Assembly: GCF_008727865.1 (NCBI RefSeq)
Contig: NZ_VTWU01000001.1
Location: 124,001 to 188,000, forward strand
Source of the DNA: Hymenobacter busanensis
GTDB lineage: Bacteria > Bacteroidota > Bacteroidia > Cytophagales > Hymenobacteraceae
Length of the DNA stretch: 64,000 bases
Reading direction: 5' to 3'
The notes below the pieces were generated by a model, which ran no database searches, was not told the origin of the DNA, and saw nothing but the letters and a program-made list of their open reading frames with translations. Both the position numbers and the translations under genes were made by a program. Below are positions 1 to 64,000 of this stretch, piece after piece (position 1 is the first letter of the stretch; each line of letters begins with the position of its first letter).

Positions 1-33
1 GCTGTGCCCACCCGCAGGGCTCAGTAATTCTTC

Positions 34-771
34 TTATAAACTCAGGGCCTCGCGGAAGCGGATGGACTGCTGGCGCGATACTTCCACTTCCTGACCGCCG
101 CGCAGTCTGATTTTGAGGGTGTTGCTAAACCACGGCTCCACGCTTTCAATCCACTTGAGGTTGATGATCTGCTGACGGTTGGCGCGAAAAAACACCTTCG
201 GGTCGAGGCGGGCTTCGAGGTGCTGCAGGCTGCGGGTGATGAGCGGGCGCACGTCGTGAAAATGCACACGGGTGTAGTTGTCGGCCACTTCCAGCAGCTT
301 CACGTCGGCGAGGCGCACAAACCAGCACCGCTCGCCGTCTTTCACAAACACCTGGTCGGTTTCGCGCAGCAGCTCGCGGGCGGCAGGTGGTTCGGCGGTT
401 TCGGGTTCCGCTTCGGCCACCAGGGCCATGCGGGCTTTGGCCAGGGCGGCGGCCAGGCGCTGCTCGTCCACGGGCTTGAGCAGGTAGTCGAGGGCATTTA
501 CCTCGAAGGCCTGTACTGCATACTGGTCGAAGGCGGTGGTGAAGATGACCTGCGGAACGGCGCCGTCGAGGCCGGCCAGCAGCTCGAAACCCGAGCGGCC
601 CGGCATGTGAATGTCGAGCAGCAACACGTCGGGCTGCAGCTCGCCGATGCGCTGCTGGGCTTCGTCGGCGTGGGCGGCTTCGCCCACCACGGTTGCATCG
701 GGGTGGCGCTGGAGCAGGCGGCGCAGTTCCTGGCGGGCCAGCCGGGAGTCGTCAACGAGGAGAATGTTCAT
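34..771 (-). CDS. LytTR-family response regulator
   Basis: This 245 aa cytoplasmic transcription regulator is the partner of the histidine kinase just upstream. The N-terminal receiver domain (about residues 1-120) shows the acidic pair D7/D8, the phosphoacceptor D53 in LLDIHMPG and the switch lysine K99 in YLLKPVD. The C-terminal LytTR DNA-binding domain (about 140-245) includes DNYTRVHF and FFRANRQQIIN. The ATG start overlaps the kinase stop by 4 bp (ATGA), so the two are probably translationally coupled. The frame stays open far upstream of this ATG, but that part only shadows the kinase gene. Family assignment is firm; the target genes cannot be told from the sequence. Confidence 0.93.
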   Translation of the reverse strand: MNILLVDDSRLARQELRRLLQRHPDATVVGEAAHADEAQQRIGELQPDVLLLDIHMPGRSGFELLAGLDGAVPQVIFTTAFDQYAVQAFEVNALDYLLKPVDEQRLAAALAKARMALVAEAEPETAEPPAARELLRETDQVFVKDGERCWFVRLADVKLLEVADNYTRVHFHDVRPLITRSLQHLEARLDPKVFFRANRQQIINLKWIESVEPWFSNTLKIRLRGGQEVEVSRQQSIRFREALSL

Positions 772-1889
772 GAGGTGGCGTAAGGAAAGGTAGGCGCTGG
801 CGCAACCGGCGTGCCCTGCAAAGGAATGCGCACCTGGGCGGCTACGGTGTCGGGCTGGGCCTGCTCCAGACGCAGTTCGGCCCGCTCGCCGAAGAGCAGC
901 CGCAGCCGTTCGCGCACGTTGTGCACGCCGGTACCGGTGCCGTCGGGCTTGGGGTGGCCGGTGGGAGCAAGTTGGCCGGTGTTTTCGACGCGAAGCTGCA
1001 ACTCGGCGCCCGTGCAGCAAGCCTGGATGTGCAGCTCGCCGCCCGCTGGGCGCGAGGACAAGCCGTGTTTGATGGCGTTTTCCACGAGTACCTGCACCAG
1101 CATGGGCGGCACCTGCACCGCGAGGCAGTCGGCGGGCACGTCGATGGTGTAGCGCAGGCGTTCTTCGAGCTGCAACGACTCGAGCTGGAGGTAGTCGCGC
1201 ACCACGGCCAACTCGCGGCCCAGCGGCACCTGCTCGGTGCGGTTCAGCTGAATGGCGTAGCGCAGCAGCTCCGACAGGTGGGAGAGCATGTCGCGGGCGC
1301 GGTCGGGGTCTTCGCCGATGAGGCTGCGGATGTTGTTGAGCCCGTTGAAGAGAAAGTGCGGGTTGATCTGGGCCTTGAGCGTCTGCATCTCGGCCTCGCG
1401 CACGGCCGCCGTCAGCTTCCATTTGTCGATTTCGACCTGCCGGTACCGCTCCAGGTAGTGCTGCCCAAAATAGAGCAGCGACCAAAGCCACATCACAAAC
1501 TCCACGTTGATGGCGTAGCCGATGAACTGCATCCAGTGAAACGGCTGCGGCGGCGTGCCACTGACGCGCAACGACAGCGCCGACAACGTGCCGATGATAA
1601 CCTGACTGAGTGCCGCTACCACCGTGTGGGCAATCAGCAGGCGCCAAAACAGCGCCCCCACCGGCAAACTCAGCCAGTCGTGGCGCTTGGCGTAGTTGCG
1701 CAGCAAGTGGCTCAGCCCAAGCAGCGTAATGGCTACATAGAATTCCACGAGCAGAATAAATGGCTGAAACTTGCGGCTGAAGGCCACAATCAGCACCAGC
1801 CCCAGCAAGCCGTAAAGCGCCCAGCCCAGGGACTGGAGCAGCCAGTAGAGGCGTCGGCGGCGGGGCGTAGCAAAGGAAGTAGAGGCCAT
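768..1889 (-). CDS. LytS-type sensor histidine kinase (His_kinase family)
   Basis: Membrane sensor kinase of 373 aa. The N-terminal half (about residues 12-145) has four hydrophobic segments and no recognisable extracellular sensor domain. The His_kinase core has the phosphoacceptor H178 in QINPHFLFNGLNNI, then an ATPase domain with VENAIKHG (N box) and GTGVHNVRERL (G box). The inner ATG at 1889 is preferred because an upstream in-frame start would add only three residues. It forms an ATGA-overlapping operon with the LytTR regulator. LytS/LytTR pairs of Bacteroidota often lack assigned signals, and nothing here identifies the stimulus. Confidence 0.92.
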   Translation of the reverse strand: MASTSFATPRRRRLYWLLQSLGWALYGLLGLVLIVAFSRKFQPFILLVEFYVAITLLGLSHLLRNYAKRHDWLSLPVGALFWRLLIAHTVVAALSQVIIGTLSALSLRVSGTPPQPFHWMQFIGYAINVEFVMWLWSLLYFGQHYLERYRQVEIDKWKLTAAVREAEMQTLKAQINPHFLFNGLNNIRSLIGEDPDRARDMLSHLSELLRYAIQLNRTEQVPLGRELAVVRDYLQLESLQLEERLRYTIDVPADCLAVQVPPMLVQVLVENAIKHGLSSRPAGGELHIQACCTGAELQLRVENTGQLAPTGHPKPDGTGTGVHNVRERLRLLFGERAELRLEQAQPDTVAAQVRIPLQGTPVAPAPTFPYATS

Positions 1890-1941
1890 GAGCGGCAAAA
1901 TACAGCGGGAAAAGCAACGGGCGCGGCGCCGGACCGCCGCA

Positions 1942-1974
1942 AGCCCCCGCTCGACCGACGACGACGCGGGGGCT
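1942..1974 (-). terminator. Hairpin after the alpha/beta hydrolase gene
   Basis: The 9 bp arms AGCCCCCGC (1942-1950) and GCGGGGGCT (1966-1974) are perfect complements in the 102 bp gap between the hydrolase stop and the kinase start. The position suits termination of the leftward hydrolase transcript. No T-run follows, so it may be only a stabilising hairpin. Confidence 0.4.
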
Positions 1975-1991
1975 GCAAAGCGAAGCGCGAC

Positions 1992-2957
1992 TTAGCTCTG
2001 CTTGGTCTTGCCGGCGGCTTTCTTGGCCGGGGCGTGCTGCTGCAAGAAGGCATCGGCCTGGTTCAGAAACCACTGCGTGTCGTCCCACATCAGGAAGTGC
2101 TTGCCGGCTTCCGACATTTCGATGCGGTGCTGCGGGAGCTTGGCGTATTGCTGCGCGAAAATGGCCCGCGTGCTTTCCTTGGTAGCGCCGTAGGGCTTGT
2201 AGGCCGCCCAGGCTCCCAGCACCAGCACCGGCTGCTGAATGCGGGCCACGTCGGCGCGCAAATCGGTGGTGCTCATGTCGTACATGGCCTGGGCCACGGT
2301 AGCGGGGTCGGAGGCAGTGCTCCAGCGGCCAGCCACGGTCATGCGGGCCGTGTCGGTTATCATCGAGGCCAGCATCTGGCGCTGCATGGCGGCGGGCATT
2401 TTACCTCCGCGGCTCATTTGCTGGCGCGTGGCCTCAGCCTGGGGCTTGGCGGCTTCGGCCGTCAGGGCCGGGTTCTGAATGGCCGACAGAAACGGCAGCG
2501 AATCGACAATCACCAACGGGCCGACGGCCTCAGGCTGGGTGGCGCTCATCCACAGGGCCATGAACCCGCCCAGGCTGTGGCCGATGATGGCCGGCCGGGT
2601 GAGCTTCTGGGTTTTGATGTAGGCCAGCAGCTGGTCGCGCACGTTTTGCAGCAGGTGCTCGGTACTGGCTGGGGCCGCCGCGCCGCCAAACCCGGCCAGC
2701 GACACAACGTGGCACTGGTACTGGGTCTGGTAATGGGCCACGGTTTCGTCCCACACTGCGCCGGGGCAGGTGAGGCCCGGAATGAGCAGCACCGGCTGAC
2801 CTTTGCCCACCACCCGCACCGTGAAGTTGGGGTGCGCGGCAGGATTGTCGGCTACGCGGCTGGCGGGAATTGCCGCAACGGCCGGCAAGGCAGCGGAAGT
2901 GGCGCTCAGCAGCAAGGCAGCGGCGGCAAGGCGGAGGAAGGAGGCAGTGCGTTTCAT
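1992..2957 (-). CDS. Exported alpha/beta hydrolase
   Basis: A 321 aa alpha/beta-hydrolase fold protein with a signal peptide (MKRTASFLRL followed by an Ala/Leu-rich core and a cleavage region near AVAA). The oxyanion segment LLIPGLTCPG precedes the nucleophile elbow GHSLGG with S128. The C-terminal histidine is probably the one in GKHFLMWDD. The ATG at 2957 is chosen because it begins exactly at the signal peptide, although the frame continues 20 codons upstream. It most likely acts on an ester or lactone in the periplasm, but the substrate cannot be inferred. It appears to be a single-gene unit. Confidence 0.85.
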   Translation of the reverse strand: MKRTASFLRLAAAALLLSATSAALPAVAAIPASRVADNPAAHPNFTVRVVGKGQPVLLIPGLTCPGAVWDETVAHYQTQYQCHVVSLAGFGGAAAPASTEHLLQNVRDQLLAYIKTQKLTRPAIIGHSLGGFMALWMSATQPEAVGPLVIVDSLPFLSAIQNPALTAEAAKPQAEATRQQMSRGGKMPAAMQRQMLASMITDTARMTVAGRWSTASDPATVAQAMYDMSTTDLRADVARIQQPVLVLGAWAAYKPYGATKESTRAIFAQQYAKLPQHRIEMSEAGKHFLMWDDTQWFLNQADAFLQQHAPAKKAAGKTKQS

Positions 2958-3098
2958 GGTCGTCAGCGGGTTTGGAGCGTGGTTGATGTTCCAAAGGTGA
3001 AGTGCCGATGAGCGCATGGAAAGCCAAAGCTAGCCGAACGGTAGGGTCGACGGGCGAGTGGTAAAAAGCGGGGGGCGAGTGGCGGGCCGGTTGAGCGC

Positions 3099-3128
3099 AA
3101 AAAAAGCGGCCCGAATGGTTCGGGCCGC
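3099..3128 (-). terminator. Rho-independent terminator of the small lipoprotein gene
   Basis: A perfect stem GCGGCCCGAA / TTCGGGCCGC with a TGG loop. Read leftwards it is followed by a run of seven T. It lies 26 bp after the stop of the 3154-3489 gene. Confidence 0.8.
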
Positions 3129-3153
3129 TTGGTAAGCTGAAGACGAGAAAAAG

Positions 3154-3489
3154 CTATGGGTTGTTGGTGCTGGCGTCGGGCCGCTCGTTGCCGGCGGCCT
3201 GCGGGGCGCATTGCGTGCTGGCTACGCGGTTGTCGGGGCCGAACACGACCTTGATGGGCTGGGTATCGGTGGCGCTGCCAAAGAGGTACGACCACGTCTG
3301 GCCGCCGTCGGTGGCGGCGTCGTGGCCGGTGGGCTCACCCATGAGGCGGCGCACCTGTTCCTGCGTCATGCCCACGGTTACTTTCTGGCACTGCTCGGCA
3401 TTCTGAAAGCTTTCCTGCGCGGTACAGGCATGCAGGGCCAGGCCCAATAACATCAACAGCACAATGCCCAGGAGTCGTTTGGCTAGCAT
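3154..3489 (-). CDS. SmpA/OmlA (BamE-like) small lipoprotein
   Basis: A 111 aa protein starting MLAKRLLGIVLL with a lipoprotein signal ending in LHAC, so probably membrane-anchored by lipidation. The mature part contains the SmpA/OmlA pattern: VTVGMTQEQVRRLMGEPTG, then a Trp-containing strand (TWSYLF) and an IKVVF strand. That family folds into small outer-membrane-associated domains. Whether it serves in Bam-type assembly is not known, because many bacteria carry several paralogues. It lies 10 bp after the stop of the upstream helical-protein gene, so the two probably share a transcript. Confidence 0.75.
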   Translation of the reverse strand: MLAKRLLGIVLLMLLGLALHACTAQESFQNAEQCQKVTVGMTQEQVRRLMGEPTGHDAATDGGQTWSYLFGSATDTQPIKVVFGPDNRVASTQCAPQAAGNERPDASTNNP

Positions 3490-3499
3490 GGGGCGCGGC

Positions 3500-3796
3500 T
3501 TAAATAAACTTGCTGATGTCCTGCCGCAGCACGTCGATGCCACGCTTGATGTCGGACCATACGCTGCCCGGCGCGTCGTCGGCGGTGCTGCCGAGCTGCT
3601 CGGCCAGCTTGCTGCGCTTAGCCTCCAGCGCGGCGGCGTGCTCGTGGTAGTGGTGGGGCGAGTCGGCCGTGGTGGCGTTGGCGCGGGCGTTCAGGGTCTT
3701 GATTTTAGCATCGAGCTCGTCCAGAGCCTGGCGCAACTCGTTGGGGCTCAGGTGGCCCGGCGCGCGCATGTTTTCGGGGTGGGGCGTGTACGACAT
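3500..3796 (-). CDS. Small helical protein, possibly sll1863-type stress family
   Basis: A 98 aa cytoplasmic protein beginning MSYTPHPEN. Residues about 18-65 form a charged amphipathic helix (NELRQALDELDAKIKTLNAR, later AALEAKRSKLAEQL). The C-terminus is a second helix around VWSDIKRGIDVLRQDISKFI. The layout of a coiled coil followed by a W-D/E-x-K-x-G-hydrophobic segment resembles bacterial sll1863-like stress proteins from memory, but no search was possible. A longer frame upstream has no good start. It precedes the SmpA/OmlA lipoprotein gene by 10 bp. Confidence 0.65.
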   Translation of the reverse strand: MSYTPHPENMRAPGHLSPNELRQALDELDAKIKTLNARANATTADSPHHYHEHAAALEAKRSKLAEQLGSTADDAPGSVWSDIKRGIDVLRQDISKFI

Positions 3797-3956
3797 GGAA
3801 GCAGGAAATAGCGGGTGAGCGGCCCGGCCAGCCGGGTTTCCTCCGTTGTACTGTGCAAAGCCCGGAAAGGATACTCCGGCGGGCCGGACGTGTGTTACCA
3901 ACGCAACCGCAACGCAAGCATAACGCACGCTTTACACCCGCCGCTCATCAGCCGAA

Positions 3957-3964
3957 TAGCTTTG
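3957..3964 (+). promoter_or_regulatory. Candidate -7 element TAGCTTTG
   Basis: An exact match to the Bacteroidota -7 consensus TAnnTTTG, placed 31 bp before the ATG of the TonB-C protein, giving a leader of about 25 nt. No TTG is seen at the usual -33 distance, which lowers confidence. Confidence 0.4.
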
Positions 3965-3995
3965 CCGCAGCTTCCGCCATCCGAAGTCTGCCGCT

Positions 3996-4451
3996 ATGTA
4001 CCGTTCTCTTCTGCTGTTGGTTACGCTGTCGATGCTGGGTGCTGCCACGGCCCGGGCCCAGGAAAACCGAACTCTGACCATCAACAGCGGCGAAGCAGGT
4101 TCGGCGGCCCAAGTGACGACACCAGCGGCCCCCGCTATTTACCACACCGCCGACGTAATGCCTGCCTTTCCCGGCGGCACCGAAGCTTTCGGAAAGTTTC
4201 TACGCGAAAAGCTACAATACCCCACCGAAGCCCTCAACAAAGGCCGCTCGGGCAAAGTCTACGTGCAGTTTGTGGTCGATGAGCGCGGCCACATCATCGA
4301 CCCGCAGGTGGTGAAAGGCCTCGGCGCCGGCCTCGACCAAGAGGCGCTGCGCCTCGTGCGCATCATGCCCTGGTGGACGCCCGGCCTCGTCGGTGGCCAG
4401 CCCGTGAAGGTGGCCTACACGCTGCCCATCGTATTCCGGGCACTGGAGTAG
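3996..4451 (+). CDS. Exported TonB C-terminal domain protein
   Basis: A 151 aa protein with a signal peptide (MYRSLLLLVTLSMLGAATARAQ) and then a TonB-C domain from about residue 55. It carries FPGGTEAFGKFLREKLQYP, the GKVYVQFVVDERGHI strand pair and a C-terminal VKVAYTLPIVF. There is no N-terminal transmembrane anchor with a long proline linker, so it is not a complete TonB energy transducer. Stand-alone secreted TonB-C proteins are common in Cytophagales and their role is unclear. Its stop directly abuts the stop of the convergent gene that follows. Confidence 0.82.
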   Translation: MYRSLLLLVTLSMLGAATARAQENRTLTINSGEAGSAAQVTTPAAPAIYHTADVMPAFPGGTEAFGKFLREKLQYPTEALNKGRSGKVYVQFVVDERGHIIDPQVVKGLGAGLDQEALRLVRIMPWWTPGLVGGQPVKVAYTLPIVFRALE

Positions 4452-5012
4452 CTAGTGAAACACGCCCCACTGCTTGGGCAGACCCAGGTCGCGGGCGAGG
4501 GGGGCGGCGGCGGTGCGCCACAGGTTGGTCAGCAGCTCGTTGATGGCGTCGGCCAGCTCCAGGTGGTAGTCCTGCTCCAGCTTTTCGGCTTGGCGCAGGA
4601 GCGTATCGGTACGGCGCACCACGTGGTTGAGCAGCAGCTGCGTGGTGCCGGTGAGGCGCGCCACGGCCTCGGGCTGGGCCTGAAACACGTTGTTGAGCAA
4701 GCGCGTGGTCAGCTCCACTTCGCCAAATGCGTCGCCGGTGATTTTGGCGTGGTAGCTGATCATGTTCTGCAGCTGCCGCACAATCACGAGCAGGTCGTTG
4801 GGGGTTTGGTGGTAGCCGCGCACGGGGTCGTCGAGCCGCTCGCGCAGCTGGGCGCGGCGGTTTTCGAGGCCTTCCGGGCCTTCGAGCAGGCGAAATTGCA
4901 GCTGCTCGGTCAGCACTTTGTCCTGGCACACGAGGCGCACCAGGAGCTGGTCCTTCTCCTTTTGGGGCAGGTTGAGTAAGGCTTTGCGCAGATCGGGTGG
5001 CAGTGCAGCCAT
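4452..5012 (-). CDS. Hypothetical mostly helical protein
   Basis: A 186 aa protein with no signal peptide or membrane segment. It is rich in Leu, Gln and Arg and predicted by eye to be almost all helix (for example LPQKEKDQLLVRLVCQDKVL and LLRQAEKLEQDYHLELADAI). I do not recognise a family. Clean codon-frame behaviour and a plausible start MAALPPDLRKALL support a real gene. It is convergent with and immediately abuts the TonB-C gene (stops at 4449-4451 and 4452-4454), and no neighbour suggests a function. Confidence 0.7.
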   Translation of the reverse strand: MAALPPDLRKALLNLPQKEKDQLLVRLVCQDKVLTEQLQFRLLEGPEGLENRRAQLRERLDDPVRGYHQTPNDLLVIVRQLQNMISYHAKITGDAFGEVELTTRLLNNVFQAQPEAVARLTGTTQLLLNHVVRRTDTLLRQAEKLEQDYHLELADAINELLTNLWRTAAAPLARDLGLPKQWGVFH

Positions 5013-5119
5013 GCAGAAGAATGAAGTAAAAGACGCCGGGCGGCAGCGGTCAATTTAAACGAATACAACTACGCAGAAAACGCGTTTTGGCTGCCAAAAG
5101 TGCCATTTACGGCCGCGCA

Positions 5120-6430
5120 TCAGGCCACGTGCTGCGGATGCTCGGGCACAGTGCCGGCCGTTGCGCTTTCGGCCACCAGCGCGCCGCTCAGGGCCAGTTG
5201 GTTGCGCGCCTCGTCGAACTCGTTTTCGCTCTTGGCCACCACCACCGTCGCCACCGCGTTGCCAATGATGTTGGTAATGGCCCGCGCCTCCGACATAAAC
5301 CGATCTACGCCCAGCAGCAGCGCCATACCCTCGACGGGAATGGTTTTGGTGGCCGCCAAGGTAGAGGCCAGCACCACGAAACCCGAGCCCGTGACGCCCG
5401 CCGCGCCCTTGCTCGTCAGCATCAGAATGCCGATGATGGTGAGCTGCTGGCCCAGCGTGAGCGGCACGTGGAAGGCCTGGGCCAGGAAAATGCTGGCCAT
5501 CGAGAGGTAAATGGTGGTGCCGTCGAGGTTGAAGGAATAACCGGTGGGAATGACCAGTCCCGCTACCGAGCGGGAGCAGCCGTAGGCCGTGAGCTTGTCG
5601 ATGAGCCGCGGCAGAGCCGACTCCGACGACGAGGTGCCCAGCACAATCAGCAGTTCTTCCTTGATGAAGCCCAACAAGCGCCACAAGCTGAACTTGTAGT
5701 AGCGCGCCACCAGCCCCAGCACGCCGAAAATGAACAGCGCCATCGTCAGGTACACCGAGGCCATGAGCTTGGCCAGCGGCAAAAGCGTATCGAGCCCGTA
5801 GGTGCCGATGGTGTAGGCCATACCACCGAACGCGCCCAGCGGCGCCAGCTTCATGACCATGCCCAGCACGCCAAACAGCACGTGGCTCAGCCGCTCGAAG
5901 GTGCCCAATAGCGGCCGGCCCACGGCATCGGGCACGCGGGTGAGGGCCAAGCCGAAAAGCACGGCAATGAGCAGCACCTGCAGCACGTCGCCGGCGGCAA
6001 AGGCACCCACTAGGTTTTCGGGCACGATGTGGGTGAAAAACGCTACCCAGTCCATGCCGGCGGCCTGCTCGGCGTACTTCTGGGTTTCGGCGGCTTTGGC
6101 GGTGGCGGCGCTGGTATCCACGCCCGCGCCGGGCTGCACCAGGTTGGCGGCTCCCACGCCAATGAGCAGCGCAAAAGTGGTGATGAGTTCAAAGTACAGC
6201 AGCGCCTTGCCGCCCACGCGCCCCACCTTTTTGAGGCTGCCGATGGAACCGATGCCCAGCACCACCGTCAGGAAAATGATGGGCGCGATGAGCATCTTGA
6301 TGAGCCGGATGAACGTCTCGCCCACTGGCTTCAGGGCCGTGCCCACGCCGGGAAACAGTGCCCCGAGCAATACGCCCAAGGCAATGGCGGTGAGGACTTG
6401 GAAGGTGAGGTTGCGGGCGAGGTTTTTCAT
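5120..6430 (-). CDS. dctA: C4-dicarboxylate / glutamate cation symporter (DctA/GltP type)
   Basis: A 436 aa inner-membrane sodium- or proton-coupled symporter of the dicarboxylate/amino acid:cation family. Many hydrophobic segments are visible. The signature TSSSESALPRLIDKL (HP1 serine-rich loop), the GYSFNLDGTTIY motif of TM7 and TSKGAAGVTGSGFVVLA of HP2 are all present. DRFMSEARAITNIIGNAVAT matches the TM8 region that distinguishes C4-dicarboxylate carriers. The start is MKNLARNLTFQ at 6430; an extra 11 in-frame residues upstream look untranslated. No dicarboxylate sensor lies beside it. Confidence 0.92.
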   Translation of the reverse strand: MKNLARNLTFQVLTAIALGVLLGALFPGVGTALKPVGETFIRLIKMLIAPIIFLTVVLGIGSIGSLKKVGRVGGKALLYFELITTFALLIGVGAANLVQPGAGVDTSAATAKAAETQKYAEQAAGMDWVAFFTHIVPENLVGAFAAGDVLQVLLIAVLFGLALTRVPDAVGRPLLGTFERLSHVLFGVLGMVMKLAPLGAFGGMAYTIGTYGLDTLLPLAKLMASVYLTMALFIFGVLGLVARYYKFSLWRLLGFIKEELLIVLGTSSSESALPRLIDKLTAYGCSRSVAGLVIPTGYSFNLDGTTIYLSMASIFLAQAFHVPLTLGQQLTIIGILMLTSKGAAGVTGSGFVVLASTLAATKTIPVEGMALLLGVDRFMSEARAITNIIGNAVATVVVAKSENEFDEARNQLALSGALVAESATAGTVPEHPQHVA

Positions 6431-6572
6431 GCAAGCGGGGCAAAGCGGGCTGCAAAGTAGCAAAGTGCCTGGCCTGTGGCACCGAGAGGCGGTTGCCAGG
6501 GCAGAGTCGTAGATTTTCTAGCCACTGTTCAAAACCCAAGCCTCTAGAAATAAGTACACTACTACATGCCTT

Positions 6573-6707
6573 GGGCAGATGCGCGCTTCTGCACCGAGTG
6601 ATGTTCCTGTGGTGAGTGAATGGTTATTCGGCAAACACACAGGGGCGCGCATCACCCCACGGCTGTACCTCCTGGAAAGCCCCGTCCTAACTTAGGGCGG
6701 GGCTTTC
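6573..6707. ncRNA. Candidate structured RNA element of unknown class
   Basis: The 310 bp gap between dctA and the TonB receptor holds nested complementarity. P1 pairs GATGCGCGC (6578-6586) with GCGCGCATC (6645-6653), possibly extended by GGG 6573-6575 with CCC 6655-6657. Inside, P2 pairs CCTGTG (6606-6611) with CACAGG (6638-6643). P3 is GAAT-GGTT-ATTC (6618-6629). A very strong hairpin follows, GAAAGCCCCG (6675-6684) with CGGGGCTTTC (6698-6707). No coding frame explains it. It could be a 5' leader of the receptor gene, a dctA leader read on the other strand, or an independent RNA. It does not show cobalamin, TPP, SAM or glycine riboswitch cores. Confidence 0.45.
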
Positions 6708-6740
6708 GCGTTGGGAAGACAACGGTTTCACATTCCTTGC

Positions 6741-8930
6741 ATGCGTCACGCGTACCGGCTGCCTTTACTTCTGCTGTGCTTGTTTGGTGCCGTGGCCCGC
6801 GCCCAAACGCCCGCCGCGCCACCCGATACCGCGCGGCCGGCATCCGTTACGTTACCCGAGGCCACCGTGGTGGGCTACGGCCAGAACCTGCCTTTGCGCC
6901 GCACTGCCGCCGCCGTGGGCGTACTCGATGCCCGGGTTGTCAATCGGTTCAGCGAAGCCTCGCTCACGCAGGCCGTAAACACACTGCCCGGCGTGCGGCT
7001 GGAGGAGCGCGCCACCGCCAGCTACCGCCTCAGCATCCGGGGCAGCACGCTTCGCTCCCCCTTCGGCGTGCGTAACGTGAAGGTGTACTACCACGACATC
7101 CCGTTCACCGAGGCCAGCGGCAGTACCCCGCTCAACCTCCTCGACCCGGTCACGCTCGGGCGCATCGAGGTCATCAAAGGACCGGCCGGCAGCCTGTACG
7201 GCGCCGGCACCGGCGGCGTGGCCTTGCTGCAAACGCGCCAGCTGGCTACCGACGGCTCGTTGGTGCGGGCCGGCGCCTCGGCGGGCAGCTACGGGCTGCG
7301 GCGCTACACGGCCGAGGCGCTGAATACGAACAATAGCGCCACCCAACGGCAGCAAACCTACGCCAGCTTCGCCCACCAAACCCTGAGCGGCCACCGCCAG
7401 CAAAGCGCCTTGCGGCGCACGGTGCTGGCCCTCGGCGGCGAGCTGCAAACCTCCGCCAAGCGCACGGTAGCGGCGCATTTGCTCTACACCGACCTCGACT
7501 ACCAACTGCCCGGCGGCCTCACGCGGGCGCAGCTGGAGCAGAACCCGCGGCAGGCCCGCCCCGGCACGCCCGCCGGTCCGGGCACGGTGGCGCAGCGCAC
7601 GTTCTACGCCTCGCGCACGGCCCTGCTGGGCCTCACGCACGAGTACCGCTTCACGCCGCGCTTCACCAACAAAACCACGCTCTACACCACCGGCAGCGTC
7701 ATTCGCACGCCGTATCTGGTCGATTATGAGCGCAACACACAGGTGGGCGGCGGCGGGCGCACGGCGTTTGGCTACCGCACGGCGCTGGCCGACCGCACGC
7801 TGCGCCTCGCGGCCGGCGGCGAGCTGCAAACCAGCTTCGAAAACGCCCGCAACTACCAGAACCGCGCCGGCACGCCCGGCCCCCTGCGCTACGACGACGA
7901 GATTCGCACCGTCACCGGCTTCGTGTTCGGGCAGGCCGACTACGAACTGCCGGCCGAGCTGCTGCTGACCGTGGCCGCCAGCTACAACCGCCTGCGCTAC
8001 CGCATCAACCGCGTGAGCGACGCCACGCTGCCCGCGGGCTACCAGCTGGAGCGCAACTTCCGGCCCGAGGTGTCGCCGCGGGTGGCGCTGCTGCGCGAGT
8101 TCGGCGACAACCTCGCCGTATACGGCAGCGTGAGTACGGGCTTCTCGCCGCCCTCGGAAGAGGAAATTCGCCCTTCCGACGGCTCGCTCAATACCGGCCT
8201 GCAGGCCGAGCGCGGCACCAGCTACGAGCTGGGTGCACGCGGTCAGGCGTTCAGCAACGGCTTCGCGCCCCGCCTCGATTTCGACGTGTCGGTGTTCGAT
8301 TTTCGGCTGCGCAACACCATCGTCACGCGCACCACCGAGCGGGGCGCGGGACTGTTTTCCAATGCCGGCGCCACTCGCCAGCGCGGGCTGGAGGCGGCTG
8401 CCGGGCTGTGGCTTTGGCAGCAGTGGGCGTCGATTCCCGAAGCCGAGCAGCAAGCCCGCAACATGGATTTGGGGTACCGCACCACGGGTGCGGGCCTGCG
8501 CCTATGGAGCAGCTACGCCTACTACCATTTCCGCTTTGCCGACTACCAGCAAGCCGATGCCGCGGGCCAGCTGCGCGACTACAGCGGCAACCAGCTCACC
8601 GGCGCCGCGCCGCACACGCTTTCCGCCGGCCTCGACCTTAACCTGCCCATTGGCCTCTACGCCCGGCCCGCGCTCAGCCACCAGAGCCGCCTGCCGCTCA
8701 ACGATGCCAACACCGACTACGCCGCCGGCTACTGGACCTTCGCGGCCCGCGCCGGCTGGCGCCGCACGCTGCTGCGCCACCTCGAAGCCGACGTGTACGC
8801 GGGCGTCGAAAACGCCACCAACCGGCGCTACAGCCTCGGCAACGACCTGAATGCTTTCGGCGGCCGCTACTTTCAGCCGGCGCCGGGCCGCAACTACTAC
8901 GGCGGCCTCTCGCTAGGCTGGCGCTGGTAA
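6741..8930 (+). CDS. TonB-dependent outer membrane receptor
   Basis: A 729 aa outer-membrane beta-barrel transporter energised by TonB. The signal peptide is MRHAYRLPLLLLCLFGAVARAQ. The plug domain (about residues 45-160) includes LPEATVVGYG, LTQAVNTLPGVRLEER, RLSIRGSTLRSPFG and the typical IEVIKGPAGSLYGAGTGG. The remainder is barrel, ending in an aromatic residue (LSLGWRW). It lacks the N-terminal carboxypeptidase-like domain and SusD partner of glycan importers, so it belongs to the siderophore/metal/vitamin receptor type. The start at 6741 is chosen over an in-frame ATG 30 bp upstream because it opens the signal peptide. The substrate is unknown; the structured element at 6573-6707 lies in its leader. 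Confidence 0.92.
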   Translation: MRHAYRLPLLLLCLFGAVARAQTPAAPPDTARPASVTLPEATVVGYGQNLPLRRTAAAVGVLDARVVNRFSEASLTQAVNTLPGVRLEERATASYRLSIRGSTLRSPFGVRNVKVYYHDIPFTEASGSTPLNLLDPVTLGRIEVIKGPAGSLYGAGTGGVALLQTRQLATDGSLVRAGASAGSYGLRRYTAEALNTNNSATQRQQTYASFAHQTLSGHRQQSALRRTVLALGGELQTSAKRTVAAHLLYTDLDYQLPGGLTRAQLEQNPRQARPGTPAGPGTVAQRTFYASRTALLGLTHEYRFTPRFTNKTTLYTTGSVIRTPYLVDYERNTQVGGGGRTAFGYRTALADRTLRLAAGGELQTSFENARNYQNRAGTPGPLRYDDEIRTVTGFVFGQADYELPAELLLTVAASYNRLRYRINRVSDATLPAGYQLERNFRPEVSPRVALLREFGDNLAVYGSVSTGFSPPSEEEIRPSDGSLNTGLQAERGTSYELGARGQAFSNGFAPRLDFDVSVFDFRLRNTIVTRTTERGAGLFSNAGATRQRGLEAAAGLWLWQQWASIPEAEQQARNMDLGYRTTGAGLRLWSSYAYYHFRFADYQQADAAGQLRDYSGNQLTGAAPHTLSAGLDLNLPIGLYARPALSHQSRLPLNDANTDYAAGYWTFAARAGWRRTLLRHLEADVYAGVENATNRRYSLGNDLNAFGGRYFQPAPGRNYYGGLSLGWRW

Positions 8931-8955
8931 GGGCCGGGGCATCAGACGCGTAGAA

Positions 8956-8986
8956 GCAAAAAGCCCGCGCAGGGGCGCAGGCTTTG
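8956..8986. terminator. Bidirectional terminator
   Basis: The hairpin AGCAAAAAGCC ... GGCTTTGCT with GCGC/GCGC inner pairing sits in the 97 bp between the convergent TonB receptor and MocA oxidoreductase genes. A-rich and T-rich flanks allow use in both directions. Confidence 0.65.
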
Positions 8987-9027
8987 CTCGGGTGCATAGG
9001 TTCAGAAACTGTGCCAGAACCAGCGGC

Positions 9028-10179
9028 TTACACTTTCACCGCCTTGCCCTTCTTCGCCGCTTCGTAAATGGCCATGATGTAGCGCACGTCGCGCTGCCCT
9101 TCTTCGCCGGGCGTGCGGGGCGTTTTGTTCTGCATCACGCACTCCGACATGTGGTCGACTTCGGCCGCAAACTGGTTGCCTTCCTTGAGCTGCGGCTCCT
9201 GCTTGCCCTCCTCGGTCCCGATTTTCATCGTGTGCTTGTTGTAGTCGGAGAGGGGGTCGAGGTCGAGCCAGCCCTTGTCGCCGAAAGCCCGCCCGCGCTT
9301 TACTTCTTGGTAGCTATACGACGACGTGCAGGTGGCCAGCACGCCGCTGGGAAAGCGCAGCGTAAACACAATGGTGTCTTCCACTTCCTTAAAGCGCGGG
9401 TCGGATTTGTCACTGTGTTCCTGGGCCGTTATTTCCACGGGCTCTTCGCCGGTGAGGTAGCGCGTGGCGTTGAGTGAGTAGATGCCAATGTCCATGAGCG
9501 ACCCGCCGCCGGCTAGCTTTTTCACCACGCGCCAGGTGTCGGCTTTATCTTCGGTGGGCTTCACGGGCCGGCCGTGGTCAGCGGTAATCACCTTCAGCTT
9601 GCCCAGTTCACCTTTTTTGATGCGCTCAATGGCGTTCAGGTTGAAGGGCTCGTACTGGCAACGGTAGGCAATCATCAGTTTTTTGCCGGCCTTTTTGCTG
9701 GCATCAATCATCTTCTGGCAATCTTCTTCGGACGTGGCCATGGGCTTTTCGCACAGCACGTGCTTGCCGGCCTGCGCGGCCCGCACGGTATACTCGGCGT
9801 GCAAGGCGTTGGGCAGAATGATGTAGACGATATCCACCGCCGGGTTGTCCCGAATGGTGTCGAAATTCTGGTAGTTGTAGAGGTTCTTCTCCTCGATGCC
9901 GTACTCCCGGGCCAGCTTTTTGGCCTTGTCGGGCGAGCCGCTCACCAGCGCCACCAGTTTGGAGTGCTGGCAGTCCTTGAAGTTGGGCATGATTTGCTCG
10001 GTGGCGAACTTGCCCAGGCCCACGATGGCCCAGCCGAGTTTCTTCTTGTCGTCGTGTTGCATAGCTGCGGAAAGCGGTTGGGCCAGCGTAGCGGCTGCGG
10101 CCGGCCCAGCCAGGGCCGCAGCGGCGGCACCCAGCCCGGCCTGCCGCAGAAACTGCCGGCGCGATTCGGTCAAATTCAT
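9028..10179 (-). CDS. Tat-exported Gfo/Idh/MocA oxidoreductase
   Basis: A 383 aa NAD(P)-dependent oxidoreductase. The N-terminus SRRQFLRQAGLGAAAAALAG is a twin-arginine signal, so export is expected. The Rossmann motif is WAIVGLGKFA, followed by the family CEKPMAT motif with the catalytic lysine and the GGGSLMDIGIY segment of the substrate domain. The sequence resembles glucose-fructose oxidoreductase-like members. The ATG at 10179 starts the Tat signal; a TTG two codons upstream is less likely. Its natural substrate is presumably a sugar but cannot be inferred. No sugar-utilisation genes are next to it. Confidence 0.88.
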   Translation of the reverse strand: MNLTESRRQFLRQAGLGAAAAALAGPAAAATLAQPLSAAMQHDDKKKLGWAIVGLGKFATEQIMPNFKDCQHSKLVALVSGSPDKAKKLAREYGIEEKNLYNYQNFDTIRDNPAVDIVYIILPNALHAEYTVRAAQAGKHVLCEKPMATSEEDCQKMIDASKKAGKKLMIAYRCQYEPFNLNAIERIKKGELGKLKVITADHGRPVKPTEDKADTWRVVKKLAGGGSLMDIGIYSLNATRYLTGEEPVEITAQEHSDKSDPRFKEVEDTIVFTLRFPSGVLATCTSSYSYQEVKRGRAFGDKGWLDLDPLSDYNKHTMKIGTEEGKQEPQLKEGNQFAAEVDHMSECVMQNKTPRTPGEEGQRDVRYIMAIYEAAKKGKAVKV

Positions 10180-10293
10180 AGGCAATCGGAAAAGCCAATG
10201 AATAGCCTAACGACGCGCCCGAAGCCGGGGTTACGTCCGCGCTTGCGGCAGCCGGGGCCGCTGGTTTTGCTTGCCGTCGAGCTTCGGCTGCGC

Positions 10294-11094
10294 TTATTGC
10301 GGCCGCCAGGTGAGCGTGAAGCCCGTAGCGCCGCCGTAGTAGCTGGGCGCAAAACCTACGTCTTTCAGGTGCGGCTTGCGGCCCCACCGGTTGCGGTGCG
10401 AGAGGTAGCCCAGGTGCGCCGACAGAATGCCAATGCCAGCACCGGCTACCACATCGGACTGCCAATGGCGGTTGTTGAGCATGCGCAGGGCCCCCACGCC
10501 GGTGGCAATGGTGTAGGCCCCGATGCCGTACCACTGGCTTTGGTCGCGAAACTCGGTGTGCACGATGCTGGCCGCCAAAAACGCTTGCGCCGTGTGGCCC
10601 GAGGGGAAGGAATTGCGCGTCGAGCCGTCGGGCCGCAGCACCTTGGTGGTGTTCTTGATGGCGTAGGTCAGCGCCCCGTAAATCAGCTCTGATTTCACCA
10701 CCACCAGCAGCGTGTTCAGCCGGTCGCTGCGCGACTCCACGCCGGCCAGGGCCACCAAACCCAACTCGGCATAAGGCGCAAAAATCAGGTAGTCGTCGAC
10801 CTTGGTGTGGAAGTTCGGAAACTGGCGTTGGATGTCGCGCCGGGCGTCGTAGCTGCTGTAGATGCCGTTGCCGTTGATGGTGCTGGCGCCGTACCCAATG
10901 AGCACGGCCGGCACGATGGTGGCCCGCACGAGCTTGCCTTTGTACCAAGGTTTTTTGACTGCCGCCGGCACCCCGTCCGGGTTGGCGTACTTGCGGGTGG
11001 TATCGGGCGCGGCCGGGGCGGGCGGCGTGGTTTGGGCGTGCAAGGCTGTCGGCGTCAGCCAAAGCACGAACAGCAGCGAGGAAAGAAAGCGCAT
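10294..11094 (-). CDS. PAP2-family phosphatase, exported or membrane-attached
   Basis: A 266 aa protein with a signal peptide (MRFLSSLLFVLWLTPTALHAQ). All three PAP2 motifs are visible: KNTTKVLRP, PSGH, and R-MLNNR-H-WQS-D, in which the usual Ser before the Arg is replaced. Few hydrophobic spans remain after the signal, so it resembles the outer-membrane or periplasmic acid phosphatase/lipid phosphatase type of Bacteroidota. It follows arsC by 60 bp on the same strand and could be read through from the arsenic operon, although its own role does not fit arsenic resistance. The start is set by the signal peptide. Confidence 0.86.
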   Translation of the reverse strand: MRFLSSLLFVLWLTPTALHAQTTPPAPAAPDTTRKYANPDGVPAAVKKPWYKGKLVRATIVPAVLIGYGASTINGNGIYSSYDARRDIQRQFPNFHTKVDDYLIFAPYAELGLVALAGVESRSDRLNTLLVVVKSELIYGALTYAIKNTTKVLRPDGSTRNSFPSGHTAQAFLAASIVHTEFRDQSQWYGIGAYTIATGVGALRMLNNRHWQSDVVAGAGIGILSAHLGYLSHRNRWGRKPHLKDVGFAPSYYGGATGFTLTWRPQ

Positions 11095-11154
11095 ACGAAG
11101 CAGCCGGCGAAGGTGGAAGCTACAGGTGGTGAGTGAAGCAAACAACGCCGAAAA

Positions 11155-11604
11155 TTACGCTTCGGTTATTACATCGTTGCCGAAATACGAAGCCGCTACG
11201 TGGCGGGCGTACGCTTTTATCGCGTCGCGCACCTGCCGGAATGCGTGCAATACCTGCTCCTCGGAGCCCGTGGCCCGGGCCGGGTCGGCGAAGCTGCGGT
11301 GCAGCCGGCGGGCGTGGGCGAGTCCCGGCAGCACCGGGCAGGTTTCGCGGGCGTGGTCGCACACGCTGATGAGGTAGGCGAACGGCACGTCGGCGTACTC
11401 GTCGACGTGGGTGGAGCGGTGGTGGCCGATGTCGACGCCGTCTTCGCGCATCACCTGTACGGCGCGTGGGTTCAGGCCGTGCGTTTCTACCCCGGCGCTG
11501 TACACCTGTGCACGGCCGGCCAGCTCGCGGGCGAGGTAGCCGTGCAGCATTTGGCTGCGGCAGGAATTGCCGGTGCACAGCACCAGTACATTGGGCAAAC
11601 TCAT
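11155..11604 (-). CDS. arsC: Arsenate reductase, thioredoxin-coupled (low-MW PTPase fold)
   Basis: A 149 aa enzyme reducing As(V) to As(III). The P-loop CTGNSCRS gives the nucleophile C10 and R16. The two further cysteines fall at C82 and C89 in SVCDHARETCP, exactly the C10/C82/C89 triad of the Bacillus subtilis/Staphylococcus thioredoxin-linked ArsC relay. This separates it from plain tyrosine phosphatases. The ATG at 11604 lies 28 bp after the aquaporin stop, and the gene is last in the arsR-arsI-arsN-aqpS-arsC operon. Upstream in-frame codons only shadow the aquaporin end. Confidence 0.9.
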   Translation of the reverse strand: MSLPNVLVLCTGNSCRSQMLHGYLARELAGRAQVYSAGVETHGLNPRAVQVMREDGVDIGHHRSTHVDEYADVPFAYLISVCDHARETCPVLPGLAHARRLHRSFADPARATGSEEQVLHAFRQVRDAIKAYARHVAASYFGNDVITEA

Positions 11605-11632
11605 GGTGTGAGAAGTAGCTGCGACTGAAGGT

Positions 11633-12310
11633 TTACGGGGTGCGCAGGGCCCGCGCCAATGGCACGGCCGCGAGGGCACCCAGGGTGGGCGCCACCACAT
11701 ACAGCCACAGGTGTTGCCATTGCCCGGCCACGGCAGCCGGCGCCAGGGAGCGGATGGGGTTCATGGAAGCGCCGCTAATGGGGCCCGCGAAAAGTGCTTC
11801 CAGCCCCACAAATGCGCCCACGGCAATGCCCGCCGTCAGCCCTTTCTCCCGGGCACCTTCCGACACGCGCAGCACGACCAGCATGAGCAGCAGCGTGAGC
11901 AAAAACTCCATGCCGAAGGACTGAAAAACCGGGCCGGCAGGCCGCGTACCGCCCAGCGTGGAACTCAGCGGAAACAGCAGCCGCAGTGCGATGCTGGCGG
12001 CGAAGGCGCCTACCGCTTGCGCCGCCGCGTAGGGCAGCACCCACCGGAAGGGCATACGCCCGGCGGCGGCAAAGGCCAGCGTCACGGCCGGGTTCAGGTG
12101 TGCCCCCGACACGTCGCCGAAGGCGTAGATCAGGCTCAGCACCACCAAGCCAAACGTGGCTGCAATGCCGCCGTGACCCACCACACCACCCGCCACCGCA
12201 TTGACGACGACGGCGCCGGTGCCGCAAAACAGCAGGATAAAGGTGCCCAGTGCCTCGGCCAGCAGCACCGGCCGCCAGCCCGCCGCCGGCCGGGCGGGCT
12301 CAGCGGGCAT
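11633..12310 (-). CDS. aqpS: MIP-family channel, AqpS-like
   Basis: A 225 aa inner-membrane major intrinsic protein with six transmembrane segments and two half-helices. The first signature is intact (SGAHLNPAVT, NPA at 73-75). The second reads SGASMNPIRS, with Ile replacing the Ala of NPA (184-186) but the selectivity-filter Arg (R187) retained. It sits inside the ars operon where an ArsB or Acr3 efflux pump would normally be. In Sinorhizobium meliloti AqpS replaces ArsB and lets As(III) leave by diffusion, so the same role is inferred here. Its start overlaps the arsN end by 11 bp. Confidence 0.85.
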   Translation of the reverse strand: MPAEPARPAAGWRPVLLAEALGTFILLFCGTGAVVVNAVAGGVVGHGGIAATFGLVVLSLIYAFGDVSGAHLNPAVTLAFAAAGRMPFRWVLPYAAAQAVGAFAASIALRLLFPLSSTLGGTRPAGPVFQSFGMEFLLTLLLMLVVLRVSEGAREKGLTAGIAVGAFVGLEALFAGPISGASMNPIRSLAPAAVAGQWQHLWLYVVAPTLGALAAVPLARALRTP

Positions 12311-12830
12311 TGGCCGAGGCGGTAATACCGGCCGGTTGCTCGGTTCCCACCACTGCGCTGCGACGCTCCAGCAGCATTACCGTGCGCCACTGGCCGTGTA
12401 GCTGCCCAATTCGTTCCCGGTAGCCAATAGTGCGGAAACCGGCTTTGGCATGCAGCGCCAGGCTGGCCGTATTTTCCTGCAGGATGCCCGCTTGCAGCGT
12501 CCAGATGCCGTGTTGTTCCGATGCCTGCACCAAGGCCTGCAGCAAAGCCAAGCCCACGCCCTGGCCCTGGGCCTCGGGTGCAATGTACACGCTCACCTCG
12601 GCCACGCCGCCGTATACGCACCGCCCCGACACCGGGCTCAGGGCCGCCCAACCCAATAGTTGCCCCCTCGCATCGGCGGCTACCAAGCGGCTGTGCGGCA
12701 GGTGCGCCGCATGCCAGCCGGCCCACTCGGGCGCCTGGGTTTCAAGGGTAGCATTTCCGGTGCGAATTCCGGCTTCGTAGATGGCGCGCACCGCTGGCCA
12801 GTGCGCTTCGCTAAGGGGAAGAATCGTCAT
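12300..12830 (-). CDS. arsN: GNAT acetyltransferase, ArsN-like
   Basis: A 176 aa GCN5-related N-acetyltransferase. The acetyl-CoA pyrophosphate loop is EAQGQGVGLALLQAL (Q/RxxGxG/A type), preceded by the VAEVSVYIAP strand and followed by NTASLALHAKAGF. The length and N-terminus (IYEAGIRTGNATLE) match the phosphinothricin-acetyltransferase group, to which ArsN1 belongs. ArsN1 enzymes acetylate arsinothricin, the arsenical glutamate analogue. The place in an ars operon supports that reading over phosphinothricin resistance. The ATG at 12830 lies 31 bp after the arsI stop. The function is inferred from family and context. Confidence 0.82.
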   Translation of the reverse strand: MTILPLSEAHWPAVRAIYEAGIRTGNATLETQAPEWAGWHAAHLPHSRLVAADARGQLLGWAALSPVSGRCVYGGVAEVSVYIAPEAQGQGVGLALLQALVQASEQHGIWTLQAGILQENTASLALHAKAGFRTIGYRERIGQLHGQWRTVMLLERRSAVVGTEQPAGITASANAR

Positions 12831-12861
12831 GGAACAAGGGCAATAAGGGCCACACAATAGG

Positions 12862-13428
12862 TTAGCAGCACACGCCGCCGGGGCTGCAACTGGGGGCGCA
12901 TTCGGCCACGGTGCTGGTGTCGGCTAGCGTGAAGGCCATGGGGGCTGTAACTAGCGTATCGGCGGCCAACGCACTGACGGCTGGGGCAATGCAGCATTGA
13001 TTACTGGTTTGCTGGTAGTCGGCCTCGTAGCGCGGGTCGTTGAACTCGGCGTCTTCGTGAAAGTAATACACTTCCCATTCCACGCCGTCGGGGTCGTTTA
13101 CCCAAAACTTGTCCTGCTTAGCGTAGCAGCAGCTGGTGCCCACTTCTTCGCGCTGCACCAGACCCGCAGCCCGGGCGGCTGCCAGGCGTACGTTCAGCTC
13201 GGCTACCGTCTCCACCTGAAAGCCGAGGTGACCGAAATGGCTTTGCACCCGCGCCGGGTTTTCAACAAACGAGATGATGAGCGACGGTTGGTCGAGCACG
13301 TACTTGGCGTAGCCGCGCCGGATTTTGGCGGCGGGCTGGCCGAAAAAAGCGTTGTAGAACGCCACCGTGGCGTTCAGGTCCGACACGTAAAGCGAGACGT
13401 GCATGCGGGGGAAAACAGGCGTTTCCAT
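12862..13428 (-). CDS. arsI: ArsI/CadI-family vicinal oxygen chelate protein (organoarsenical C-As lyase type)
   Basis: A 188 aa VOC-fold metalloenzyme. Probable Fe(II) ligands are H10 (MHVSLYV), H67 (HFGHLGF) and E119 (GVEWEVYYF). A Cys-Cys pair (C100-C101 in GTSCCYAKQDKFWV) corresponds to the vicinal thiols that bind trivalent arsenicals in ArsI. The C-terminal tail beyond about residue 145 is cysteine-rich (NQCCIAP; CAPSC; GVCC) and looks like an extra metalloid-binding tail. It lies between arsR and arsN. ArsI members cleave methyl- or aromatic As-C bonds, while CadI-type members have looser assignments, so lyase activity is probable rather than certain. Confidence 0.85.
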   Translation of the reverse strand: METPVFPRMHVSLYVSDLNATVAFYNAFFGQPAAKIRRGYAKYVLDQPSLIISFVENPARVQSHFGHLGFQVETVAELNVRLAAARAAGLVQREEVGTSCCYAKQDKFWVNDPDGVEWEVYYFHEDAEFNDPRYEADYQQTSNQCCIAPAVSALAADTLVTAPMAFTLADTSTVAECAPSCSPGGVCC

Positions 13429-13468
13429 GGGAAGCAGTCGGTTAGGTGAAACGGAAAAAAGCGGCGAG

Positions 13469-13801
13469 CTAGCAGGCGCAGTCGAGGCCGGCGGTGGCTT
13501 GCCCAAAAAAGTCGGCGAATTGGGTTTGCAGGCGTTGCAGTAGCTCGGTGTCGAGGCAGTAGCACACGGTCAGCCCATCGATGCTGCCGCGGATGAGGCC
13601 GGCGGCTTTCAGCTCCTGCAAGTGCTGCGACACGGTGGTGCGGCTCAGGGGCAGCTCGGCGGCAATGTCACCCGAAATGCAGGTTTTCTTCGCGGCCAGC
13701 AGCTCGATAATGGCCACCCGGGCCGGGTGGCTCAGGGCTTTGGATACCCGCGCCAACTGCTGCTGGGCCTCGGTGAATTCGGAAAGCTTGGCGAAAGTCA
13801 T
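13469..13801 (-). CDS. arsR: ArsR-family arsenic-responsive repressor
   Basis: A 110 aa winged-helix repressor, first gene of the operon. The recognition helix region is LSRTTVSQHLQELKAAGLI. Cysteines occur at 41, 80 and 82 (VCYC) and at 108 and 110 in the final CAC, giving candidate As(III) ligands, as ArsR proteins differ widely in sensor-site position. The ATG at 13801 is favoured because the promoter -7 box lies only about 22 bp upstream, leaving a short leader. The upstream in-frame extension crosses that promoter and is excluded. It would derepress the operon on As(III) binding. Confidence 0.93.
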   Translation of the reverse strand: MTFAKLSEFTEAQQQLARVSKALSHPARVAIIELLAAKKTCISGDIAAELPLSRTTVSQHLQELKAAGLIRGSIDGLTVCYCLDTELLQRLQTQFADFFGQATAGLDCAC

Positions 13802-13816
13802 GGGTGTTTTATGAAG

Positions 13817-13853
13817 TATGACGCAAACATACGTCATAGAAATATAAAACCAA
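13817..13853 (-). promoter_or_regulatory. ars operon promoter with embedded ArsR operator
   Basis: Read leftwards, TTG (13853-13851), a 19 bp spacer and TATGTTTG (13831-13824) form a complete Bacteroidota-type promoter. The -7 box is flanked exactly by the inverted repeat TATGACG (13817-13823) / CGTCATA (13832-13838) with an 8 bp centre. A repressor on this palindrome would cover the -7 element. The repeat lies 16 bp upstream of the arsR ATG, so it is the obvious ArsR binding site. Confidence 0.8.
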
Positions 13854-13950
13854 CTTATTGGGCTGATTTTTTTACGAAAGATTCTTGTTGGCTCCAGCGT
13901 TTCGCCCGTTGCCGGGTTCAACAAGCTGTCGAAAGGTCAGCTACCCAAAC

Positions 13951-13983
13951 AAAAAGCCCTGCTGCATAAACATGCAGCGGGGC
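13951..13983 (-). terminator. Terminator of the 14005-14274 gene
   Basis: A 12 bp stem GCCCTGCTGCAT / ATGCAGCGGGGC with an AAAC loop. Read leftwards it ends in TTTTT. It insulates the leftward 14005-14274 gene from the ars promoter. Confidence 0.85.
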
Positions 13984-14004
13984 CTGACTTAGAGGTGCTC
14001 GTGG

Positions 14005-14274
14005 CTATTGCACCAGGCCGTCTATTTCCTCTTGCCGGGCACCGCCCACGCCGTATCCGTCGTCGGTCATGGCCGAGTTGTCGCGGTCGGGGCCGGCGGT
14101 AGGCTGGTCGGGAATGCCCGACGAGGCTTCGTCGAGCATGGCGGAGGTATCGAGCGTGCCTTCTTCGTCGCGCTTGTAGTTGTAAAGCTCGTCGTGATGG
14201 CGGCGCTGTTCCTCCGACATCGGCTGCTGGTCGGCGGTGGGTTTCTGGTCGTTCTGGTTGGGTTTCTTAGACAT
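14005..14274 (-). CDS. Small acidic disordered hypothetical protein
   Basis: An 89 aa hydrophilic protein (MSKKPNQNDQKPTADQQPMS) rich in Asp, Glu, Gln and Gly with almost no hydrophobic core, therefore probably disordered. I recognise no domain. A strong terminator directly follows the stop, which supports expression. Its size and composition recall small stress- or desiccation-associated proteins of Cytophagales, but that is impression only. Confidence 0.6.
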   Translation of the reverse strand: MSKKPNQNDQKPTADQQPMSEEQRRHHDELYNYKRDEEGTLDTSAMLDEASSGIPDQPTAGPDRDNSAMTDDGYGVGGARQEEIDGLVQ

Positions 14275-14315
14275 ACTCGTCGGAGGCTGAAACGAAGCGA
14301 AAACGGCTTCGGGCG

Positions 14316-14510
14316 TTAGTCAAGGGGGTAGGGGCTGTTGCTGACCGGGTCGATGGTTTCCCAATACAGAAACCGCGGTTTGGGCGTAGGGGCGGGCGGA
14401 GTGGGGTCCATTTCTTCGAGCGCCGCCGCATCGGGCATGGCAAAAACGGGAGCCGGATTTGCGCCGGGGGGCGCAGCCTCGGTCGGGAATGGAGTTGGGG
14501 AAAGAGTCAT
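14316..14510 (-). CDS. Small proline-rich hypothetical protein
   Basis: A possible 64 aa protein starting MTLSPTPFPTEAAPPG, rich in Pro and Ala with a C-terminal RFLYWETIDPVSNSPYPLD. No signal peptide or known motif is seen. It is on the same strand as and 41 bp upstream of the 14005-14274 gene, so they may be co-transcribed. GC-rich DNA produces many chance frames, so this is tentative. Confidence 0.4.
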   Translation of the reverse strand: MTLSPTPFPTEAAPPGANPAPVFAMPDAAALEEMDPTPPAPTPKPRFLYWETIDPVSNSPYPLD

Positions 14511-14659
14511 GGCGGGTTGTGGGGAAAAGGAAGCGGGAGTACTCGGCGCAAGGAAGCATTTTTACGTAAGCCCCGCGAAAATGGCTACACATGGCAGGTT
14601 ACGTCCCGTCCGGTCGTTGTGCCCGGCCCGTTATCTTGCCCCCTCACCTTTGCCCGATT

Positions 14660-14938
14660 ATGGATTTCCGTATTGCCCACGAACCCGCCGAACAAACCTT
14701 TTCCGTAGTCGGCCAGGATGCTGAATTGAGCTACGCCCGGCCCGCCAACGGCGTCGTCGATTTCCAGCACACCTACGTCGACGAAAGCCTGCGCGGGCAG
14801 GGCGTAGGCGACCAACTCGCCAAACAAGCCCTCGAATGGGCCCGCCACGAGCAGCTGCGCGTGCGCACTTCGTGCCCATTTGTGCAAGCCTACGTGCAGC
14901 GCCACCGCGCCCAATACCAGGATTTGCTGGAGAGTTAG
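14660..14938 (+). CDS. Small GNAT-like N-acetyltransferase (YjdJ/CG type)
   Basis: A 92 aa protein of the short Gcn5-like family that lacks the first part of a normal GNAT fold. Visible features are ELSYARPANGVVDFQHTYV, the acetyl-CoA loop LRGQGVGDQLAKQALEWAR and the C-terminal CPFVQAYVQRHRAQYQDLL, where CPF/W-V is diagnostic for this group. The ATG at 14660 matches the normal family length. Its stop overlaps the stop of the convergent membrane-protein gene. The substrate is unknown. Confidence 0.85.
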   Translation: MDFRIAHEPAEQTFSVVGQDAELSYARPANGVVDFQHTYVDESLRGQGVGDQLAKQALEWARHEQLRVRTSCPFVQAYVQRHRAQYQDLLES

Positions 14939-15690
14939 GCCCGCTCGTGTGGGGGTGGCACGAGCCGGGCATGCGCCAGCAAGGCCTGCGGCGTGTCGGC
15001 CACGTGCTGCACCACGTGGCGCACCGCCGCCCGCACTTCGGCCGGATTGAGCGTGCCCGGCCGCACCTGCTGCCGCACCGCGTGGTGTTGAAAGGTGAGC
15101 AAGTGCCCAAGCAATTGCCGCATCGAGCCCAAACGCGGGTATTGCAACACCAAACGCAGCGTCAGCAACGCTCCGGCCAGAATGCTCAGCCACATCGTGG
15201 CCGCTTCGCCCAGGTAGTCCTGCGCGGCAATTCCAACGAACCACAGGCACAAACTCAACTGCGGAAACCAGCGCGACCAGCCGGGCGCTTCGAGCGGCGC
15301 CGGTACCGGGGCACCAAGCGCCCGCTCTAGCCGGCGCACCCGGCGCAAGCCAGCCCACCACGACCGGTACATACCAAGGTCGGTACGGGGACGGACGGGG
15401 GCACCGGTGCGGTGCCAAGTGCCCACTTCGCGGCGCAGCACCTCGAACAGGGGCCGAAGCGTGGGCGCCGGTGTCCATTCGCCCGCCATTTTGTGCAGCA
15501 CCAGCAGCTCCAGTTGGGCAAGCGTGATGCCCTCGAACAGGTCGCCGTCCTGAAACCTGACGCTAAAGGAGCGGTGCAGCAGCGTCAGAAGTTCCTGCAC
15601 TTGCGGCTTGGCCAGGGTGACGTTCTGCGGCCGGAAAGCCCCCGCCCGCCGACGGGCACGCAGGGTGCGGATTGAGGGTGCATCGGTCAC
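14935..15690 (-). CDS. Hypothetical membrane protein
   Basis: A 251 aa protein with a GTG start at 15690 whose first bases overlap the amylase stop (GTGA, 15687-15690). This suggests coupling, and the next in-frame ATG would remove conserved-looking sequence. The N-terminal half is soluble and basic. Two hydrophobic spans lie around residues 145-190 (LSLCLWFVGIAA and MWLSILAGALLTLRLVL). The C-terminus is amphipathic and His/Arg-rich. I know no family. Its overlap with an extracellular amylase gene is unusual and may mean only compact packing. Confidence 0.55.
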   Translation of the reverse strand: MTDAPSIRTLRARRRAGAFRPQNVTLAKPQVQELLTLLHRSFSVRFQDGDLFEGITLAQLELLVLHKMAGEWTPAPTLRPLFEVLRREVGTWHRTGAPVRPRTDLGMYRSWWAGLRRVRRLERALGAPVPAPLEAPGWSRWFPQLSLCLWFVGIAAQDYLGEAATMWLSILAGALLTLRLVLQYPRLGSMRQLLGHLLTFQHHAVRQQVRPGTLNPAEVRAAVRHVVQHVADTPQALLAHARLVPPPHERA

Positions 15691-18600
15691 TGCTTCACTA
15701 CTTTCAGCATGTAACGGTGCCCATTGCTTTCTACCGACAACAGGTACACACCGGCCCCGGCACGGCGAAGAACCGCGCTCAAGCGGGCATTGGCCTCCGC
15801 TACCGACGCGGTCGATGGCGAAACCAGCGTGTGGCCGTGGGCCGTGCGCAAAGCCACCGTCACGGCCGCGTCGGCGGGCCATCCGGTCAGCGTCACGTCG
15901 CCGGTGGTGGGGTTGGGGTAGAGCATCGGGGCTGCTTGCTCGCCCGTGGCCGACACAAACACGGCAGCGCTGCGCGTGGCCTGGCCGTTGGCGTCCACTT
16001 GGCGCAGGCGATAGTAGGCCGACTGCGCCGCGTCGGCGTCGGTGAATTGGTAGCTCTGCCGGACGGCGGTGGTGCCATGGCCCGCCACTTGCCCAATTGT
16101 GCGGTACGTACGCCCGTCGGCCGACTTTTCTACCTCAAAGCGGGCATTGTTTTCCTCCGTTGCCGTGCTCCACGTCAGCACCACGCGGCTGCTCACGCGC
16201 CGGGCGGTAAACTCGGTGAGGCTGACGGGCAGCGGGTTCACGGCGTTGCCGATGGCGAATTGGGAGAACGTGCTGATGGCCGTGGCTGTGAACGTAAATG
16301 GCCCGGTGCCACTAACCGGCCCGGTGTTCAGCCGTTGCCAGGTACTGGCGGCGTTGCCATCGTTGCGGTAGGTGGCCACCGTCATGCGGCGGAAACCAGC
16401 GTTTTCGTCGGGGGCATTCCACTGAAACGTCACGTCAGCCACGGGGCTGGTTGCCGCGGCGGGCGAGATTTCCCAAGTACGATTCACGAACTGGTGCTGC
16501 TGGGCGTAGGGCGCACCGCTGGCACCTCGCTCCAGCAGGCCGCTAAAGGTGCGCACCCGGAAATCGGCCGTGCTGCCCGTATTGCGGATGCTCAGCGGCG
16601 TGTAGCTGGCGCTGGTGCCCACCGGAAAGCCAATGGCCGTGCTGCTGACCGGAACGGTGCGCACCACGAAGCCGCTGCTGGCTGGCTGGTCTTTCGTAAC
16701 GATGTAATGACCGGCATCGGCCCCAGCTACGGTGGCGGTGGCGGCTAGCGTCAGGTTTTGGTCGCCGAGGACGAGGTGGCCGTTGCTAAACGTGAGCGTA
16801 CCCGTAACGGTGGTCGGCACAAGCAACGTCACGTCGGTGGGGTTGTTGATGGTAAGGTTGGCGAAGCTGCTGGCGGTGCCGCCGATGGTCTGGGTAGTGG
16901 TGCCGGCCATTTCCACCGTGCCCCCGCCCGCAATGGCGCCTTGGTTGACGAAGTTGCCGGTGAGGCGCAGCGTGCTGCCAGCCGCTACCGAAAGAGTAGC
17001 GCCGGGCTCAATAGTGAGGTTGCGGGCCAGTACCAAGCCGCCGAGCGTGGGGGCGAAGGTGCTGCCGGCTGGTATACGCACATCGACGCCAGCAGAAGGC
17101 AGCACGCCGCTTTCCCAGTTGCGGCAGTCGGCGCCGTCGGCCGAGTTGTTGTTGCCGGTCCAAATGGCCAGTGGGGTGGTAGCGGGCGTGGCGCGGGTGT
17201 CCACGGCGGCCGGGGCGGTGTACGTGGCCTTCACAAAGCAGCGCTGCCCGGCATAGGTAGCGGCGGTATTGCGCACTTTCAGCACCAGCCAGCCGGTGGT
17301 GCTGGGCGTGTAGGTGCCGATGACGGACGCGTCGCCGGCTGCCGAACTGAGCAGGTTGCCCTGCAAATCGTAGACGCCGATGGTAAGGCTGCGGCCGGTG
17401 TTGGGGGCTTCGGGATAGAGCTCGTAGGTGAGCGGCTGACCTGCCTGAGCATAGATTTTGCCCACCAAGCGGCGGTTGGTCGAGTTGTCGGGCAAACGGC
17501 CGCCCTGGCCCAGGCTCTGGCAGTTCAGGTCGCCCAGGTCGTCGGCCATTTCCCATTCCTGGGTGGTGGCCGTAAAGCGGGCGGGCACGAAGCCGTTGTT
17601 GTCTTGGCCCACCGGCGCCCACACCGAATAGCCGCGGCGGCCCTGCAGGGCGGTGCCGTTGCAGGGCGGCGTGTTCACGTTCACGTATTTCTTGCCGTCG
17701 TTGCCCAGGTACACGGTGTGCACGGCCGAGCCGTTGGCGCCGGAGTAATCTTTCAGCTGGGTGTTCACGGCAAAGTCGGTTTCCACGTCGTTGCTCTGCC
17801 AAGTGTTCCAGTTGTCGTTGATGCCAATGAGGGCCTTGGTGCTGCGCTCAATCACGAGGTGGTCGGCCGAAGAATAAGGCACCTTGTAGGCACCGTCTTT
17901 GAAGTGCAGGTTTTGGTGGCACCAGAGCAGGTTCACCAGGTCGTCGCGCACGGGCAGGTCGGTGGTGCTGGTGGGCAAGTGGCTCCAGCGTTTGCCGGTG
18001 CCGCCCACGTTAAACAGGTCCTCGAAAAACACCTGCGGGTTGCCATCTACGGCAAAAGCCACGGCGTAAGCGGCCGAGAGGCGCGGCTCAAACGGGTCGA
18101 TGTGCCCGAAGCCGGGCAGCTCCGAGCCGGTGTTCCAGCCGATGTAGTTGCCGGTAGCGTCTACCTGCGGCCGAAACGTGTCGTGGTTGTTCACGAAGGG
18201 TACGGTGCGGTGCACGTAGGTATTGGAGCCGGCGTAGTAGGCCACGCGCTGATTTTGCTGAGCACCCACGATGTCGCCCAGGTAGTAGCTGCCGCTCTGG
18301 TTCTGCGTCACCATGCCCTGAATGGCCTTGCGCAGCCCAAAATCAAAGGTGCCCATCAGGAAATCGGCTCCGTTGTTCTGGGTTTTCACCCCGTTCACGT
18401 AGTCGTCGAGCGTGCTGCCTTCGCCCACGTATTCGCCCACGTTGAACATGGTTTCGCCCGCCGAGGCCCAGCCGGCGTTGTACTTCAGGTTGTAGCTGAT
18501 GTCCTGCTGCGCGGCGTAGGAAAAGTGTTTTACCGCGTCCCAGCGGAAGCCGTCGACGCCGGTTTGCTTTTTCAGCCACACGGCCCAGCTACGAGCCTGG

Positions 18601-19340
18601 TTGCGGGTGTAGCCCGCACTTTGGGCGGGGTTGTAGGTAGCGTTGGAGCTGGGGCCGTAGCCGTCGCCGCCGCCGTCGTCGCCGTAGCAGAAATCGGGGC
18701 CGAAGTATGGCGCGGCCATTTCGCCGGAGGTGGTGTTGTGCCCCAGGTGCGGGTGAAAGTTGGGATAGTTCTTCACCCAGCGGCCTTGGCGGTTGAGGTA
18801 TTCGGGGCCGTTTTCGCTGGTTTCGGGCACGGGCGTGCCAAAGCAGCTGTAGCGGAAGTTCTTGTAGCCGCCGTTACTCTGCACCGAGTACGAATCGGGG
18901 TCGTAGCCGCCGTTGCCGTCCCGGTCGCCGGCGCCGTCGATATGGTTCAACACCACGTCCTGCACCACCTCAATGCCGTTGGCGTGCAGCACGGCCACCA
19001 TGCGCAGAAACTCGTCTTTGGTGCCGAAGCGCGTGCCGGTGCCTTTCTTCTGAAACTTGTCGCCGAGGTCGTAGTGGTCGAAGGGCGAATAACCCACGTC
19101 GTTGGTAGCGTCCTTGTTTTTGGGCGTGGGCGGAATCCAGACCGCGTCGATGCCCATGCTTTTCAGGCGCGGGGCCAGCTCCGTAAGGTAGGCGGCCCAC
19201 TGAAAGCGGTAATTGTCGTTGTAGTAGTCCCACCAGAAACCCTGCAGCACCACTTTCTTAACGGTGGTTTGCGCTGCGGCCGGCCACAGCGGCAGCAACA
19301 GCCACAGCGCCAGCAAACGGAATGAGTAACGGTTTATCAT
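15687..19340 (-). CDS. Secreted GH13 alpha-amylase with T9SS sorting domain
   Basis: A 1217 aa extracellular starch-degrading enzyme. The signal peptide is MINRYSFRLLALWLLLPLWPAAAQ. The GH13 barrel (about residues 25-480) has region I VVLNH, region II GFRWDAVKH with the nucleophile Asp (about 266), the acid/base Glu in VGEYVG and region IV FVNNHD. DDGGGDGYG and GDRDGNGGYDPDS may bind calcium. A beta-rich C-terminal half follows, with low-complexity strand repeats and a fibronectin-like part. It ends in a type IX secretion sorting domain (LYPNPTTGDVTLTGW ... GVYLLSVESNGHRYMLKVVKQ). The start at 19340 is set by the signal peptide. The gene appears to be independent of the pectin locus. Confidence 0.93.
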   Translation of the reverse strand: MINRYSFRLLALWLLLPLWPAAAQTTVKKVVLQGFWWDYYNDNYRFQWAAYLTELAPRLKSMGIDAVWIPPTPKNKDATNDVGYSPFDHYDLGDKFQKKGTGTRFGTKDEFLRMVAVLHANGIEVVQDVVLNHIDGAGDRDGNGGYDPDSYSVQSNGGYKNFRYSCFGTPVPETSENGPEYLNRQGRWVKNYPNFHPHLGHNTTSGEMAAPYFGPDFCYGDDGGGDGYGPSSNATYNPAQSAGYTRNQARSWAVWLKKQTGVDGFRWDAVKHFSYAAQQDISYNLKYNAGWASAGETMFNVGEYVGEGSTLDDYVNGVKTQNNGADFLMGTFDFGLRKAIQGMVTQNQSGSYYLGDIVGAQQNQRVAYYAGSNTYVHRTVPFVNNHDTFRPQVDATGNYIGWNTGSELPGFGHIDPFEPRLSAAYAVAFAVDGNPQVFFEDLFNVGGTGKRWSHLPTSTTDLPVRDDLVNLLWCHQNLHFKDGAYKVPYSSADHLVIERSTKALIGINDNWNTWQSNDVETDFAVNTQLKDYSGANGSAVHTVYLGNDGKKYVNVNTPPCNGTALQGRRGYSVWAPVGQDNNGFVPARFTATTQEWEMADDLGDLNCQSLGQGGRLPDNSTNRRLVGKIYAQAGQPLTYELYPEAPNTGRSLTIGVYDLQGNLLSSAAGDASVIGTYTPSTTGWLVLKVRNTAATYAGQRCFVKATYTAPAAVDTRATPATTPLAIWTGNNNSADGADCRNWESGVLPSAGVDVRIPAGSTFAPTLGGLVLARNLTIEPGATLSVAAGSTLRLTGNFVNQGAIAGGGTVEMAGTTTQTIGGTASSFANLTINNPTDVTLLVPTTVTGTLTFSNGHLVLGDQNLTLAATATVAGADAGHYIVTKDQPASSGFVVRTVPVSSTAIGFPVGTSASYTPLSIRNTGSTADFRVRTFSGLLERGASGAPYAQQHQFVNRTWEISPAAATSPVADVTFQWNAPDENAGFRRMTVATYRNDGNAASTWQRLNTGPVSGTGPFTFTATAISTFSQFAIGNAVNPLPVSLTEFTARRVSSRVVLTWSTATEENNARFEVEKSADGRTYRTIGQVAGHGTTAVRQSYQFTDADAAQSAYYRLRQVDANGQATRSAAVFVSATGEQAAPMLYPNPTTGDVTLTGWPADAAVTVALRTAHGHTLVSPSTASVAEANARLSAVLRRAGAGVYLLSVESNGHRYMLKVVKQ

Positions 19341-19394
19341 ACGCAGAAAATGGGCAGGTGCAGCCAAGCAACGGAGCAGGGTCGTTGACAACCA

Positions 19395-19402
19395 CAAAGT
19401 TA
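19395..19402 (-). promoter_or_regulatory. Candidate -7 element of the amylase promoter
   Basis: Read leftwards the bases give TAACTTTG, an exact TAnnTTTG match 55 bp upstream of the amylase ATG. No TTG occurs at the matching -33 distance. Confidence 0.4.
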
Positions 19403-19480
19403 AGCGGAGGTTCGGCGATTTGCCGACTGCCAGCACGCCAGAGGCCGTATCCGACCTCCTATTGGGTCTTTACCAAACGC

Positions 19481-19513
19481 AAACCGGCCCCGCTGCAGCG
19501 CAACGGAGCCGGT
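19481..19513 (-). terminator. Hairpin terminator after the endonuclease gene
   Basis: ACCGGC-CCCG pairs with CGGA-GCCGGT apart from one mismatch, 29 bp beyond the leftward endonuclease stop. A T-containing tract follows on the transcribed side. Confidence 0.6.
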
Positions 19514-19541
19514 AAGTAGCAGATAGTCTGCCAGATGGGAA

Positions 19542-21869
19542 TTATGGTTGCACCACCACGCGGCTGATGTAGCGGGTGTTGCCGGCTTCCACCAGCACTT
19601 GGTACAGACCAGCGGCCAAGCCGCGCAGATCCAGCGAAACCACGTCGGTAGCGCCCAGCGTTTGGGTGTGCTGACGTACCGGACGACCCAAGCCGTCGAG
19701 CAGCTGAATGCGGGCCGACTCGCGGCTGGTCAGGCCGGTCACCTGCACCAGCACGTGGCCGGTAGCGGGGTTCGGGTACACTTGCAGGCCGGTGGCTACC
19801 GGGCGGGCCGGGTTCGTGCTGGTCACGATGCACGAGCTGTTGGTGTGCTGACCGATGCCGGTAAACACGTCACCGCCCTGGGGCAGCCATTCGGCGGCCG
19901 TGGCAGCATCCCAGTGGGTGCGGCCGAGGCTCACAGTGGGGCGACGAATCAGCGTGTTGTTCAGCGTCGAGCCGCCGGGAACCGTCCAGCCCGTCGTAGC
20001 GCCGGGGTCCTGGCCGATTACGCCGATAACGTCTACCGTGTCGGTGCCGTCGAACAGGGCCACCGCGTCGTTGCCGTTGAAGAAGGTCACCTGCGAACCG
20101 GTGTTGTCGGCCTGAGCCAGTACCGCCGGTACCGAGCCGGCGTTGGCTACCACGTACACGTCGCGCGGGGCCACGGTGCCGGTCAGGGCCAGCGTCGAGT
20201 TCGGCGTGGTGGCACCGTTGGCAAACAGGTCGATGCGGTAGCCGGTCAGGTTAATCGGCTGGTTCGAGGGGTTGTAGAGCTCGAGCACTTTGGTGTTGCC
20301 CGTCACCGATTCGGCGTATTCCGAGAAAAACAGGCGGGTGCAGGGCACACCGGCCGCGTTCTGGTCGTCGTTGGTGATGGTGAACATGTGCACTTGCGGG
20401 GAGCCCAGCACCGCGCCGCCGCCGCTGGGCTGGCCCAGGCGCAGCTGCACGGTTTCGTTGGGCTCGATGTTGGTGTCGCCGTTTACGGTAATGGTTACCG
20501 TAGCATTCTGGCGGCTCTGGCCAGCCTGGAAGCTGAGCGACGTGGTGCCCAGGGTGTAGTCAGCAGCATCGGCCGTAGAGCCGGCGGCTACCACCGTTAC
20601 GGGTACCGTGAGGTTGGCCGACGGAGCCGAACCGCTCAGGGCCACGTTGATGGTGTAGGTGCTCGTGCCGGTGTCGCCTTCGTTCAACGAGCCCGTGCCG
20701 CTGACGAAGTTGATGGTGGGGGCCGGACCGTCGTCGTTGGTGATAAACAGGTCGTGCGTGGCGGGCGAGCCGAGCACCAAGCTACCAGCGGCGTTGCGAA
20801 TCAGCAGGCGCACGGTTTCGTCGGCTTCGGGCTGGGTGTCACCCGTTACGGCTACGGTCACCGTCTGGGTGGCCTGGCCAGCGGCGAAGGTCACGGTTTG
20901 GGTGGCGAAGGTGAAATCGGTGCCAGGGGTGGCGGTGGAGTTGTTGGCATCGACGGCAACTTCCACGGTGCCCGGAGCGGTCGGCGTCGGGCTCACGCTC
21001 AGCGTGAAAGTGTAGTTGGTCGTGCCGGTGTTGCCCTCGGCAATGGTGCCGGAGTTGGCCGCAAAAGCCACCGTGGGGCCAGCCGGTGCAAAGCCCCAGG
21101 CGCGGGCTACCAACGACGGATCGGCAATGTAGGGGTTGAAGTTGCCTTGGGCCTTGGCCACGCGGCGGTTACGCTCCCGCTCGTGGGCGTCCACCGGGTC
21201 GGCCAGGTGCCACTGGTAGAGCGTGTTCAGGTCGGCCAGGGCCGTTATGACATCCTTGCCGGGGTCGAAGCTCTGGCCCGCGTGCATGGTGTAGAAGTAG
21301 AACGCCGAGCGGGCCAGGTTGCCTTTGTGGTCTTCGCGGGGCTCAAACATGCTGGGCGTATCCTCGCTCCACTCGGGCAGGTTGGTCGTCGGAATGGTGC
21401 TCTGGCTCACGGTGCCGCGCATCCAGATCTGGGTCTGGCTGTCGGCAATTTCGCCGAACGGGTCACTGCCGCGGTTGGAGTTCCAGGTGTCGTAGGTAGG
21501 GTAGAGGTGGTGAATGTCGGAGCGCATCCGGCTCACTTCGTTAAACCACGACTGCGGAATGCTATGCTCGCAGTTGATGCGGCCCACGTTGGCGGTGCTG
21601 GTCGAAACCGAGTCGATGGTTTTGGGCACCGAGTAGCCCGAATACACGCACACCAGCTGGCCGTTGAACACGTCCACGTAGTTGTACATCTTGCCGCGGG
21701 CACGGTCGTAACCCAGGTCCACGCGCTTGCCGTCGTACCAGTTTTGGCGCAGCCAGTCGCGCAGCGCCACGCCCTGCAAGCCCGCCGGCGGCGAGGGTGG
21801 CAGCGTTTGAGCCGTAGCGGCGGTCAGCCCGAGAAAGGCGACCAGCAATGCGGCGAAGAAGTGTTTCAT
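19542..21869 (-). CDS. Secreted endonuclease I with Calx-beta, lamin-tail and T9SS domains
   Basis: A 775 aa extracellular nuclease. The signal peptide is MKHFFAALLVAFLGLTAATAQ. An endonuclease I domain (about 30-240) has INCEHSIPQSWF, DIHHLYPT and NSNRGSDPFGE, matching the metal-binding histidine and Asn region of EndA/Vvn-type enzymes. Two Calx-beta repeats follow (about 255-370 and 375-490, each ending in ITNDD), then a lamin-tail-like domain (about 495-640: LFFSEYAESVTGNTKVLELYNPS). The end is a T9SS sorting domain (QVYPNPATGHVLVQV ... YISRVVVQP). Such proteins probably degrade environmental DNA for nutrients or biofilm control. The start is chosen at the signal peptide. Confidence 0.92.
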   Translation of the reverse strand: MKHFFAALLVAFLGLTAATAQTLPPSPPAGLQGVALRDWLRQNWYDGKRVDLGYDRARGKMYNYVDVFNGQLVCVYSGYSVPKTIDSVSTSTANVGRINCEHSIPQSWFNEVSRMRSDIHHLYPTYDTWNSNRGSDPFGEIADSQTQIWMRGTVSQSTIPTTNLPEWSEDTPSMFEPREDHKGNLARSAFYFYTMHAGQSFDPGKDVITALADLNTLYQWHLADPVDAHERERNRRVAKAQGNFNPYIADPSLVARAWGFAPAGPTVAFAANSGTIAEGNTGTTNYTFTLSVSPTPTAPGTVEVAVDANNSTATPGTDFTFATQTVTFAAGQATQTVTVAVTGDTQPEADETVRLLIRNAAGSLVLGSPATHDLFITNDDGPAPTINFVSGTGSLNEGDTGTSTYTINVALSGSAPSANLTVPVTVVAAGSTADAADYTLGTTSLSFQAGQSRQNATVTITVNGDTNIEPNETVQLRLGQPSGGGAVLGSPQVHMFTITNDDQNAAGVPCTRLFFSEYAESVTGNTKVLELYNPSNQPINLTGYRIDLFANGATTPNSTLALTGTVAPRDVYVVANAGSVPAVLAQADNTGSQVTFFNGNDAVALFDGTDTVDVIGVIGQDPGATTGWTVPGGSTLNNTLIRRPTVSLGRTHWDAATAAEWLPQGGDVFTGIGQHTNSSCIVTSTNPARPVATGLQVYPNPATGHVLVQVTGLTSRESARIQLLDGLGRPVRQHTQTLGATDVVSLDLRGLAAGLYQVLVEAGNTRYISRVVVQP

Positions 21870-21944
21870 AGGGTGTAGCAAGTAGGGTGGGAAAATGCGG
21901 CCTTAAAGGTCCAAAAAATCATTGGTTTGGACAGCGAATGGGGG

Positions 21945-21990
21945 TAAAAAAAGCGCGGCGCCCCGCAGCAAGTTGTGCTACGGGGCGCCG
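21945..21990 (-). terminator. Rho-independent terminator of the low-complexity gene
   Basis: A 10 bp stem CGGCGCCCCG / CGGGGCGCCG with further AGCA/TGCT pairing in the loop. Read leftwards, a run of seven T follows. It is 39 bp beyond the stop at 22029. Confidence 0.85.
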
Positions 21991-22028
21991 CCAAGGGTGT
22001 GAGCATCAGAAAGGATGCGTCGACAGCC

Positions 22029-22643
22029 TTACATCTTGGTTTCCGACTTGGTCTTCATTTTCTTCTCGCCTTTGCCGGCTTTCATGCGCCGGCCTACGCG
22101 CATGTCGTCGGCGGGAGCAGGCGTGGTGGTCATCGTGCCGGGCGAAGAACTGGGCGTGGTGCTCATGGTGCCCGACGAGTTCATATCGGTAGTGCCCGCG
22201 GCCGGCGTGGTGGTAGTCGTACCGGTACCCATCGTGCCCGTCGAGTTCATGTCGGTGGTAGTGCCCGAGCCACTCATGGTGCCGGTGGTGCCGGCCGGGG
22301 TGGTCGTGGTGCCGCTGGTGGTGCCGTTGTCCATGGTGCCCGACATCGTGCCCGAGCCGCTCATCGAGCCGCTGGTTGTGCCGCCACTCATGGAGCCCGC
22401 GGGTTGCGTGCTCATTTCACCGACGGGCATCGTTTTGGCTTTCATTTTGTCGCCATCCATCGATTTGCCCTTCACTTTCACGTTGCCGTTATCGTCGTTT
22501 TTCACCTTGGTCATGCCGCTGGCATCCTGGGTCTTGGTCTTGGTGCCGTCGGATGAGGTTTTGGTTGTTTGCGCTTCGGCCACGGAAGCAGCGCAACAAA
22601 ACGCGAGGGCCAGAGTCAGGGAAGAAAGCAGGTTCTTAGTCAT
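22029..22643 (-). CDS. Exported Thr/Gly/Ser/Met low-complexity protein
   Basis: A 204 aa protein with a signal peptide (MTKNLLSSLTLALAFCCAASVAEAQ). After it come a Lys/Asp/Met-rich stretch (about 27-75, with KVKNDDNGNVKVKGKSMDGD), a long degenerate Ser-Gly-Thr-Met repeat zone (about 80-175) and a basic tail (GRRMKAGKGEKKMKTKSETKM). No known fold is seen. The Lys/Met part resembles the N-terminal linker of the neighbouring fasciclin protein, so the two may work together at the cell surface. Repeat-driven length variation between strains would be expected. Confidence 0.75.
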   Translation of the reverse strand: MTKNLLSSLTLALAFCCAASVAEAQTTKTSSDGTKTKTQDASGMTKVKNDDNGNVKVKGKSMDGDKMKAKTMPVGEMSTQPAGSMSGGTTSGSMSGSGTMSGTMDNGTTSGTTTTPAGTTGTMSGSGTTTDMNSTGTMGTGTTTTTPAAGTTDMNSSGTMSTTPSSSPGTMTTTPAPADDMRVGRRMKAGKGEKKMKTKSETKM

Positions 22644-22823
22644 GGTTGTTGAGGTTAAGGAAGAGGGGTGAGTGGCAAAGTGCCGCCCCTTATACGCGCC
22701 CGTTCAGGTGGAAGATGCTTTGGCACTGATTTCTATGCCAAGCCCCGGCCTCACTTCGCCCGTATATCCTCCTGCCTCACCCGCAACGGCGGGCCCCAAG
22801 GCTCAGCGGGCCGGAAATGCACA

Positions 22824-22853
22824 GGCCGTTCCATCCCGAAGGATAGAACGGCC
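22824..22853 (-). terminator. Hairpin after the fasciclin gene
   Basis: GGCCGTTC (22824-22831) pairs with GAACGGCC (22846-22853), and ATCC/GGAT continues inside around a GAA-type loop. It lies 28 bp beyond the leftward fasciclin stop. There is no T-run. Confidence 0.55.
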
Positions 22854-22880
22854 CGGACGTCGTGAAAAAACCGGTGCGGC

Positions 22881-23525
22881 TTACTGGGCCGGCATCAGCA
22901 CGGTGTCGACCACGTGGGTCACGCCGTTGCTGGAAATAACGTTGGGAATGGTGACGGTGCTCATGCCGCCTTTGGCATCGCGTAGCATTACGCTGTTGCC
23001 TTTTTTCATCACCGTGAGTGTTTCGCCTTCTACCGTAGTCAGCGTCTGGCCATCCTTGAGCTGCATGGCGGTGAGGCGGCCGGGCACTACGTGGTAGGTC
23101 AGGATTTTGGTGAGCGTGGCCTTGTTTTCGGGTTTCACCAGCGTCTCCACGGTGCCGGCGGGCAGTTTGCCGAAAGCCGCGTTGGTGGGCGCAAACACCG
23201 TGAACGGACCGGGGCCTTGCAGCGTGGACACGAGGTCGGCGGCTTTCACGGCCGCTACCAGCGTGGTGTGGTCCGAAGAGCCAAGGGCGTTGGCCACGAT
23301 ATCCTTGTCGGGTGTCATCATGGCCCCGCCCACCATCACGCCGGCCGAGGCGCCCATGCTGCCGTTGCTCATGCCGGCGCCGCTTTTCATGGGGCGGTCC
23401 TTGCCCTTCATCTTGGTGGTGCCGTCGTCCTTGGTTTTCATCTTGCTCTGGGCCGAAGCGACCGGCGCCAGGCCAACGGTGAGCAGTACGGCAAGGGCAG
23501 CGGCGGTGCAAATGTGCTTGAACAT
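22881..23525 (-). CDS. Exported fasciclin (FAS1) domain protein
   Basis: A 214 aa protein with a signal peptide (MFKHICTAAALAVLLTVGLAPVASAQ) and a Lys/Met/Gly linker (SKMKTKDDGTTKMKGKDRP). One FAS1 domain (about 75-212) follows, showing FTVFAPTNAAFGKLPAGTVE, LTKILTYHVVPG and the final NGVTHVVDTVLMP. FAS1 domains mediate adhesion or bind ligands outside the cell. It is preceded by a 424 bp gap shared with the divergent GH28 gene. The adjacent leftward low-complexity gene encodes a similar Lys/Met-rich region. Confidence 0.9.
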   Translation of the reverse strand: MFKHICTAAALAVLLTVGLAPVASAQSKMKTKDDGTTKMKGKDRPMKSGAGMSNGSMGASAGVMVGGAMMTPDKDIVANALGSSDHTTLVAAVKAADLVSTLQGPGPFTVFAPTNAAFGKLPAGTVETLVKPENKATLTKILTYHVVPGRLTAMQLKDGQTLTTVEGETLTVMKKGNSVMLRDAKGGMSTVTIPNVISSNGVTHVVDTVLMPAQ

Positions 23526-23949
23526 GGGAAATGAGGTTTGGTGTGGATGAACTGACTTTTAACCCTACGGCACGCGTTTGGTTATTGGATTTGCCGCTTC
23601 ATCTTTTGCCCTTGCCGCTGGGCCACATTGAGAAAAGCAGAAAGTTTGCTTTCTGCCGATAGTACAAATAGCAGCCCCTACGGAAGAAAATCAGTAGGCC
23701 CCCTTCGAGCTGATTTACGTGAAAATCCAAGGCTTTTGCGACGCTGTGACGAGGGTTGGCAACGTTCCCGATAACGTTTGCGCAAAAAATAATATCCTAT
23801 TGGCGGGAATTGCCGGCTTTCCCCCAAACTTAACAAGGAGAAAAGTCCACTGTGGACAGCGGAGCTTCTTGGGAATGCGCAAATCAGCGGCATTGCCGGA
23901 ACCGCAGGTCGCCACGCCGGCAGCCGTTTCTGTTTGCCAGTTTCCCTCT
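23526..23949. other. Divergent intergenic region with a perfect hairpin palindrome
   Basis: This 424 bp gap separates the leftward fasciclin gene from the rightward GH28 gene. It holds the operator-like site at 23756-23785. It also contains a perfect inverted repeat GCAGAAAG-TTTG-CTTTCTGC at 23637-23656, and a weaker CCTAC/GTAGG pair near 23680. No full promoter consensus was found for either gene and no coding frame is convincing. Confidence 0.5.
23756..23785 (+). promoter_or_regulatory. LacI-type operator candidate, copy 1 (GH28 operon)
   Basis: GGCAACGTTCCCGATAACG and the following TTTGCGCAA recur nearly unchanged at 31698-31724 and 32974-33002. Each copy carries CGTT-N6-AACG symmetry with CG-centred AACGTT half sites, typical of LacI-family DNA targets. 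This copy lies about 165 bp upstream of the GH28 start. The overlapping AACGTTTG nearly matches a -7 box. The LacI gene at 31816-32850 is the likely partner. Confidence 0.72.
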
Positions 23950-25608
23950 ATGAAAACATCGTTTCCGATTGCCGCCCTCGCGCTGAGCAGCCTGCTGGCT
24001 ACCAGCGCCGCCACGGCCCAGACAGCAGCCAGCCTGCCCGTCGTCAAAACCACCAGCTTCCGCGCCGACACGGTTTCCATCGTCAAGCACGGGGCCGTGG
24101 CCGACGGCCTGACGCTCAATACCCAAGCCATCCAGAAAGCCATCGACGCCTGCAGCCAGCAGGGCGGGGGCGTGGTACTGGTGCCGCGCGGCCATTGGCG
24201 CACCGCCGGCATCGAAATGCGCTCCAACGTGAATCTGCACCTGGCCCAGGGTGCCTTGGTGCAGTTCACCGACGACCACAACGCCTACCACCTCATCAAA
24301 ACCAACTGGGAGGGTGTGGACGCCGTGCGCAACCAAGCCTTGATCTACGGCGACAACCTCGAAAACGTCGCCATTACCGGCAAGGGCATCTTCGACGGGG
24401 CCGGCAACACCTGGCGCCCGGTGAAGAAGAACAAGCTCACCGAAACCCAGTGGAAGCGCCAGCAGGAAAGCGGCGTGCTCAACGAAAAGAAAGACACTTG
24501 GTACCCCTCGGCCTCGGCCCTGAAAGGCACCACGATTCCCGAGGCCTTCTACCTCAAGCCCGGCAAAGAGGTGAAGGACTACGAGGACATCAAGGATTTC
24601 CTGCGGCCCGACATGCTGGTGCTGGCCCGCTCCAAGCGCATTCTGCTCGAGGGCGTGACCTTCCAGAACTCCCCGGCCTGGACCATTCACCCGCTCATGT
24701 CGGAAGACATTATCGTGCGGAACGTGAAGGCCCTGAACCCCGAGTACGGCCAGAACACCGATGCGCTGGACCTGGAATCGTGCCGTAACGGCATCGTGGA
24801 AGGCTGCACGTTTGACGTGGGCGACGACGCCATCTGCATCAAATCGGGCCGCGACGAGCAGGGCCGCAAGCGCGGCTTGCCCACCGAAAACTTCATCATC
24901 CGCAACACCACCGTGTACCACGCGCACGGCGGCTTCGTCATCGGGAGCGAAATGTCGGGCGGGGCGCGCAACATCTACGTGTCGAACGTCAACTTCATCG
25001 GCACCGACGTGGGCCTGCGCTTCAAAACCACGCGCGGCCGCGGCGGCGTGGTCGAGAACATCTTCATCGAGAACGTCGACATGAAAGACATTCCCGGCCA
25101 GGCCATCATTTTCGACATGTACTACATGGCCAAAGACCCCGTGCCGCTGGCCGGCGAGTCGACGGCGCCGCCCGTCATCGAAGCCAAGCCGCTGGACGAA
25201 GGCACGCCGCAGTTTCGCAAGATTCAGATCCGCAACGTGACCTGCAACGGCGCCGAAACCGCCATTATGGTGCGCGGCCTGCCGGAAATGCCCATCAAGG
25301 ACATCAGCATCGAAAACGCGGTGTTGCAGAGCAAAAAAGGGCTCGTGTGCATCGAAGCCAGCGGCATCAAGCTGAAGAACGTGACCCTGCTCTCGACGCA
25401 AACCCTGCCCGTGATGGAAGTGCAGAACAGCCAGAACATCACCCTCGACGGCATTCGCTACACGCCCGGTGCCGAGCTGCTGATGCGCGTGACCGGTGAC
25501 CGGTCTAAGGACGTGAAGCTGGCCAACACCGACACCAAGCAAGCCAAGAAAAGCATTGAGTTCGGCGACAAAGTGTCGAAGAAAACCGTAACCGTTTCGC
25601 AGCGCTAA
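23950..25608 (+). CDS. GH28 polygalacturonase-type glycoside hydrolase
   Basis: A 552 aa exported right-handed beta-helix enzyme. The signal peptide is MKTSFPIAALALSSLLATSAATAQ. GH28 catalytic motifs are present: NTDALDLES (NTD), GDDAICIKSG (catalytic DD), HGGFVIGSEMSGG (in place of the classical GHG) and LRFKTTRGRGG (the RIK equivalent). Numerous FQNSPAWTIHP and NVTC-type strand turns fit the beta-helix. It is probably an exo- or endo-acting galacturonan or rhamnogalacturonan hydrolase in the periplasm or outside the cell. The GH105 gene follows after 4 bp, so they form an operon behind operator copy 1. The ATG at 23950 is set by the signal peptide. Confidence 0.92.
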   Translation: MKTSFPIAALALSSLLATSAATAQTAASLPVVKTTSFRADTVSIVKHGAVADGLTLNTQAIQKAIDACSQQGGGVVLVPRGHWRTAGIEMRSNVNLHLAQGALVQFTDDHNAYHLIKTNWEGVDAVRNQALIYGDNLENVAITGKGIFDGAGNTWRPVKKNKLTETQWKRQQESGVLNEKKDTWYPSASALKGTTIPEAFYLKPGKEVKDYEDIKDFLRPDMLVLARSKRILLEGVTFQNSPAWTIHPLMSEDIIVRNVKALNPEYGQNTDALDLESCRNGIVEGCTFDVGDDAICIKSGRDEQGRKRGLPTENFIIRNTTVYHAHGGFVIGSEMSGGARNIYVSNVNFIGTDVGLRFKTTRGRGGVVENIFIENVDMKDIPGQAIIFDMYYMAKDPVPLAGESTAPPVIEAKPLDEGTPQFRKIQIRNVTCNGAETAIMVRGLPEMPIKDISIENAVLQSKKGLVCIEASGIKLKNVTLLSTQTLPVMEVQNSQNITLDGIRYTPGAELLMRVTGDRSKDVKLANTDTKQAKKSIEFGDKVSKKTVTVSQR

Positions 25609-25612
25609 GCCC

Positions 25613-27556
25613 GTGAAGAAAACCGCCAACCTCTCGCTCGGCCTGCTGCTGAGCTGCACGCTGCTGACGCCCGCCGCCCAGGCCCAAACGGCCCCCGCCG
25701 CCAAGCCCGTGTCGCAGCGCATGGCCGACGCCTTCATCAGCTGGCACCCCGATTCCATCCTCATCGGCAACCGCAAAACCGCCCGCTGGGACTACGAGCA
25801 GGGCCTGATGCTGAAGGCCCTGGAGCGGGTATGGCAGCGCACCGGCGACCCGAAATACTTCACCTACATTCAGAAGGACCTCGACCAGTTTGTGCGCGAA
25901 GACGGTTCGATTCGCACCTACAAGCTGGAAGACTACAACCTCGACAACCTGACCACCGGCCACGCGCTGCTCACGCTGGCGCAAACCTCGGTGCCGAAGC
26001 AGGAGAAATACGTGAAGGCCGCCCAGTACCTGCGCAAGCAGCTCGACGGGCAGCCGCGCACCAAGGAAGGCGGCTTCTGGCACAAGAAGGTGTACCCGAA
26101 CCAGATGTGGCTCGACGGCCTCTACATGGCCGAGCCCTTCTACGCCGAGTACAGCCAGGCCTTCAACCAGCCCGCCAGTTTCGACGACGTGGCCAAGCAG
26201 TTTGCCCTGATCGAAAAGCACCTCGTCGACCCGAAGACGGGCCTGATGTACCACGGCTACGACGAGAGCAAAGAGCAGAAGTGGGCCAACAAAACCACCG
26301 GCCAGTCGCCCAATTTCTGGGACCGGGGCATGGGCTGGTACGCCATGGCCCTGGTCGACGTGCTCGACTACTTCCCGCAAAACCACCCGCAGCGCCAGCA
26401 GCTGGTGAAAGACGTGCAGCGCCTCGCGCCGGTGCTGGCCAAGTACCAGGATGCCAAAACCGGCACGTGGTCGTTGGTGGTCGACCAAGCCGGGCGCAAG
26501 GGCAACTACGCCGAAGCCTCCGGCAGCAGCATGTTTGTGTACATGCTGGCCAAAGGCGTGCGCCTCGGCTACCTCGACAAGAAGTTCGGCGCCGTAGCCC
26601 AAAAAGGCTACGACGGCCTGCTGAAGCAGTTTGTAGCCACCGAAGCTGACGGCGGCCTGGCCTTCAACGGCACGGTAAGCGTGGGCGGCCTCGGCGGCAA
26701 CCCCTACCGCGACGGTAGCTTCGAGTATTACATCAGCGAGCCGCTGCGCAAAAACGACCTGAAAGGCGTCGGTCCGTTTATTCTGGCCAGCCTCGAAATG
26801 GAGCAGGCCAACGGCCCGCGCCCGGGCCAGGGCAAAACCGTGGGCCTCGACTACTACTTCAACAACGAGTACCGCAAGAGCGCCCTCACCGGCGCGCAGG
26901 AACGCTTCCACTACACCTGGGAGGACCGCATGCACTCGGGCTTCAACTTGTGGGGCAACCAGTTCCGCAGCCTCGGGGCCAGCACGGTGGCCATTCCCAC
27001 GGCGCCCACGGCCGCGTCGCTGAAGAACGTGAACGTGTACATCATCGTCGACCCCGACACGAAGAAGGAAACGACCAAGCCCAACTTCGTGCAGGCCGCC
27101 GACGTGAAAGCCGTTACCGAATGGGTGAAGGCCGGCGGCGTACTGATGCTCATGGCCAACGACACGGCCAACTGCGACATCAAGCACTTCAACCAGCTGG
27201 CCCAGGCCTTCGGCATCCGCTTCACCGACACCAGCCTGAACATGGTGAAAGGCAGTCAGTTTGAGGAGGGTAAGGTGGATTTGACAGGCGGCAACAACGT
27301 CTTCAAAACCGCCAAAACGGCCTACATCAAAGAGCTGTCGACGCTGGCGCTGACCGGCCCGGCCAAGCCGCTGGTAAAGCAGGGCGACCAAATCATCATT
27401 GCCACCGCCACCCTCGGCAAAGGCACGGTGTTGGCCGTGGGCGACCCGTGGCTCTACAACGAATACACCGACGGCCGCAAGATTCCGGCCGAGTTCGAAA
27501 ACTTCAAGGCCGGCAACGATCTGGCCACCTGGCTGCTGCAGCAAGCCGGCAACTAA
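25613..27556 (+). CDS. GH105 unsaturated uronyl hydrolase fused to a DUF4350-like domain
   Basis: A 647 aa exported enzyme with a GTG start 4 bp after the GH28 stop. The signal peptide is MKKTANLSLGLLLSCTLLTPAAQAQ. The alpha/alpha-barrel GH105 domain (about 30-375) contains MWLDGLYMAEPFYAEY, WDRGMGWYAMALVDVL with the catalytic Asp region, and GSSMFVYMLAKGVRLGYL. These enzymes hydrate unsaturated uronic acid residues left by pectate or rhamnogalacturonan lyases. A second domain (about 460-645) with VNVYIIVDPDT, ADVKAVTEWVKAGGVLMLMAND and KGTVLAVGDPWLYNEY looks like a GATase-fold DUF4350 module with no assigned role. Family GH105 is firm; the second domain assignment is moderate. Confidence 0.9.
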   Translation: MKKTANLSLGLLLSCTLLTPAAQAQTAPAAKPVSQRMADAFISWHPDSILIGNRKTARWDYEQGLMLKALERVWQRTGDPKYFTYIQKDLDQFVREDGSIRTYKLEDYNLDNLTTGHALLTLAQTSVPKQEKYVKAAQYLRKQLDGQPRTKEGGFWHKKVYPNQMWLDGLYMAEPFYAEYSQAFNQPASFDDVAKQFALIEKHLVDPKTGLMYHGYDESKEQKWANKTTGQSPNFWDRGMGWYAMALVDVLDYFPQNHPQRQQLVKDVQRLAPVLAKYQDAKTGTWSLVVDQAGRKGNYAEASGSSMFVYMLAKGVRLGYLDKKFGAVAQKGYDGLLKQFVATEADGGLAFNGTVSVGGLGGNPYRDGSFEYYISEPLRKNDLKGVGPFILASLEMEQANGPRPGQGKTVGLDYYFNNEYRKSALTGAQERFHYTWEDRMHSGFNLWGNQFRSLGASTVAIPTAPTAASLKNVNVYIIVDPDTKKETTKPNFVQAADVKAVTEWVKAGGVLMLMANDTANCDIKHFNQLAQAFGIRFTDTSLNMVKGSQFEEGKVDLTGGNNVFKTAKTAYIKELSTLALTGPAKPLVKQGDQIIIATATLGKGTVLAVGDPWLYNEYTDGRKIPAEFENFKAGNDLATWLLQQAGN

Positions 27557-27673
27557 ACAGCAGCGCCCGCCGGGCGGCCCGAAACTGTGGTGAGTGAAGT
27601 GCATGCTGCCGGATGAAACGGTAACGCGGGTACTGCTCGGGCCAAACGGCGGCGCTGCTATGTTCTTTCTGGC

Positions 27674-29308
27674 ATGTTCCGACAACTTTTGTGCGCGCTG
27701 CTGACCGCGCTGCCGCTGCTGGGGGCCGCGCAACCCACAGGCGCCCTTTCGAAAGTATGGGTGCCCGACCTGGGCAATGGCACCTATAAAAACCCGGTCC
27801 TCTACGCCGACTATTCCGACCCCGACGTGGTGCGCGTCGGGGCCGATTATTACCTGACCTCGTCTAGCTTCAACGCCGTGCCGGGTCTGCAGATTCTGCA
27901 TTCCCGCGACCTGGTCAACTGGAGCATCATCGGCGCGGTGTTCAGCAAACAGCCGCCGCTGGTGCGCTACGCCGAGCCCCAGCACGGCAACGGTGTGTGG
28001 GCCCCCGCCATTCGCTACCACAACAAGGAATTCTACATCTACTACCCCGACCCCGACCTCGGCATCTTCGTGACCAAAGCGAAGAACCCCGCCGGGCCAT
28101 GGTCGGCGCCGGTGTGCGTGAAGGAAGCCAAAGGGTGGATTGACCCCTGCCCGCTCTGGGACGAAGACGGCCGCGCCTACCTCGTGCACGGCTTTGCGGG
28201 CTCCCGCGCCGGTATCAAAACCATTCTGGCCATCAGCCCCATGAGCCCCGACGGCCTGCGCCTTACCGGCGACGACGCACTGGTGTTCGATGGCCACGCC
28301 AAGCACCCCACGCTGGAAGGCCCGAAGTTTTACAAGCGCAACGGCTACTACTACATTTTCGCGCCGGCCGGCGGCGTGCCCACGGGCTGGCAGTTGGTGC
28401 TGCGCTCCAAAAACGTGTATGGGCCCTACGAAGACCGCATCGTGATGGACCAGGGCAAAACCGCCGTCAACGGCCCGCATCAGGGCGCTTGGGTCGATAC
28501 GCCCGACGGCAAGGAGCACTGGTTTCTGCATTTCCAGGACCAGGGCCCTTACGGCCGCGTAGTGCACCTGCAGCCGATGGGCTGGAAAAACGACTGGCCC
28601 GTTATTGGCGCCGACCCCGACGGCGACGGCAAGGGCGAACCGGTGGCAACTTACCGCAAGCCAGCCGTGAAGGGAAAAGCCCAGCCGCTGACCACGCCAC
28701 CCACTTCCGATGAATTCAGCAGCACCCAGCTGGGCCTACAATGGCAGTGGCATGCCAATCCGCAGGATTACTGGGCTTTTCTGAACGGACCGCAGGGCTA
28801 TTTGCGGCTGTATTCGGTGCCGTTGCCCGAAGGCTTCAAAAACTACTGGCAGGTACCCAATTTGCTGCTGCAGAAGCTGCCCGCCGACGTATTCACGGCC
28901 ACCACGAAGCTCGCCTTCACGCCCCGACTGGAAGGCGAAAAGCTGGGCCTGATCGTGATGGGCCTCGATTACGCCTATTTGTCCGTAGCCAACCAGGGCG
29001 GCAAGCTGCTGCTCAGCCAGGCCGTGTGCCTGAATGCCGACAAGCTGAGCCCCGAAACCACCACGGCACCCGTGGAAGTGCCCGCCGCCCAAGCCGGTCA
29101 GCCGCTGTATTTGCGCGTGGCGGTGCGGGCCGGGGCCAAGTGCCAGTTCAGCTACAGCTTCGACGGCCAAGCGTTTCAGCCGCTGGGGGCCGAGTTTCAA
29201 GCCCGCGAAGGCAAATGGATTGGCGCGAAAGTTGGCTTGTTCTGCAGCCGCGCCGCCAAGTTCAACGACGCCGGTGCGGCCGACATCGACTGGTTCCGCA
29301 TCGAATAA
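27674..29308 (+). CDS. GH43-family glycoside hydrolase
   Basis: A 544 aa exported five-bladed propeller enzyme with a signal peptide (MFRQLLCALLTALPLLGAAQ). The catalytic-base Asp is in YADYSDPDVVRVG, the pKa-modulating Asp in WIDPCPLWDEDG and the acid Glu in LEGPKFYKRNGYYY. A C-terminal beta-sandwich (about 345-540, FSSTQLGLQWQWHANPQDYW) is typical of two-domain GH43 proteins. In a pectin locus it would remove arabinose, xylose or galactose side chains, but the subfamily was not determined. It lies 117 bp after the GH105 gene with no clear terminator between. Confidence 0.88.
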   Translation: MFRQLLCALLTALPLLGAAQPTGALSKVWVPDLGNGTYKNPVLYADYSDPDVVRVGADYYLTSSSFNAVPGLQILHSRDLVNWSIIGAVFSKQPPLVRYAEPQHGNGVWAPAIRYHNKEFYIYYPDPDLGIFVTKAKNPAGPWSAPVCVKEAKGWIDPCPLWDEDGRAYLVHGFAGSRAGIKTILAISPMSPDGLRLTGDDALVFDGHAKHPTLEGPKFYKRNGYYYIFAPAGGVPTGWQLVLRSKNVYGPYEDRIVMDQGKTAVNGPHQGAWVDTPDGKEHWFLHFQDQGPYGRVVHLQPMGWKNDWPVIGADPDGDGKGEPVATYRKPAVKGKAQPLTTPPTSDEFSSTQLGLQWQWHANPQDYWAFLNGPQGYLRLYSVPLPEGFKNYWQVPNLLLQKLPADVFTATTKLAFTPRLEGEKLGLIVMGLDYAYLSVANQGGKLLLSQAVCLNADKLSPETTTAPVEVPAAQAGQPLYLRVAVRAGAKCQFSYSFDGQAFQPLGAEFQAREGKWIGAKVGLFCSRAAKFNDAGAADIDWFRIE

Positions 29309-29343
29309 GGCGCCGGACTGTTTTTCTCCACACGTTTTTGAGT

Positions 29344-30453
29344 ATGTCTATACCTGCCCGTGCTGCCGCCCGCAGCTCCACTGCTGCCTTGTCGTTGGTG
29401 GCTGGCTGCGCCCTGATTACCAGCTTTTCCTGCGTCAGCGAACAGAAAAGCACCGTGCCCCAAATGCCCAGTGTTGCGGCTACCGCGACGCCCGTTGCTA
29501 CTGCCGGGGTCGTGGGGTTTGCCAGCGTGGGTAGCAGTACCACCGGCGGCGCGGCGGGCCGCACCGTTACGGCCACCACCCTGGCCGAACTGACCACCTA
29601 TGCCACCAGCGCCGAGCCGCTCGTCATTCGCATCGGCGGCACCATTTCGGGCGGGAGCGAAGGCGCTTCCATTCGCGTGAAGTCAAACAAAACCTTATTG
29701 GGTGTAGGCGCTACGGGCTTTCTGGAAGGCGTGGGGCTGAATCTGGTGGATGCGCAGAATGTCATCGTGCAGAACCTGAAGTTCACGATGTCGACGGTAA
29801 CGAAGACCTACATTAACAGCGAGAAACGGGCGCAGGTGGCCACCAACGACGGCGACTGCGTGACCATCCAGGGCAACAGCCAAAACATCTGGGTCGACCA
29901 CTGCGAGTTTTTCAACCTCGACCCCGCCACCCAACCCAACCAGGACCTCTACGACGGCTTGGTGGACGCCAAGGACAACAGCGCCAACATCACCATCTCG
30001 TGGAGCTACTTCCACGACCACCACAAGTGCCACCTCGTTGGCTCGTCCGACAAAGAGGCGCAGAACCACGACCGGCGCATCACCTTTCACCACAACTACT
30101 ACCGCAACATCAAGGAGCGCGTGCCCAGCTTCCGTTTCGGCACCGGCCACGTGTTCAACAACTACTACCAGCACGTGCGCGGCTCGGGCGTGAATGCGCG
30201 CATGGGTGCCTGCCTGCGCGTCGAGCAGAATTACTTCGAAGACGTGCGCGACCCGGTGGTAACCAAAAACAGTCCCGCATCGGGTTTCTGGGACGTCCTT
30301 GACAACGTGTATCAAAACTGCTCAGGCAGCCAGCCCACCACCGCCAGCTGCCCCACGCCGCTGCAGCTGCCCTACGACTACAAGTCTGCCCTCACGCCCG
30401 CTGCCGACGTGAAAACCGTGGTGATGCAGGGCGCCGGCGTGGGCAAGCTGTAA
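29344..30453 (+). CDS. PL1-family pectate lyase, probable lipoprotein
   Basis: A 369 aa parallel beta-helix polysaccharide lyase cleaving polygalacturonate by beta-elimination with calcium. The N-terminus contains a lipobox-like LVAGC (C22), suggesting a membrane-anchored lipoprotein. Motifs are NVIVQNLKF, DGDCVTIQGNSQNIWVDHCEF (calcium-binding Asp and the vWiDH motif), DGLVDAKDNSANITISWSYF and the catalytic-Arg segment RVPSFRFGTGHVFNNYY. It follows GH43 by 35 bp and ends the enzyme operon, with a strong terminator about 60 bp downstream. The ATG at 29344 was chosen to begin the signal; the longer frame upstream shadows GH43. Confidence 0.92.
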   Translation: MSIPARAAARSSTAALSLVAGCALITSFSCVSEQKSTVPQMPSVAATATPVATAGVVGFASVGSSTTGGAAGRTVTATTLAELTTYATSAEPLVIRIGGTISGGSEGASIRVKSNKTLLGVGATGFLEGVGLNLVDAQNVIVQNLKFTMSTVTKTYINSEKRAQVATNDGDCVTIQGNSQNIWVDHCEFFNLDPATQPNQDLYDGLVDAKDNSANITISWSYFHDHHKCHLVGSSDKEAQNHDRRITFHHNYYRNIKERVPSFRFGTGHVFNNYYQHVRGSGVNARMGACLRVEQNYFEDVRDPVVTKNSPASGFWDVLDNVYQNCSGSQPTTASCPTPLQLPYDYKSALTPAADVKTVVMQGAGVGKL

Positions 30454-30513
30454 GCTAGCAGCAGCAGTGCCGCCGAAAAGCGGAGCGGCAAACGCCACTC
30501 ACCCGCCTGAAAA

Positions 30514-30550
30514 ACTAAAAGGGCCGCTGGAATTACCAGCGGCCCTCTTT
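30514..30550. terminator. Bidirectional rho-independent terminator
   Basis: The perfect 10 bp stem GGGCCGCTGG / CCAGCGGCCC with an AATTA loop is flanked by AAAA on the left and TCTTTAT on the right. It serves both the rightward PL1 operon and the convergent T9SS protein gene. Confidence 0.85.
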
Positions 30551-30575
30551 ATGTGAGCTGACTTGTTAGGAACGG

Positions 30576-31565
30576 TTATTCTTTCACGATTTTCGACACG
30601 CTGCGCTGACGGTCGTTGGTGTATTCCACCAGGTAGATGCCGTTGGTGAGCGAACCGATGTTCAGGTTGGTACGCTCGGCGTTGGGCAGCGCTACAAACG
30701 AAGCCACTTTGCGGCCGTCGGCGGCGTACACGGCAATGGTGGCCGCAGCCTTGCTCACCGGGTGCGACACCACTACGTTGTTTTGCGTGGGGTTCGGGTA
30801 GATGCCCAGGGCCACTTTGTCAAGCGGCTTGGTGGCCGAAACCACGGCCTGACGGCTCTTCACGATGACGTTCTTGAGTAGGGCGAAACGGGCCGCCGCG
30901 CCGCTGCTGCTGCAGCTGAAGTACACCCGAATGGTGAGGGTTTGGCCGGCATTGAGCGTGACGCCCGTAGCACCGTTCAGAGCCAGACGGTAGGTGTTCG
31001 TGTTAGGAGCGCCCGTCGAAACCTGAGCCAGAGCTACCGGACCAGCAAAACCACCCGTTACCACGCCGCTGAAAACGCCGTTGGGGCCTTTGCCACCGGT
31101 TACGTCGGTCGAGTCAGCCGTGAAGCTGGAGCGCGAGTACACCACACCCATGTTGGTGCCGCTAGCCGTGCCCAGGAAACCAGCCGTCAGAATAACGGAG
31201 TCGGCACGTACCGTAGAACCGGCCGCGGCCGTCACGGTGAATTGCTCGTAGAACGTGCGCTTGAGCGAGCTGCCGGTGCCGGGAGGCGTGGCGTTGGAAC
31301 TCCAGCCGGTGCCCACGGCTTGCGGGGCAATGGCTTGGCCCACGAGGTTGGAGTAGGCCGGTACCGTAGCGGTAGCCGAACCATCGGACACCACAAATTT
31401 GCGCAGGGTAGGCGCGCTGGCCGTAACACCCGAGCGCACAGCGGCGCTGTCTTGGTTGTTACGCGTCATGGGCCACTGCTGAAACACTTGGGTTTGGGCT
31501 TGTGCCGCCAGACCCAGGCTCGACAACAGGGCCACTGCAACGGCCGAGAGTACGTGTTTTTTCAT
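30576..31565 (-). CDS. T9SS-secreted protein of unknown function
   Basis: A 329 aa secreted protein. The signal peptide is MKKHVLSAVAVALLSSLGLAAQAQ. A beta-rich Ser/Thr/Gly/Val body (about 25-235) follows, with FQQWPMTRNNQDSAAVRSG and ALNGATGVTLNAGQTLTIRVYFSC. It ends in a type IX sorting domain (about 250-329: LGIYPNPTQNNVVVSH ... GIYLVEYTNDRQRSVSKIVKE). No catalytic motif is seen. From memory, similar body sequences accompany T9SS pectate lyases in related genera, which would make this a stand-alone pectin-associated module. Operator copy 2 lies 133 bp upstream, predicting control with the pectin genes. The start is set by the signal peptide. Confidence 0.82.
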   Translation of the reverse strand: MKKHVLSAVAVALLSSLGLAAQAQTQVFQQWPMTRNNQDSAAVRSGVTASAPTLRKFVVSDGSATATVPAYSNLVGQAIAPQAVGTGWSSNATPPGTGSSLKRTFYEQFTVTAAAGSTVRADSVILTAGFLGTASGTNMGVVYSRSSFTADSTDVTGGKGPNGVFSGVVTGGFAGPVALAQVSTGAPNTNTYRLALNGATGVTLNAGQTLTIRVYFSCSSSGAAARFALLKNVIVKSRQAVVSATKPLDKVALGIYPNPTQNNVVVSHPVSKAAATIAVYAADGRKVASFVALPNAERTNLNIGSLTNGIYLVEYTNDRQRSVSKIVKE

Positions 31566-31697
31566 AACGACAGAAAAGAAGAGTGGGGTAGGAGGTGGAA
31601 TCAGAAAAACACTGACACCCATCGAACAGGACGGGCGAATGGTTGTACAATTTTCACGGCTTAGCGCGCAAAACGAAGGAGCCGCACGGGTTTATTT

Positions 31698-31724
31698 CCG
31701 CAAACGTTATCGGGAACGTTGCCA
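31698..31724 (-). promoter_or_regulatory. LacI-type operator candidate, copy 2 (T9SS protein gene)
   Basis: Read leftwards this is the same site as copy 1, TGGCAACGTTCCCGATAACG then TTTGCGG and AAATAAAC. It lies between the end of lacI and the T9SS protein start, in the orientation of that gene. The identical core in three separate gaps argues against chance. Confidence 0.72.
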
Positions 31725-31815
31725 GTCGGTGCTCGGCGCGGGCGCAAAGCGCTGAAATAGTTTAAAAAGCTGAATTCGCCGCTACTGCTGTTTGGTGAGC
31801 AGGCGCCGTTGGGCG

Positions 31816-32850
31816 TTAGGGAACTGGCGTAACGGACGTCGCGCGCGACGACTCGCGCACCACCAGTTCCGTTGGCACCTTCACCGTACCGACCGGGGCG
31901 GCGCGGTGCTTCCGTTCGATCAGTTCGATGAGGCGCTCGGCGGCCAGCTGCCCGATTTCCTGGGCCGGCTGCACCACCGTGCTCAGCGAGGGCGACAACA
32001 GATCGGCCACGTGCAGGTTGGTAAAACCAATCAGCGACACTTCATCGGGAATGGCCACTTTGCGCTGCCGCAGCGCCGCCAAACAGCCCAGGGCCAGCCG
32101 GTCGGAGGCGGTGAAGAAAGCGTCGGGCCGTGGGTCGAGGGCCATCAGTTCGTCCACCATCTGCCCGGCCTCGTCGGGGCCGAAGGTGCCGTAGCGCACC
32201 AGGTTCTCGTCGAAGGGAACGCCGTACTTCTCCAGCGCGGCGCGGTAGCCGGCCAGGCGCTCCTGCGTGATGCTGATCCAGGGCGGAATGGTGAGGTGCG
32301 CGATGCGGCGCCGGCCGGCCTGCAGCAGGTGCTCGGTAGCGGCAAAGGCCCCGCCGAAATTGTCGGCCACCACTTGGGTCACATCCAGCTCATCCGACAC
32401 ACGGTCGAAGAGCACCAGCGGCAGGTTTTTCTGCTGCAGCTCCTTGAGGTGCGACACGTCGGAAGTTTCGCTGGAAAGCGAAATCAGCAGCCCGTCGACC
32501 TTGCGGGCCACGGCCTGCTGCACGTTGGCCACTTCCCGCTCGTACGACTCGTGGGTCTGAAAAATGATGACGTGGTAGCCGCGGTTGTAGGCAATGGCCT
32601 CGATGCCGTTGATGGCCTGCGAGAAATAGTAGTTGGCAATCTGCGGCACAATCACGCCGATGGCCCGCGAGCTGCTGCCTTTCAAGCTCAGCGCAATCGG
32701 GTTAGGGCGGTAGTTGAGCCGCTCGGCGTATTCCATCACCAGCCGTTTGGTCTCGGGGTTGATTTCATAGCTGCCCCGCAACGCCCGCGACACCGTGGAG
32801 GTCGACAAATTGAGGGCGCGGGCAATGTCTTTGATGGTGATGGTATCCAA
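31816..32850 (-). CDS. LacI-family transcriptional regulator of the pectin locus
   Basis: A 344 aa regulator. The LacI helix-turn-helix reads ITIKDIARALNLSTSTVSRALRGSYEINPETKRLV, with the hinge helix near LSLKGSSSRAIGVIVPQ. A periplasmic-binding-protein-like sensor domain (about 60-335) follows, including FFTASDRLALGCLAALRQRKVAIPDEVSLIGFTN. The start is TTG at 32850, because the HTH begins six codons later and no ATG lies nearby. It is divergent from kduD and copies of an operator-like repeat occur in three surrounding gaps. The inducer is not known; KDG or galacturonate would be sensible. It is probably a repressor, as usual for the family. Confidence 0.92.
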   Translation of the reverse strand: MDTITIKDIARALNLSTSTVSRALRGSYEINPETKRLVMEYAERLNYRPNPIALSLKGSSSRAIGVIVPQIANYYFSQAINGIEAIAYNRGYHVIIFQTHESYEREVANVQQAVARKVDGLLISLSSETSDVSHLKELQQKNLPLVLFDRVSDELDVTQVVADNFGGAFAATEHLLQAGRRRIAHLTIPPWISITQERLAGYRAALEKYGVPFDENLVRYGTFGPDEAGQMVDELMALDPRPDAFFTASDRLALGCLAALRQRKVAIPDEVSLIGFTNLHVADLLSPSLSTVVQPAQEIGQLAAERLIELIERKHRAAPVGTVKVPTELVVRESSRATSVTPVP

Positions 32851-32973
32851 GAGCGAAAACGGTTAAATGCAATTATTGAGACTGGCGGAAGGAGCAATTT
32901 ATGCAGCCTCAAAAAGGAAGGTAAGGCGTAGGGTCGAAAGAAGAATTGGCTGAAATCAGCGCGCTGCCCGAAA

Positions 32974-33002
32974 TGGCAACGTTCCCGATAACGATTGCGC
33001 AA
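32974..33002 (+). promoter_or_regulatory. LacI-type operator candidate, copy 3 (lacI/kduD divergent region)
   Basis: TGGCAACGTTCCCGATAACG then ATTGCGCAA matches copies 1 and 2 except for one base (ATTG for TTTG). The shared identity with copy 2 continues into AATAAAC. It lies 124 bp from the lacI start and 131 bp from the kduD start, so it can control both, including autoregulation. Confidence 0.73.
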
Positions 33003-33132
33003 ATAAACATTGTGCTCATCTTCTTTTTACGCCGGGAGCTATGAAATTTAACAAACCAGTCTGCTGTTCCAAGGTCCCAAAGATGCTCGGATTTCACCGG
33101 AAAGTTACCAAACGCCCTTCTCCATTTCGCAA

Positions 33133-33903
33133 ATGAGCAACGCAGCGTCGTTCGACCTGACCGGTAAAGTAGCCCTCGTGACGGGCTGCAACAAAGGCAT
33201 TGGGCAAGCCATGGCCCTAGGCTTGGCCGAAGCCGGTGCCGACATCATCGGCGTCTCGGCCTCGATGGCCTTGCAGGGCAGCGACACGCAGCAGCAGGTG
33301 GAGGCCCTCGGCCGCCGCTTCACCGCCTACCGGGCCGATTTCAGCCAGCGCGCCGCCGTCGATGCCTTTGTTGCGCAGGTGCTGGCCGACTTCCCGCGCA
33401 TTGATATTCTGGTCAACAACGCCGGCACCATCAAGCGTGCCCCGGCGGCCGAGCACGGCGACGACCTGTGGGACGAAGTGCTGGCCATCAACCTCGACGC
33501 GCCGTTCCGCCTCGCGCGGGCCTTCGGCGGCCGCATGTTGGAACAGGGTTCGGGCAAGATCATCTTCACGGCGTCGCTGCTCACCTTTCAGGGCGGCATC
33601 AACGTGCCGGGCTACGCGGCCAGCAAAGGCGCCATTGGCTCGGTTGTAAAAGCGCTGGCCAACGAATGGGCCGGCCGCGGCGTGAACGTCAACGCCATTG
33701 CGCCGGGTTACATCGCCACCAGCAACACCGAGGCCCTGCGCAACGACCCCGACCGCTCCAGCAGCATCCTGGCCCGCATTCCGGCCGGCCGCTGGGGCAC
33801 ACCCGATGACTTCAAAGGCCCCACGGTGTTCCTCGCCTCGGCCGCCGCCGATTACGTGCACGGCACCATCCTCACCGTCGACGGCGGCTGGATGGGCCGC
33901 TAG
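33133..33903 (+). CDS. kduD: 2-dehydro-3-deoxy-D-gluconate 5-dehydrogenase
   Basis: A 256 aa short-chain dehydrogenase. It interconverts 3-deoxy-D-glycero-2,5-hexodiulosonate and KDG with NAD(H). Visible features are the cofactor loop TGCNKGIGQAMA, NNAGTIKR, the catalytic Ser in IIFTASLLTFQGGINVPGY, and Y-AAS-K followed by GAIGSVVKALANEWAGRGVNVNAIAPGYI. The last element with GGINVPGY is characteristic of KduD. It is the first gene of the rightward locus after operator copy 3, and kduI follows after 54 bp. Confidence 0.92.
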   Translation: MSNAASFDLTGKVALVTGCNKGIGQAMALGLAEAGADIIGVSASMALQGSDTQQQVEALGRRFTAYRADFSQRAAVDAFVAQVLADFPRIDILVNNAGTIKRAPAAEHGDDLWDEVLAINLDAPFRLARAFGGRMLEQGSGKIIFTASLLTFQGGINVPGYAASKGAIGSVVKALANEWAGRGVNVNAIAPGYIATSNTEALRNDPDRSSSILARIPAGRWGTPDDFKGPTVFLASAAADYVHGTILTVDGGWMGR

Positions 33904-33957
33904 ACCACTCCGATTTCGCAACCACCCCAGACTCTTTTCCACCCGCTTTTTCTGCTC

Positions 33958-34788
33958 ATGCACCAACGCCACGCCGCCAGCCCCCGCGAAACCGCCCGAA
34001 TGACGACCGCCGAATTGCGGGCCGATTTTCTCATTGAGCGCGTGTTCGTGCCCGGCCACATCGAGCTGGTGTATTCGCACTACGACCGGATGATTATCGG
34101 GGGCGCTATGCCCACGGGCGAGGCGCTGGCCCTGCCCAATCCCGACAGCCTGAAAGCCGAATACTTTCTCGAGCGCCGCGAGTTGGGCATTCTGAACGTT
34201 GGCGGCGCCGGCCAGGTACTGGTTGATGGCACCCGCTACGAGCTGGGCCACCAGGACTGCCTCTACGTGGGCAAGGAGTCGCGCGAGGTGCAGTTCAGCA
34301 GCCACGACGCCGCCGCGCCGGCGAAGTTCTACCTGCTGTCGGCGCCGGCGCACCGGGTGCTGCCCACCACCCGCCGCACGCAGGCCGAAGCCACGCCGGT
34401 GGAAATGGGCGCACTGGAAACTGCTAATCGTCGCACCATCTACAAATACATCTACGCCGAAGGCATCGAAAGCTGCCAGCTGGTAATGGGCCTCACGCAA
34501 CTGCAGCCCGGCTCGGTATGGAACACCATGCCCAGCCACACCCACGACCGGCGCATGGAAGCCTACCTGTACTTCAACCTGCCCGCCGACCAGCGTGTGC
34601 TGCACCTGATGGGCGAGCCGCACCAAACGCGCCCGCTCTGGATTGCCAACGAGCAGGCCATCATTTCGCCGCCGTGGTCGATTCATACCGGCTGCGGCAC
34701 GTCGGCCTACGCCTTCATCTGGGGCATGGCCGGCGAAAACCGCGAATACACCGACATGGACCCCGTTGGCATCGGCCAGCTTCAATAA
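33958..34788 (+). CDS. kduI: 5-dehydro-4-deoxy-D-glucuronate isomerase
   Basis: A 276 aa cupin-fold isomerase converting 5-keto-4-deoxyuronate to 3-deoxy-D-glycero-2,5-hexodiulosonate. The N-terminus aligns with known KduI through FLIERVFVPGHIELVYSHYDRMIIGGAMP. Zinc ligands are expected in PSHTHDRRMEAY and in the later PPWSIHTGCGTSAYAFIWGMAGEN. The ATG at 33958 gives the same N-terminal length as the Escherichia coli protein and is preferred over an internal ATG at 34000. It sits between kduD and the SusC/SusD pair. Confidence 0.94.
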   Translation: MHQRHAASPRETARMTTAELRADFLIERVFVPGHIELVYSHYDRMIIGGAMPTGEALALPNPDSLKAEYFLERRELGILNVGGAGQVLVDGTRYELGHQDCLYVGKESREVQFSSHDAAAPAKFYLLSAPAHRVLPTTRRTQAEATPVEMGALETANRRTIYKYIYAEGIESCQLVMGLTQLQPGSVWNTMPSHTHDRRMEAYLYFNLPADQRVLHLMGEPHQTRPLWIANEQAIISPPWSIHTGCGTSAYAFIWGMAGENREYTDMDPVGIGQLQ

Positions 34789-34824
34789 CCTCCCCCCTTA
34801 CGTTTTCCCACTCCCACTTCCTAC

Positions 34825-37800
34825 ATGAAACGACACGTACTATTGCTGGCGCCGCTGCTTGGGGTGACGCTGGTAGCCTCGGCGCAGGAGCAGCGCCGGA
34901 TTCAAGGCACGGTTCGCTCCGCCGATAAATCGGAAGCCCTGCCGGGGGTAACGGTCGTGGTGAAAGGCACCACCATTGGGGCTACTACCGACCCCGACGG
35001 CAAGTTCAGCCTGAGCGTGCCCGCTACCGGCGACGTGACGCTGCGTTTCAGCTTCATTGGGTTTGAGGCGCAGGATGTGGCCCTCAACGACCGCAGCGAG
35101 GTGAGCGTGAGCCTGAAGGAAGACCAGAAAATCCTCGACGACGTGGTGGTTATCGGCTTCCAGGAAGTCAACCGCCGCGACGTGACTGGCTCGGTGTCGT
35201 CGGTTAGTGCCCAGCAGATCAAAGACATTCCCGTCAACTCGACGGGTGAAGCTCTGGCAGGCCGCCTGGCCGGCGTGCAGGTGACGTCGAGCGAAGGCCA
35301 GCCCGGCGCCGACATCCGCATTCGGGTGCGCGGCGGCGGCTCGATTACCCAGGACAACTCGCCGCTGTACGTGGTAGACGGGGTGCAGGTAGAAAACGCG
35401 CTGTCGGTGCTTTCGCCGCAGGATATCCAGTCGGTCGACGTGCTGAAAGATGCCGCCGCCACTGCTATTTACGGGGCCCGCGGCGCTAACGGCGTCGTTA
35501 TCATCACCACCAAAGGCGGCCGCGAAGGCAAGTTGTCGGTATCGTACAACGGCTTTGCCGGTTTCCGCCGCGCCACGCGCCTGCTGGACGTGCTGAAACC
35601 CGCCGACTACGTGGACTACGCCTACGAAAAGGCCGCCCTGGCCGGCAGCACCACACTGGGCCAGTACCGGAAGCGCTTCGGTTCGAGCACCTTCCGCGAC
35701 ACCCGCGACTACTCGCAGCCCGTCGGCACCGACGCCAGCGGCCAGCCGATTTTCGGCTACGACACGCTGGGCGTATCGCGCCGGGCCGAGTTCCTGGATT
35801 GGCAGGACCGCGCCTTCGGCCGCGACGCTTTCCAGCAGACGCACAACCTGTCGGTTTCGGGCGGCGGCAAAGGCACCACGTTTGCCCTGAGTCTGACCCA
35901 CAACACCGAAGACGGCATCCAGCTGCGCTCGGGTTTCGTGCGCGACCTGGTAAACTTCCGCTTCGAGCACAAAGCCAGCGACAAATTCCGCTTCGGCTTC
36001 AATACCCGCTTCAACGACCAGGTGATTACCGGCGTGGGTACGTCGAACCAAGGCACCGGCTCGACCACCAACACCCGCCTGCGCAACACCATTTCGTACG
36101 TGCCGCTGGTGCTGCCCGGCTTGGGCGACATCGACCCGGACCTGAACCCCGACGACGACTTCTTCAGCAACTCGGGCCAGCTCTCCAACCCGATTCTGAC
36201 CCTGCAGAACGAGTACCGCGCCGACCGCCGCCGCTTGGTCAACCTCAGCGGCAATGCCACCTTCAATATTCTGAAGAACCTGTCCATCCGCTCGACGCTC
36301 GGGTTCGACAACACCAACACCCGCGTAGAGACTTTCAACGGGCAGTACTCGCCCACGGTGAAAGGTGCGAACTACTCGGGCCTGCCCTTCGTGACCATCG
36401 GCACGGGCAACCTAGTGACCATCAACAACTCCAACGTGCTGAGCTACTCCTGGAAAAAGGACAAGCACTCGTTGGACGCCGTGCTGGGCCACGAGCTGTA
36501 CCAGCAGCGCAACACCACCCAACTCGTGCAGAGCGTGTACATGCCGCTCACGATTTCGGAGGAAAAGGCCATTAACAACATCAACCAGCGCGACCCGAAC
36601 GCGCCCTCGACGCCGCAACCGGCCCCCACTACGGGCCGCCCGGTCGACGCGCACCTGCTGTCGGGCTTTAGCCGCCTGAACTACGCCTACGCCGACAAGT
36701 ACCTGCTGACGGCCACGTTCCGCGCCGACGGCTCGTCGAAGTTTAAGAAAGGCAACCGCTGGGGCTACTTCCCGGCCGCTTCCGCCGCGTGGCGCATTTC
36801 GCAGGAAGACTTCATGCAGTCGATGTCCTCGACAGTATCGGACCTGAAGCTGCGCCTGAGCTACGGCCTGGCCGGCAACAACCGCATCCAAGACTTCCTC
36901 TACGACCCGATTTACTCGACCGGCGGCAACATTCAGTACGCCATTCTGGAGAATATCCTGCCCGGCTCGGCGCCCACGCGTTTGGCCAACCCCGACCTGA
37001 AGTGGGAAACCACCGTGTCGCGCAACCTGGGCGTGGATCTGGGCCTGTTCAACAACCGGCTTCAGTTTACGGTGGATGCCTACACCAACCGCACCCGCGA
37101 CTTGCTCGTGGACCTGAACATTCCGCCCACCTCGGGCTACACCACCCAAACGACTAACATCGGCGCTACTTCCAACAAAGGCGTGGAGTTGCAGCTGAGC
37201 GGCACCGTGGTGCAAACCCCGGAATTCACCTACACGGCCAACACCAACATTGCCTTCAACCGCAACAAGGTGGTTAGCCTCGGCCCCGGCCGCGACGCCC
37301 TCGACCCGCAGTACTCCGGCTGGGCCAGCACCGAAATTACCGCCGACTACCTCGTGCAGGTGGGCCAGCCGGTGGGTCTGATGTACGGCTACGTAACCGA
37401 CGGCTTCTACACCGCCGACGACTTCGACCGCTACGACACCGCCTTGAAGCGCTGGGTGCTGAAGCCGGGCGTGGTAACCGACAAAGACGTGACCGGCTAC
37501 AGCGGCGTGACCGACGAAGTAATTCCCGGCACCATCAAGCTGAAGGACCTCAACGGCGACGGCAAAGTAACACCTGAAGACCGGCAGGTAATCGGCAACG
37601 CCAACCCCAAGTTTACCGGCGGCCTGAACCAGCAGTTTGCCTACAAAGGCTTCGATGCCAGCGTGTTTGTAAACTGGGTGGTGGGCAACGACATCTACAA
37701 CGCCAACAAGATTGAGCAGACTTCTTACCTGCCCAATACCTACCTGAGCAACGGGCTGGCCATCATGAAGGACCGGTACCGCACCATCGACGACAACGGC

Positions 37801-38154
37801 CAGATCATCACCGACCTCGAAACCACCCGCCGCCTGAACCAGAACGCCAAAATCTGGTCGCCGCAGCGCAAGGTGTTCCTGCACTCGTGGGCGGTAGAAG
37901 ACGGCTCGTTCCTGCGCATCAACAACGTCACGCTTGGCTACACCCTGCCCAAGTCGATTACCCGCCGCGCCAAGCTGGAGCAAGTGCGCTTCTACGCCAC
38001 GGCCAACAACATCTACACGTTCACCAAATACACCGGCTACGACCCCGACGTGAACGTGCGCCGCGGTGGCAACGCCGCCCTGACGCCCGGTGTTGATTAC
38101 GCTGCCTACCCTCGCAGCCGCGCCTTCCTGTTCGGCGTGAACCTTTCCCTCTAA
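34825..38154 (+). CDS. SusC/RagA-type TonB-linked outer membrane protein
   Basis: A 1109 aa outer-membrane importer for oligosaccharides. The signal peptide is MKRHVLLLAPLLGVTLVASAQ. An N-terminal carboxypeptidase-like regulatory domain (about 25-105, IQGTVRSADKSEALPGVTVVVKG) is followed by a plug with DVTGSVSSVSAQQIKDIPV, LYVVDGVQ, IQSVDVLKDAAATAIYGARGANGVVIITTKGG. The barrel runs to a final Leu. With the SusD lipoprotein 21 bp downstream it forms the lidded importer complex. Position between kduI and kdgF indicates pectin-derived oligogalacturonides or rhamnogalacturonan fragments as cargo. Confidence 0.95.
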   Translation: MKRHVLLLAPLLGVTLVASAQEQRRIQGTVRSADKSEALPGVTVVVKGTTIGATTDPDGKFSLSVPATGDVTLRFSFIGFEAQDVALNDRSEVSVSLKEDQKILDDVVVIGFQEVNRRDVTGSVSSVSAQQIKDIPVNSTGEALAGRLAGVQVTSSEGQPGADIRIRVRGGGSITQDNSPLYVVDGVQVENALSVLSPQDIQSVDVLKDAAATAIYGARGANGVVIITTKGGREGKLSVSYNGFAGFRRATRLLDVLKPADYVDYAYEKAALAGSTTLGQYRKRFGSSTFRDTRDYSQPVGTDASGQPIFGYDTLGVSRRAEFLDWQDRAFGRDAFQQTHNLSVSGGGKGTTFALSLTHNTEDGIQLRSGFVRDLVNFRFEHKASDKFRFGFNTRFNDQVITGVGTSNQGTGSTTNTRLRNTISYVPLVLPGLGDIDPDLNPDDDFFSNSGQLSNPILTLQNEYRADRRRLVNLSGNATFNILKNLSIRSTLGFDNTNTRVETFNGQYSPTVKGANYSGLPFVTIGTGNLVTINNSNVLSYSWKKDKHSLDAVLGHELYQQRNTTQLVQSVYMPLTISEEKAINNINQRDPNAPSTPQPAPTTGRPVDAHLLSGFSRLNYAYADKYLLTATFRADGSSKFKKGNRWGYFPAASAAWRISQEDFMQSMSSTVSDLKLRLSYGLAGNNRIQDFLYDPIYSTGGNIQYAILENILPGSAPTRLANPDLKWETTVSRNLGVDLGLFNNRLQFTVDAYTNRTRDLLVDLNIPPTSGYTTQTTNIGATSNKGVELQLSGTVVQTPEFTYTANTNIAFNRNKVVSLGPGRDALDPQYSGWASTEITADYLVQVGQPVGLMYGYVTDGFYTADDFDRYDTALKRWVLKPGVVTDKDVTGYSGVTDEVIPGTIKLKDLNGDGKVTPEDRQVIGNANPKFTGGLNQQFAYKGFDASVFVNWVVGNDIYNANKIEQTSYLPNTYLSNGLAIMKDRYRTIDDNGQIITDLETTRRLNQNAKIWSPQRKVFLHSWAVEDGSFLRINNVTLGYTLPKSITRRAKLEQVRFYATANNIYTFTKYTGYDPDVNVRRGGNAALTPGVDYAAYPRSRAFLFGVNLSL

Positions 38155-38175
38155 TTTCCCCAAGCTGCCTCTTTT

Positions 38176-39957
38176 ATGAAATCCCTCTTTCGCCCAACCC
38201 TTGCCGCCCTTGGCATTGTTTGCCTGAGCAGCATTGTGTCTTGCAAAGATTACCTCGATGTGAAGCCCACCGCGTTTGATACGCCGGCCGACATCTTCAG
38301 CTCGGTGAGCGGCGCCAACAGCGCCATCCTGGGCGCCTACGACCCGCTTTCGGGCGACCCCGGCTACGGCAACCGCATCAGCTCGTTCTTCCCCTTCGAC
38401 TCGGACGAGATGCAGAGCAGCCAGGGCGGCAACGACGGCGGCACCACCCGCCGCGGCATCACGCGCTACAGCGCGGCCATTACCAACGCTGACGTGCAGA
38501 ACCCTTGGAACACGCTGTACCAAGGCATCGAGCGCGCCAACTCGTGCATCAAGTACATTCCCGAAATGGCGGGCTACAAAAGCGGGGCCGATGCCGCCAC
38601 GCTGCAGCGCTTCCACGGCGAAGCCCTGACGCTGCGCGCCCAGTACTTCTTTGAGCTGGTGCGCAACTGGGGCGACGTGCCCGAGCCCCGCACGCCTTCG
38701 GCTGCCGGCCAAGATTTCACGGTGCCCCGCGCCGACCGCGGTGCCATCTTCGACCACCTGATTGAAGACCTGGCCCTGGCCGAAAACCTCGTGCCATGGC
38801 GTTCCGACCTCGCCGCCAACGAGCGGATTACCAAAGGTGCCGTGAAGGCGCTGCGCGCCCGCATTGCCATGTACCGCGGCGGCTACTCGCTTGGCCAAGA
38901 TGGGGTAGTGACGCGCCCCAGCAACTACCAAGACTATTACACCATTGCCCGCGACGAATGCGCCCAGTTGATGGCCCGCCGCGACCAGCACGACCTGAAC
39001 CCGAGCTACGAGGAGACCTTCCGCAGCATCAACGAGCTGCGCCCCGACAACAAGCACGAAATCATGTTTGAGGTGGCCATGGCTGGTGGCAGCGCGGCTT
39101 CCGACAGCAAGCTGGGCTACTACAACGGCCCGCGCATGACTTCCTCGCCGAAGTACGGCCAGTCGAGCGGCGCCATTACGGCCCTGCCCACTTACTTCTA
39201 CGCCTTCGACTCGCTCGACGCCCGCCGCGACATTACGCTCACGCCGTACCTCTACGCCAACGGCAGCGACAACCAGTCGGCCACCACTCTCATCAACGTG
39301 ACCGATGGCAAGTTCCGCCGCGACTGGCGCAACCCGCTCATCTCGTCGGTTACGGTGCAAAGCCTCGGCTACAACTGGCCCATCATCCGCTTCGCCGACG
39401 TGCTGCTGATGTTCGCCGAAGCCCAGGCCGACATTGCCTCGCCGACCACGGCTTTCAACGGCGTAACGCCGGTGCAGGCTCTGAACGAAGTGCGCCTACG
39501 CGGCTTCAAAGGCAACGCTACCAACGCCAAAACCGCCAGCACGCCCACCGACAAAGCCGGCTTCTTCCAGGCGCTGCAAAACGAGCGTTTCCTGGAGTTC
39601 GGCGGCGAAGGCATCCGCAAGTACGACTTGATTCGCTGGAACCTGCTCGGCACTAAAATCGCCGAAGCCAAAGCCACGCTGCGCGCCTGGGTGGCCGGTA
39701 CGGCCGGTACCAACATCCCGACCACGGCTTACTACCGCGTGGTAAACGGCCAGTTGCAGTGGGCACGCTCGCTGTACCGCCCCGCGCCCGCCACGGCGCC
39801 TACCGGTGTGAGCAGCGTTTCGTGGAAGGGCTCGGTTACCGAAGCCCGCATTGCCGACATTGCCTCGGGCTACACCGTGGAGCACCAACTGCTGCCCATT
39901 CCGGCGCAGTCGGTCAACACGAACCCAAACCTGAAGCAAAACAAAGGCTACAACTAA
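38176..39957 (+). CDS. SusD/RagB-family glycan-binding lipoprotein
   Basis: A 593 aa surface lipoprotein with a signal ending LSSIVSC, followed by KDYLDVKPTAFDTPADIFSS. The helical scaffold includes WNTLYQGIERANSCIKYIPEM and ALTLRAQYFFELVRNWGDVPEP, and the C-terminal SusD pattern is WPIIRFADVLLMFAEAQADI, ALNEVRLRGF, ALQNERFLEFGGEGIRKYDLIRWN and LLPIPAQSVNTNPNLKQN. It captures glycan outside the barrel and acts as a lid on the adjacent SusC. kdgF follows after 7 bp. Confidence 0.95.
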   Translation: MKSLFRPTLAALGIVCLSSIVSCKDYLDVKPTAFDTPADIFSSVSGANSAILGAYDPLSGDPGYGNRISSFFPFDSDEMQSSQGGNDGGTTRRGITRYSAAITNADVQNPWNTLYQGIERANSCIKYIPEMAGYKSGADAATLQRFHGEALTLRAQYFFELVRNWGDVPEPRTPSAAGQDFTVPRADRGAIFDHLIEDLALAENLVPWRSDLAANERITKGAVKALRARIAMYRGGYSLGQDGVVTRPSNYQDYYTIARDECAQLMARRDQHDLNPSYEETFRSINELRPDNKHEIMFEVAMAGGSAASDSKLGYYNGPRMTSSPKYGQSSGAITALPTYFYAFDSLDARRDITLTPYLYANGSDNQSATTLINVTDGKFRRDWRNPLISSVTVQSLGYNWPIIRFADVLLMFAEAQADIASPTTAFNGVTPVQALNEVRLRGFKGNATNAKTASTPTDKAGFFQALQNERFLEFGGEGIRKYDLIRWNLLGTKIAEAKATLRAWVAGTAGTNIPTTAYYRVVNGQLQWARSLYRPAPATAPTGVSSVSWKGSVTEARIADIASGYTVEHQLLPIPAQSVNTNPNLKQNKGYN

Positions 39958-39964
39958 CGGCCGA

Positions 39965-40303
39965 GTGAGCGACCAGATCCAGCTTTTTGTACCCGGGGCC
40001 GAAATGCCCTGGGTACCCGCCGGAGCCGGCGTGCAGCGCCAGGTGCTGGCCCACAGCCCGGAGCTGATGCTGGTGAAGGTGGCGTTTGAAACCGGGGCCG
40101 TGGGTGCCGAACATCAGCACCCGCACACCCAAATCAGCTACGTGGAAAGCGGCGAGTTTGCCTACACCATTGGTGGCGAAACGCGCGTGCTGCGGGCCGG
40201 CGACAGTTGTGTGGTGCCGGGCAATACGCTGCACGGCACCGCCTGCCGGCAAGCCGGTGTGCTGCTCGACGCCTTCACGCCCATGCGGGCCGACTTTGTA
40301 TAA
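39965..40303 (+). CDS. kdgF: KdgF-type cupin, unsaturated uronate linearisation
   Basis: A 112 aa single-domain cupin, GTG start 7 bp after the susD stop. Metal ligands are visible in EHQHPHTQISYVESGEF and the second cupin motif is GDSCVVPGNTLHGTACR with the last His. Length and motif spacing match KdgF, which speeds ring opening of 4,5-unsaturated galacturonate to the linear ketouronate used by KduI. Its place among kduI, kduD and the pectin enzymes supports this over a generic cupin. No signal peptide is seen, so it is cytoplasmic. Confidence 0.88.
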   Translation: MSDQIQLFVPGAEMPWVPAGAGVQRQVLAHSPELMLVKVAFETGAVGAEHQHPHTQISYVESGEFAYTIGGETRVLRAGDSCVVPGNTLHGTACRQAGVLLDAFTPMRADFV

Positions 40304-40325
40304 GTGCTTCGGCACCTCCTGAAAA

Positions 40326-42422
40326 ATGAAAAGAATGAAGTGGTTTGAGAAGGTGACTCTTCTGCTCACGGTGGGGATTTGGGGAAATGCTTCCTCCGTG
40401 AATGCACAGCAGATGAGTGTAGCGGCGGATGGTTCGGGAAATTTCCGGACCATCCAAGCCGCTATAGCCAGCCTGCCCGACCACGCCGCGCAGCAGCGCG
40501 TCATTACCATCAAGAAAGGCACCTACCGCGAGCAAGTCTCCATCGACGGCAAGGACCACATTACCCTGCGGGGCGCCAGCGAGAAAGACGTCATCATCAC
40601 GTTTGCCCGCGCCCGCGACGCCTACCGTTGCGAAGGCAACACCGACGATTGGGGCGTGGCCACGCTTAACCTGCGCAACGCCCCCGACATCACGCTGGAA
40701 AACCTGACGGTCATCAACAGCTACGGGTTCGACGCCACCGGCGACGTAACCATCGACTGCCCCACCGACGCCAGCAAGAAGAAAACCATCAGCAAAACCG
40801 GCCACCAGATGGCCCTGCGCACCTTGCCGGGCACCACCCGGCTGGTGGTGCGCCACTGCACGTTCCGCGCCCTCGGCGGCGACACCGTCAGCCCCTGGGA
40901 TACGGAAGTGGGCATGTACTACTTCCAGGATTGCACCCTGGAAGGCGGCGTCGATTTTTACTGCCCGCGCGGCTGGGCCTACGCCGAAAACTGCCGCTTC
41001 ATCTGCCACAGCACCTCGGCCGCCATCTGGCACGACGGTTCCGGCAACGCAGACTCCAAAACCGTACTCAAGAACTGCTCTTTCGAGGGTGACCCCGGCT
41101 TCAAGCTGGGGCGCTACCACCGCGAGTCGCAGTTTTACCTCGTCGGCTGCAAGTTCAGCAAAGACATGGCCGACGCCGATATTTACCACGCGCCCTCGGG
41201 CCCCGGCACGCCCAAGTGGGGCCGCCGCGTGTACTACAGCAACTGCAAGCGGCAGGGCGGCGACTTCGCGTGGTTTAAAGACAACTTAGCCAGCGCACCC
41301 GGTGCGCCCAAGCTCGCTAGTCTCACGGCCGACTGGACCTTCGGCGGCCGCTGGTTCCCGGTATCGGGCCAGCCCGCCACCGTGCGCCTGGCTTCCATCG
41401 ACCCGACCAACACGCACGCCACGGCGCCCAAGCCTGAAGCCGGTATCGATAGCGTAGCCGAGAAAATGCTGGTGTACCAGCGTGCCGTGGGTGGCTGGCC
41501 CAAGGCGGTAGGGGAGGCGAAGGTGGACTACAAGCGCCCGATGAGTGCCCAACTGCGGGCCGCTACCCTGGCCGATGCCAAGCGCATCGACGCCACCATC
41601 GACAACAACGCCACCACCCGCGAAATCCGTCACCTGACAACGGCTTTCAAGCAAACCCAGAACGCGGCCTATAAGCAGGCTGCCGAGCGCGGCGTGCGCT
41701 ACCTGCTGGCCATGCAGTACGCCAACGGCGGTTTTCCGCAGTACTACCCCGACCGCAGCAACTACCGCCACCAGATTACCTACAACGACAACGCCATGGT
41801 GCAGGTGCTGCGGGTGCTGCGCAGCGTAGCCCAGGGCGAAGGCGACTTTGCCCTGTTCGACCCGGCCCTTAAGCCTCTGGCCCAGGACGCGGTGACGCGC
41901 GGCATCGACTGCATTCTGAAAACCCAGTACGTGCAAAACGGCAAGCTCACCGCCTGGTGCGCGCAGCACGACGAGAAAACGCTGCTGCCAGCCAAGGCCC
42001 GCAACTTCGAGCTGGCCTCGCTGAGCGGCGCCGAGACGGTGGGCATCGTGGAGTTTCTGCTGGGCGTCGACAACCCCTCGCCGGAGGTGAAGAAGGCCAT
42101 CGGCAGCGCCGTGGCTTGGCTGGAAACGGTGAAGATGCCCGGCTTGGCTTTGCAGGAAATTACCGACCCCAAACAGCCTACAGGACGGGACAGGATAGTT
42201 GTGCCTACGGCCGGTGCCACCTTGTGGGCCCGCTTCTACGAACTCGACACCAACCGCCCCATCTACGTGGGCCGCGACAGTCAGGCGCGCTATTCCCTGG
42301 CCGAAATTGAGAATGAACGACGGGCCAACTACGCCTACGCCGGAACCTGGCCCGCCAAACTGTTAGCCACGGAGTACCCACAGTGGCAAAAAAAGTGGGA
42401 GAACGGAAAGAGCGGATTATAA
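40326..42422 (+). CDS. Bifunctional pectinesterase (CE8) and pectate lyase (PL10) fusion
   Basis: A 698 aa exported protein with a signal peptide (MKRMKWFEKVTLLLTVGIWG, cleavage near VNAQ). The CE8 half (about 30-350) has GSGNFRTIQAAI, the GHQMALR segment, the catalytic-Asp motif GGVDFYCPRG and LGR. These differ from the common GxVDFIFG and LGRpW forms, so the esterase may be divergent. The PL10 half (about 375-698) shows YQRAVGGWPKAVGE, IDNNATTREI, YLLAMQYANGGFPQYYPDR, YNDNAM and WCAQHD, typical of PL10 active sites. Fusion would demethylate and cleave pectin in one protein. It lies between kdgF and uxaB, separated by 22 bp and 1 bp. Confidence 0.9.
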   Translation: MKRMKWFEKVTLLLTVGIWGNASSVNAQQMSVAADGSGNFRTIQAAIASLPDHAAQQRVITIKKGTYREQVSIDGKDHITLRGASEKDVIITFARARDAYRCEGNTDDWGVATLNLRNAPDITLENLTVINSYGFDATGDVTIDCPTDASKKKTISKTGHQMALRTLPGTTRLVVRHCTFRALGGDTVSPWDTEVGMYYFQDCTLEGGVDFYCPRGWAYAENCRFICHSTSAAIWHDGSGNADSKTVLKNCSFEGDPGFKLGRYHRESQFYLVGCKFSKDMADADIYHAPSGPGTPKWGRRVYYSNCKRQGGDFAWFKDNLASAPGAPKLASLTADWTFGGRWFPVSGQPATVRLASIDPTNTHATAPKPEAGIDSVAEKMLVYQRAVGGWPKAVGEAKVDYKRPMSAQLRAATLADAKRIDATIDNNATTREIRHLTTAFKQTQNAAYKQAAERGVRYLLAMQYANGGFPQYYPDRSNYRHQITYNDNAMVQVLRVLRSVAQGEGDFALFDPALKPLAQDAVTRGIDCILKTQYVQNGKLTAWCAQHDEKTLLPAKARNFELASLSGAETVGIVEFLLGVDNPSPEVKKAIGSAVAWLETVKMPGLALQEITDPKQPTGRDRIVVPTAGATLWARFYELDTNRPIYVGRDSQARYSLAEIENERRANYAYAGTWPAKLLATEYPQWQKKWENGKSGL

Positions 42423-42423
42423 A

Positions 42424-43956
42424 ATGACCACCATGAGCTACTTGTCTCGCCCCCTGGCCCTTGCCGGCGCCACCACCGCAGTTGCCCTGCCCACCGAGCA
42501 CCTGCTGGCCCTGCCCGAAAAAGTGCTGCAATTTGGAACCGGCGTGCTGTTACGCGGCCTGCCCGACTACTTCATCGACAAGGCCAACCGCCAGGGCGTG
42601 TTCAACGGCCGCATCGTGGTGGTGAAGTCAACCGACGGCGGCGACATCAACGCCTTCGACCGGCAGGACGGCCTCTACACGCTGTGCGTGCGCGGAGTGG
42701 AAGGCGAGCAAACCGTCGAAGAAAACATCGTGTGCTCGGCCATCAGCCGGGTGCTGTCGGCCAAAAGCCAGTGGGCCGAGGTGCTGAAATTCGCCGCCAG
42801 CCCCGAGTTGCAGGTGGTTATTTCCAACACCACCGAAGTGGGCATTCAGCTCACTGCCGACGACATCAAGCAAAACCCGCCCCAGTCGTTTCCCGGCAAG
42901 CTCCTGGCCGTGCTCTACGCCCGCTACCAGGCGTTTGGCGGCGACAAATCCAAGGGCCTCGTGATTGTGCCCACCGAACTCGTGCCCGAAAACGGCACCA
43001 AGCTCGAAGGCATTCTGCTGGAGCTGGCCCACCGCAACGGCCTCGATTCGGAGTTCATCGACTGGCTGGAAACGGCCAACCAGTGCTGCAACTCGCTCGT
43101 GGACCGTATCGTGCCCGGCCGCCCCGACTCGGGTACGCTCAACGCCCTACACGAACAGCTGGGCTACGAAGACGACCTGCTCACCATTTCGGAGTCGTTC
43201 CGCCTGTGGGCCATTCAGGGCGACGAACGGGTGCGCGAAGTGCTGTCGTTCAGCCAGGTAGACGAAGGCGTGGTGATTCAGCCCGACATCAACGAGTTCC
43301 GGGAGCTGAAGCTGCGCCTGCTTAACGGCACGCACACGCTGAGCTGCGGCCTGGCTTTCCTGAGCGGCTTTGAAACCGTGCGCAGCGCCATGGAAGACGA
43401 CGGCATGGCCGCGTTCATCAGCCACCTGATGCTCGACGACCTGCTGCCCGGCATTCCATACCCCGTGGATGCGGCGCTGGCCAAGCGGTTCGGCGGCCAG
43501 GTGCTCGACCGGTTCCGCAACCCCTACATCGACCACCGCTGGCTGGCCATTACCATGAACTTCTCGACCAAGATGCAGATGCGCAACGTGCCCACGCTGC
43601 TGCATTATTACGAGCAGCGCGGGAATGTGCCGCAGTACTTCGCCTTGGGCTTTGCTGCCTACTTACTGTTCATGCGCGGCGTGCAGCAGGAGGAAGACGG
43701 CGTGTGGTACGGCCACACCGGCAGCGAATTGTACCCGATTCAGGACGACAAGGCCGGCTATTTCGCCGACCTCTGGAGCCGCCTCGCTCCCGAAGAACTC
43801 ACCCGCACCGTGTTGCAGAGCCACGCGCTGTGGGGCCACGACTTGTCGCACCTGCCGGGCTTTACGGCCCAGGTAACCACGTACCTGCAGCAAATGCTGG
43901 CCCAGGGCGTCCGGGCGACGCTGGCCAAGCACATCAGCAGCCAAGTACCCGCTTAA
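42424..43956 (+). CDS. uxaB: Tagaturonate reductase
   Basis: A 510 aa mannitol-dehydrogenase-superfamily enzyme reducing tagaturonate to altronate with NADH. Motifs are VLQFGTGVLLRGLPDYFIDKA (nucleotide-binding N-terminus), NTTEVGI, DRIVPGRP, LRLLNGTHT and the conserved catalytic Lys region STKMQMRNVPTLLHYY. Co-location with uxaA and uxaC distinguishes it from mannonate or mannitol enzymes. Its ATG begins 1 bp after the stop of the CE8-PL10 gene; a second ATG four codons in is also possible. Confidence 0.93.
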   Translation: MTTMSYLSRPLALAGATTAVALPTEHLLALPEKVLQFGTGVLLRGLPDYFIDKANRQGVFNGRIVVVKSTDGGDINAFDRQDGLYTLCVRGVEGEQTVEENIVCSAISRVLSAKSQWAEVLKFAASPELQVVISNTTEVGIQLTADDIKQNPPQSFPGKLLAVLYARYQAFGGDKSKGLVIVPTELVPENGTKLEGILLELAHRNGLDSEFIDWLETANQCCNSLVDRIVPGRPDSGTLNALHEQLGYEDDLLTISESFRLWAIQGDERVREVLSFSQVDEGVVIQPDINEFRELKLRLLNGTHTLSCGLAFLSGFETVRSAMEDDGMAAFISHLMLDDLLPGIPYPVDAALAKRFGGQVLDRFRNPYIDHRWLAITMNFSTKMQMRNVPTLLHYYEQRGNVPQYFALGFAAYLLFMRGVQQEEDGVWYGHTGSELYPIQDDKAGYFADLWSRLAPEELTRTVLQSHALWGHDLSHLPGFTAQVTTYLQQMLAQGVRATLAKHISSQVPA

Positions 43957-44035
43957 ACAAGGACGACCGCCCCGGGCCTCTATCAGTCGTCTCAGCAAGC
44001 TAACAGCCACCCGCTAATAGCCCTCAGTTCAACTC

Positions 44036-45688
44036 ATGAAACACTTAGTAGCCAAAATCCACCCCCACGACAACGTACTGGTAGCCCTGCAGGACCTGCC
44101 GGCCGGCACCACCATTCCGTGGGAGGATAGCGCGATAAAGACGGTAGCAGCCATTCCGGCCAAGCACAAGCTGGCGCTGCAGGACTTTCAGGTCGGCGAC
44201 TCGGTGACGATGTACGGCGTGCTGGTGGGCAAAATCCGCGAAGCCATTCCGCTGGGCGGGTTGCTCACCACTTCGAACATCAAGCACGCCACCAACAGCT
44301 ACGGGGAGCACGGCATGCACCGCGCCGCTTGGCCCGTGCCGAACGTGGAAAAGTGGCAGGACCGTACTTTCATGGGCTTTCACCGCCCCGACGGCAAAGT
44401 GGGTACGGCCAACTACTGGCTGGTGATTCCGCTGGTGTTCTGCGAAAACCGCAACATCCAGGTGCTGGAAGAAGCTCTGGTGACGGACCTCGGCTACGGC
44501 CGCCGCAAGAGCTACCAGCCCCAGACGCAAGAGCTGATTCAGCTGATGCAGGCCGGCAAGACGGTGGAGGAAATCCTGCAGACCGACCTGCAGACCTCGC
44601 TCGACGGCAGCCAGAAGCCCAAGCTGTTCCCGAACGTGGACGGCGTACGGTTCCTGACCCACGAGGGCGGCTGCGGCGGCATCCGGCAGGACGCGCAGAC
44701 ACTCTGCGGCCTGCTCGCCGGCTACATTACCCACCCGAACGTGGCCGGCGCTACGGTGCTGAGCCTGGGCTGCCAGAACGCGCAGGTGTCGATGCTGCAG
44801 GACGAAATCAACAAGCGCAGCCCGCAGTTTCTCAAGCCGCTCTACATCCTGGAGCAGCAGAAAATCGGCACCGAGGAGGCGCTCATCAGCACCGCCCTGC
44901 GCCAGACCTTCGCCGGGCTGATGCAGGCCAACGCCCAGCACCGCCAGCCGGCCCCGCTCAGCAAGCTGTGCATCGGGCTGGAGTGCGGTGGCTCGGATGG
45001 CTTCTCGGGCATCTCGGCCAACCCGGCCGTGGGCCACGTGTCCGACATGCTGGTGGCTTTGGGCGGCTCGGTGATTCTGGCCGAATTCCCGGAGCTGAAC
45101 GGCGTGGAGCAGGAGCTGGTGGACCGCTCCATCGACAAGGAAACCGCTGAGCGCTTCAGCTCGCTGATGAAGGCCTACAGCGACTCCGCCGTGGCCGTCG
45201 GCTCGGGCTTCGATATGAACCCCTCGCCCGGCAACATCCGCGACGGGTTGCTGACCGACGCCATGAAATCGGCCGGCGCGGCCCGTAAGGGCGGTTCGTC
45301 GCCGGTAGTAGCCGTGCTCGATTACCCCGAAATGGTGACCAAGCCCGGACTGAATCTGCTCTGCACCCCCGGCAACGACGTGGAATCGACCACGGCGGAG
45401 GTGGGCTCGGGCGCCAACGTGGTGCTCTTCACCACCGGCCTGGGCACGCCCACCGGCAACCCCATTGCCCCGGTCGTGAAGATTGCCACCAACACCCCGC
45501 TGGCCAAGCGCATGCCCGACATCATCGACATCAACACCGGCACCGTCATCGACGGCGAGGAAACCATCGAGCAGGCCGGGGAGCGGATTCTGGACTACGT
45601 CATCCGCGTGGCCAGCGGCGAGGAAGTAGCCGCTGTGCGCCACGGGCAGACCGACTTTATTCCCTGGAAACGCGGCGTGAGCCTGTAA
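44036..45688 (+). CDS. uxaA: Altronate dehydratase
   Basis: A 550 aa enzyme converting altronate to KDG. The N-terminal SAF domain (about 1-95) contains HPHDNVLVALQDLPAGT and the conserved HGMHRAAW-like link region. The main domain includes GFHRPDGKVGTANYWLVIP, THEGGCGG, LSLGCQNAQVS, GLECGGSDGFSGI and the C-terminal GNPIAPVVKIATNTPLAKRMPDIIDINTG. Full length for UxaA of the fused type. It lies 79 bp after uxaB with no terminator seen; a repeat element follows. Confidence 0.94.
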   Translation: MKHLVAKIHPHDNVLVALQDLPAGTTIPWEDSAIKTVAAIPAKHKLALQDFQVGDSVTMYGVLVGKIREAIPLGGLLTTSNIKHATNSYGEHGMHRAAWPVPNVEKWQDRTFMGFHRPDGKVGTANYWLVIPLVFCENRNIQVLEEALVTDLGYGRRKSYQPQTQELIQLMQAGKTVEEILQTDLQTSLDGSQKPKLFPNVDGVRFLTHEGGCGGIRQDAQTLCGLLAGYITHPNVAGATVLSLGCQNAQVSMLQDEINKRSPQFLKPLYILEQQKIGTEEALISTALRQTFAGLMQANAQHRQPAPLSKLCIGLECGGSDGFSGISANPAVGHVSDMLVALGGSVILAEFPELNGVEQELVDRSIDKETAERFSSLMKAYSDSAVAVGSGFDMNPSPGNIRDGLLTDAMKSAGAARKGGSSPVVAVLDYPEMVTKPGLNLLCTPGNDVESTTAEVGSGANVVLFTTGLGTPTGNPIAPVVKIATNTPLAKRMPDIIDINTGTVIDGEETIEQAGERILDYVIRVASGEEVAAVRHGQTDFIPWKRGVSL

Positions 45689-45701
45689 ACTGATTCCCCT
45701 T

Positions 45702-45818
45702 CTGTCATCCTGAGGCGCAGCCGAAGGACCTTGTTACTGAAGAACGGCTGACATCGGATAGAGACTATCTGACGTGAGAAGGTCCTTCGCTCTGCGTACG
45801 CTAGATATAAGATGACAG
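45702..45818. repeat. Inverted-repeat element in the uxaA-uxaC gap
   Basis: A 117 bp unit with identical inverted ends CTGTCATC (45702-45709) and GATGACAG (45811-45818). Inner arms also pair: CGAAGGACCTT (45722-45732) against AAGGTCCTTCG (45779-45789). A 46 bp centre contains a small GATAG-AGA-CTATC hairpin. There is no coding capacity. It is the only such element in the window and fills almost the whole 150 bp gap. Similar GTCATCCTGAG...GAAGGACCTT sequences recur in Hymenobacter-like genomes from memory. Confidence 0.75.
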
Positions 45819-45838
45819 GATTTCAACCTTTCCCCACC

Positions 45839-47278
45839 ATGAAGCCTTTCCTCGGTCCCGACTTCCTGCTGCACACCGAAACTGCCCGCACGCTCTACCA
45901 CGAGCACGCGAAGCAGATGCCCATCATCGACTACCACAACCACCTACTGCCCGACCAGATTGCCGAAGACAAGCAGTTCGACAACCTGACGCAGATCTGG
46001 CTCTACGGCGACCATTACAAGTGGCGCGCCATGCGCACCAACGGCATCGATGAGCGCTACATCACCGGCGACGCGTCGGACTGGGAGAAGTTTGAGAAGT
46101 GGGCCGAAACCGTGCCCCAGACCCTGCGCAACCCGCTCTACCACTGGACGCACCTGGAGCTGCAGCGCTACTTCGGCGTGACGGAGCTGCTCAACAAGGA
46201 GTCGGCCCGCCGCATCTACGACCACTGCTCGGCCCTGCTGCGCACGTCTGAGTACTCGGTGCGCAACCTGCTCAAGAAGATGAACGTGCAGACGCTCTGC
46301 ACCACCGACGACCCCTCGGATTCGCTGGAGCACCACCGCGCCATTGCCGCCGACCCCTTCGGCGTGCAGGTGCTGCCCACCTTCCGGGCCGACAAAGCCA
46401 TGTCGCCGGAAGACCCTACGGCCTACAACGCCTACCTCGACAAGCTGGGCGCTTCGGCGGCCGTCGACGTTCTGAACTACCAAGACCTGCTGACGGCCCT
46501 GCGCGTGCGCCACGACTACTTCGCCGCTTTGGGCTGCCGCTTGTCGGACCACGGCCTGGAGCAGATTTACGCCGCCGACTACACCGACGCTGACATCACC
46601 CGCATCTTTGCCAAGGTGCGCGGCGGCGAGCAGCTGGAGCAGCAGGAAATCCTGCAGTTTAAGTCGGCCATGCTGGTGTTCCTGGCGGAACTGGACTGGG
46701 AGAAGGGCTGGACCCAGCAGTTCCACCTCGGTGCGCTGCGCAACAACAACGCCCGCATGCTGCGCCAGCTCGGCCCCGACACTGGCTGGGACTCCATCGG
46801 CGACTTCCAGCAAGCCCCGGCCCTGGCCAAGTTCCTCGACCGCCTCGACACCCAGGACAAGCTGGCCAAGACCATCCTCTACAACCTGAACCCCTCCGAC
46901 AACGAGCTGTTTGCCACCATGATCGGCAACTTCCAGGACGGGTCGGTGGCCGGCAAGATGCAGTTCGGCTCGGGCTGGTGGTTCCTCGACCAGAAAGACG
47001 GCATGGAGCGGCAGATCAACGCGCTGTCGAACATGGGCCTGCTGAGCCGCTTCGTGGGCATGCTCACCGACTCGCGCAGCTTCCTCTCGTACCCGCGCCA
47101 CGAGTACTTCCGCCGCATCCTCTGCAACATGCTCGGCAACGACGTGGAAAACGGCGAGCTGCCCGCGGATCTGGAGCTGCTGGGCCAGATGGTCGAGAAC
47201 ATCTGCTACGGCAACGCCAACGAGTACTTCGGCTTCCAGCCGGTGGCCGCGGCCACTTCGGTGGCGGCAACCGTGTAG
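45839..47278 (+). CDS. uxaC: Glucuronate/galacturonate isomerase
   Basis: A 479 aa TIM-barrel isomerase converting galacturonate to tagaturonate, and glucuronate to fructuronate. Family landmarks are MPIIDYHNHLLPDQIAED (metal-site His pair), KWRAMRTNGI, LCTTDDPSDSLEHH, FHLGALRNNN and FVGMLTDSRSFLSYPRHEYFRRI. The ATG at 45839 (MKPFLGPDFLL) is preferred; the frame extends nine codons upstream into the repeat element. It starts the branch that ends in UxaB and UxaA. Confidence 0.95.
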   Translation: MKPFLGPDFLLHTETARTLYHEHAKQMPIIDYHNHLLPDQIAEDKQFDNLTQIWLYGDHYKWRAMRTNGIDERYITGDASDWEKFEKWAETVPQTLRNPLYHWTHLELQRYFGVTELLNKESARRIYDHCSALLRTSEYSVRNLLKKMNVQTLCTTDDPSDSLEHHRAIAADPFGVQVLPTFRADKAMSPEDPTAYNAYLDKLGASAAVDVLNYQDLLTALRVRHDYFAALGCRLSDHGLEQIYAADYTDADITRIFAKVRGGEQLEQQEILQFKSAMLVFLAELDWEKGWTQQFHLGALRNNNARMLRQLGPDTGWDSIGDFQQAPALAKFLDRLDTQDKLAKTILYNLNPSDNELFATMIGNFQDGSVAGKMQFGSGWWFLDQKDGMERQINALSNMGLLSRFVGMLTDSRSFLSYPRHEYFRRILCNMLGNDVENGELPADLELLGQMVENICYGNANEYFGFQPVAAATSVAATV

Positions 47279-47457
47279 GAGCAGGTGGGTGCAAGCAACG
47301 ACATTCCGTAGCTTGCTCTACCGCTGCCCGGCATCCGCCATCCGCCATTGACGAGCCGAACCGCGGCCGTCAATTCGCCTTCGAGCTTTGTTAAGCCGCC
47401 CGCCGGCTGATTTTTCAACGACCCTTTTGCCTGCGGCCAGTTGCGCAGGCCTTTCCT

Positions 47458-48474
47458 ATGAAGCAGATTGTCACGTTCGGCGAAATCATGATGCGGCTCT
47501 CGCCGCCGTTGAACTACCGGCTGGAGCAAGCCTCGGCGCTGGAAGTAACCTACGGCGGCGGCGACGCCAACGTGGCCGCTTCCCTGGCTTGCCTCGGCCT
47601 GCCCGCTGCCCACGTTACCTGCTTCCCCGACCACCAACTCGGCCGCGCCGCGGTGCAGCAGTTCCGCCGCCTGGGCGTGGATATGCGCCACACGGTGTTC
47701 AGCGCCGGCGGCCGCTTGGGTCTCTATTTCCTCGAAGTCGGCTCGGCGTTGCGCGCCAGCACCATCGTCTACGACCGATTCGATTCGGCCTTCGCCAAGC
47801 TCGATCCGGCTGCTTTTGACTGGGAAGAGATTTTGAAAGACGCCCAGTGGTTTCACTGGACGGGCATCACGGCCGCCGTGTCGGCCTCGGCCGCCCAGGC
47901 CTGCCGAGACGCCATTAAGGTGGCCCGCCGCCTTGGCATCACCGTGTCGGCCGACGTGAACTACCGCCGCAACCTGTGGCAGTACGGCCAGCGCGCCCAA
48001 GATGTAATGCCCGAGTTGGTGGAAGGCTGCGACGTGGTGGTGTGCTCCGAAGGCGACGCCGACGACTTGTTCGGCATCAAGGCCGACGAAGGTGCGGCCA
48101 ACAAGTTCGCCTCGATGGCCGAAAAGCTGATGCAGCGCTTTCCGCAGATCAAGCAAGTCATTGCCACCAAGCGCAAAACCCAGAGTGCCTCGCACGAACG
48201 CATCAAGGGCATGCTGGTGGAAGCCGGCCACGGCTACCAGGAAACCCAGTACTACGACATCACGCCCGTGGTCGACCGCATCGGCGGCGGCGACGCCTTT
48301 ATTGCCGGCTTCGTCTACGGCGCGCTCCAGCTTGGTTCGGCCGAGGCAGCCCTGGCGTTTGCCACGGCTGCCTCGGCCCTCAAACACACCATTCACGGCG
48401 ACGTGAACCTGGCCACCGCGGCCGAAGTAGCGCATATCGTGGCCGGCAACACCACCGGCCGCCTGCTCCGCTAA
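47458..48474 (+). CDS. kdgK: 2-dehydro-3-deoxygluconate kinase
   Basis: A 338 aa PfkB-family sugar kinase phosphorylating KDG to KDPG. The N-terminal VTFGEIMMRLSPP and GGGDANVAASLACLG (substrate loop), FHWTGITAAVS and VSADVNYRRNLW are typical of KDG kinases. The anion hole and catalytic Asp lie in DRIGGGDAFIAGFVYG. The gene is 179 bp after uxaC and 25 bp before eda, so kdgK and eda are surely co-transcribed. Confidence 0.93.
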   Translation: MKQIVTFGEIMMRLSPPLNYRLEQASALEVTYGGGDANVAASLACLGLPAAHVTCFPDHQLGRAAVQQFRRLGVDMRHTVFSAGGRLGLYFLEVGSALRASTIVYDRFDSAFAKLDPAAFDWEEILKDAQWFHWTGITAAVSASAAQACRDAIKVARRLGITVSADVNYRRNLWQYGQRAQDVMPELVEGCDVVVCSEGDADDLFGIKADEGAANKFASMAEKLMQRFPQIKQVIATKRKTQSASHERIKGMLVEAGHGYQETQYYDITPVVDRIGGGDAFIAGFVYGALQLGSAEAALAFATAASALKHTIHGDVNLATAAEVAHIVAGNTTGRLLR

Positions 48475-48499
48475 CCTGTCTTTCTCATTCTCCTTCGCC

Positions 48500-49177
48500 A
48501 TGCCCCTCGCTACCGACCACGTTCCGCAAGTTTCCTCCGCCGATGTGCTCCGGCGCGTGCAGCAAGCCCCGCTCGTTCCGGTGTTTTTTCACGCCGACCT
48601 GGCCCACGCCCAGCAAATTGTGCAGGCCTGCTACGAGGGCGGCATTCGGGTGTTTGAATTCACCAACCGCGGCGCCAACGCCTTCGAGGTGTTCAGCAAG
48701 CTGCGCGAATTTGTGCGCGAAAACTGCCCCGACATGCTGCTGGGCATCGGCACCATCTACAACGCCAAAGACGCGGAAGCCTTCATCATGGCCGGCGCCG
48801 ATTTCGTGGTGCAGCCCATTACCACCGCCGACGTGGCCGCCATTTGCCGCCACCACGACGTAGCTTGGGTACCGGGCGTACTCACGCCCAACGAAATCTT
48901 CCACGCCACCCGCCTGGGCGCGGCCATCGTCAAGATTTTCCCCGGCAGCGCCGTGGGCCCCGACTATGTGAAGGCCGTGCACGGCCCCATGCCAAACGTG
49001 AAAATCATGGTAACCGGCGGTGTGGAGCCCACTACCGAAAGCCTGCAGGCTTGGTTTGGGGCCGGCGTCACGGCGGTGGGCATGGGCTCCCAACTCTTCA
49101 AGAACGCCGACGACCTGGGCGCCCTCAGCCAGCGCATAGCCGCACTGATGGCCTTCGTGGAAACCGTTAAGCACTAA
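48500..49177 (+). CDS. eda: KDPG / 4-hydroxy-2-oxoglutarate aldolase
   Basis: A 225 aa class I aldolase splitting KDPG to pyruvate and glyceraldehyde 3-phosphate. The Schiff-base lysine is in AAIVKIFPGSAVGP, the catalytic Glu in IRVFEFTNRG, and GIGTIYNAKDAEAFIMAGADFVVQP and VTGGVEPT complete the barrel. The N-terminus is slightly longer than in Escherichia coli Eda. It ends the uronate pathway and is followed after 5 bp by the hexuronate transporter. Confidence 0.94.
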   Translation: MPLATDHVPQVSSADVLRRVQQAPLVPVFFHADLAHAQQIVQACYEGGIRVFEFTNRGANAFEVFSKLREFVRENCPDMLLGIGTIYNAKDAEAFIMAGADFVVQPITTADVAAICRHHDVAWVPGVLTPNEIFHATRLGAAIVKIFPGSAVGPDYVKAVHGPMPNVKIMVTGGVEPTTESLQAWFGAGVTAVGMGSQLFKNADDLGALSQRIAALMAFVETVKH

Positions 49178-49182
49178 CCGCC

Positions 49183-50547
49183 ATGCCTACTACCACCCCT
49201 TCTTCGGTGCAACCACCCGCCCGCGCCGCGGTGCAAGGCGGCATGAGCAGCTACCGCTGGACCATCTGCGGCCTGGTGTTCTTTGCCACCACCGTCAACT
49301 ACCTCGACCGGGCCGTTATTTCGCTGCTGAAGCCCTACCTGGAAGTCGAGTTCAAGTGGAACGCGGGCGACTACGCCAACATCGAAATTGCCTTCAAGCT
49401 GGCCTACGCGCTGGGCATGCTGGGCGTGGGCCGCATCATCGATAAGCTGGGCACCAAGCTGGGCTATGCGCTGTCGACGTTTCTGTGGAGCCTCGCCGCT
49501 ATCGGCCACGCGTTCGTCAACAGCACGCTGGGCTTTTCGGTAGCCCGGGCCTTCCTGGGCATTACCGAAGCCGGCAACTTCCCAGCGGCAATCAAAACCA
49601 CGGCCGAGTGGTTTCCGCAAAAGGAGCGGGCCCTGGCTACCGGCATCTTCAACTCGGGGTCCAATGTGGGCGCTATCATTGCGCCGCTCACCGTGCCGCT
49701 CATTGCCGAATCCATCGGTTGGAAGTGGGCTTTCGTGATTACCGGCGCGCTGGGTTTTGTGTGGCTGGCGCTGTGGTTCTGGCTCTACGAAGTGCCCGCC
49801 CGCCACGCCAAACTCACCAAAGCCGAGTTCGACTACATCCACAGCGACGTGGACGATTTGGCCGCGGCTTCCATCAAGACGCAGCCGAAAGTGTCGTGGT
49901 TTAAGCTGCTCACGTTCCGCCAAACCTGGGCGTTCGTACTCGGCAAGTTCCTGACCGACCCCATCTGGTGGTTCTACCTGTTCTGGTTGCCCGACTTCCT
50001 CAACAAGCAATACGGCCTGAAAGGCACGGCGGTGTCGCTGCCGGTGGCGGTGGTGTACATTCTGTCGAGCGTGGGCAGCGTGGGCGGCGGCTGGATTCCG
50101 CTAAACTTCATCCGCAACGGCTGGCCGGCCTTCCGCGCCCGCAAAACGTCCATGCTGCTCATCGCGCTGTGCGTGTTCCCGATTGTGTTTGCCCAGCAGC
50201 TCGGCCAGATCAATATGTGGCTGGCGGTGCTCGTCATCGGCATTGCGGCAGCGGCGCACCAAGCCTGGAGCGCCAACATCTTCACCACCGTGTCGGACAT
50301 GTTTCCCAAGCGCGCCGTGGCCTCGGTTACGGGCATCGGCGGCATGGCCGGCGGGTTGGGCGGCATTCTGCTGTCGGCTTTGGTGCAGAAGCGCATGTTT
50401 GTGTACTACGAAAGCATCAACCAGCTCGACAAAGCCTACTTCATCATGTTCTGGATTTGCGGCGCGGCCTACCTGCTGGCCTGGGTGCTGATGCACTTCT
50501 TGGCCCCGCGCATGAAGCAAATCGACCTCGACGAACCCGCCCGCTAA
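49183..50547 (+). CDS. exuT: MFS hexuronate transporter (ExuT-like)
   Basis: A 454 aa inner-membrane permease of the anion:cation symporter branch of the MFS with about twelve hydrophobic segments. The TM1 signature is TVNYLDRAVISLLKPYLE. Further marks are LGITEAGNFPAAIKTTAEWFPQKERALATGIFNSGSN split across TM4-TM5 and DPIWWFYLFWLPDFLNKQYGL in the second half. Galacturonate and glucuronate are the expected substrates. It lies 5 bp after eda and 3 bp before the next gene, firmly within the operon. Confidence 0.92.
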   Translation: MPTTTPSSVQPPARAAVQGGMSSYRWTICGLVFFATTVNYLDRAVISLLKPYLEVEFKWNAGDYANIEIAFKLAYALGMLGVGRIIDKLGTKLGYALSTFLWSLAAIGHAFVNSTLGFSVARAFLGITEAGNFPAAIKTTAEWFPQKERALATGIFNSGSNVGAIIAPLTVPLIAESIGWKWAFVITGALGFVWLALWFWLYEVPARHAKLTKAEFDYIHSDVDDLAAASIKTQPKVSWFKLLTFRQTWAFVLGKFLTDPIWWFYLFWLPDFLNKQYGLKGTAVSLPVAVVYILSSVGSVGGGWIPLNFIRNGWPAFRARKTSMLLIALCVFPIVFAQQLGQINMWLAVLVIGIAAAAHQAWSANIFTTVSDMFPKRAVASVTGIGGMAGGLGGILLSALVQKRMFVYYESINQLDKAYFIMFWICGAAYLLAWVLMHFLAPRMKQIDLDEPAR

Positions 50548-50550
50548 GCC

Positions 50551-51033
50551 ATGAAACGACTTTTTTCGCTTGCCACGCTGGTGCTGCTGGCCGCACTGCT
50601 GGGCCTGCAGGCCCAGCCCAAACCCGACAAGAAAAATATGGCGGCCCAAAAGGAAGTAGAAGCCCTGGAGCGGCAGCGCTTTGAGGCCCAGGTGAAGAAG
50701 GATTACGCCTTCCTGGAAAAAGTATTTGCCGACGACCTGGTGTATACCCACTCCAACGGCAAGCAGAACGGCAAGGCCGATTACATCCAGTCGATTCGGG
50801 ACGGCAAGAGCGTGTACGACAAGATTGAGGTGGAAGCCCTGAACGTGCGCGCCTACAACGACGGCAAAGCAGCCGTGGTGAACGGTACCATCACCATTTA
50901 CCAGCCCAACAAGCCCGACGGCACGCCCAACGTTGCTCACCTCAAGTACGTGGTGGTGCAGATCAAAGACCCGAAAAAAGGATGGCAGGTAGTGCTGTGG
51001 CAGAGCCAGAAGCAGCCCGAAGCCAAAAGCTAA
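50551..51033 (+). CDS. Exported SnoaL/DUF4440-like protein
   Basis: A 160 aa protein with a signal peptide ([22 protein letters not shown]). The mature part matches the NTF2-like DUF4440 pattern: [42 protein letters not shown], then AVVNGTITI and [10 protein letters not shown]. These small cone-shaped folds act as binding proteins or enzymes with varied substrates. The gene starts 3 bp after exuT, so it is part of the uronate operon, but its function is unknown. A hairpin terminator follows. Confidence 0.85.
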
Positions 51034-51054
51034 TTCGTCCTTATTATTTCACAA

Positions 51055-51096
51055 GCCGGCCGGGTTTCCCTTTGAAAAGGAGGGAAGCCGGCCTCC
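51055..51096 (+). terminator. Terminator after the uronate operon
   Basis: GGCCGG (51058-51063) pairs with CCGGCC (51088-51093), and the interior GTTTCCCT pairs with AGGGAAGC around a TTGAAAAGG-type loop. It lies 22 bp after the stop of the DUF4440-like gene and before fbp. Only a short T tract follows, so termination may be partial. Confidence 0.55.
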
Positions 51097-51127
51097 GCTT
51101 TGCCCATTCATTTCCACCGCAGCTGCC

Positions 51128-52144
51128 ATGAGCACCCCCGACGAAGACCTGATTGCCACCCCCGTCGGTACGACGCTGGAGCGCTACATCATGCGCAAGC
51201 AGGCCGAGTTTCCGTTTGCCACCGGCGAGTTGTCGCAGCTGCTGCGCGACATTGCCCTGGCCGGTAAAATCATCAACCGCGAAGTAAACCGGGCGGGCCT
51301 CTCTGATGTGACCGGCGCCTACGGCCGCGAAAACGTGCAGGGCGAGCAGCAGCAGCGCCTCGATATGGCCGCCCACATTCGCTTCGTGCGCGCCTTGCGC
51401 AACGGCGGCCAGGCCTGCGCCGTGCTGTCGGAAGAGGAGGAAGGCATTATCTACACCAGCAACGACCACGCGAAATACGTGGTGGCCATGGACCCGCTCG
51501 ACGGCTCGTCCAACATCGACGTGAACGTGCCCATCGGCACCCTGTTCTCGATTTACAGCCGCATCACGCCCGTAGGCTCCAAAGCCACCGAGGCCGACTT
51601 CCTGCAGGGCGGGCGGCAGCAGGTAGCCGCCGGCTACGTGCTCTACGGCTCCAGCACCATGCTCGTGTACACCACCGGACACGGGGTGGTGGGCTTCACC
51701 TACGAACCCTCGCTGGGCGAATTTTTCCTCTCGCACCCCGAGCTGCGCATTCCGGCCGTCGGCAAAACGTTTTCCTGCAACGAGGGCTACTGGTTTGAAT
51801 ACCCGGCCTACGTGCGCACCTTCCTCGAAAACTGCAAGCAGCGCCGCCTGACCGGCCGCTATATCGGCTCGTTGGTGGCCGACTACCACCGCAACCTGCT
51901 CACGGGCGGCATTTACCTGTACCCGCCCACCGGCAAAAACGCTTCGGGCAAACTGCGCCTGCTCTACGAGTGCTACCCGCTGGCACTGCTCATCGAGCAG
52001 GCTGGGGGCGTGGCCTCCACCGGTACCGAGGCCGTACTCGACGTGACGCCCACGCACTTCCACCAACGCGCGCCCTTGTTTATTGGCTCCTCTGAGCTGG
52101 TAAATGAGTTACTGGCTTGCGCCGCGGCGCCCATGCCGGCCTAG
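51128..52144 (+). CDS. fbp: Fructose-1,6-bisphosphatase class I
   Basis: A 338 aa gluconeogenic enzyme hydrolysing fructose 1,6-bisphosphate. The metal-binding motif [12 protein letters not shown] is present, preceded by LSEEEEGII, with [38 protein letters not shown] and [15 protein letters not shown] typical of the family. The length fits Escherichia coli Fbp. Cells growing on galacturonate must make hexoses from triose phosphate, so its placement next to the uronate operon is sensible. A hairpin separates it from the DUF4440-like gene, so it may have its own promoter as well. Confidence 0.95.
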
Positions 52145-52201
52145 GTTCGCTCCGTTGCTTTGCTCACGCCTCGTTCTGTTCGCACTTAACTTCCTCGCCC
52201 C

Positions 52202-53554
52202 GTGGACCAGACCTACACTTCTTCCCGCCGGGATTTTCTGCAGAAGTCGTTGCTGGCCACGGCCGGCCTGTTGGCTGCCGATTCACTGTCGGTGCTGGGT
52301 GCTGCGCCGGCCCGCAAGCGGCGGGTGGCCATGGTGGGCACCGGCCACCGCGGCACTGGCATGTGGGGCACGCAAGCCTTGAAGGAGCACGGCGACATCA
52401 TCGAGTTCGTGGGATTGTGCGACGTGAACAAAGGCCGCCTCGAAACCGCCAAGAAGATGATGGGCGTCTCGTGCCCCACCTTCACCAACTTCGAGGAGAT
52501 GATGCGCAAGACCAAGCCGGAGCTGCTCATCGTCACCACCGTCGACGCTACCCACGACCAGTTCATCATCCGCGGCATGGAGCTGGGTGCCGACATCCTG
52601 ACGGAAAAACCCATGACCACCGACGAGGGCAAGTGCCAGGCCATTCTGGATGCCGAGCGCCGCACGGGCAAGAAGGTCACCGTCACGTTCAACTACCGCT
52701 ACTCGCCGCACCGCCAGAAAATCTACGACTTGCTGCGCCAGGGCGCCATCGGTACCGTTACCTCCGTCGATTTCCACTGGTACCTCGACAACCGCCACGG
52801 CGCCGACTACTTCCGCCGTTGGCACCGACTGGTGGAGAAAAGCGGCTCGTTGTGGGTGCACAAGGCCAGTCACCACTTCGATCTGCTGAACTGGTGGCTG
52901 GAGTCGGAGCCCGAAACGGTGTACGCCTCCGGCGCGCTGGAGAACTACGGCAAAAACGGCCCGTTCCGCTTCAGCAACTGCCGCCCGTGTCCGCACAAGG
53001 CTGCGTGCCCCTACTATTGGGACATGACCAAGGACGCCCGCCTGATGGCCCTTTACGCCGCCAACGAGCAGCACGACGGCTACCTGCGCGACGGCTGCGT
53101 GTACAAGGAAGACGTGAACATCTGGGACAAGATGGCGGCCACCATCCGCTACGCCAACGGCGTGCACGCCAGCTACTCGCTCACCGCGTACTCGCCCTAC
53201 GAAGGCTACCGCATTGCCTTCAATGGCACTAAAGGCCGCATCGACGCGTGGATTAAGGAATCCGGCGCCATGAAAATGGAGCCCTACGACGAAATCATGC
53301 TGTCCCACAACTTCGGCCAGGTGGAGTACATCCAGATTCCGCAGGCCGAAGGCCACGGCGGCGGCGACGTGCTGCTGCGCGACCGGGTGTTCCGCAACCC
53401 CACCAGCCCCGATACTTACCGGCAGTCGGCCGGCAGCCGCGACGGGGCCATGGCCGTTCTCATTGGCGTGGCGGCCCGCAAAAGCATGGCCAGCGGCCAG
53501 CCCGTGCGCATCGCCGCCCTCACCGACCTCAAGCCCGCCGCCGTAAAAGCGTAG
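52202..53554 (+). CDS. Second Tat-exported Gfo/Idh/MocA oxidoreductase
   Basis: A 450 aa enzyme with a GTG start 57 bp after fbp. The twin-arginine signal is SRRDFLQKSLLATAGLLAAD. The Rossmann motif is VAMVGTGHRGTGMWG, with TEKPMTT carrying the family lysine, FNYRYSPHRQKI, and the long substrate domain WVHKASHHFDLLNWWL. A Cys-rich insert CRPCPHKAACPYY is present. This type with a Cys cluster differs from the 9028-10179 paralogue. It may act on sugar acids or inositol-like substrates. The ALDH gene follows after 73 bp. The role is unknown. Confidence 0.88.
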   Translation: MDQTYTSSRRDFLQKSLLATAGLLAADSLSVLGAAPARKRRVAMVGTGHRGTGMWGTQALKEHGDIIEFVGLCDVNKGRLETAKKMMGVSCPTFTNFEEMMRKTKPELLIVTTVDATHDQFIIRGMELGADILTEKPMTTDEGKCQAILDAERRTGKKVTVTFNYRYSPHRQKIYDLLRQGAIGTVTSVDFHWYLDNRHGADYFRRWHRLVEKSGSLWVHKASHHFDLLNWWLESEPETVYASGALENYGKNGPFRFSNCRPCPHKAACPYYWDMTKDARLMALYAANEQHDGYLRDGCVYKEDVNIWDKMAATIRYANGVHASYSLTAYSPYEGYRIAFNGTKGRIDAWIKESGAMKMEPYDEIMLSHNFGQVEYIQIPQAEGHGGGDVLLRDRVFRNPTSPDTYRQSAGSRDGAMAVLIGVAARKSMASGQPVRIAALTDLKPAAVKA

Positions 53555-53627
53555 CTTCGGCGGCACCTCGGGGCATTACTCGTTTCACTCGCGGAGGCTT
53601 GCTGTTTCGCCTCCCTACTCCGTTCCC

Positions 53628-55172
53628 ATGTCCAAAATCGTTTCGCCCCAGGTCGAATTCAGCGGCCTGATGGCCCAGGTCAAGCAGGTTACGCCCGAAA
53701 TTCTGACGCCCGACGGCCAGTTTCTGAACCTGATGGAAGGCCGCTGGCAAGAGCCCGGCACCCCGCGCGCATTTCACTCGCCCGTCGATGGCTCGGCCCT
53801 GGGCGCGCTGCCCATGCTCGACCGCGACACCGCCCTGCGCGCCGTGCGCGCCGCCAAACAGGAAGCCGGCGAATGGGCCACCGTAGACCTCGACGAGCGG
53901 CGCCGCCGCGTGCAGGACTGCCTCGACCAGCTGCGCCAGCACGTGGAGCTGACGGGCAAGCTGCTCATCTGGGAAATCGGCAAGACCTACAAGCTGGGCT
54001 TCACCGATATTGACCGCGCCATCGACGGCGTGCAGTGGTACGTCGACAACATCGAGCCCATGCTTGGCTCGCGCAAGCCCTTGGGTTTGGTGTCGAACAT
54101 CGCCTCGTGGAACTACCCCATGTCGGTGCTGTTGCACGCGGTGCTCACGCAGGTGCTCTGCGGCAACGCCGTCATTGCCAAAACGCCTACCGACGGCGGC
54201 TTCATTTCCCTGAGCTTCACCTTCGCCATTGCGCGCCGCTGCGGCCTGCCCGTGACGCTGGTGAGCGGCGCCGGCGGCGAACTGAGCGACGTGCTGGTGA
54301 AAAACGACGCCATCGACTGCCTGAGCTTCGTGGGCGGGCGCTACAACGGCCGCAACATTGCCGACGCCCTGGCCCAGAACGACAAGCGCTACATGCTGGA
54401 AATGGAAGGCGTGAATACCTACGGCATCTGGAACTACTCCGATTGGACCGCCATGGCCGACCAGCTCAAGAAGGGCTACGACTACGGCAAGCAGCGCTGC
54501 ACGGCCTACGTGCGCTTTGTGGTGCAGCGCAGCCTCTTCCCGCAGTTCCTCGAAACATATTGGGAAGCCATTCGCAGCCTGAAAGTGGGCAACCCCACGC
54601 TCGTCGACAATGCCGGCGACAAGCTGCCCGAACTGGCCTTCGGTCCGGTCATCAACAAGGCCCAGGCCGAAGACCTTGACCGCCTCTACGCCGATGCCCT
54701 GAAAACCGGCGCTACGCCCATTTTCGAAGGCAAGCTCGATAGCAGCCTGTTTTTGCCCGGCCAGGATATGAGCGCCTACCGCGCCCCGCGCGCCCTCGTA
54801 AACCTGCCGCGCCAGAGCGAGCTGTACTTCAAGGAGCCCTTCGGTCCGATTGACTCCATTGTGCTCGTCGACCGCGTGGAGGAATTGGTAGGGGAGATGA
54901 ATATTTCGAACGGCGCGCTGGTAGCCGCCGTGGCTTCCGACGACCAGAAGTGGGCCGAGCGCACGGCGAAGGAAGTGCGCGCCTTCAAAGTGGGCATCAA
55001 CAAACTTCGCTCGCGCGGCGACCGGGAAGAGGTATTCGGCGGCTTGGGCGAGTCGTGGAAGGGTGCGTTTGTGGGCGGCAAGCTGCTGGTGGAAGCCGTG
55101 ACCCAGGGTGCTCCGAACGAGTTGGTGCTGGGCAACTACCAGGATGCTACACTGCTGCCGGAGAAAATCTAG
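53628..55172 (+). CDS. Aldehyde dehydrogenase family protein with an atypical active site
   Basis: A 514 aa NAD(P)-dependent aldehyde dehydrogenase fold. LIWEIGKTYKLG, PLGLVSNIASWNYPM, GNAVIAKTPTDGG, the nucleophile Cys in GKQRCTAYVRFVVQ and ELYFKEPFGPI are visible. The usual general-base stretch ELGG is replaced by EMEGVN, so one Glu remains but the glycines are lost, and the CTA context differs from the common GQxC. It could oxidise a semialdehyde of uronate or sugar-acid breakdown. Context is the pectin locus edge, but a terminator and its own gap make linkage uncertain. Confidence 0.83.
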   Translation: MSKIVSPQVEFSGLMAQVKQVTPEILTPDGQFLNLMEGRWQEPGTPRAFHSPVDGSALGALPMLDRDTALRAVRAAKQEAGEWATVDLDERRRRVQDCLDQLRQHVELTGKLLIWEIGKTYKLGFTDIDRAIDGVQWYVDNIEPMLGSRKPLGLVSNIASWNYPMSVLLHAVLTQVLCGNAVIAKTPTDGGFISLSFTFAIARRCGLPVTLVSGAGGELSDVLVKNDAIDCLSFVGGRYNGRNIADALAQNDKRYMLEMEGVNTYGIWNYSDWTAMADQLKKGYDYGKQRCTAYVRFVVQRSLFPQFLETYWEAIRSLKVGNPTLVDNAGDKLPELAFGPVINKAQAEDLDRLYADALKTGATPIFEGKLDSSLFLPGQDMSAYRAPRALVNLPRQSELYFKEPFGPIDSIVLVDRVEELVGEMNISNGALVAAVASDDQKWAERTAKEVRAFKVGINKLRSRGDREEVFGGLGESWKGAFVGGKLLVEAVTQGAPNELVLGNYQDATLLPEKI

Positions 55173-55195
55173 CAACGCTTTCTAACGTGTACGCT

Positions 55196-55235
55196 AGCGG
55201 TGCCGCGGCTTTCGGGTCGGGGCACCGCTTTTGTT
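55196..55235 (+). terminator. Rho-independent terminator of the aldehyde dehydrogenase gene
   Basis: AGCGGTGCC (55196-55204) pairs perfectly with GGCACCGCT (55221-55229), followed by TTTGTT. It is 23 bp after the stop. Confidence 0.85.
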
Positions 55236-55382
55236 ATGGCGCGGGCTCAAAGTAGCGTGGTCCGGCACCTCACCCATTGAAAACCATTATTGGCATCGTG
55301 ACCACAGCCATTGGGACAAAAGCATGACATTGGCTGCGGAGGCTGGGTAGGTTTGTTCCATCAACCGCTTGCAACTGCCCCC

Positions 55383-55778
55383 ATGAAAGTCACTCGCTTC
55401 CACCTCGCTGCTTTCCTGATTGTCTTGTTAGGTGCCCTCCTGAGCCTCTCAGGCCCGGCGCGTGCTCAATCCCAATCCGATCCGGGTTCGGTCGAAGGTC
55501 GCGCCGGCACGTTGACCGCCTACTACAACCGGGTACTGAGCCTGACGCCGCAGCAGTACCGCCCTGTGTACCGCGCAACCCTGCAGCAAGTGCAAGCCCT
55601 TGATAAGGTGCAGGCCCAGGGTGTAGTCACGGCCGCCGCTCTCGACCGCATCGAAGAAGACTTCCTCGACCACGTGCAAAGCACGTTAACGGTCCGTCAG
55701 TTGAGCCTGTTGCTGGCCCTGCGCACGCACCAATCCGCCGATCAGCCGTCCAGCCCCATCGTGCTGAGCAATCGGTAA
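55383..55778 (+). CDS. Small exported hypothetical protein
   Basis: A 131 aa protein with a signal peptide (MKVTRFHLAAFLIVLLGALL, cleavage near ARAQ). The mature part is a helical segment: AGTLTAYYNRVLSLTPQQYRPV, LQQVQALDKV and TAAALDRIEEDFLDHVQSTL. The spacing LSLTPQQ-x-x-P-V resembles small periplasmic helical hairpin proteins of the Spy/CpxP kind only loosely, and no LTxxQ motif is certain. The start at 55383 is set by the signal peptide. The terminator after it is shared with tRNA-Arg. Confidence 0.68.
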   Translation: MKVTRFHLAAFLIVLLGALLSLSGPARAQSQSDPGSVEGRAGTLTAYYNRVLSLTPQQYRPVYRATLQQVQALDKVQAQGVVTAAALDRIEEDFLDHVQSTLTVRQLSLLLALRTHQSADQPSSPIVLSNR

Positions 55779-55800
55779 AATGCTTGTCGGTCCTGAAATG

Positions 55801-55835
55801 AAAAACCCTTCGTATAGCGCATACGAAGGGTTTTT
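55801..55835. terminator. Bidirectional terminator between a small exported protein gene and tRNA-Arg
   Basis: A perfect 15 bp stem AAAAACCCTTCGTAT / ATACGAAGGGTTTTT with an AGCGC loop. A- and T-runs at both ends allow termination of the rightward gene and of the leftward tRNA. Confidence 0.92.
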
Positions 55836-55838
55836 TAG

Positions 55839-55910
55839 TGGCCGCGCCAGGAATCGAACCTGGATCAAGAGCTTCGGAGACTCCTATACTATCCGTTGTA
55901 CTACGCGGCC
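55839..55910 (-). tRNA. tRNA-Arg, anticodon CCG
   Basis: A 72 nt cloverleaf read leftwards. The acceptor GGCCGCG pairs with CGCGGCC plus discriminator A. The D arm is GTAC ... GTAT and the T arm is CCAGG-TTCGATT-CCTGG. The anticodon arm GGAGT-CTCCGAA-GCTCT gives anticodon CCG (codon CGG) after T33. No CCA is encoded. The terminator begins 3 bp beyond its end. Confidence 0.96.
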
Positions 55911-55922
55911 GGTAGTGGGCGA

Positions 55923-55953
55923 CAAAAGTAGAGAGAAAATGCGGCGCGGGCAA
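55923..55953 (-). promoter_or_regulatory. tRNA-Arg promoter
   Basis: Read leftwards, TTG (55953-55951), a 20 bp spacer and TACTTTTG (55930-55923), an exact TAnnTTTG. The tRNA 5' end is 12 bp beyond the -7 box, as expected for a short leader. Confidence 0.78.
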
Positions 55954-56140
55954 CCATGCGGCTGCGCTTTATCGGCGTAGGGAGCTAATTAATCGGGCAA
56001 AGATTTATTCCAAGCCTTGCGCGCAGATGCAAGTAACTCAGTACCAGATTCGGCGTGGGAGTAGTAGGGGAATAACCAAATGGCCGAAAAGGCAGTTAAG
56101 CCTACCTACGTTCCGAAACACAACCACTACACCACTCCCC

Positions 56141-56587
56141 ATGAAAACCCTGTATACGGCCGAAGCTACGGCCACTGGCGGCCGCAATGGCCAAATTCGC
56201 TCTTCCGATGGCGTTATCGACATGGCTATGTCGGTGCCGCAGGGCCTAGGTGGTAAGCAAGGCGCCACCAACCCCGAGCAGCTTTTTGCGGCCGGCTACG
56301 CCTCCTGCTTTCAACAAGCCCTGTTGGTAATTGCCCAGCGCGACGGACAGCGCCTCGATCCACAATCAACGGTGCAGTGCGCCGTGTCGCTCACGCAGGA
56401 AGGGGAGGCCTACGGTTTGGCAGTGACGCTCGACGTCGACCTGAAAGGAGCCGCCGATGCCGACCGCATGGTGCAGGAGGCCCACCGCATCTGCCCGTAC
56501 TCGGTAGGTACCCGGGGCAATATTGATGTCCAGCTTAAGGTGAACGGCCAGCCCGCCAAAGTAGAGGCGACTGAAAAGGCTAGTTAA
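56141..56587 (+). CDS. ohr: Organic hydroperoxide resistance protein (Ohr/OsmC family)
   Basis: A 148 aa thiol peroxidase detoxifying organic hydroperoxides. The N-terminus MKTLYTAEATATGGRNGQIRSSDGVIDMAM matches the Ohr subgroup. The two catalytic cysteines lie in GYASCFQQALLVIA and AHRICPYSVGTRGNIDV. The ATG at 56141 corresponds to the normal family start; the frame runs 38 codons further upstream but has no support. No OhrR regulator is adjacent. Confidence 0.94.
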   Translation: MKTLYTAEATATGGRNGQIRSSDGVIDMAMSVPQGLGGKQGATNPEQLFAAGYASCFQQALLVIAQRDGQRLDPQSTVQCAVSLTQEGEAYGLAVTLDVDLKGAADADRMVQEAHRICPYSVGTRGNIDVQLKVNGQPAKVEATEKAS

Positions 56588-56597
56588 GCGCGCAAAC

Positions 56598-56646
56598 CCA
56601 ACGCCAACGCCCCGGAACAAGCTTTGTTTCGGGGCGTTGGCGTTGG
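56598..56646. terminator. Long hairpin terminator between convergent genes
   Basis: CCAACGCCAACGCCCCGGAACAA pairs with the rightward half TTGTTTCGGGGCGTTGGCGTTGG with one mismatch around a central GCTT, giving a stem of about 22 bp. It sits between ohr and the leftward transglutaminase-like gene and probably ends both transcripts. Confidence 0.75.
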
Positions 56647-56664
56647 ATAACGTAGACAGGCAAA

Positions 56665-57540
56665 TCAGTTCGCCGGACTCTGCGGCTCCTGCGCCTGATA
56701 GGTTTCGAATGGGTCGGCGTAGAACGTGGCTACCGAATGAGTGTAGCGAATGTTGTGCAGCCGCGTGGTACGCTGAAAGACCACCGGTTTTTTGGCGCCC
56801 ACCGGCACCAGCATCAGCCCGGCCGTGGACGTCTTGCTGCCAAAGCGGTTGTCCAGCGGCGTGTCGAGGTAGTAGAGGTATTCCTTGAGCCACTTGAAGT
56901 AGAACTTCCATTTGGCGTCAGTGGACGTCAGGCCGCGCAGATTCGCCGCATCCGACGTCAGGGCCCTTTGGAGTTCCACGGCGTTGAGCGGGGTGCCATC
57001 CTGCGTGGGAATAACGTCCCACTGCGCGTCAACGAGCACCCATTTTTGCTGCTCGCGCAGCCAAGCTTCGGTTGCTACGTGCCCAGCGGCCTGCCCACGG
57101 GTTTCCGAGTCGGCGGTTTTCAGGTACAGCGGCCGCGCCGGAATGCCCACCGACTGCAACGCCGCCGCCAGCACGATGCCGAATCCTTCGCATTGCACTT
57201 GCTGCTCCATCTGGGCATCCTGCAGGATACCCATTGGATCGGTTTTTTTGGTAGGAATGTGGCCGTTGTGCTGCAACCGACCATGCACCCAGGCGCACAC
57301 GGCCTGCGCTTTTGCCAGGTCGGTGGTCTTGCCGGCTACCGTAGCGTCGAGGCCGTACCGGTCGCGCATCGTCTCAAGGTAGGTATCGTCGAAGCTCCCA
57401 AACTGAAAGTTGTAGGTAGCGGCATCGGCAGTAGCTACAAAGGGCAGAGGCTGGGAAACCGAAGGCTCAGACTGCGCCAGGAGCGGGGTACTAAAGCAGC
57501 AGCCGACAACAAGCAACAATCCAGTAAAAGTATTACGCAT
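56665..57540 (-). CDS. Exported transglutaminase-like (cysteine protease fold) protein
   Basis: A 291 aa protein with a signal peptide (MRNTFTGLLLVVGCCFSTPL, cleavage near LLAQ). The transglutaminase-like core has the catalytic Cys in QVQCEGFGIVLAAALQSVGIPAR, the His in QAAGHVATEAWL and the Asp in WVLVDAQWDV, in the usual order. A C-terminal domain includes RFGSKTSTAGLMLVP. Bacterial members act as peptidases or crosslinkers; the substrate is unknown. The start is fixed by the signal peptide although the frame extends 33 codons upstream. Confidence 0.87.
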   Translation of the reverse strand: MRNTFTGLLLVVGCCFSTPLLAQSEPSVSQPLPFVATADAATYNFQFGSFDDTYLETMRDRYGLDATVAGKTTDLAKAQAVCAWVHGRLQHNGHIPTKKTDPMGILQDAQMEQQVQCEGFGIVLAAALQSVGIPARPLYLKTADSETRGQAAGHVATEAWLREQQKWVLVDAQWDVIPTQDGTPLNAVELQRALTSDAANLRGLTSTDAKWKFYFKWLKEYLYYLDTPLDNRFGSKTSTAGLMLVPVGAKKPVVFQRTTRLHNIRYTHSVATFYADPFETYQAQEPQSPAN

Positions 57541-57926
57541 TGTGGGCGGAGTTACATGGGTGGAAGCTGACAAACGTGCGAACATGCCTGTGGGTTGGGC
57601 ATTCTGCCACGTTTGTTGACCTGTAGCAAGTACATCCATTGCAAACGAGCATTAGCGGCTGGTTTGCAGACACCAGAAACGGTGTAGGGTGCCTTCAAAT
57701 GTAATACGACAAATATATAATATAACTTAAAATATATGTGATTGAGTTTTTACTGTTTTTTTTGTAAGGAATATTATTTGCGAAGTTGAAGCTTGACGCT
57801 GTCGGCGCTAAGTTCTTGGCAATGAATAGGTGAAAGAAAGAACCATCAGCCTCCGCTAATCGAGCTATAGTATTGCCCCACTCTGAGCTTGGCGAAGTTG
57901 TTGGATTGGCACCGGTATAGAAGATG
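57541..57926. other. AT-rich intergenic region
   Basis: This stretch between the transglutaminase-like gene and the sucC terminator is strikingly AT-rich around 57700-57790 (runs of ATATAT and T8) in an otherwise GC-rich window. I see no coding frame, tRNA, or promoter with both -33 and -7 elements. It may be a leader region for the leftward gene or the scar of a lost gene. Confidence 0.4.
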
Positions 57927-57960
57927 AAAAAAGCCCTGCCGGAGTACCGGCAGGGCTTTT
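57927..57960 (-). terminator. Terminator of sucC
   Basis: AAAAGCCCTGCCGG pairs with CCGGCAGGGCTTTT around AGTA, with a run of T on the leftward side. It lies 24 bp beyond the sucC stop. Confidence 0.9.
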
Positions 57961-57983
57961 CCCTGAAAGAAAATTAGGCAGAC

Positions 57984-59192
57984 CTAGGCGTTGGCGCCGG
58001 TCATGGCCAGTACTTCTTTTACTTTCTGAGCGGCGTCTTTCAGCAACACGGCCGAGTACACCTTCAGGCCCGACTCGTCGATGATGCGGGCGCCTTCCTC
58101 GGCATTGGTGCCTTGCAGGCGCACGATGATGGGCACGCGGATGTCACCGATATTCTTGTAGGCTTCCACCACGCCGTTGGCCACCCGGTCGCAACGCACG
58201 ATGCCACCGAAGATGTTGATCAGGATGGCCTTCACGTTCGGGTCCTTCAGGATGATGCGGAAGCCAGCTTCCACGGTCTGGGCGTTGGCTCCACCGCCTA
58301 CGTCGAGGAAGTTGGCCGGCTCGCCACCGCTCAGCTTGATGATGTCCATGGTAGCCATAGCCAGGCCAGCGCCGTTCACCATGCAGCCCACGTTGCCGTC
58401 GAGCTTCACGTAGTTCAGGTTGGAGGCCGAGGCTTCTACTTCCAGCGGGTCTTCCTCGTTGGTGTCGCGCAGGGCCACGAAGTCTTTGTGGCGGTAGAGG
58501 GCGTTTTCGTCGAGGGTTACTTTGGCGTCAACGGCCAGAATCTTGTTGTCCGATGTTTTCAACACGGGGTTGATTTCGAACATCGACGAGTCGGTGTCGT
58601 CGTAGGCCTTGTAGAGGGCCGTCACGAACTTCACCATCTCTTTCTGGGCTTCGCCGCTCAGGCCGAGGTTGTAGGCAATTTTAGCGGCCTGGAAGGGGCG
58701 CAGACCCACGCGCGGGTCAATTACTTCCTTGTGGATCTTCTCGGGGTGCGCTTCGGCTACCTCCTCGATGTCCATACCGCCTTCGGTGGTGTAGATGATG
58801 ACGTTCTTGCCCGACGTACGGTCGAGCAGCACGCTCATGTAGTATTCCTTCGGCTCCGAGTCGCCGGGGTAGTACACGTCTTGGGCCACCAGCACCTTGT
58901 GCACCTTGCGGCCTTCGGCGCCGGTTTGCTTGGTTACCAGCTGCATGCCGATGATCTGGCCGGCAATGTCTTTCACCTGCTCCAGGTTTTTGGCGAGTTT
59001 CACCCCACCCCCTTTGCCGCGGCCCCCAGCGTGAATCTGGGCTTTGATGACGTGCCAGCTGGTGCCGGTTTGCTCGGTGAGCTTCTTGGCGGCTTCTACG
59101 GCCTCGTCGGCCGTTTCGGCCACGATGCCTTCCTGCACGCGCACGCCGTAGCGCTTCAGAATGTCTTTGCCCTGATATTCGTGAATGTTCAT
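57984..59192 (-). CDS. sucC: Succinyl-CoA ligase, beta subunit
   Basis: A 402 aa citric-acid-cycle enzyme subunit that forms succinyl-CoA with ADP or GDP. The ATP-grasp N-terminus [19 protein letters not shown] is diagnostic. [70 protein letters not shown] and [17 protein letters not shown] are the family landmarks. sucD is not adjacent, as is common in Bacteroidota. The open frame upstream of 59192 overlaps the neighbouring gene on the same strand and is not coding. Confidence 0.96.
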
Positions 59193-59308
59193 ACTGGGAC
59201 TGGAGGTGGGTTTCGGGTTCCGGAAATCTGCCCGCGAAAGTAGGCAAAATGCAGCCAGCGCGGAAACCGATGCTGGAAGTAGTTGGCTGCCAGTGCAAAC
59301 GTTTGAGG

Positions 59309-60391
59309 CTACTGCCCATACCAGCGCGCCAGCACCTGCTCGGCCGGCTGGTGTTGGGGCGTAAAGTCGGCGCGGCGGCGGGCGGGGCTGTCGGGACGCA
59401 GGCCGGGGTACCACTTCCAGATGAACACGCCCGCAAACCACGGCTGCCGCCAGCAGGCCCGAAACAGGGCCTCGTAGCAAGCGGCCTGTGCGGCGGTATC
59501 GATGGGGGCGGGCTGGCGGCCATTGGGCCATTCCCAGGGCGCGGCGGCCGCGGCCGGTATGGCGCGGTAGCCGGCTTCGGTAAACAGCACCGGCCGCTTG
59601 AACTTGCGCTGCACCCGCGCCATTTCCCGCAGGTATGGCTGCCAGCCCTGCCGCAGCGTGGCTGTATCGGGGCGGGTGGCTTTGCTAAGCGGGAAATAGG
59701 CTTGGACACCGATGTAGTCGAGCGCGTCCCAGAATTGAATTTTCTCGTATTCGTCGTGCCAATTGGCCGCGTAGGTGAGCTGCCCCCGGTACACGCGCCG
59801 TATCTGCCGAATGAGTTGCCGCCATTGCTTTTCATGGCCTACCGACGTATGCCGCAACTCGGTGCCGATGCACAGGGCCTCCAGGTGGTGCTGCTCGGCC
59901 AGCCGGGCATAGTGCAGAATGAATGTCGTGTAGCTGGCAAACCACTGCTGCCAATCGGCGGCGGTGCGCATTTGAATCTGGCCCGGCCATTGGCCGCGGG
60001 CCCGCAGCCAGATGTGGGGCTTGAGCATGGTGCGGATGCCGTGACGCCGCGCCAGCCGGGCGGTGTGCACCAAACCGCTGTCGGCTTCTCCCCAAAAAAT
60101 GCGCCGCCGGCCGCCCGTAACCAGCGTTACTGCCGGGGAGGCCGAATCGGCCTGCCAGCCGAAAGGCGTTTGGGTGAGCCAGGTAACGTGGCAGCGCTCC
60201 AGTTCCAGAATTTCGGCCTCGGTCGTGGAATCGGAGGCTACCCAGCTCACGCCGCGCAGGCGCTGCGCCGGCGGTACCTCGACCGACGCCGACGCTGTGG
60301 CCGGCTGACCGCAGCGGTTGCTCATCAAGCAAAGAAGCACCAGCAGCAAGCCGCTGGCGCCAAGCATCCGTATAAGCCCCGAACTACGCAT
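59309..60391 (-). CDS. GH113-like glycoside hydrolase, membrane-anchored or exported
   Basis: A 360 aa TIM-barrel protein with an N-terminal hydrophobic leader (MRSSGLIRMLGASGLLLVLL) and a nearby Cys. Family-like landmarks are RLRGVSWVAS, GIRTMLKPHIWLR, the acid/base Glu in LCIGTELRHT, DYIGVQAYFPL and the nucleophile Glu in RPVLFTEAGYR, then FIWKWYPG. This is the clan GH-A layout of GH113 beta-mannanases and relatives. Activity could be mannan or another beta-glycan; no neighbouring glycan gene supports a choice. The start at 60391 is set by the signal. Confidence 0.75.
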   Translation of the reverse strand: MRSSGLIRMLGASGLLLVLLCLMSNRCGQPATASASVEVPPAQRLRGVSWVASDSTTEAEILELERCHVTWLTQTPFGWQADSASPAVTLVTGGRRRIFWGEADSGLVHTARLARRHGIRTMLKPHIWLRARGQWPGQIQMRTAADWQQWFASYTTFILHYARLAEQHHLEALCIGTELRHTSVGHEKQWRQLIRQIRRVYRGQLTYAANWHDEYEKIQFWDALDYIGVQAYFPLSKATRPDTATLRQGWQPYLREMARVQRKFKRPVLFTEAGYRAIPAAAAAPWEWPNGRQPAPIDTAAQAACYEALFRACWRQPWFAGVFIWKWYPGLRPDSPARRRADFTPQHQPAEQVLARWYGQ

Positions 60392-60432
60392 ACGGGCAAG
60401 ATACGCCGCAATCGGCATGTCGGCTTTCTGCG

Positions 60433-60440
60433 TAGCTTTG
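60433..60440 (+). promoter_or_regulatory. Candidate -7 element TAGCTTTG
   Basis: An exact TAnnTTTG box 36 bp before the TTG start of the ABC ATPase gene. No -33 TTG is visible. The spacing resembles that of the TonB-C gene at 3957. Confidence 0.4.
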
Positions 60441-60476
60441 CTTGCTTTTTCTCCCGCCTTTTAACGCTTATTCGGT

Positions 60477-61139
60477 TTGCTGCAGGCCGTTAACATCCGC
60501 AAACGCTACGGTTCGCTGGAAGTGCTCAAGGGCATCGACCTGACCATCGAAAAATCCGAAATCGTGTCCATTGTCGGCTCCTCGGGGGCTGGCAAAAGCA
60601 CGCTGCTGCACATTCTGGGCACCCTCGACGACCCCGACGCAGGCGAGGTCCTGTATGAGGGCGAAAGTATTTCGTCGCTGAAACGGGCCGATATGGCGCG
60701 CTTCCGCAACCGGCACATCGGCTTCGTGTTCCAGTTTCACAACCTGCTGCCCGAATTCACGGCCCTCGAAAACGTATGCCTGCCGGCTTATCTGGCCGGG
60801 CGCTCGGAGAAAGAAACCCGCGTGCGGGCCCGTGAGTTGCTCGGCATGCTCAACCTCGACCGCCGCGCCGACCACAAGCCCTCCGAAATGTCGGGCGGCG
60901 AACAGCAGCGCACGGCAGTGGCCCGCGCCCTCATCAACTCACCCGAAATCATCTTTGCCGACGAGCCCTCGGGCAACCTCGACTCGCAGAACGCGCAGGA
61001 CCTGCACCAGATTTTTTTCCTGCTGCGCAAGGAACTGGGGCAGACCTTCGTCATCGTGACCCACAACGACCAACTGGCCGAAATGGCCGACCGCAAGGTG
61101 GTCATGAAAGACGGCTACATCATCGAGCAGAGCCGCTAG
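60477..61139 (+). CDS. LolD-type ABC transporter ATPase
   Basis: A 220 aa cytoplasmic ATPase. Walker A is [12 protein letters not shown], the signature [15 protein letters not shown] and Walker [13 protein letters not shown], followed by the switch H in FVIVTHND. The sequence [20 protein letters not shown] is characteristic of the MacB/LolD family involved in lipoprotein release or peptide export. The start is a TTG, since no ATG precedes [10 protein letters not shown]. No membrane-permease gene is adjacent, so the partner is encoded elsewhere. A terminator follows. Confidence 0.9.
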
Positions 61140-61164
61140 CAGCCGCTCCGTTTTTATTCGTTTG

Positions 61165-61203
61165 AAAAGCCGCCGCGTCGAGCCAGACGCGGCGGCTTTT
61201 TTT
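61165..61203 (+). terminator. Rho-independent terminator of the ABC ATPase gene
   Basis: AAAAGCCGCCGCGTC pairs with GACGCGGCGGCTTTT around GAGCCA and is followed by T7. Confidence 0.93.
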
Positions 61204-61447
61204 GCGTACACGGCTCAGGGCTGAGGCTCTTTTTGGGTCCAGATGAACGCAAAAAAGCTGGTTCATAAGTGGCGAAAAGATATTGGCTAATGGTTTTAGC
61301 TTTTATGTTTTTGAATGTTGTCCGTAAATAGTTGATAGTCAGATATAAAAATTGCTAAAAAATGGGCTCATTTTTGCACCATTATTTTAGTCGATGCGTT
61401 ATCTTCACGTAACACAGAACGTACTACAGGGACTAAAGAACAAAGCC

Positions 61448-62230
61448 ATGACTGAGGCACAGAAAGACAACACCAAAGCACCGATTCGCAAGCTGAAAGC
61501 CGAGAGCTACGACATCTCGCGTTCGGACGAGACGCTGTCCTTGGCTAAGGATCTGGCGAACTTCATCAAGGAAAACAAGCTCACCACCGCCGTGCAGGGC
61601 AAGGAGTTTGTGAACGTGGAAGGCTGGCAGTACGCCGGCTCGCGCCTGGGCATTGTGCCCATCGTCGACCACGTCATCAACATGAGCACCGACACCGAAA
61701 TCAAGTACCAGGCCAAGGTGACGCTGTTTGACATGCGCAGCCAGCACACCGTGGGCGCCGGCTTTGCCATCTGCTCGAACAAGGAGCAGGGCAAAAAATT
61801 CTACCAGGAATTTGCCATTGCTTCGATGGCCCAGACGCGCGCTATTGGCAAAGCGTACCGCAATATCCTGGCCTGGATCATCCGCGCTGCAGGCTACGAG
61901 CCCACGCCGGCCGAGGAAATGGAGTACGGCGGCAACACGCCCGAAGCCAAAGCTGCGCCGGCTGCAGTAGAACCTGCACCCATGAAGGCCATTCCGGCCG
62001 AGCAGCCTGCACCTGCCGTTGCTGAGCCGCTGGCGCCGGCAGCTTCCTACGCCACCGCGCCGCAGAAGGAAGAAATCATCCGCCTGCTGAACCACCCGGT
62101 CATCACCCGCCAGGAGAAGACCAAGATGTTGCTCAATATCAACAAACTAGACCAGGAGCGCGCCAACTCGGCCATTGCCAACCTGAAGAAAACCATCGAA
62201 GGCCGCGAAGGCGACCAAGCTGCAGCCTAA
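61448..62230 (+). CDS. Uncharacterised protein resembling phage recombination-associated proteins
   Basis: A 260 aa cytoplasmic protein. The folded part (about residues 30-155) contains GKEFVNVEGWQYAGSRLGIVP, IKYQAKVTLFDMRS, EFAIASMAQTRAIGKAYRNILAWII and AAGYEPTPAEEM. The SMAQTRA ... AGYEPTPAEEM pattern recalls phage and actinobacterial proteins near single-strand annealing recombinases; this is memory, not a search. An Ala/Pro linker (about 160-205) precedes a helical end (KEEIIRLLNHPVITRQEKTK). The start is chosen at MTEAQKDN; the frame runs 18 codons further upstream. The preceding gap is AT-rich. recQ lies downstream. Confidence 0.62.
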   Translation: MTEAQKDNTKAPIRKLKAESYDISRSDETLSLAKDLANFIKENKLTTAVQGKEFVNVEGWQYAGSRLGIVPIVDHVINMSTDTEIKYQAKVTLFDMRSQHTVGAGFAICSNKEQGKKFYQEFAIASMAQTRAIGKAYRNILAWIIRAAGYEPTPAEEMEYGGNTPEAKAAPAAVEPAPMKAIPAEQPAPAVAEPLAPAASYATAPQKEEIIRLLNHPVITRQEKTKMLLNINKLDQERANSAIANLKKTIEGREGDQAAA

Positions 62231-62250
62231 GCATTCAGTCCTTCGGTTTC

Positions 62251-62285
62251 AAAAGCCCGGTTCCGTTTTGGAGCCGGGCTTTTTT
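62251..62285 (+). terminator. Rho-independent terminator before recQ
   Basis: AAAAGCCCGG pairs with CCGGGCTTTT around an interior TTCC/GGAG stem, with T6 after it. It separates the 61448-62230 gene from recQ. Confidence 0.9.
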
Positions 62286-62354
62286 GTGTTCGGTGCGAAA
62301 TGATGGGCCGGGTTGGGTAACTTCGTAATTGCATACAAAACCGCTTTATCTACC

Positions 62355-64000
62355 GTGCCCGCACCTACCGACGATATTCTCTCCGTTCTGCGCCAGCATT
62401 GGGGCCACAGCGCGTTTCGGCCGGGACAGGAAGACATTATCCGGGCCGTGCTGGCGGGACATGATGCCCTGGCGCTGCTGCCCACGGGCGGCGGCAAATC
62501 CATCTGCTTCCAGGTGCCGGCCCTCAGCCGCGACGGGTTGTGCCTGGTCATCTCGCCGCTGATTGCGCTGATGAAGGACCAGGTGGAAAACCTGCGCAAG
62601 CGCGGCATCAAGGCCGAGGCCGTGTACGCCGGCATGAGCCACCGCGACATCGATCAGACGCTGGATAACTGCGTGTACGGGCCGGTGAAGTTCCTGTACG
62701 TGTCGCCGGAGCGGCTGCTGACGGAGATGTTTCGGGCCCGCGTCGGCCGCATGAAAGTGCAGCTCATTGCCGTCGACGAAGCGCACTGCCTCTCGCAGTG
62801 GGGCTACGATTTCCGGCCACCGTATTTGCAGATTGCGGCCTTGCGCGAGCTGCTGCCGGGCGTGCCGGTGCTGGCTCTTACGGCTACGGCCACTGAAGAA
62901 GTGCGCCGCGACATTCGCGAAAAGCTGCAGTTCGGTCCCACGGGCCAGACGTTTCAGAAAAGCTTCCTGCGGCCCAACCTCTCGTATTCGGTGCAGCACA
63001 CCGAAGACAAGCTGCGCCGCCTGGTGGAAGTGCTGCAAGGCGTAGGCCCAAACAAAACCTCGGTGGTGTACGCCCGCACCCGCAAGCAAACCGAAGACGC
63101 CGCCGCGTGGCTGCAGCAGCACGGCCTGAAAGCCGCCGCCTACCACGCCGGCCTGCCGCCCGAGCAGCGCACCCGCGTACAGCAGGACTGGACCCAAGAC
63201 AAAACCCGAATAGTAGTAGCCACCAACGCCTTTGGCATGGGCATCGACAAGCCCGATGTGCGCTGCGTGGTGCACCTCGACGCGCCCGATTCCTTGGAAG
63301 CCTACTACCAAGAGGCCGGCCGCGCCGGGCGCGACGAGCAGTACGCGTTTGCCGTGCTGCTGTGGGCGCCCAACGACGGCGACGAAATGCGCCGCCGCAC
63401 CCTGCAGGCCCACCCGCCGCTGGATGTGGTGAAGCGCGTGTACCAGGCCCTGGCCAACTATTCGGGCACGGCCACCGGCGGCGGCGAGATGGTGGCTTTC
63501 GACTTCGATTTGCAGCAGTTTGCCCAAACCTACCGCCTCAAGCCCCTGGACGTGCACAACGCCATGCGCACCCTGGAGCGCGAAGGACTGGTGCAGCTCA
63601 ACGAAGCCGTGTTCAACCCGGCCAAAGTCTTCATTCCCATCGACGCCCGCGACCTGTACCGCTTTCAGGTCGACAACGCCCGGCACGACCAACTCATTAA
63701 AGCCGTTTTGCGGCTCTACGGCGGCGAGGTATTCAGCTCATTTCAGAGCATTTCGGAAGGGGCCCTGGCCCAGCACCTGCGCTGGAGCACCACCGAAGTG
63801 CGCAAGGCGCTGGAGTTTCTGCACCGCTCGGGCATCGTGCAGTTTCAGCCGCGGCACGAGTCGCCGCAGGCTATGTTTACCACGCCCCGCAAAGACGCCG
63901 ACCGGCTGCCGCTGAATGTGCCGGCGCTGGAAGCCGGGCGGGAGCGGGCCCTGCGCAAAACCGAATCGGTCATCGGCTACGCCACCGGCACGCGCTGCCG
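62355..64000 (+). CDS. recQ: RecQ-family ATP-dependent DNA helicase, truncated by the window end
   Basis: The first 548 codons of a superfamily 2 helicase. The start is GTG at 62355 (MPAPTDDILSVLRQHWG). Motif I is LPTGGGKS, motif II VDEAHCLSQWGYDFRPPY, with VLALTATAT, the motif V-VI block TNAFGMGIDKPDVRCVVH and YYQEAGRAGRDE. A winged-helix-like part follows. The sequence ends just as a Cys-rich zinc segment seems to begin (TGTRCR). No frame break is seen before the edge. Unwinds DNA in recombinational repair. Confidence 0.93.
   Translation, partial: MPAPTDDILSVLRQHWGHSAFRPGQEDIIRAVLAGHDALALLPTGGGKSICFQVPALSRDGLCLVISPLIALMKDQVENLRKRGIKAEAVYAGMSHRDIDQTLDNCVYGPVKFLYVSPERLLTEMFRARVGRMKVQLIAVDEAHCLSQWGYDFRPPYLQIAALRELLPGVPVLALTATATEEVRRDIREKLQFGPTGQTFQKSFLRPNLSYSVQHTEDKLRRLVEVLQGVGPNKTSVVYARTRKQTEDAAAWLQQHGLKAAAYHAGLPPEQRTRVQQDWTQDKTRIVVATNAFGMGIDKPDVRCVVHLDAPDSLEAYYQEAGRAGRDEQYAFAVLLWAPNDGDEMRRRTLQAHPPLDVVKRVYQALANYSGTATGGGEMVAFDFDLQQFAQTYRLKPLDVHNAMRTLEREGLVQLNEAVFNPAKVFIPIDARDLYRFQVDNARHDQLIKAVLRLYGGEVFSSFQSISEGALAQHLRWSTTEVRKALEFLHRSGIVQFQPRHESPQAMFTTPRKDADRLPLNVPALEAGRERALRKTESVIGYATGTRC

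Follow-up and report, generated by a model that had tools for sequence, protein, structure and literature searches.

In Bacteroides, the use of galacturonate, glucuronate and KDG is controlled by the LacI-family regulators KdgR (BT0487), UxaR (BT0824) and UxuR (PMC3878776, PMC4052901). The system proposed here is similar in that these too are LacI-family uronate regulators from the same phylum. However, the relevant passages of those papers list them for monosaccharide pathways (PMC3878776, PMC4052901), whereas here one motif stands before secreted pectinases at scattered places, before importers and before kduD. It is by these descriptions that the two are set apart.

Hybrid two-component systems (HTCS) sense in the periplasm. 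Such systems are given as the controllers of pectin polysaccharide loci in Bacteroides (PMC3878776, PMC4052901). In B. thetaiotaomicron, this control of pectin or rhamnogalacturonan loci, the same job as that proposed here, includes a distant operon; the HTCS motifs presented there are, however, direct repeats with a spacer (PMC3878776), whereas here the candidates are a LacI protein and a near-palindrome.

LacI-type activators have also been described, among them AraQ/MalR1 of Bifidobacterium breve and CcpA, in a paper that mentions helix-face phasing and reads sites upstream of the promoter as activation (PMC6882875), as is done here. The sites of AraQ/MalR1 are stated there to lie at no particular distance (PMC6882875), whereas the spacing and orientation discussed below look fixed over 45-65 dissimilar promoters. 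The operator is also longer, at 24 nt, than is general in the family, where 1251 of 1303 transcription factors are listed with operators of 16-22 nt (PMC4052901). Among the papers listed in searches of the open-access literature, no description was found of a LacI pectin operator in Hymenobacter or Bacteroidetes.

Putative operators and genes of the pectin locus

The DNA analyzed here, called the window, is a 64-kb stretch of the Hymenobacter busanensis genome. In it, the 19-mer GGCAACGTTCCCGATAACG occurs exactly three times, at 23758-23776 (+), 31705-31723 (-) and 32975-32993 (+), where chance would give 0.06 copies and where none of 100 shuffles reached three or more. A fourth place was not found in the window, even at up to three mismatches. 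Thus, the original prediction of three near-identical copies with no further one in the window holds, and the copies stand, as it said, before the GH28 gene, before a T9SS protein and between lacI and kduD; the positions that it gave (23756, 31698 and 32974) marked real copies but were off by 2, 7 and 1 bases.

In all three copies TGGCAACGTTCCCGATAACG, TTGCG and AAA follow one another, each separated from the next by a single base that varies. The 19-mer belongs to a longer element, a near-palindrome of 24 bp with CG at its centre, of which it forms the core, and one side of the window's 24-mers carries an A-rich tract. A reading of the site as tandem 12-bp units centred on AACGTT, each half resembling a small LacI site, was rejected, since the pattern of conserved bases is symmetric around the central CG of the 24-mer.

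The first operator (A, 23758..23781, +), with its A-rich tract next to it, lies 5' of a cluster of four genes on the same strand. The first of these encodes a GH28 polygalacturonase-type enzyme (23950..25608, +; PF00295, E 3e-29), whose start codon is probably ATG 23950 rather than GTG 23719 of the listed ORF; a signal-peptide-like stretch comes next. Profile matches identify the others as a GH88/GH105-type hydrolase (25613-27556, +), a GH43 enzyme (27674-29308, +) and a PL1 pectate lyase (within the ORF 28741-30453, +). Operator B (31700..31723, -) lies 5' of P0003 (30576..31565, -, with a putative start at ATG 31565), a secreted protein with a T9SS tail. The body of P0003 is 53% identical to a domain that, at another place in the genome, is joined to a pectin methylesterase, and its predicted fold (mean pLDDT 73) gave a confident match for the T9SS tail only.

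Operator C (32975..32998, +) sits in the divergent gap between lacI and kduD, and points to kduD. The regulator, P0001, is a LacI-family protein of 344 amino acids (31816..32850, -, with the TTG start of the ORF list). On the other side follow kduD (33133-33903, +) and kduI (33958-34788, +), with matches above cut-off to TIGR01832 and NF002091, and then, by profile match, SusC (34825-38154, +), SusD (38176-39957, +), a Pec_lyase (PF09492) with a pectinesterase domain (40326..42422, +) and genes for uronate catabolism (42424..50547, +). The last encode a tagaturonate reductase, an altronate dehydratase-type enzyme, a uronate isomerase, a KDG kinase-type enzyme, a KDPG aldolase and an MFS transporter; the 19-mer scan of the window gave them no operator of their own.

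Sites across the genome

The candidate regulon is larger than the window's three sites. With up to three mismatches allowed, the 24-mer is found at eight places in the 4.89-Mb genome, five of them outside the window, and its reversed control at none. The 19-mer is found at 12 places under the same limit (reversed control, two); L016, L017, L020 and L021 among them overlap predicted ORFs, are absent from the 24-mer matches, and were set aside. Six of the eight 24-mer places precede genes or runs of genes from pectin-enzyme or kduD families, so the genome-wide scan that the original prediction had proposed did not turn up many copies beside unrelated genes, the outcome that it had named as refuting.

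Outside the window, sites precede a GDSL-GDSL-pectinesterase-pectinesterase run (L013), a SusC/SusD pair (L014), the pectin methylesterase with the P0003-like domain (L015), a protein that lacks a Pfam match but resembles a solved pectate lyase, 9buj, at 2.8e-56 (L018), and a PL1-CBM77 protein with a T9SS tail (L019). The ORFs first assigned at L014 (1444 aa), L015 (799 aa) and L018 (776 aa) resembled antisense artefacts, and other ORFs were used in their place. By association, the SusC/SusD pair and P0003 may both be pectin-related; the genes past the pair, with a PAS-domain protein on the opposite strand, add no pectin support.

Sites and lacI in related bacteria

The closest relatives of this lacI are mostly from Hymenobacter, with identities up to 86%. 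Among eight genomes of the genus, the six with a lacI ortholog hold 5-12 sites each and the two without hold none. In a sample of 150 genomes from the family, with 241 sites counted, at least one site is present in 53 of 54 genomes with lacI versus 7 of 96 without; here G020 is scored as positive although its gene reads in several frames, and without it the figures are 52/53 versus 8/97. Outside the family, in a sample of 118 genomes from the order, a site with up to two mismatches is found in 7 of 11 genomes with lacI versus 1 of 98 without. The putative pectin regulon extends over Hymenobacter, Spirosoma and Dyadobacter as well as other Cytophagales.

The exceptions are of several kinds. The sole family genome with lacI and no site (G089) has a degenerate site beside lacI. 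In two genomes without lacI a pectin cluster persists, its GH88 gene read in several frames; the sites there (L206 and L207) are altered at a position where 135 of 135 other sites have C, as would be expected of decay where lacI is absent. Two further genomes have a site and no close ortholog: G035 has a homolog of 52-53% identity with a similar palindrome adjoining, and in G040 the site is followed by a GDSL fragment. G107, with an intact site before pectinesterases and no lacI, has no simple fit to the regulon.

As regards possible autoregulation of lacI, 67 of 80 ortholog loci have a site at 61-193 bp upstream of the gene, oriented away from it (in the window, to kduD), and the other 13 have no operator within 700 bp upstream.

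Predicted recognition of the operator

P0001 carries a LacI-type helix-turn-helix (PF00356, E 8e-13) and a sensor domain like periplasmic binding proteins (PF13377, E 7e-37), and its best solved relatives are CcpA and PurR. Its recognition helix reads TVSR, with T-S before. In the LacI family, G at NT-6 is described as going with an arginine at AA-20, and a central CG as going with the leucine of the hinge (PMC2978694). The aligned sites have the central CG in 135 of 135 cases, G at NT-6 in 134 of 135 and C on the other arm in 135 of 135, an invariance partly built in by picking sites for their similarity. In the operator consensus, 7 of 12 pairs are complementary.

At one inner position, the base was left open in the site scan. 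Where the helix has TS, the operator has C at this inner position (54 of 57); where it has VS, the operator has A or G (10 of 10). Recognition-helix and operator variants thus covary, in counts that may reflect one event. Taken with the genome sites and the co-occurrence over the 150 family and 118 order genomes, this covariation supports the proposal, made at the outset, that the enzymes, the secreted protein and the import and catabolic genes form one LacI-linked regulon. That the LacI protein is the regulator of this pectin regulon is, on these sequence comparisons, very probable.

Promoter geometry

For promoter analysis, 135 sites were aligned: eight from the genome itself, 60 sampled from relatives and 67 from upstream of lacI. 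From these, 62-65 promoters were kept that share less than 45% identity downstream of the operator, or 45 when the kduD promoters are left out. These otherwise dissimilar promoters have AAATAAA at +3 to +9 after the operator and a block A47, A48, T51, T52 further on. Columns +47, +48 and +51 hold 0.61, 0.73 and 1.07 bits over the 45 non-kduD promoters, where the best of 300 shuffles gave 0.37. With the cut at 40% identity (31 promoters), +48 and +51 still exceed the best shuffle (0.49), whereas +47 (0.44) does not. The A-tract, scored as at least five of seven bases, follows the operator in 35 of the 45 promoters and lies on its other side in one.

The block resembles a Bacteroidetes -7 element, which we infer to stand at a fixed distance after the operator. 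A matrix for it, trained on half of the promoters, found the expected place within 2 bp in 51% of those held out, versus 6% for uniform placement and 10% for a control block. From promoter to promoter, the position of the element varies by about 1 bp, and in about half of the held-out ones it is not the best match; a plain count of TAnnT[TC] starts gave no sharp peak, and it was the column and held-out tests that showed the position. In the GH28 promoter, the spacing and the alignment place a putative -7 element, CAAACTTA, at 23825..23832 (+).

In F. johnsoniae, promoters are reported to carry TAHHTTTG from -12 to -5, and transcription to start 4-5 nt after it (PMC6847099). If the T at -12 is set at +46, the operator centre therefore falls near -69.5 of the predicted start. 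This suggests an activator's place, one unusual for a repressor. Class I activators act from such upstream positions, with fixed spacing and orientation; both are seen here for the set, and singly in about half of the held-out promoters. Activation, which was not part of the original prediction, is suggested because the operator's spacing and orientation look fixed at an activator's distance.

How the regulon may work

From the motif, its distribution, the gene association, the co-occurrence, the covariation and the spacing statistics, all obtained by computation, we infer the binding, the inducer, the activation and the contact with the polymerase alpha subunit as follows. A LacI-family dimer would bind the 24-bp near-palindrome centred on CG. 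In the sites examined, the operator points to its gene, and after it come AAATAAA (about -55 to -49), the -7-like TAAnnTT and, between them, a weak -33 region. The ligand would be a pectin breakdown product, either KDG, DKI, galacturonate or an oligogalacturonide, and the protein with ligand bound would activate by contacting RNA polymerase from about -69.5, the A-tract serving the alpha subunit.

The same regulator and regulon could, of course, work by classical repression, in which LacI keeps the pectin promoters blocked and is released by a sugar acid derived from pectin. Repression is the usual mode of the LacI family. Passages on its transcription factors speak mainly of repressors (PMC4052901), and B. 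thetaiotaomicron uses the LacI-type KdgR and UxaR to control uronate use (PMC3878776). A repressor would, however, be expected over the promoter and with looser spacing, whereas these operators stand at one distance and in one orientation, end some 58 bp upstream of the predicted start, and have an A-tract on one side. Repression is a rather unlikely reading, and given LacI as the regulator, activation is likely.

It is quite improbable that some other regulator, co-inherited with the pectin locus, binds the sites. A GntR-type gene often carries a site, and GntR and LacI occur in the same six of eight genus genomes, so that data from the genus alone cannot separate them. The family sample does, and on it GntR was rejected as the binder: sites are present in 22 of 23 genomes with LacI and no GntR, versus 1 of 10 with GntR and no LacI. 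The GntR gene of the genome itself, moreover, has no site upstream, and no regulator family other than LacI matched among the 20 ORFs scanned from 23.7 to 53.6 kb. The genome's three LacI paralogs are less likely binders, being 36-37% identical and having other residues in the recognition helix, which the operator variant follows. Three exact copies inside 9.3 kb might also be a chance or non-regulatory repeat, but against the small chance expectation, with sites kept across genera in otherwise dissimilar promoters and mostly missing where lacI is missing, this is hardly credible.

Overall, the explanation that we consider best, and fairly probable, is that the sites are operators of the adjacent LacI protein, serving a genome-wide pectin regulon activated from upstream. 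To the fuller statement we incline more guardedly: that across the Cytophagales the protein activates, with rigid geometry, a whole pectin-degradation regulon whose genes lie scattered, by means of a three-part module made up of the 24-bp operator, an A-tract on one side and a -7 element like TAnnTT. Such a module could be recognized from sequence alone and would single out new pectin genes, among them a secreted domain family that has no name and, in some species, the gene of a GntR regulator beside a rhamnose isomerase homolog. The motif gives a rule by which pectin genes can be sought from sequence in Hymenobacter and its relatives, and it suggests pectin roles for unannotated secreted proteins. 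If activation is true, a LacI-type protein does here the job of hybrid two-component systems in gut Bacteroides.

Genes downstream of sites in relatives

Sixty sites from 22 genomes were hand-chosen, among those listed of the 241 family sites, as unlinked to lacI: either another contig carries them or the distance exceeds about 50 kb. At one (L107) no gene was predicted, and with this site left out, downstream genes were obtained for 59. That 59 of the 60 are followed within 500 bp by an ORF in the expected orientation is weak alone, since ORFs abound in GC-rich DNA; it is the gene families that carry weight. Many of the sites are orthologous across genomes or clustered (four, for instance, in G016), so the counts that follow are not independent.

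The 59 genes include 41 pectin-type enzymes: 19 pectate lyases of the L018 type, eight pectinesterases, seven GDSL proteins and seven PL1 enzymes. The remainder include six GntR, five SusC, four MocA and three unknown T9SS proteins; these, like the GDSL esterases, are pectin-related by association. Families were assigned to single genes by sequence clustering, in which one cluster of 27 holds the 19 L018-type pectate lyases and the eight pectinesterases. Pfam results, taken as tallies, agree with the clusters wherever Pfam has a model.

Among 39 control genes, just one SusD and one GH43 match the reference set at 1e-5, and the 25 of 35 Pfam families shown for controls include single GH127, GH43 and SusD genes. 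The contrast with these controls is rough: their start codons could lie as far as 3 kb off, no gene was obtained at L182, and some of the ORFs look antisense.

At one of the six GntR loci (L106), the GntR gene is followed by a homolog of L-rhamnose isomerase, which scores below the curated cut-off.

Operators and the genes beside them

The operator discussed here is a 24-bp near-palindrome, the putative site of the LacI-family regulator. Where pectin genes diverge in one relative (G016), each gene has an operator of its own and none is shared; these two sites (G016:C1:2856295 and 2856409) start 114 bp apart.

At the end of the pectin locus of the window lies a gene for a MocA-type oxidoreductase (52202-53554), for which a scan of the 64-kb window found no operator of its own. 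The MocA-type proteins of relatives, 66-71% identical to that of the window, do have the operator (L116, L121, L123 and L128). A GntR-type regulator gene stands at the operator in six of the 60 loci sampled, these being hand-chosen operator sites, unlinked to lacI, from 22 relatives' genomes. At one relative's locus (L106, 409-3051), a gene homologous to rhamnose isomerase comes after that of the regulator. The GntR-type gene of the own genome (C7:539150, L216) is 90% identical, and its upstream region holds no operator.

Two relatives' genomes lack lacI and contain a pectin cluster (L206 and L207). Here, the GH88 gene of the cluster is spread over several reading frames, and the operators are altered at a base that is invariant in the other sites.

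Proteins with few family matches

A protein of about 500 amino acids encoded at an own-genome locus outside the window (L018, 7779-9290) gave no Pfam match at 1e-5; its resemblance to 9buj, together with a weak PelZ match, marks it as pectate lyase-like.

The secreted domain encoded downstream of operator B (window 30576-31565, minus strand) begins with WPMTRNNQDS in the window copy; others lie in the own genome (L015, 1-1100) and at L206 (2011-2970). Pfam matches to the protein are confined to its T9SS tail, and a fold search with a predicted model of the protein returned no confident match for its body. The domain recurs several times close to these operators, and it comes in two architectures: in one it stands alone and carries a T9SS tail, in the other it is joined to a pectin methylesterase.
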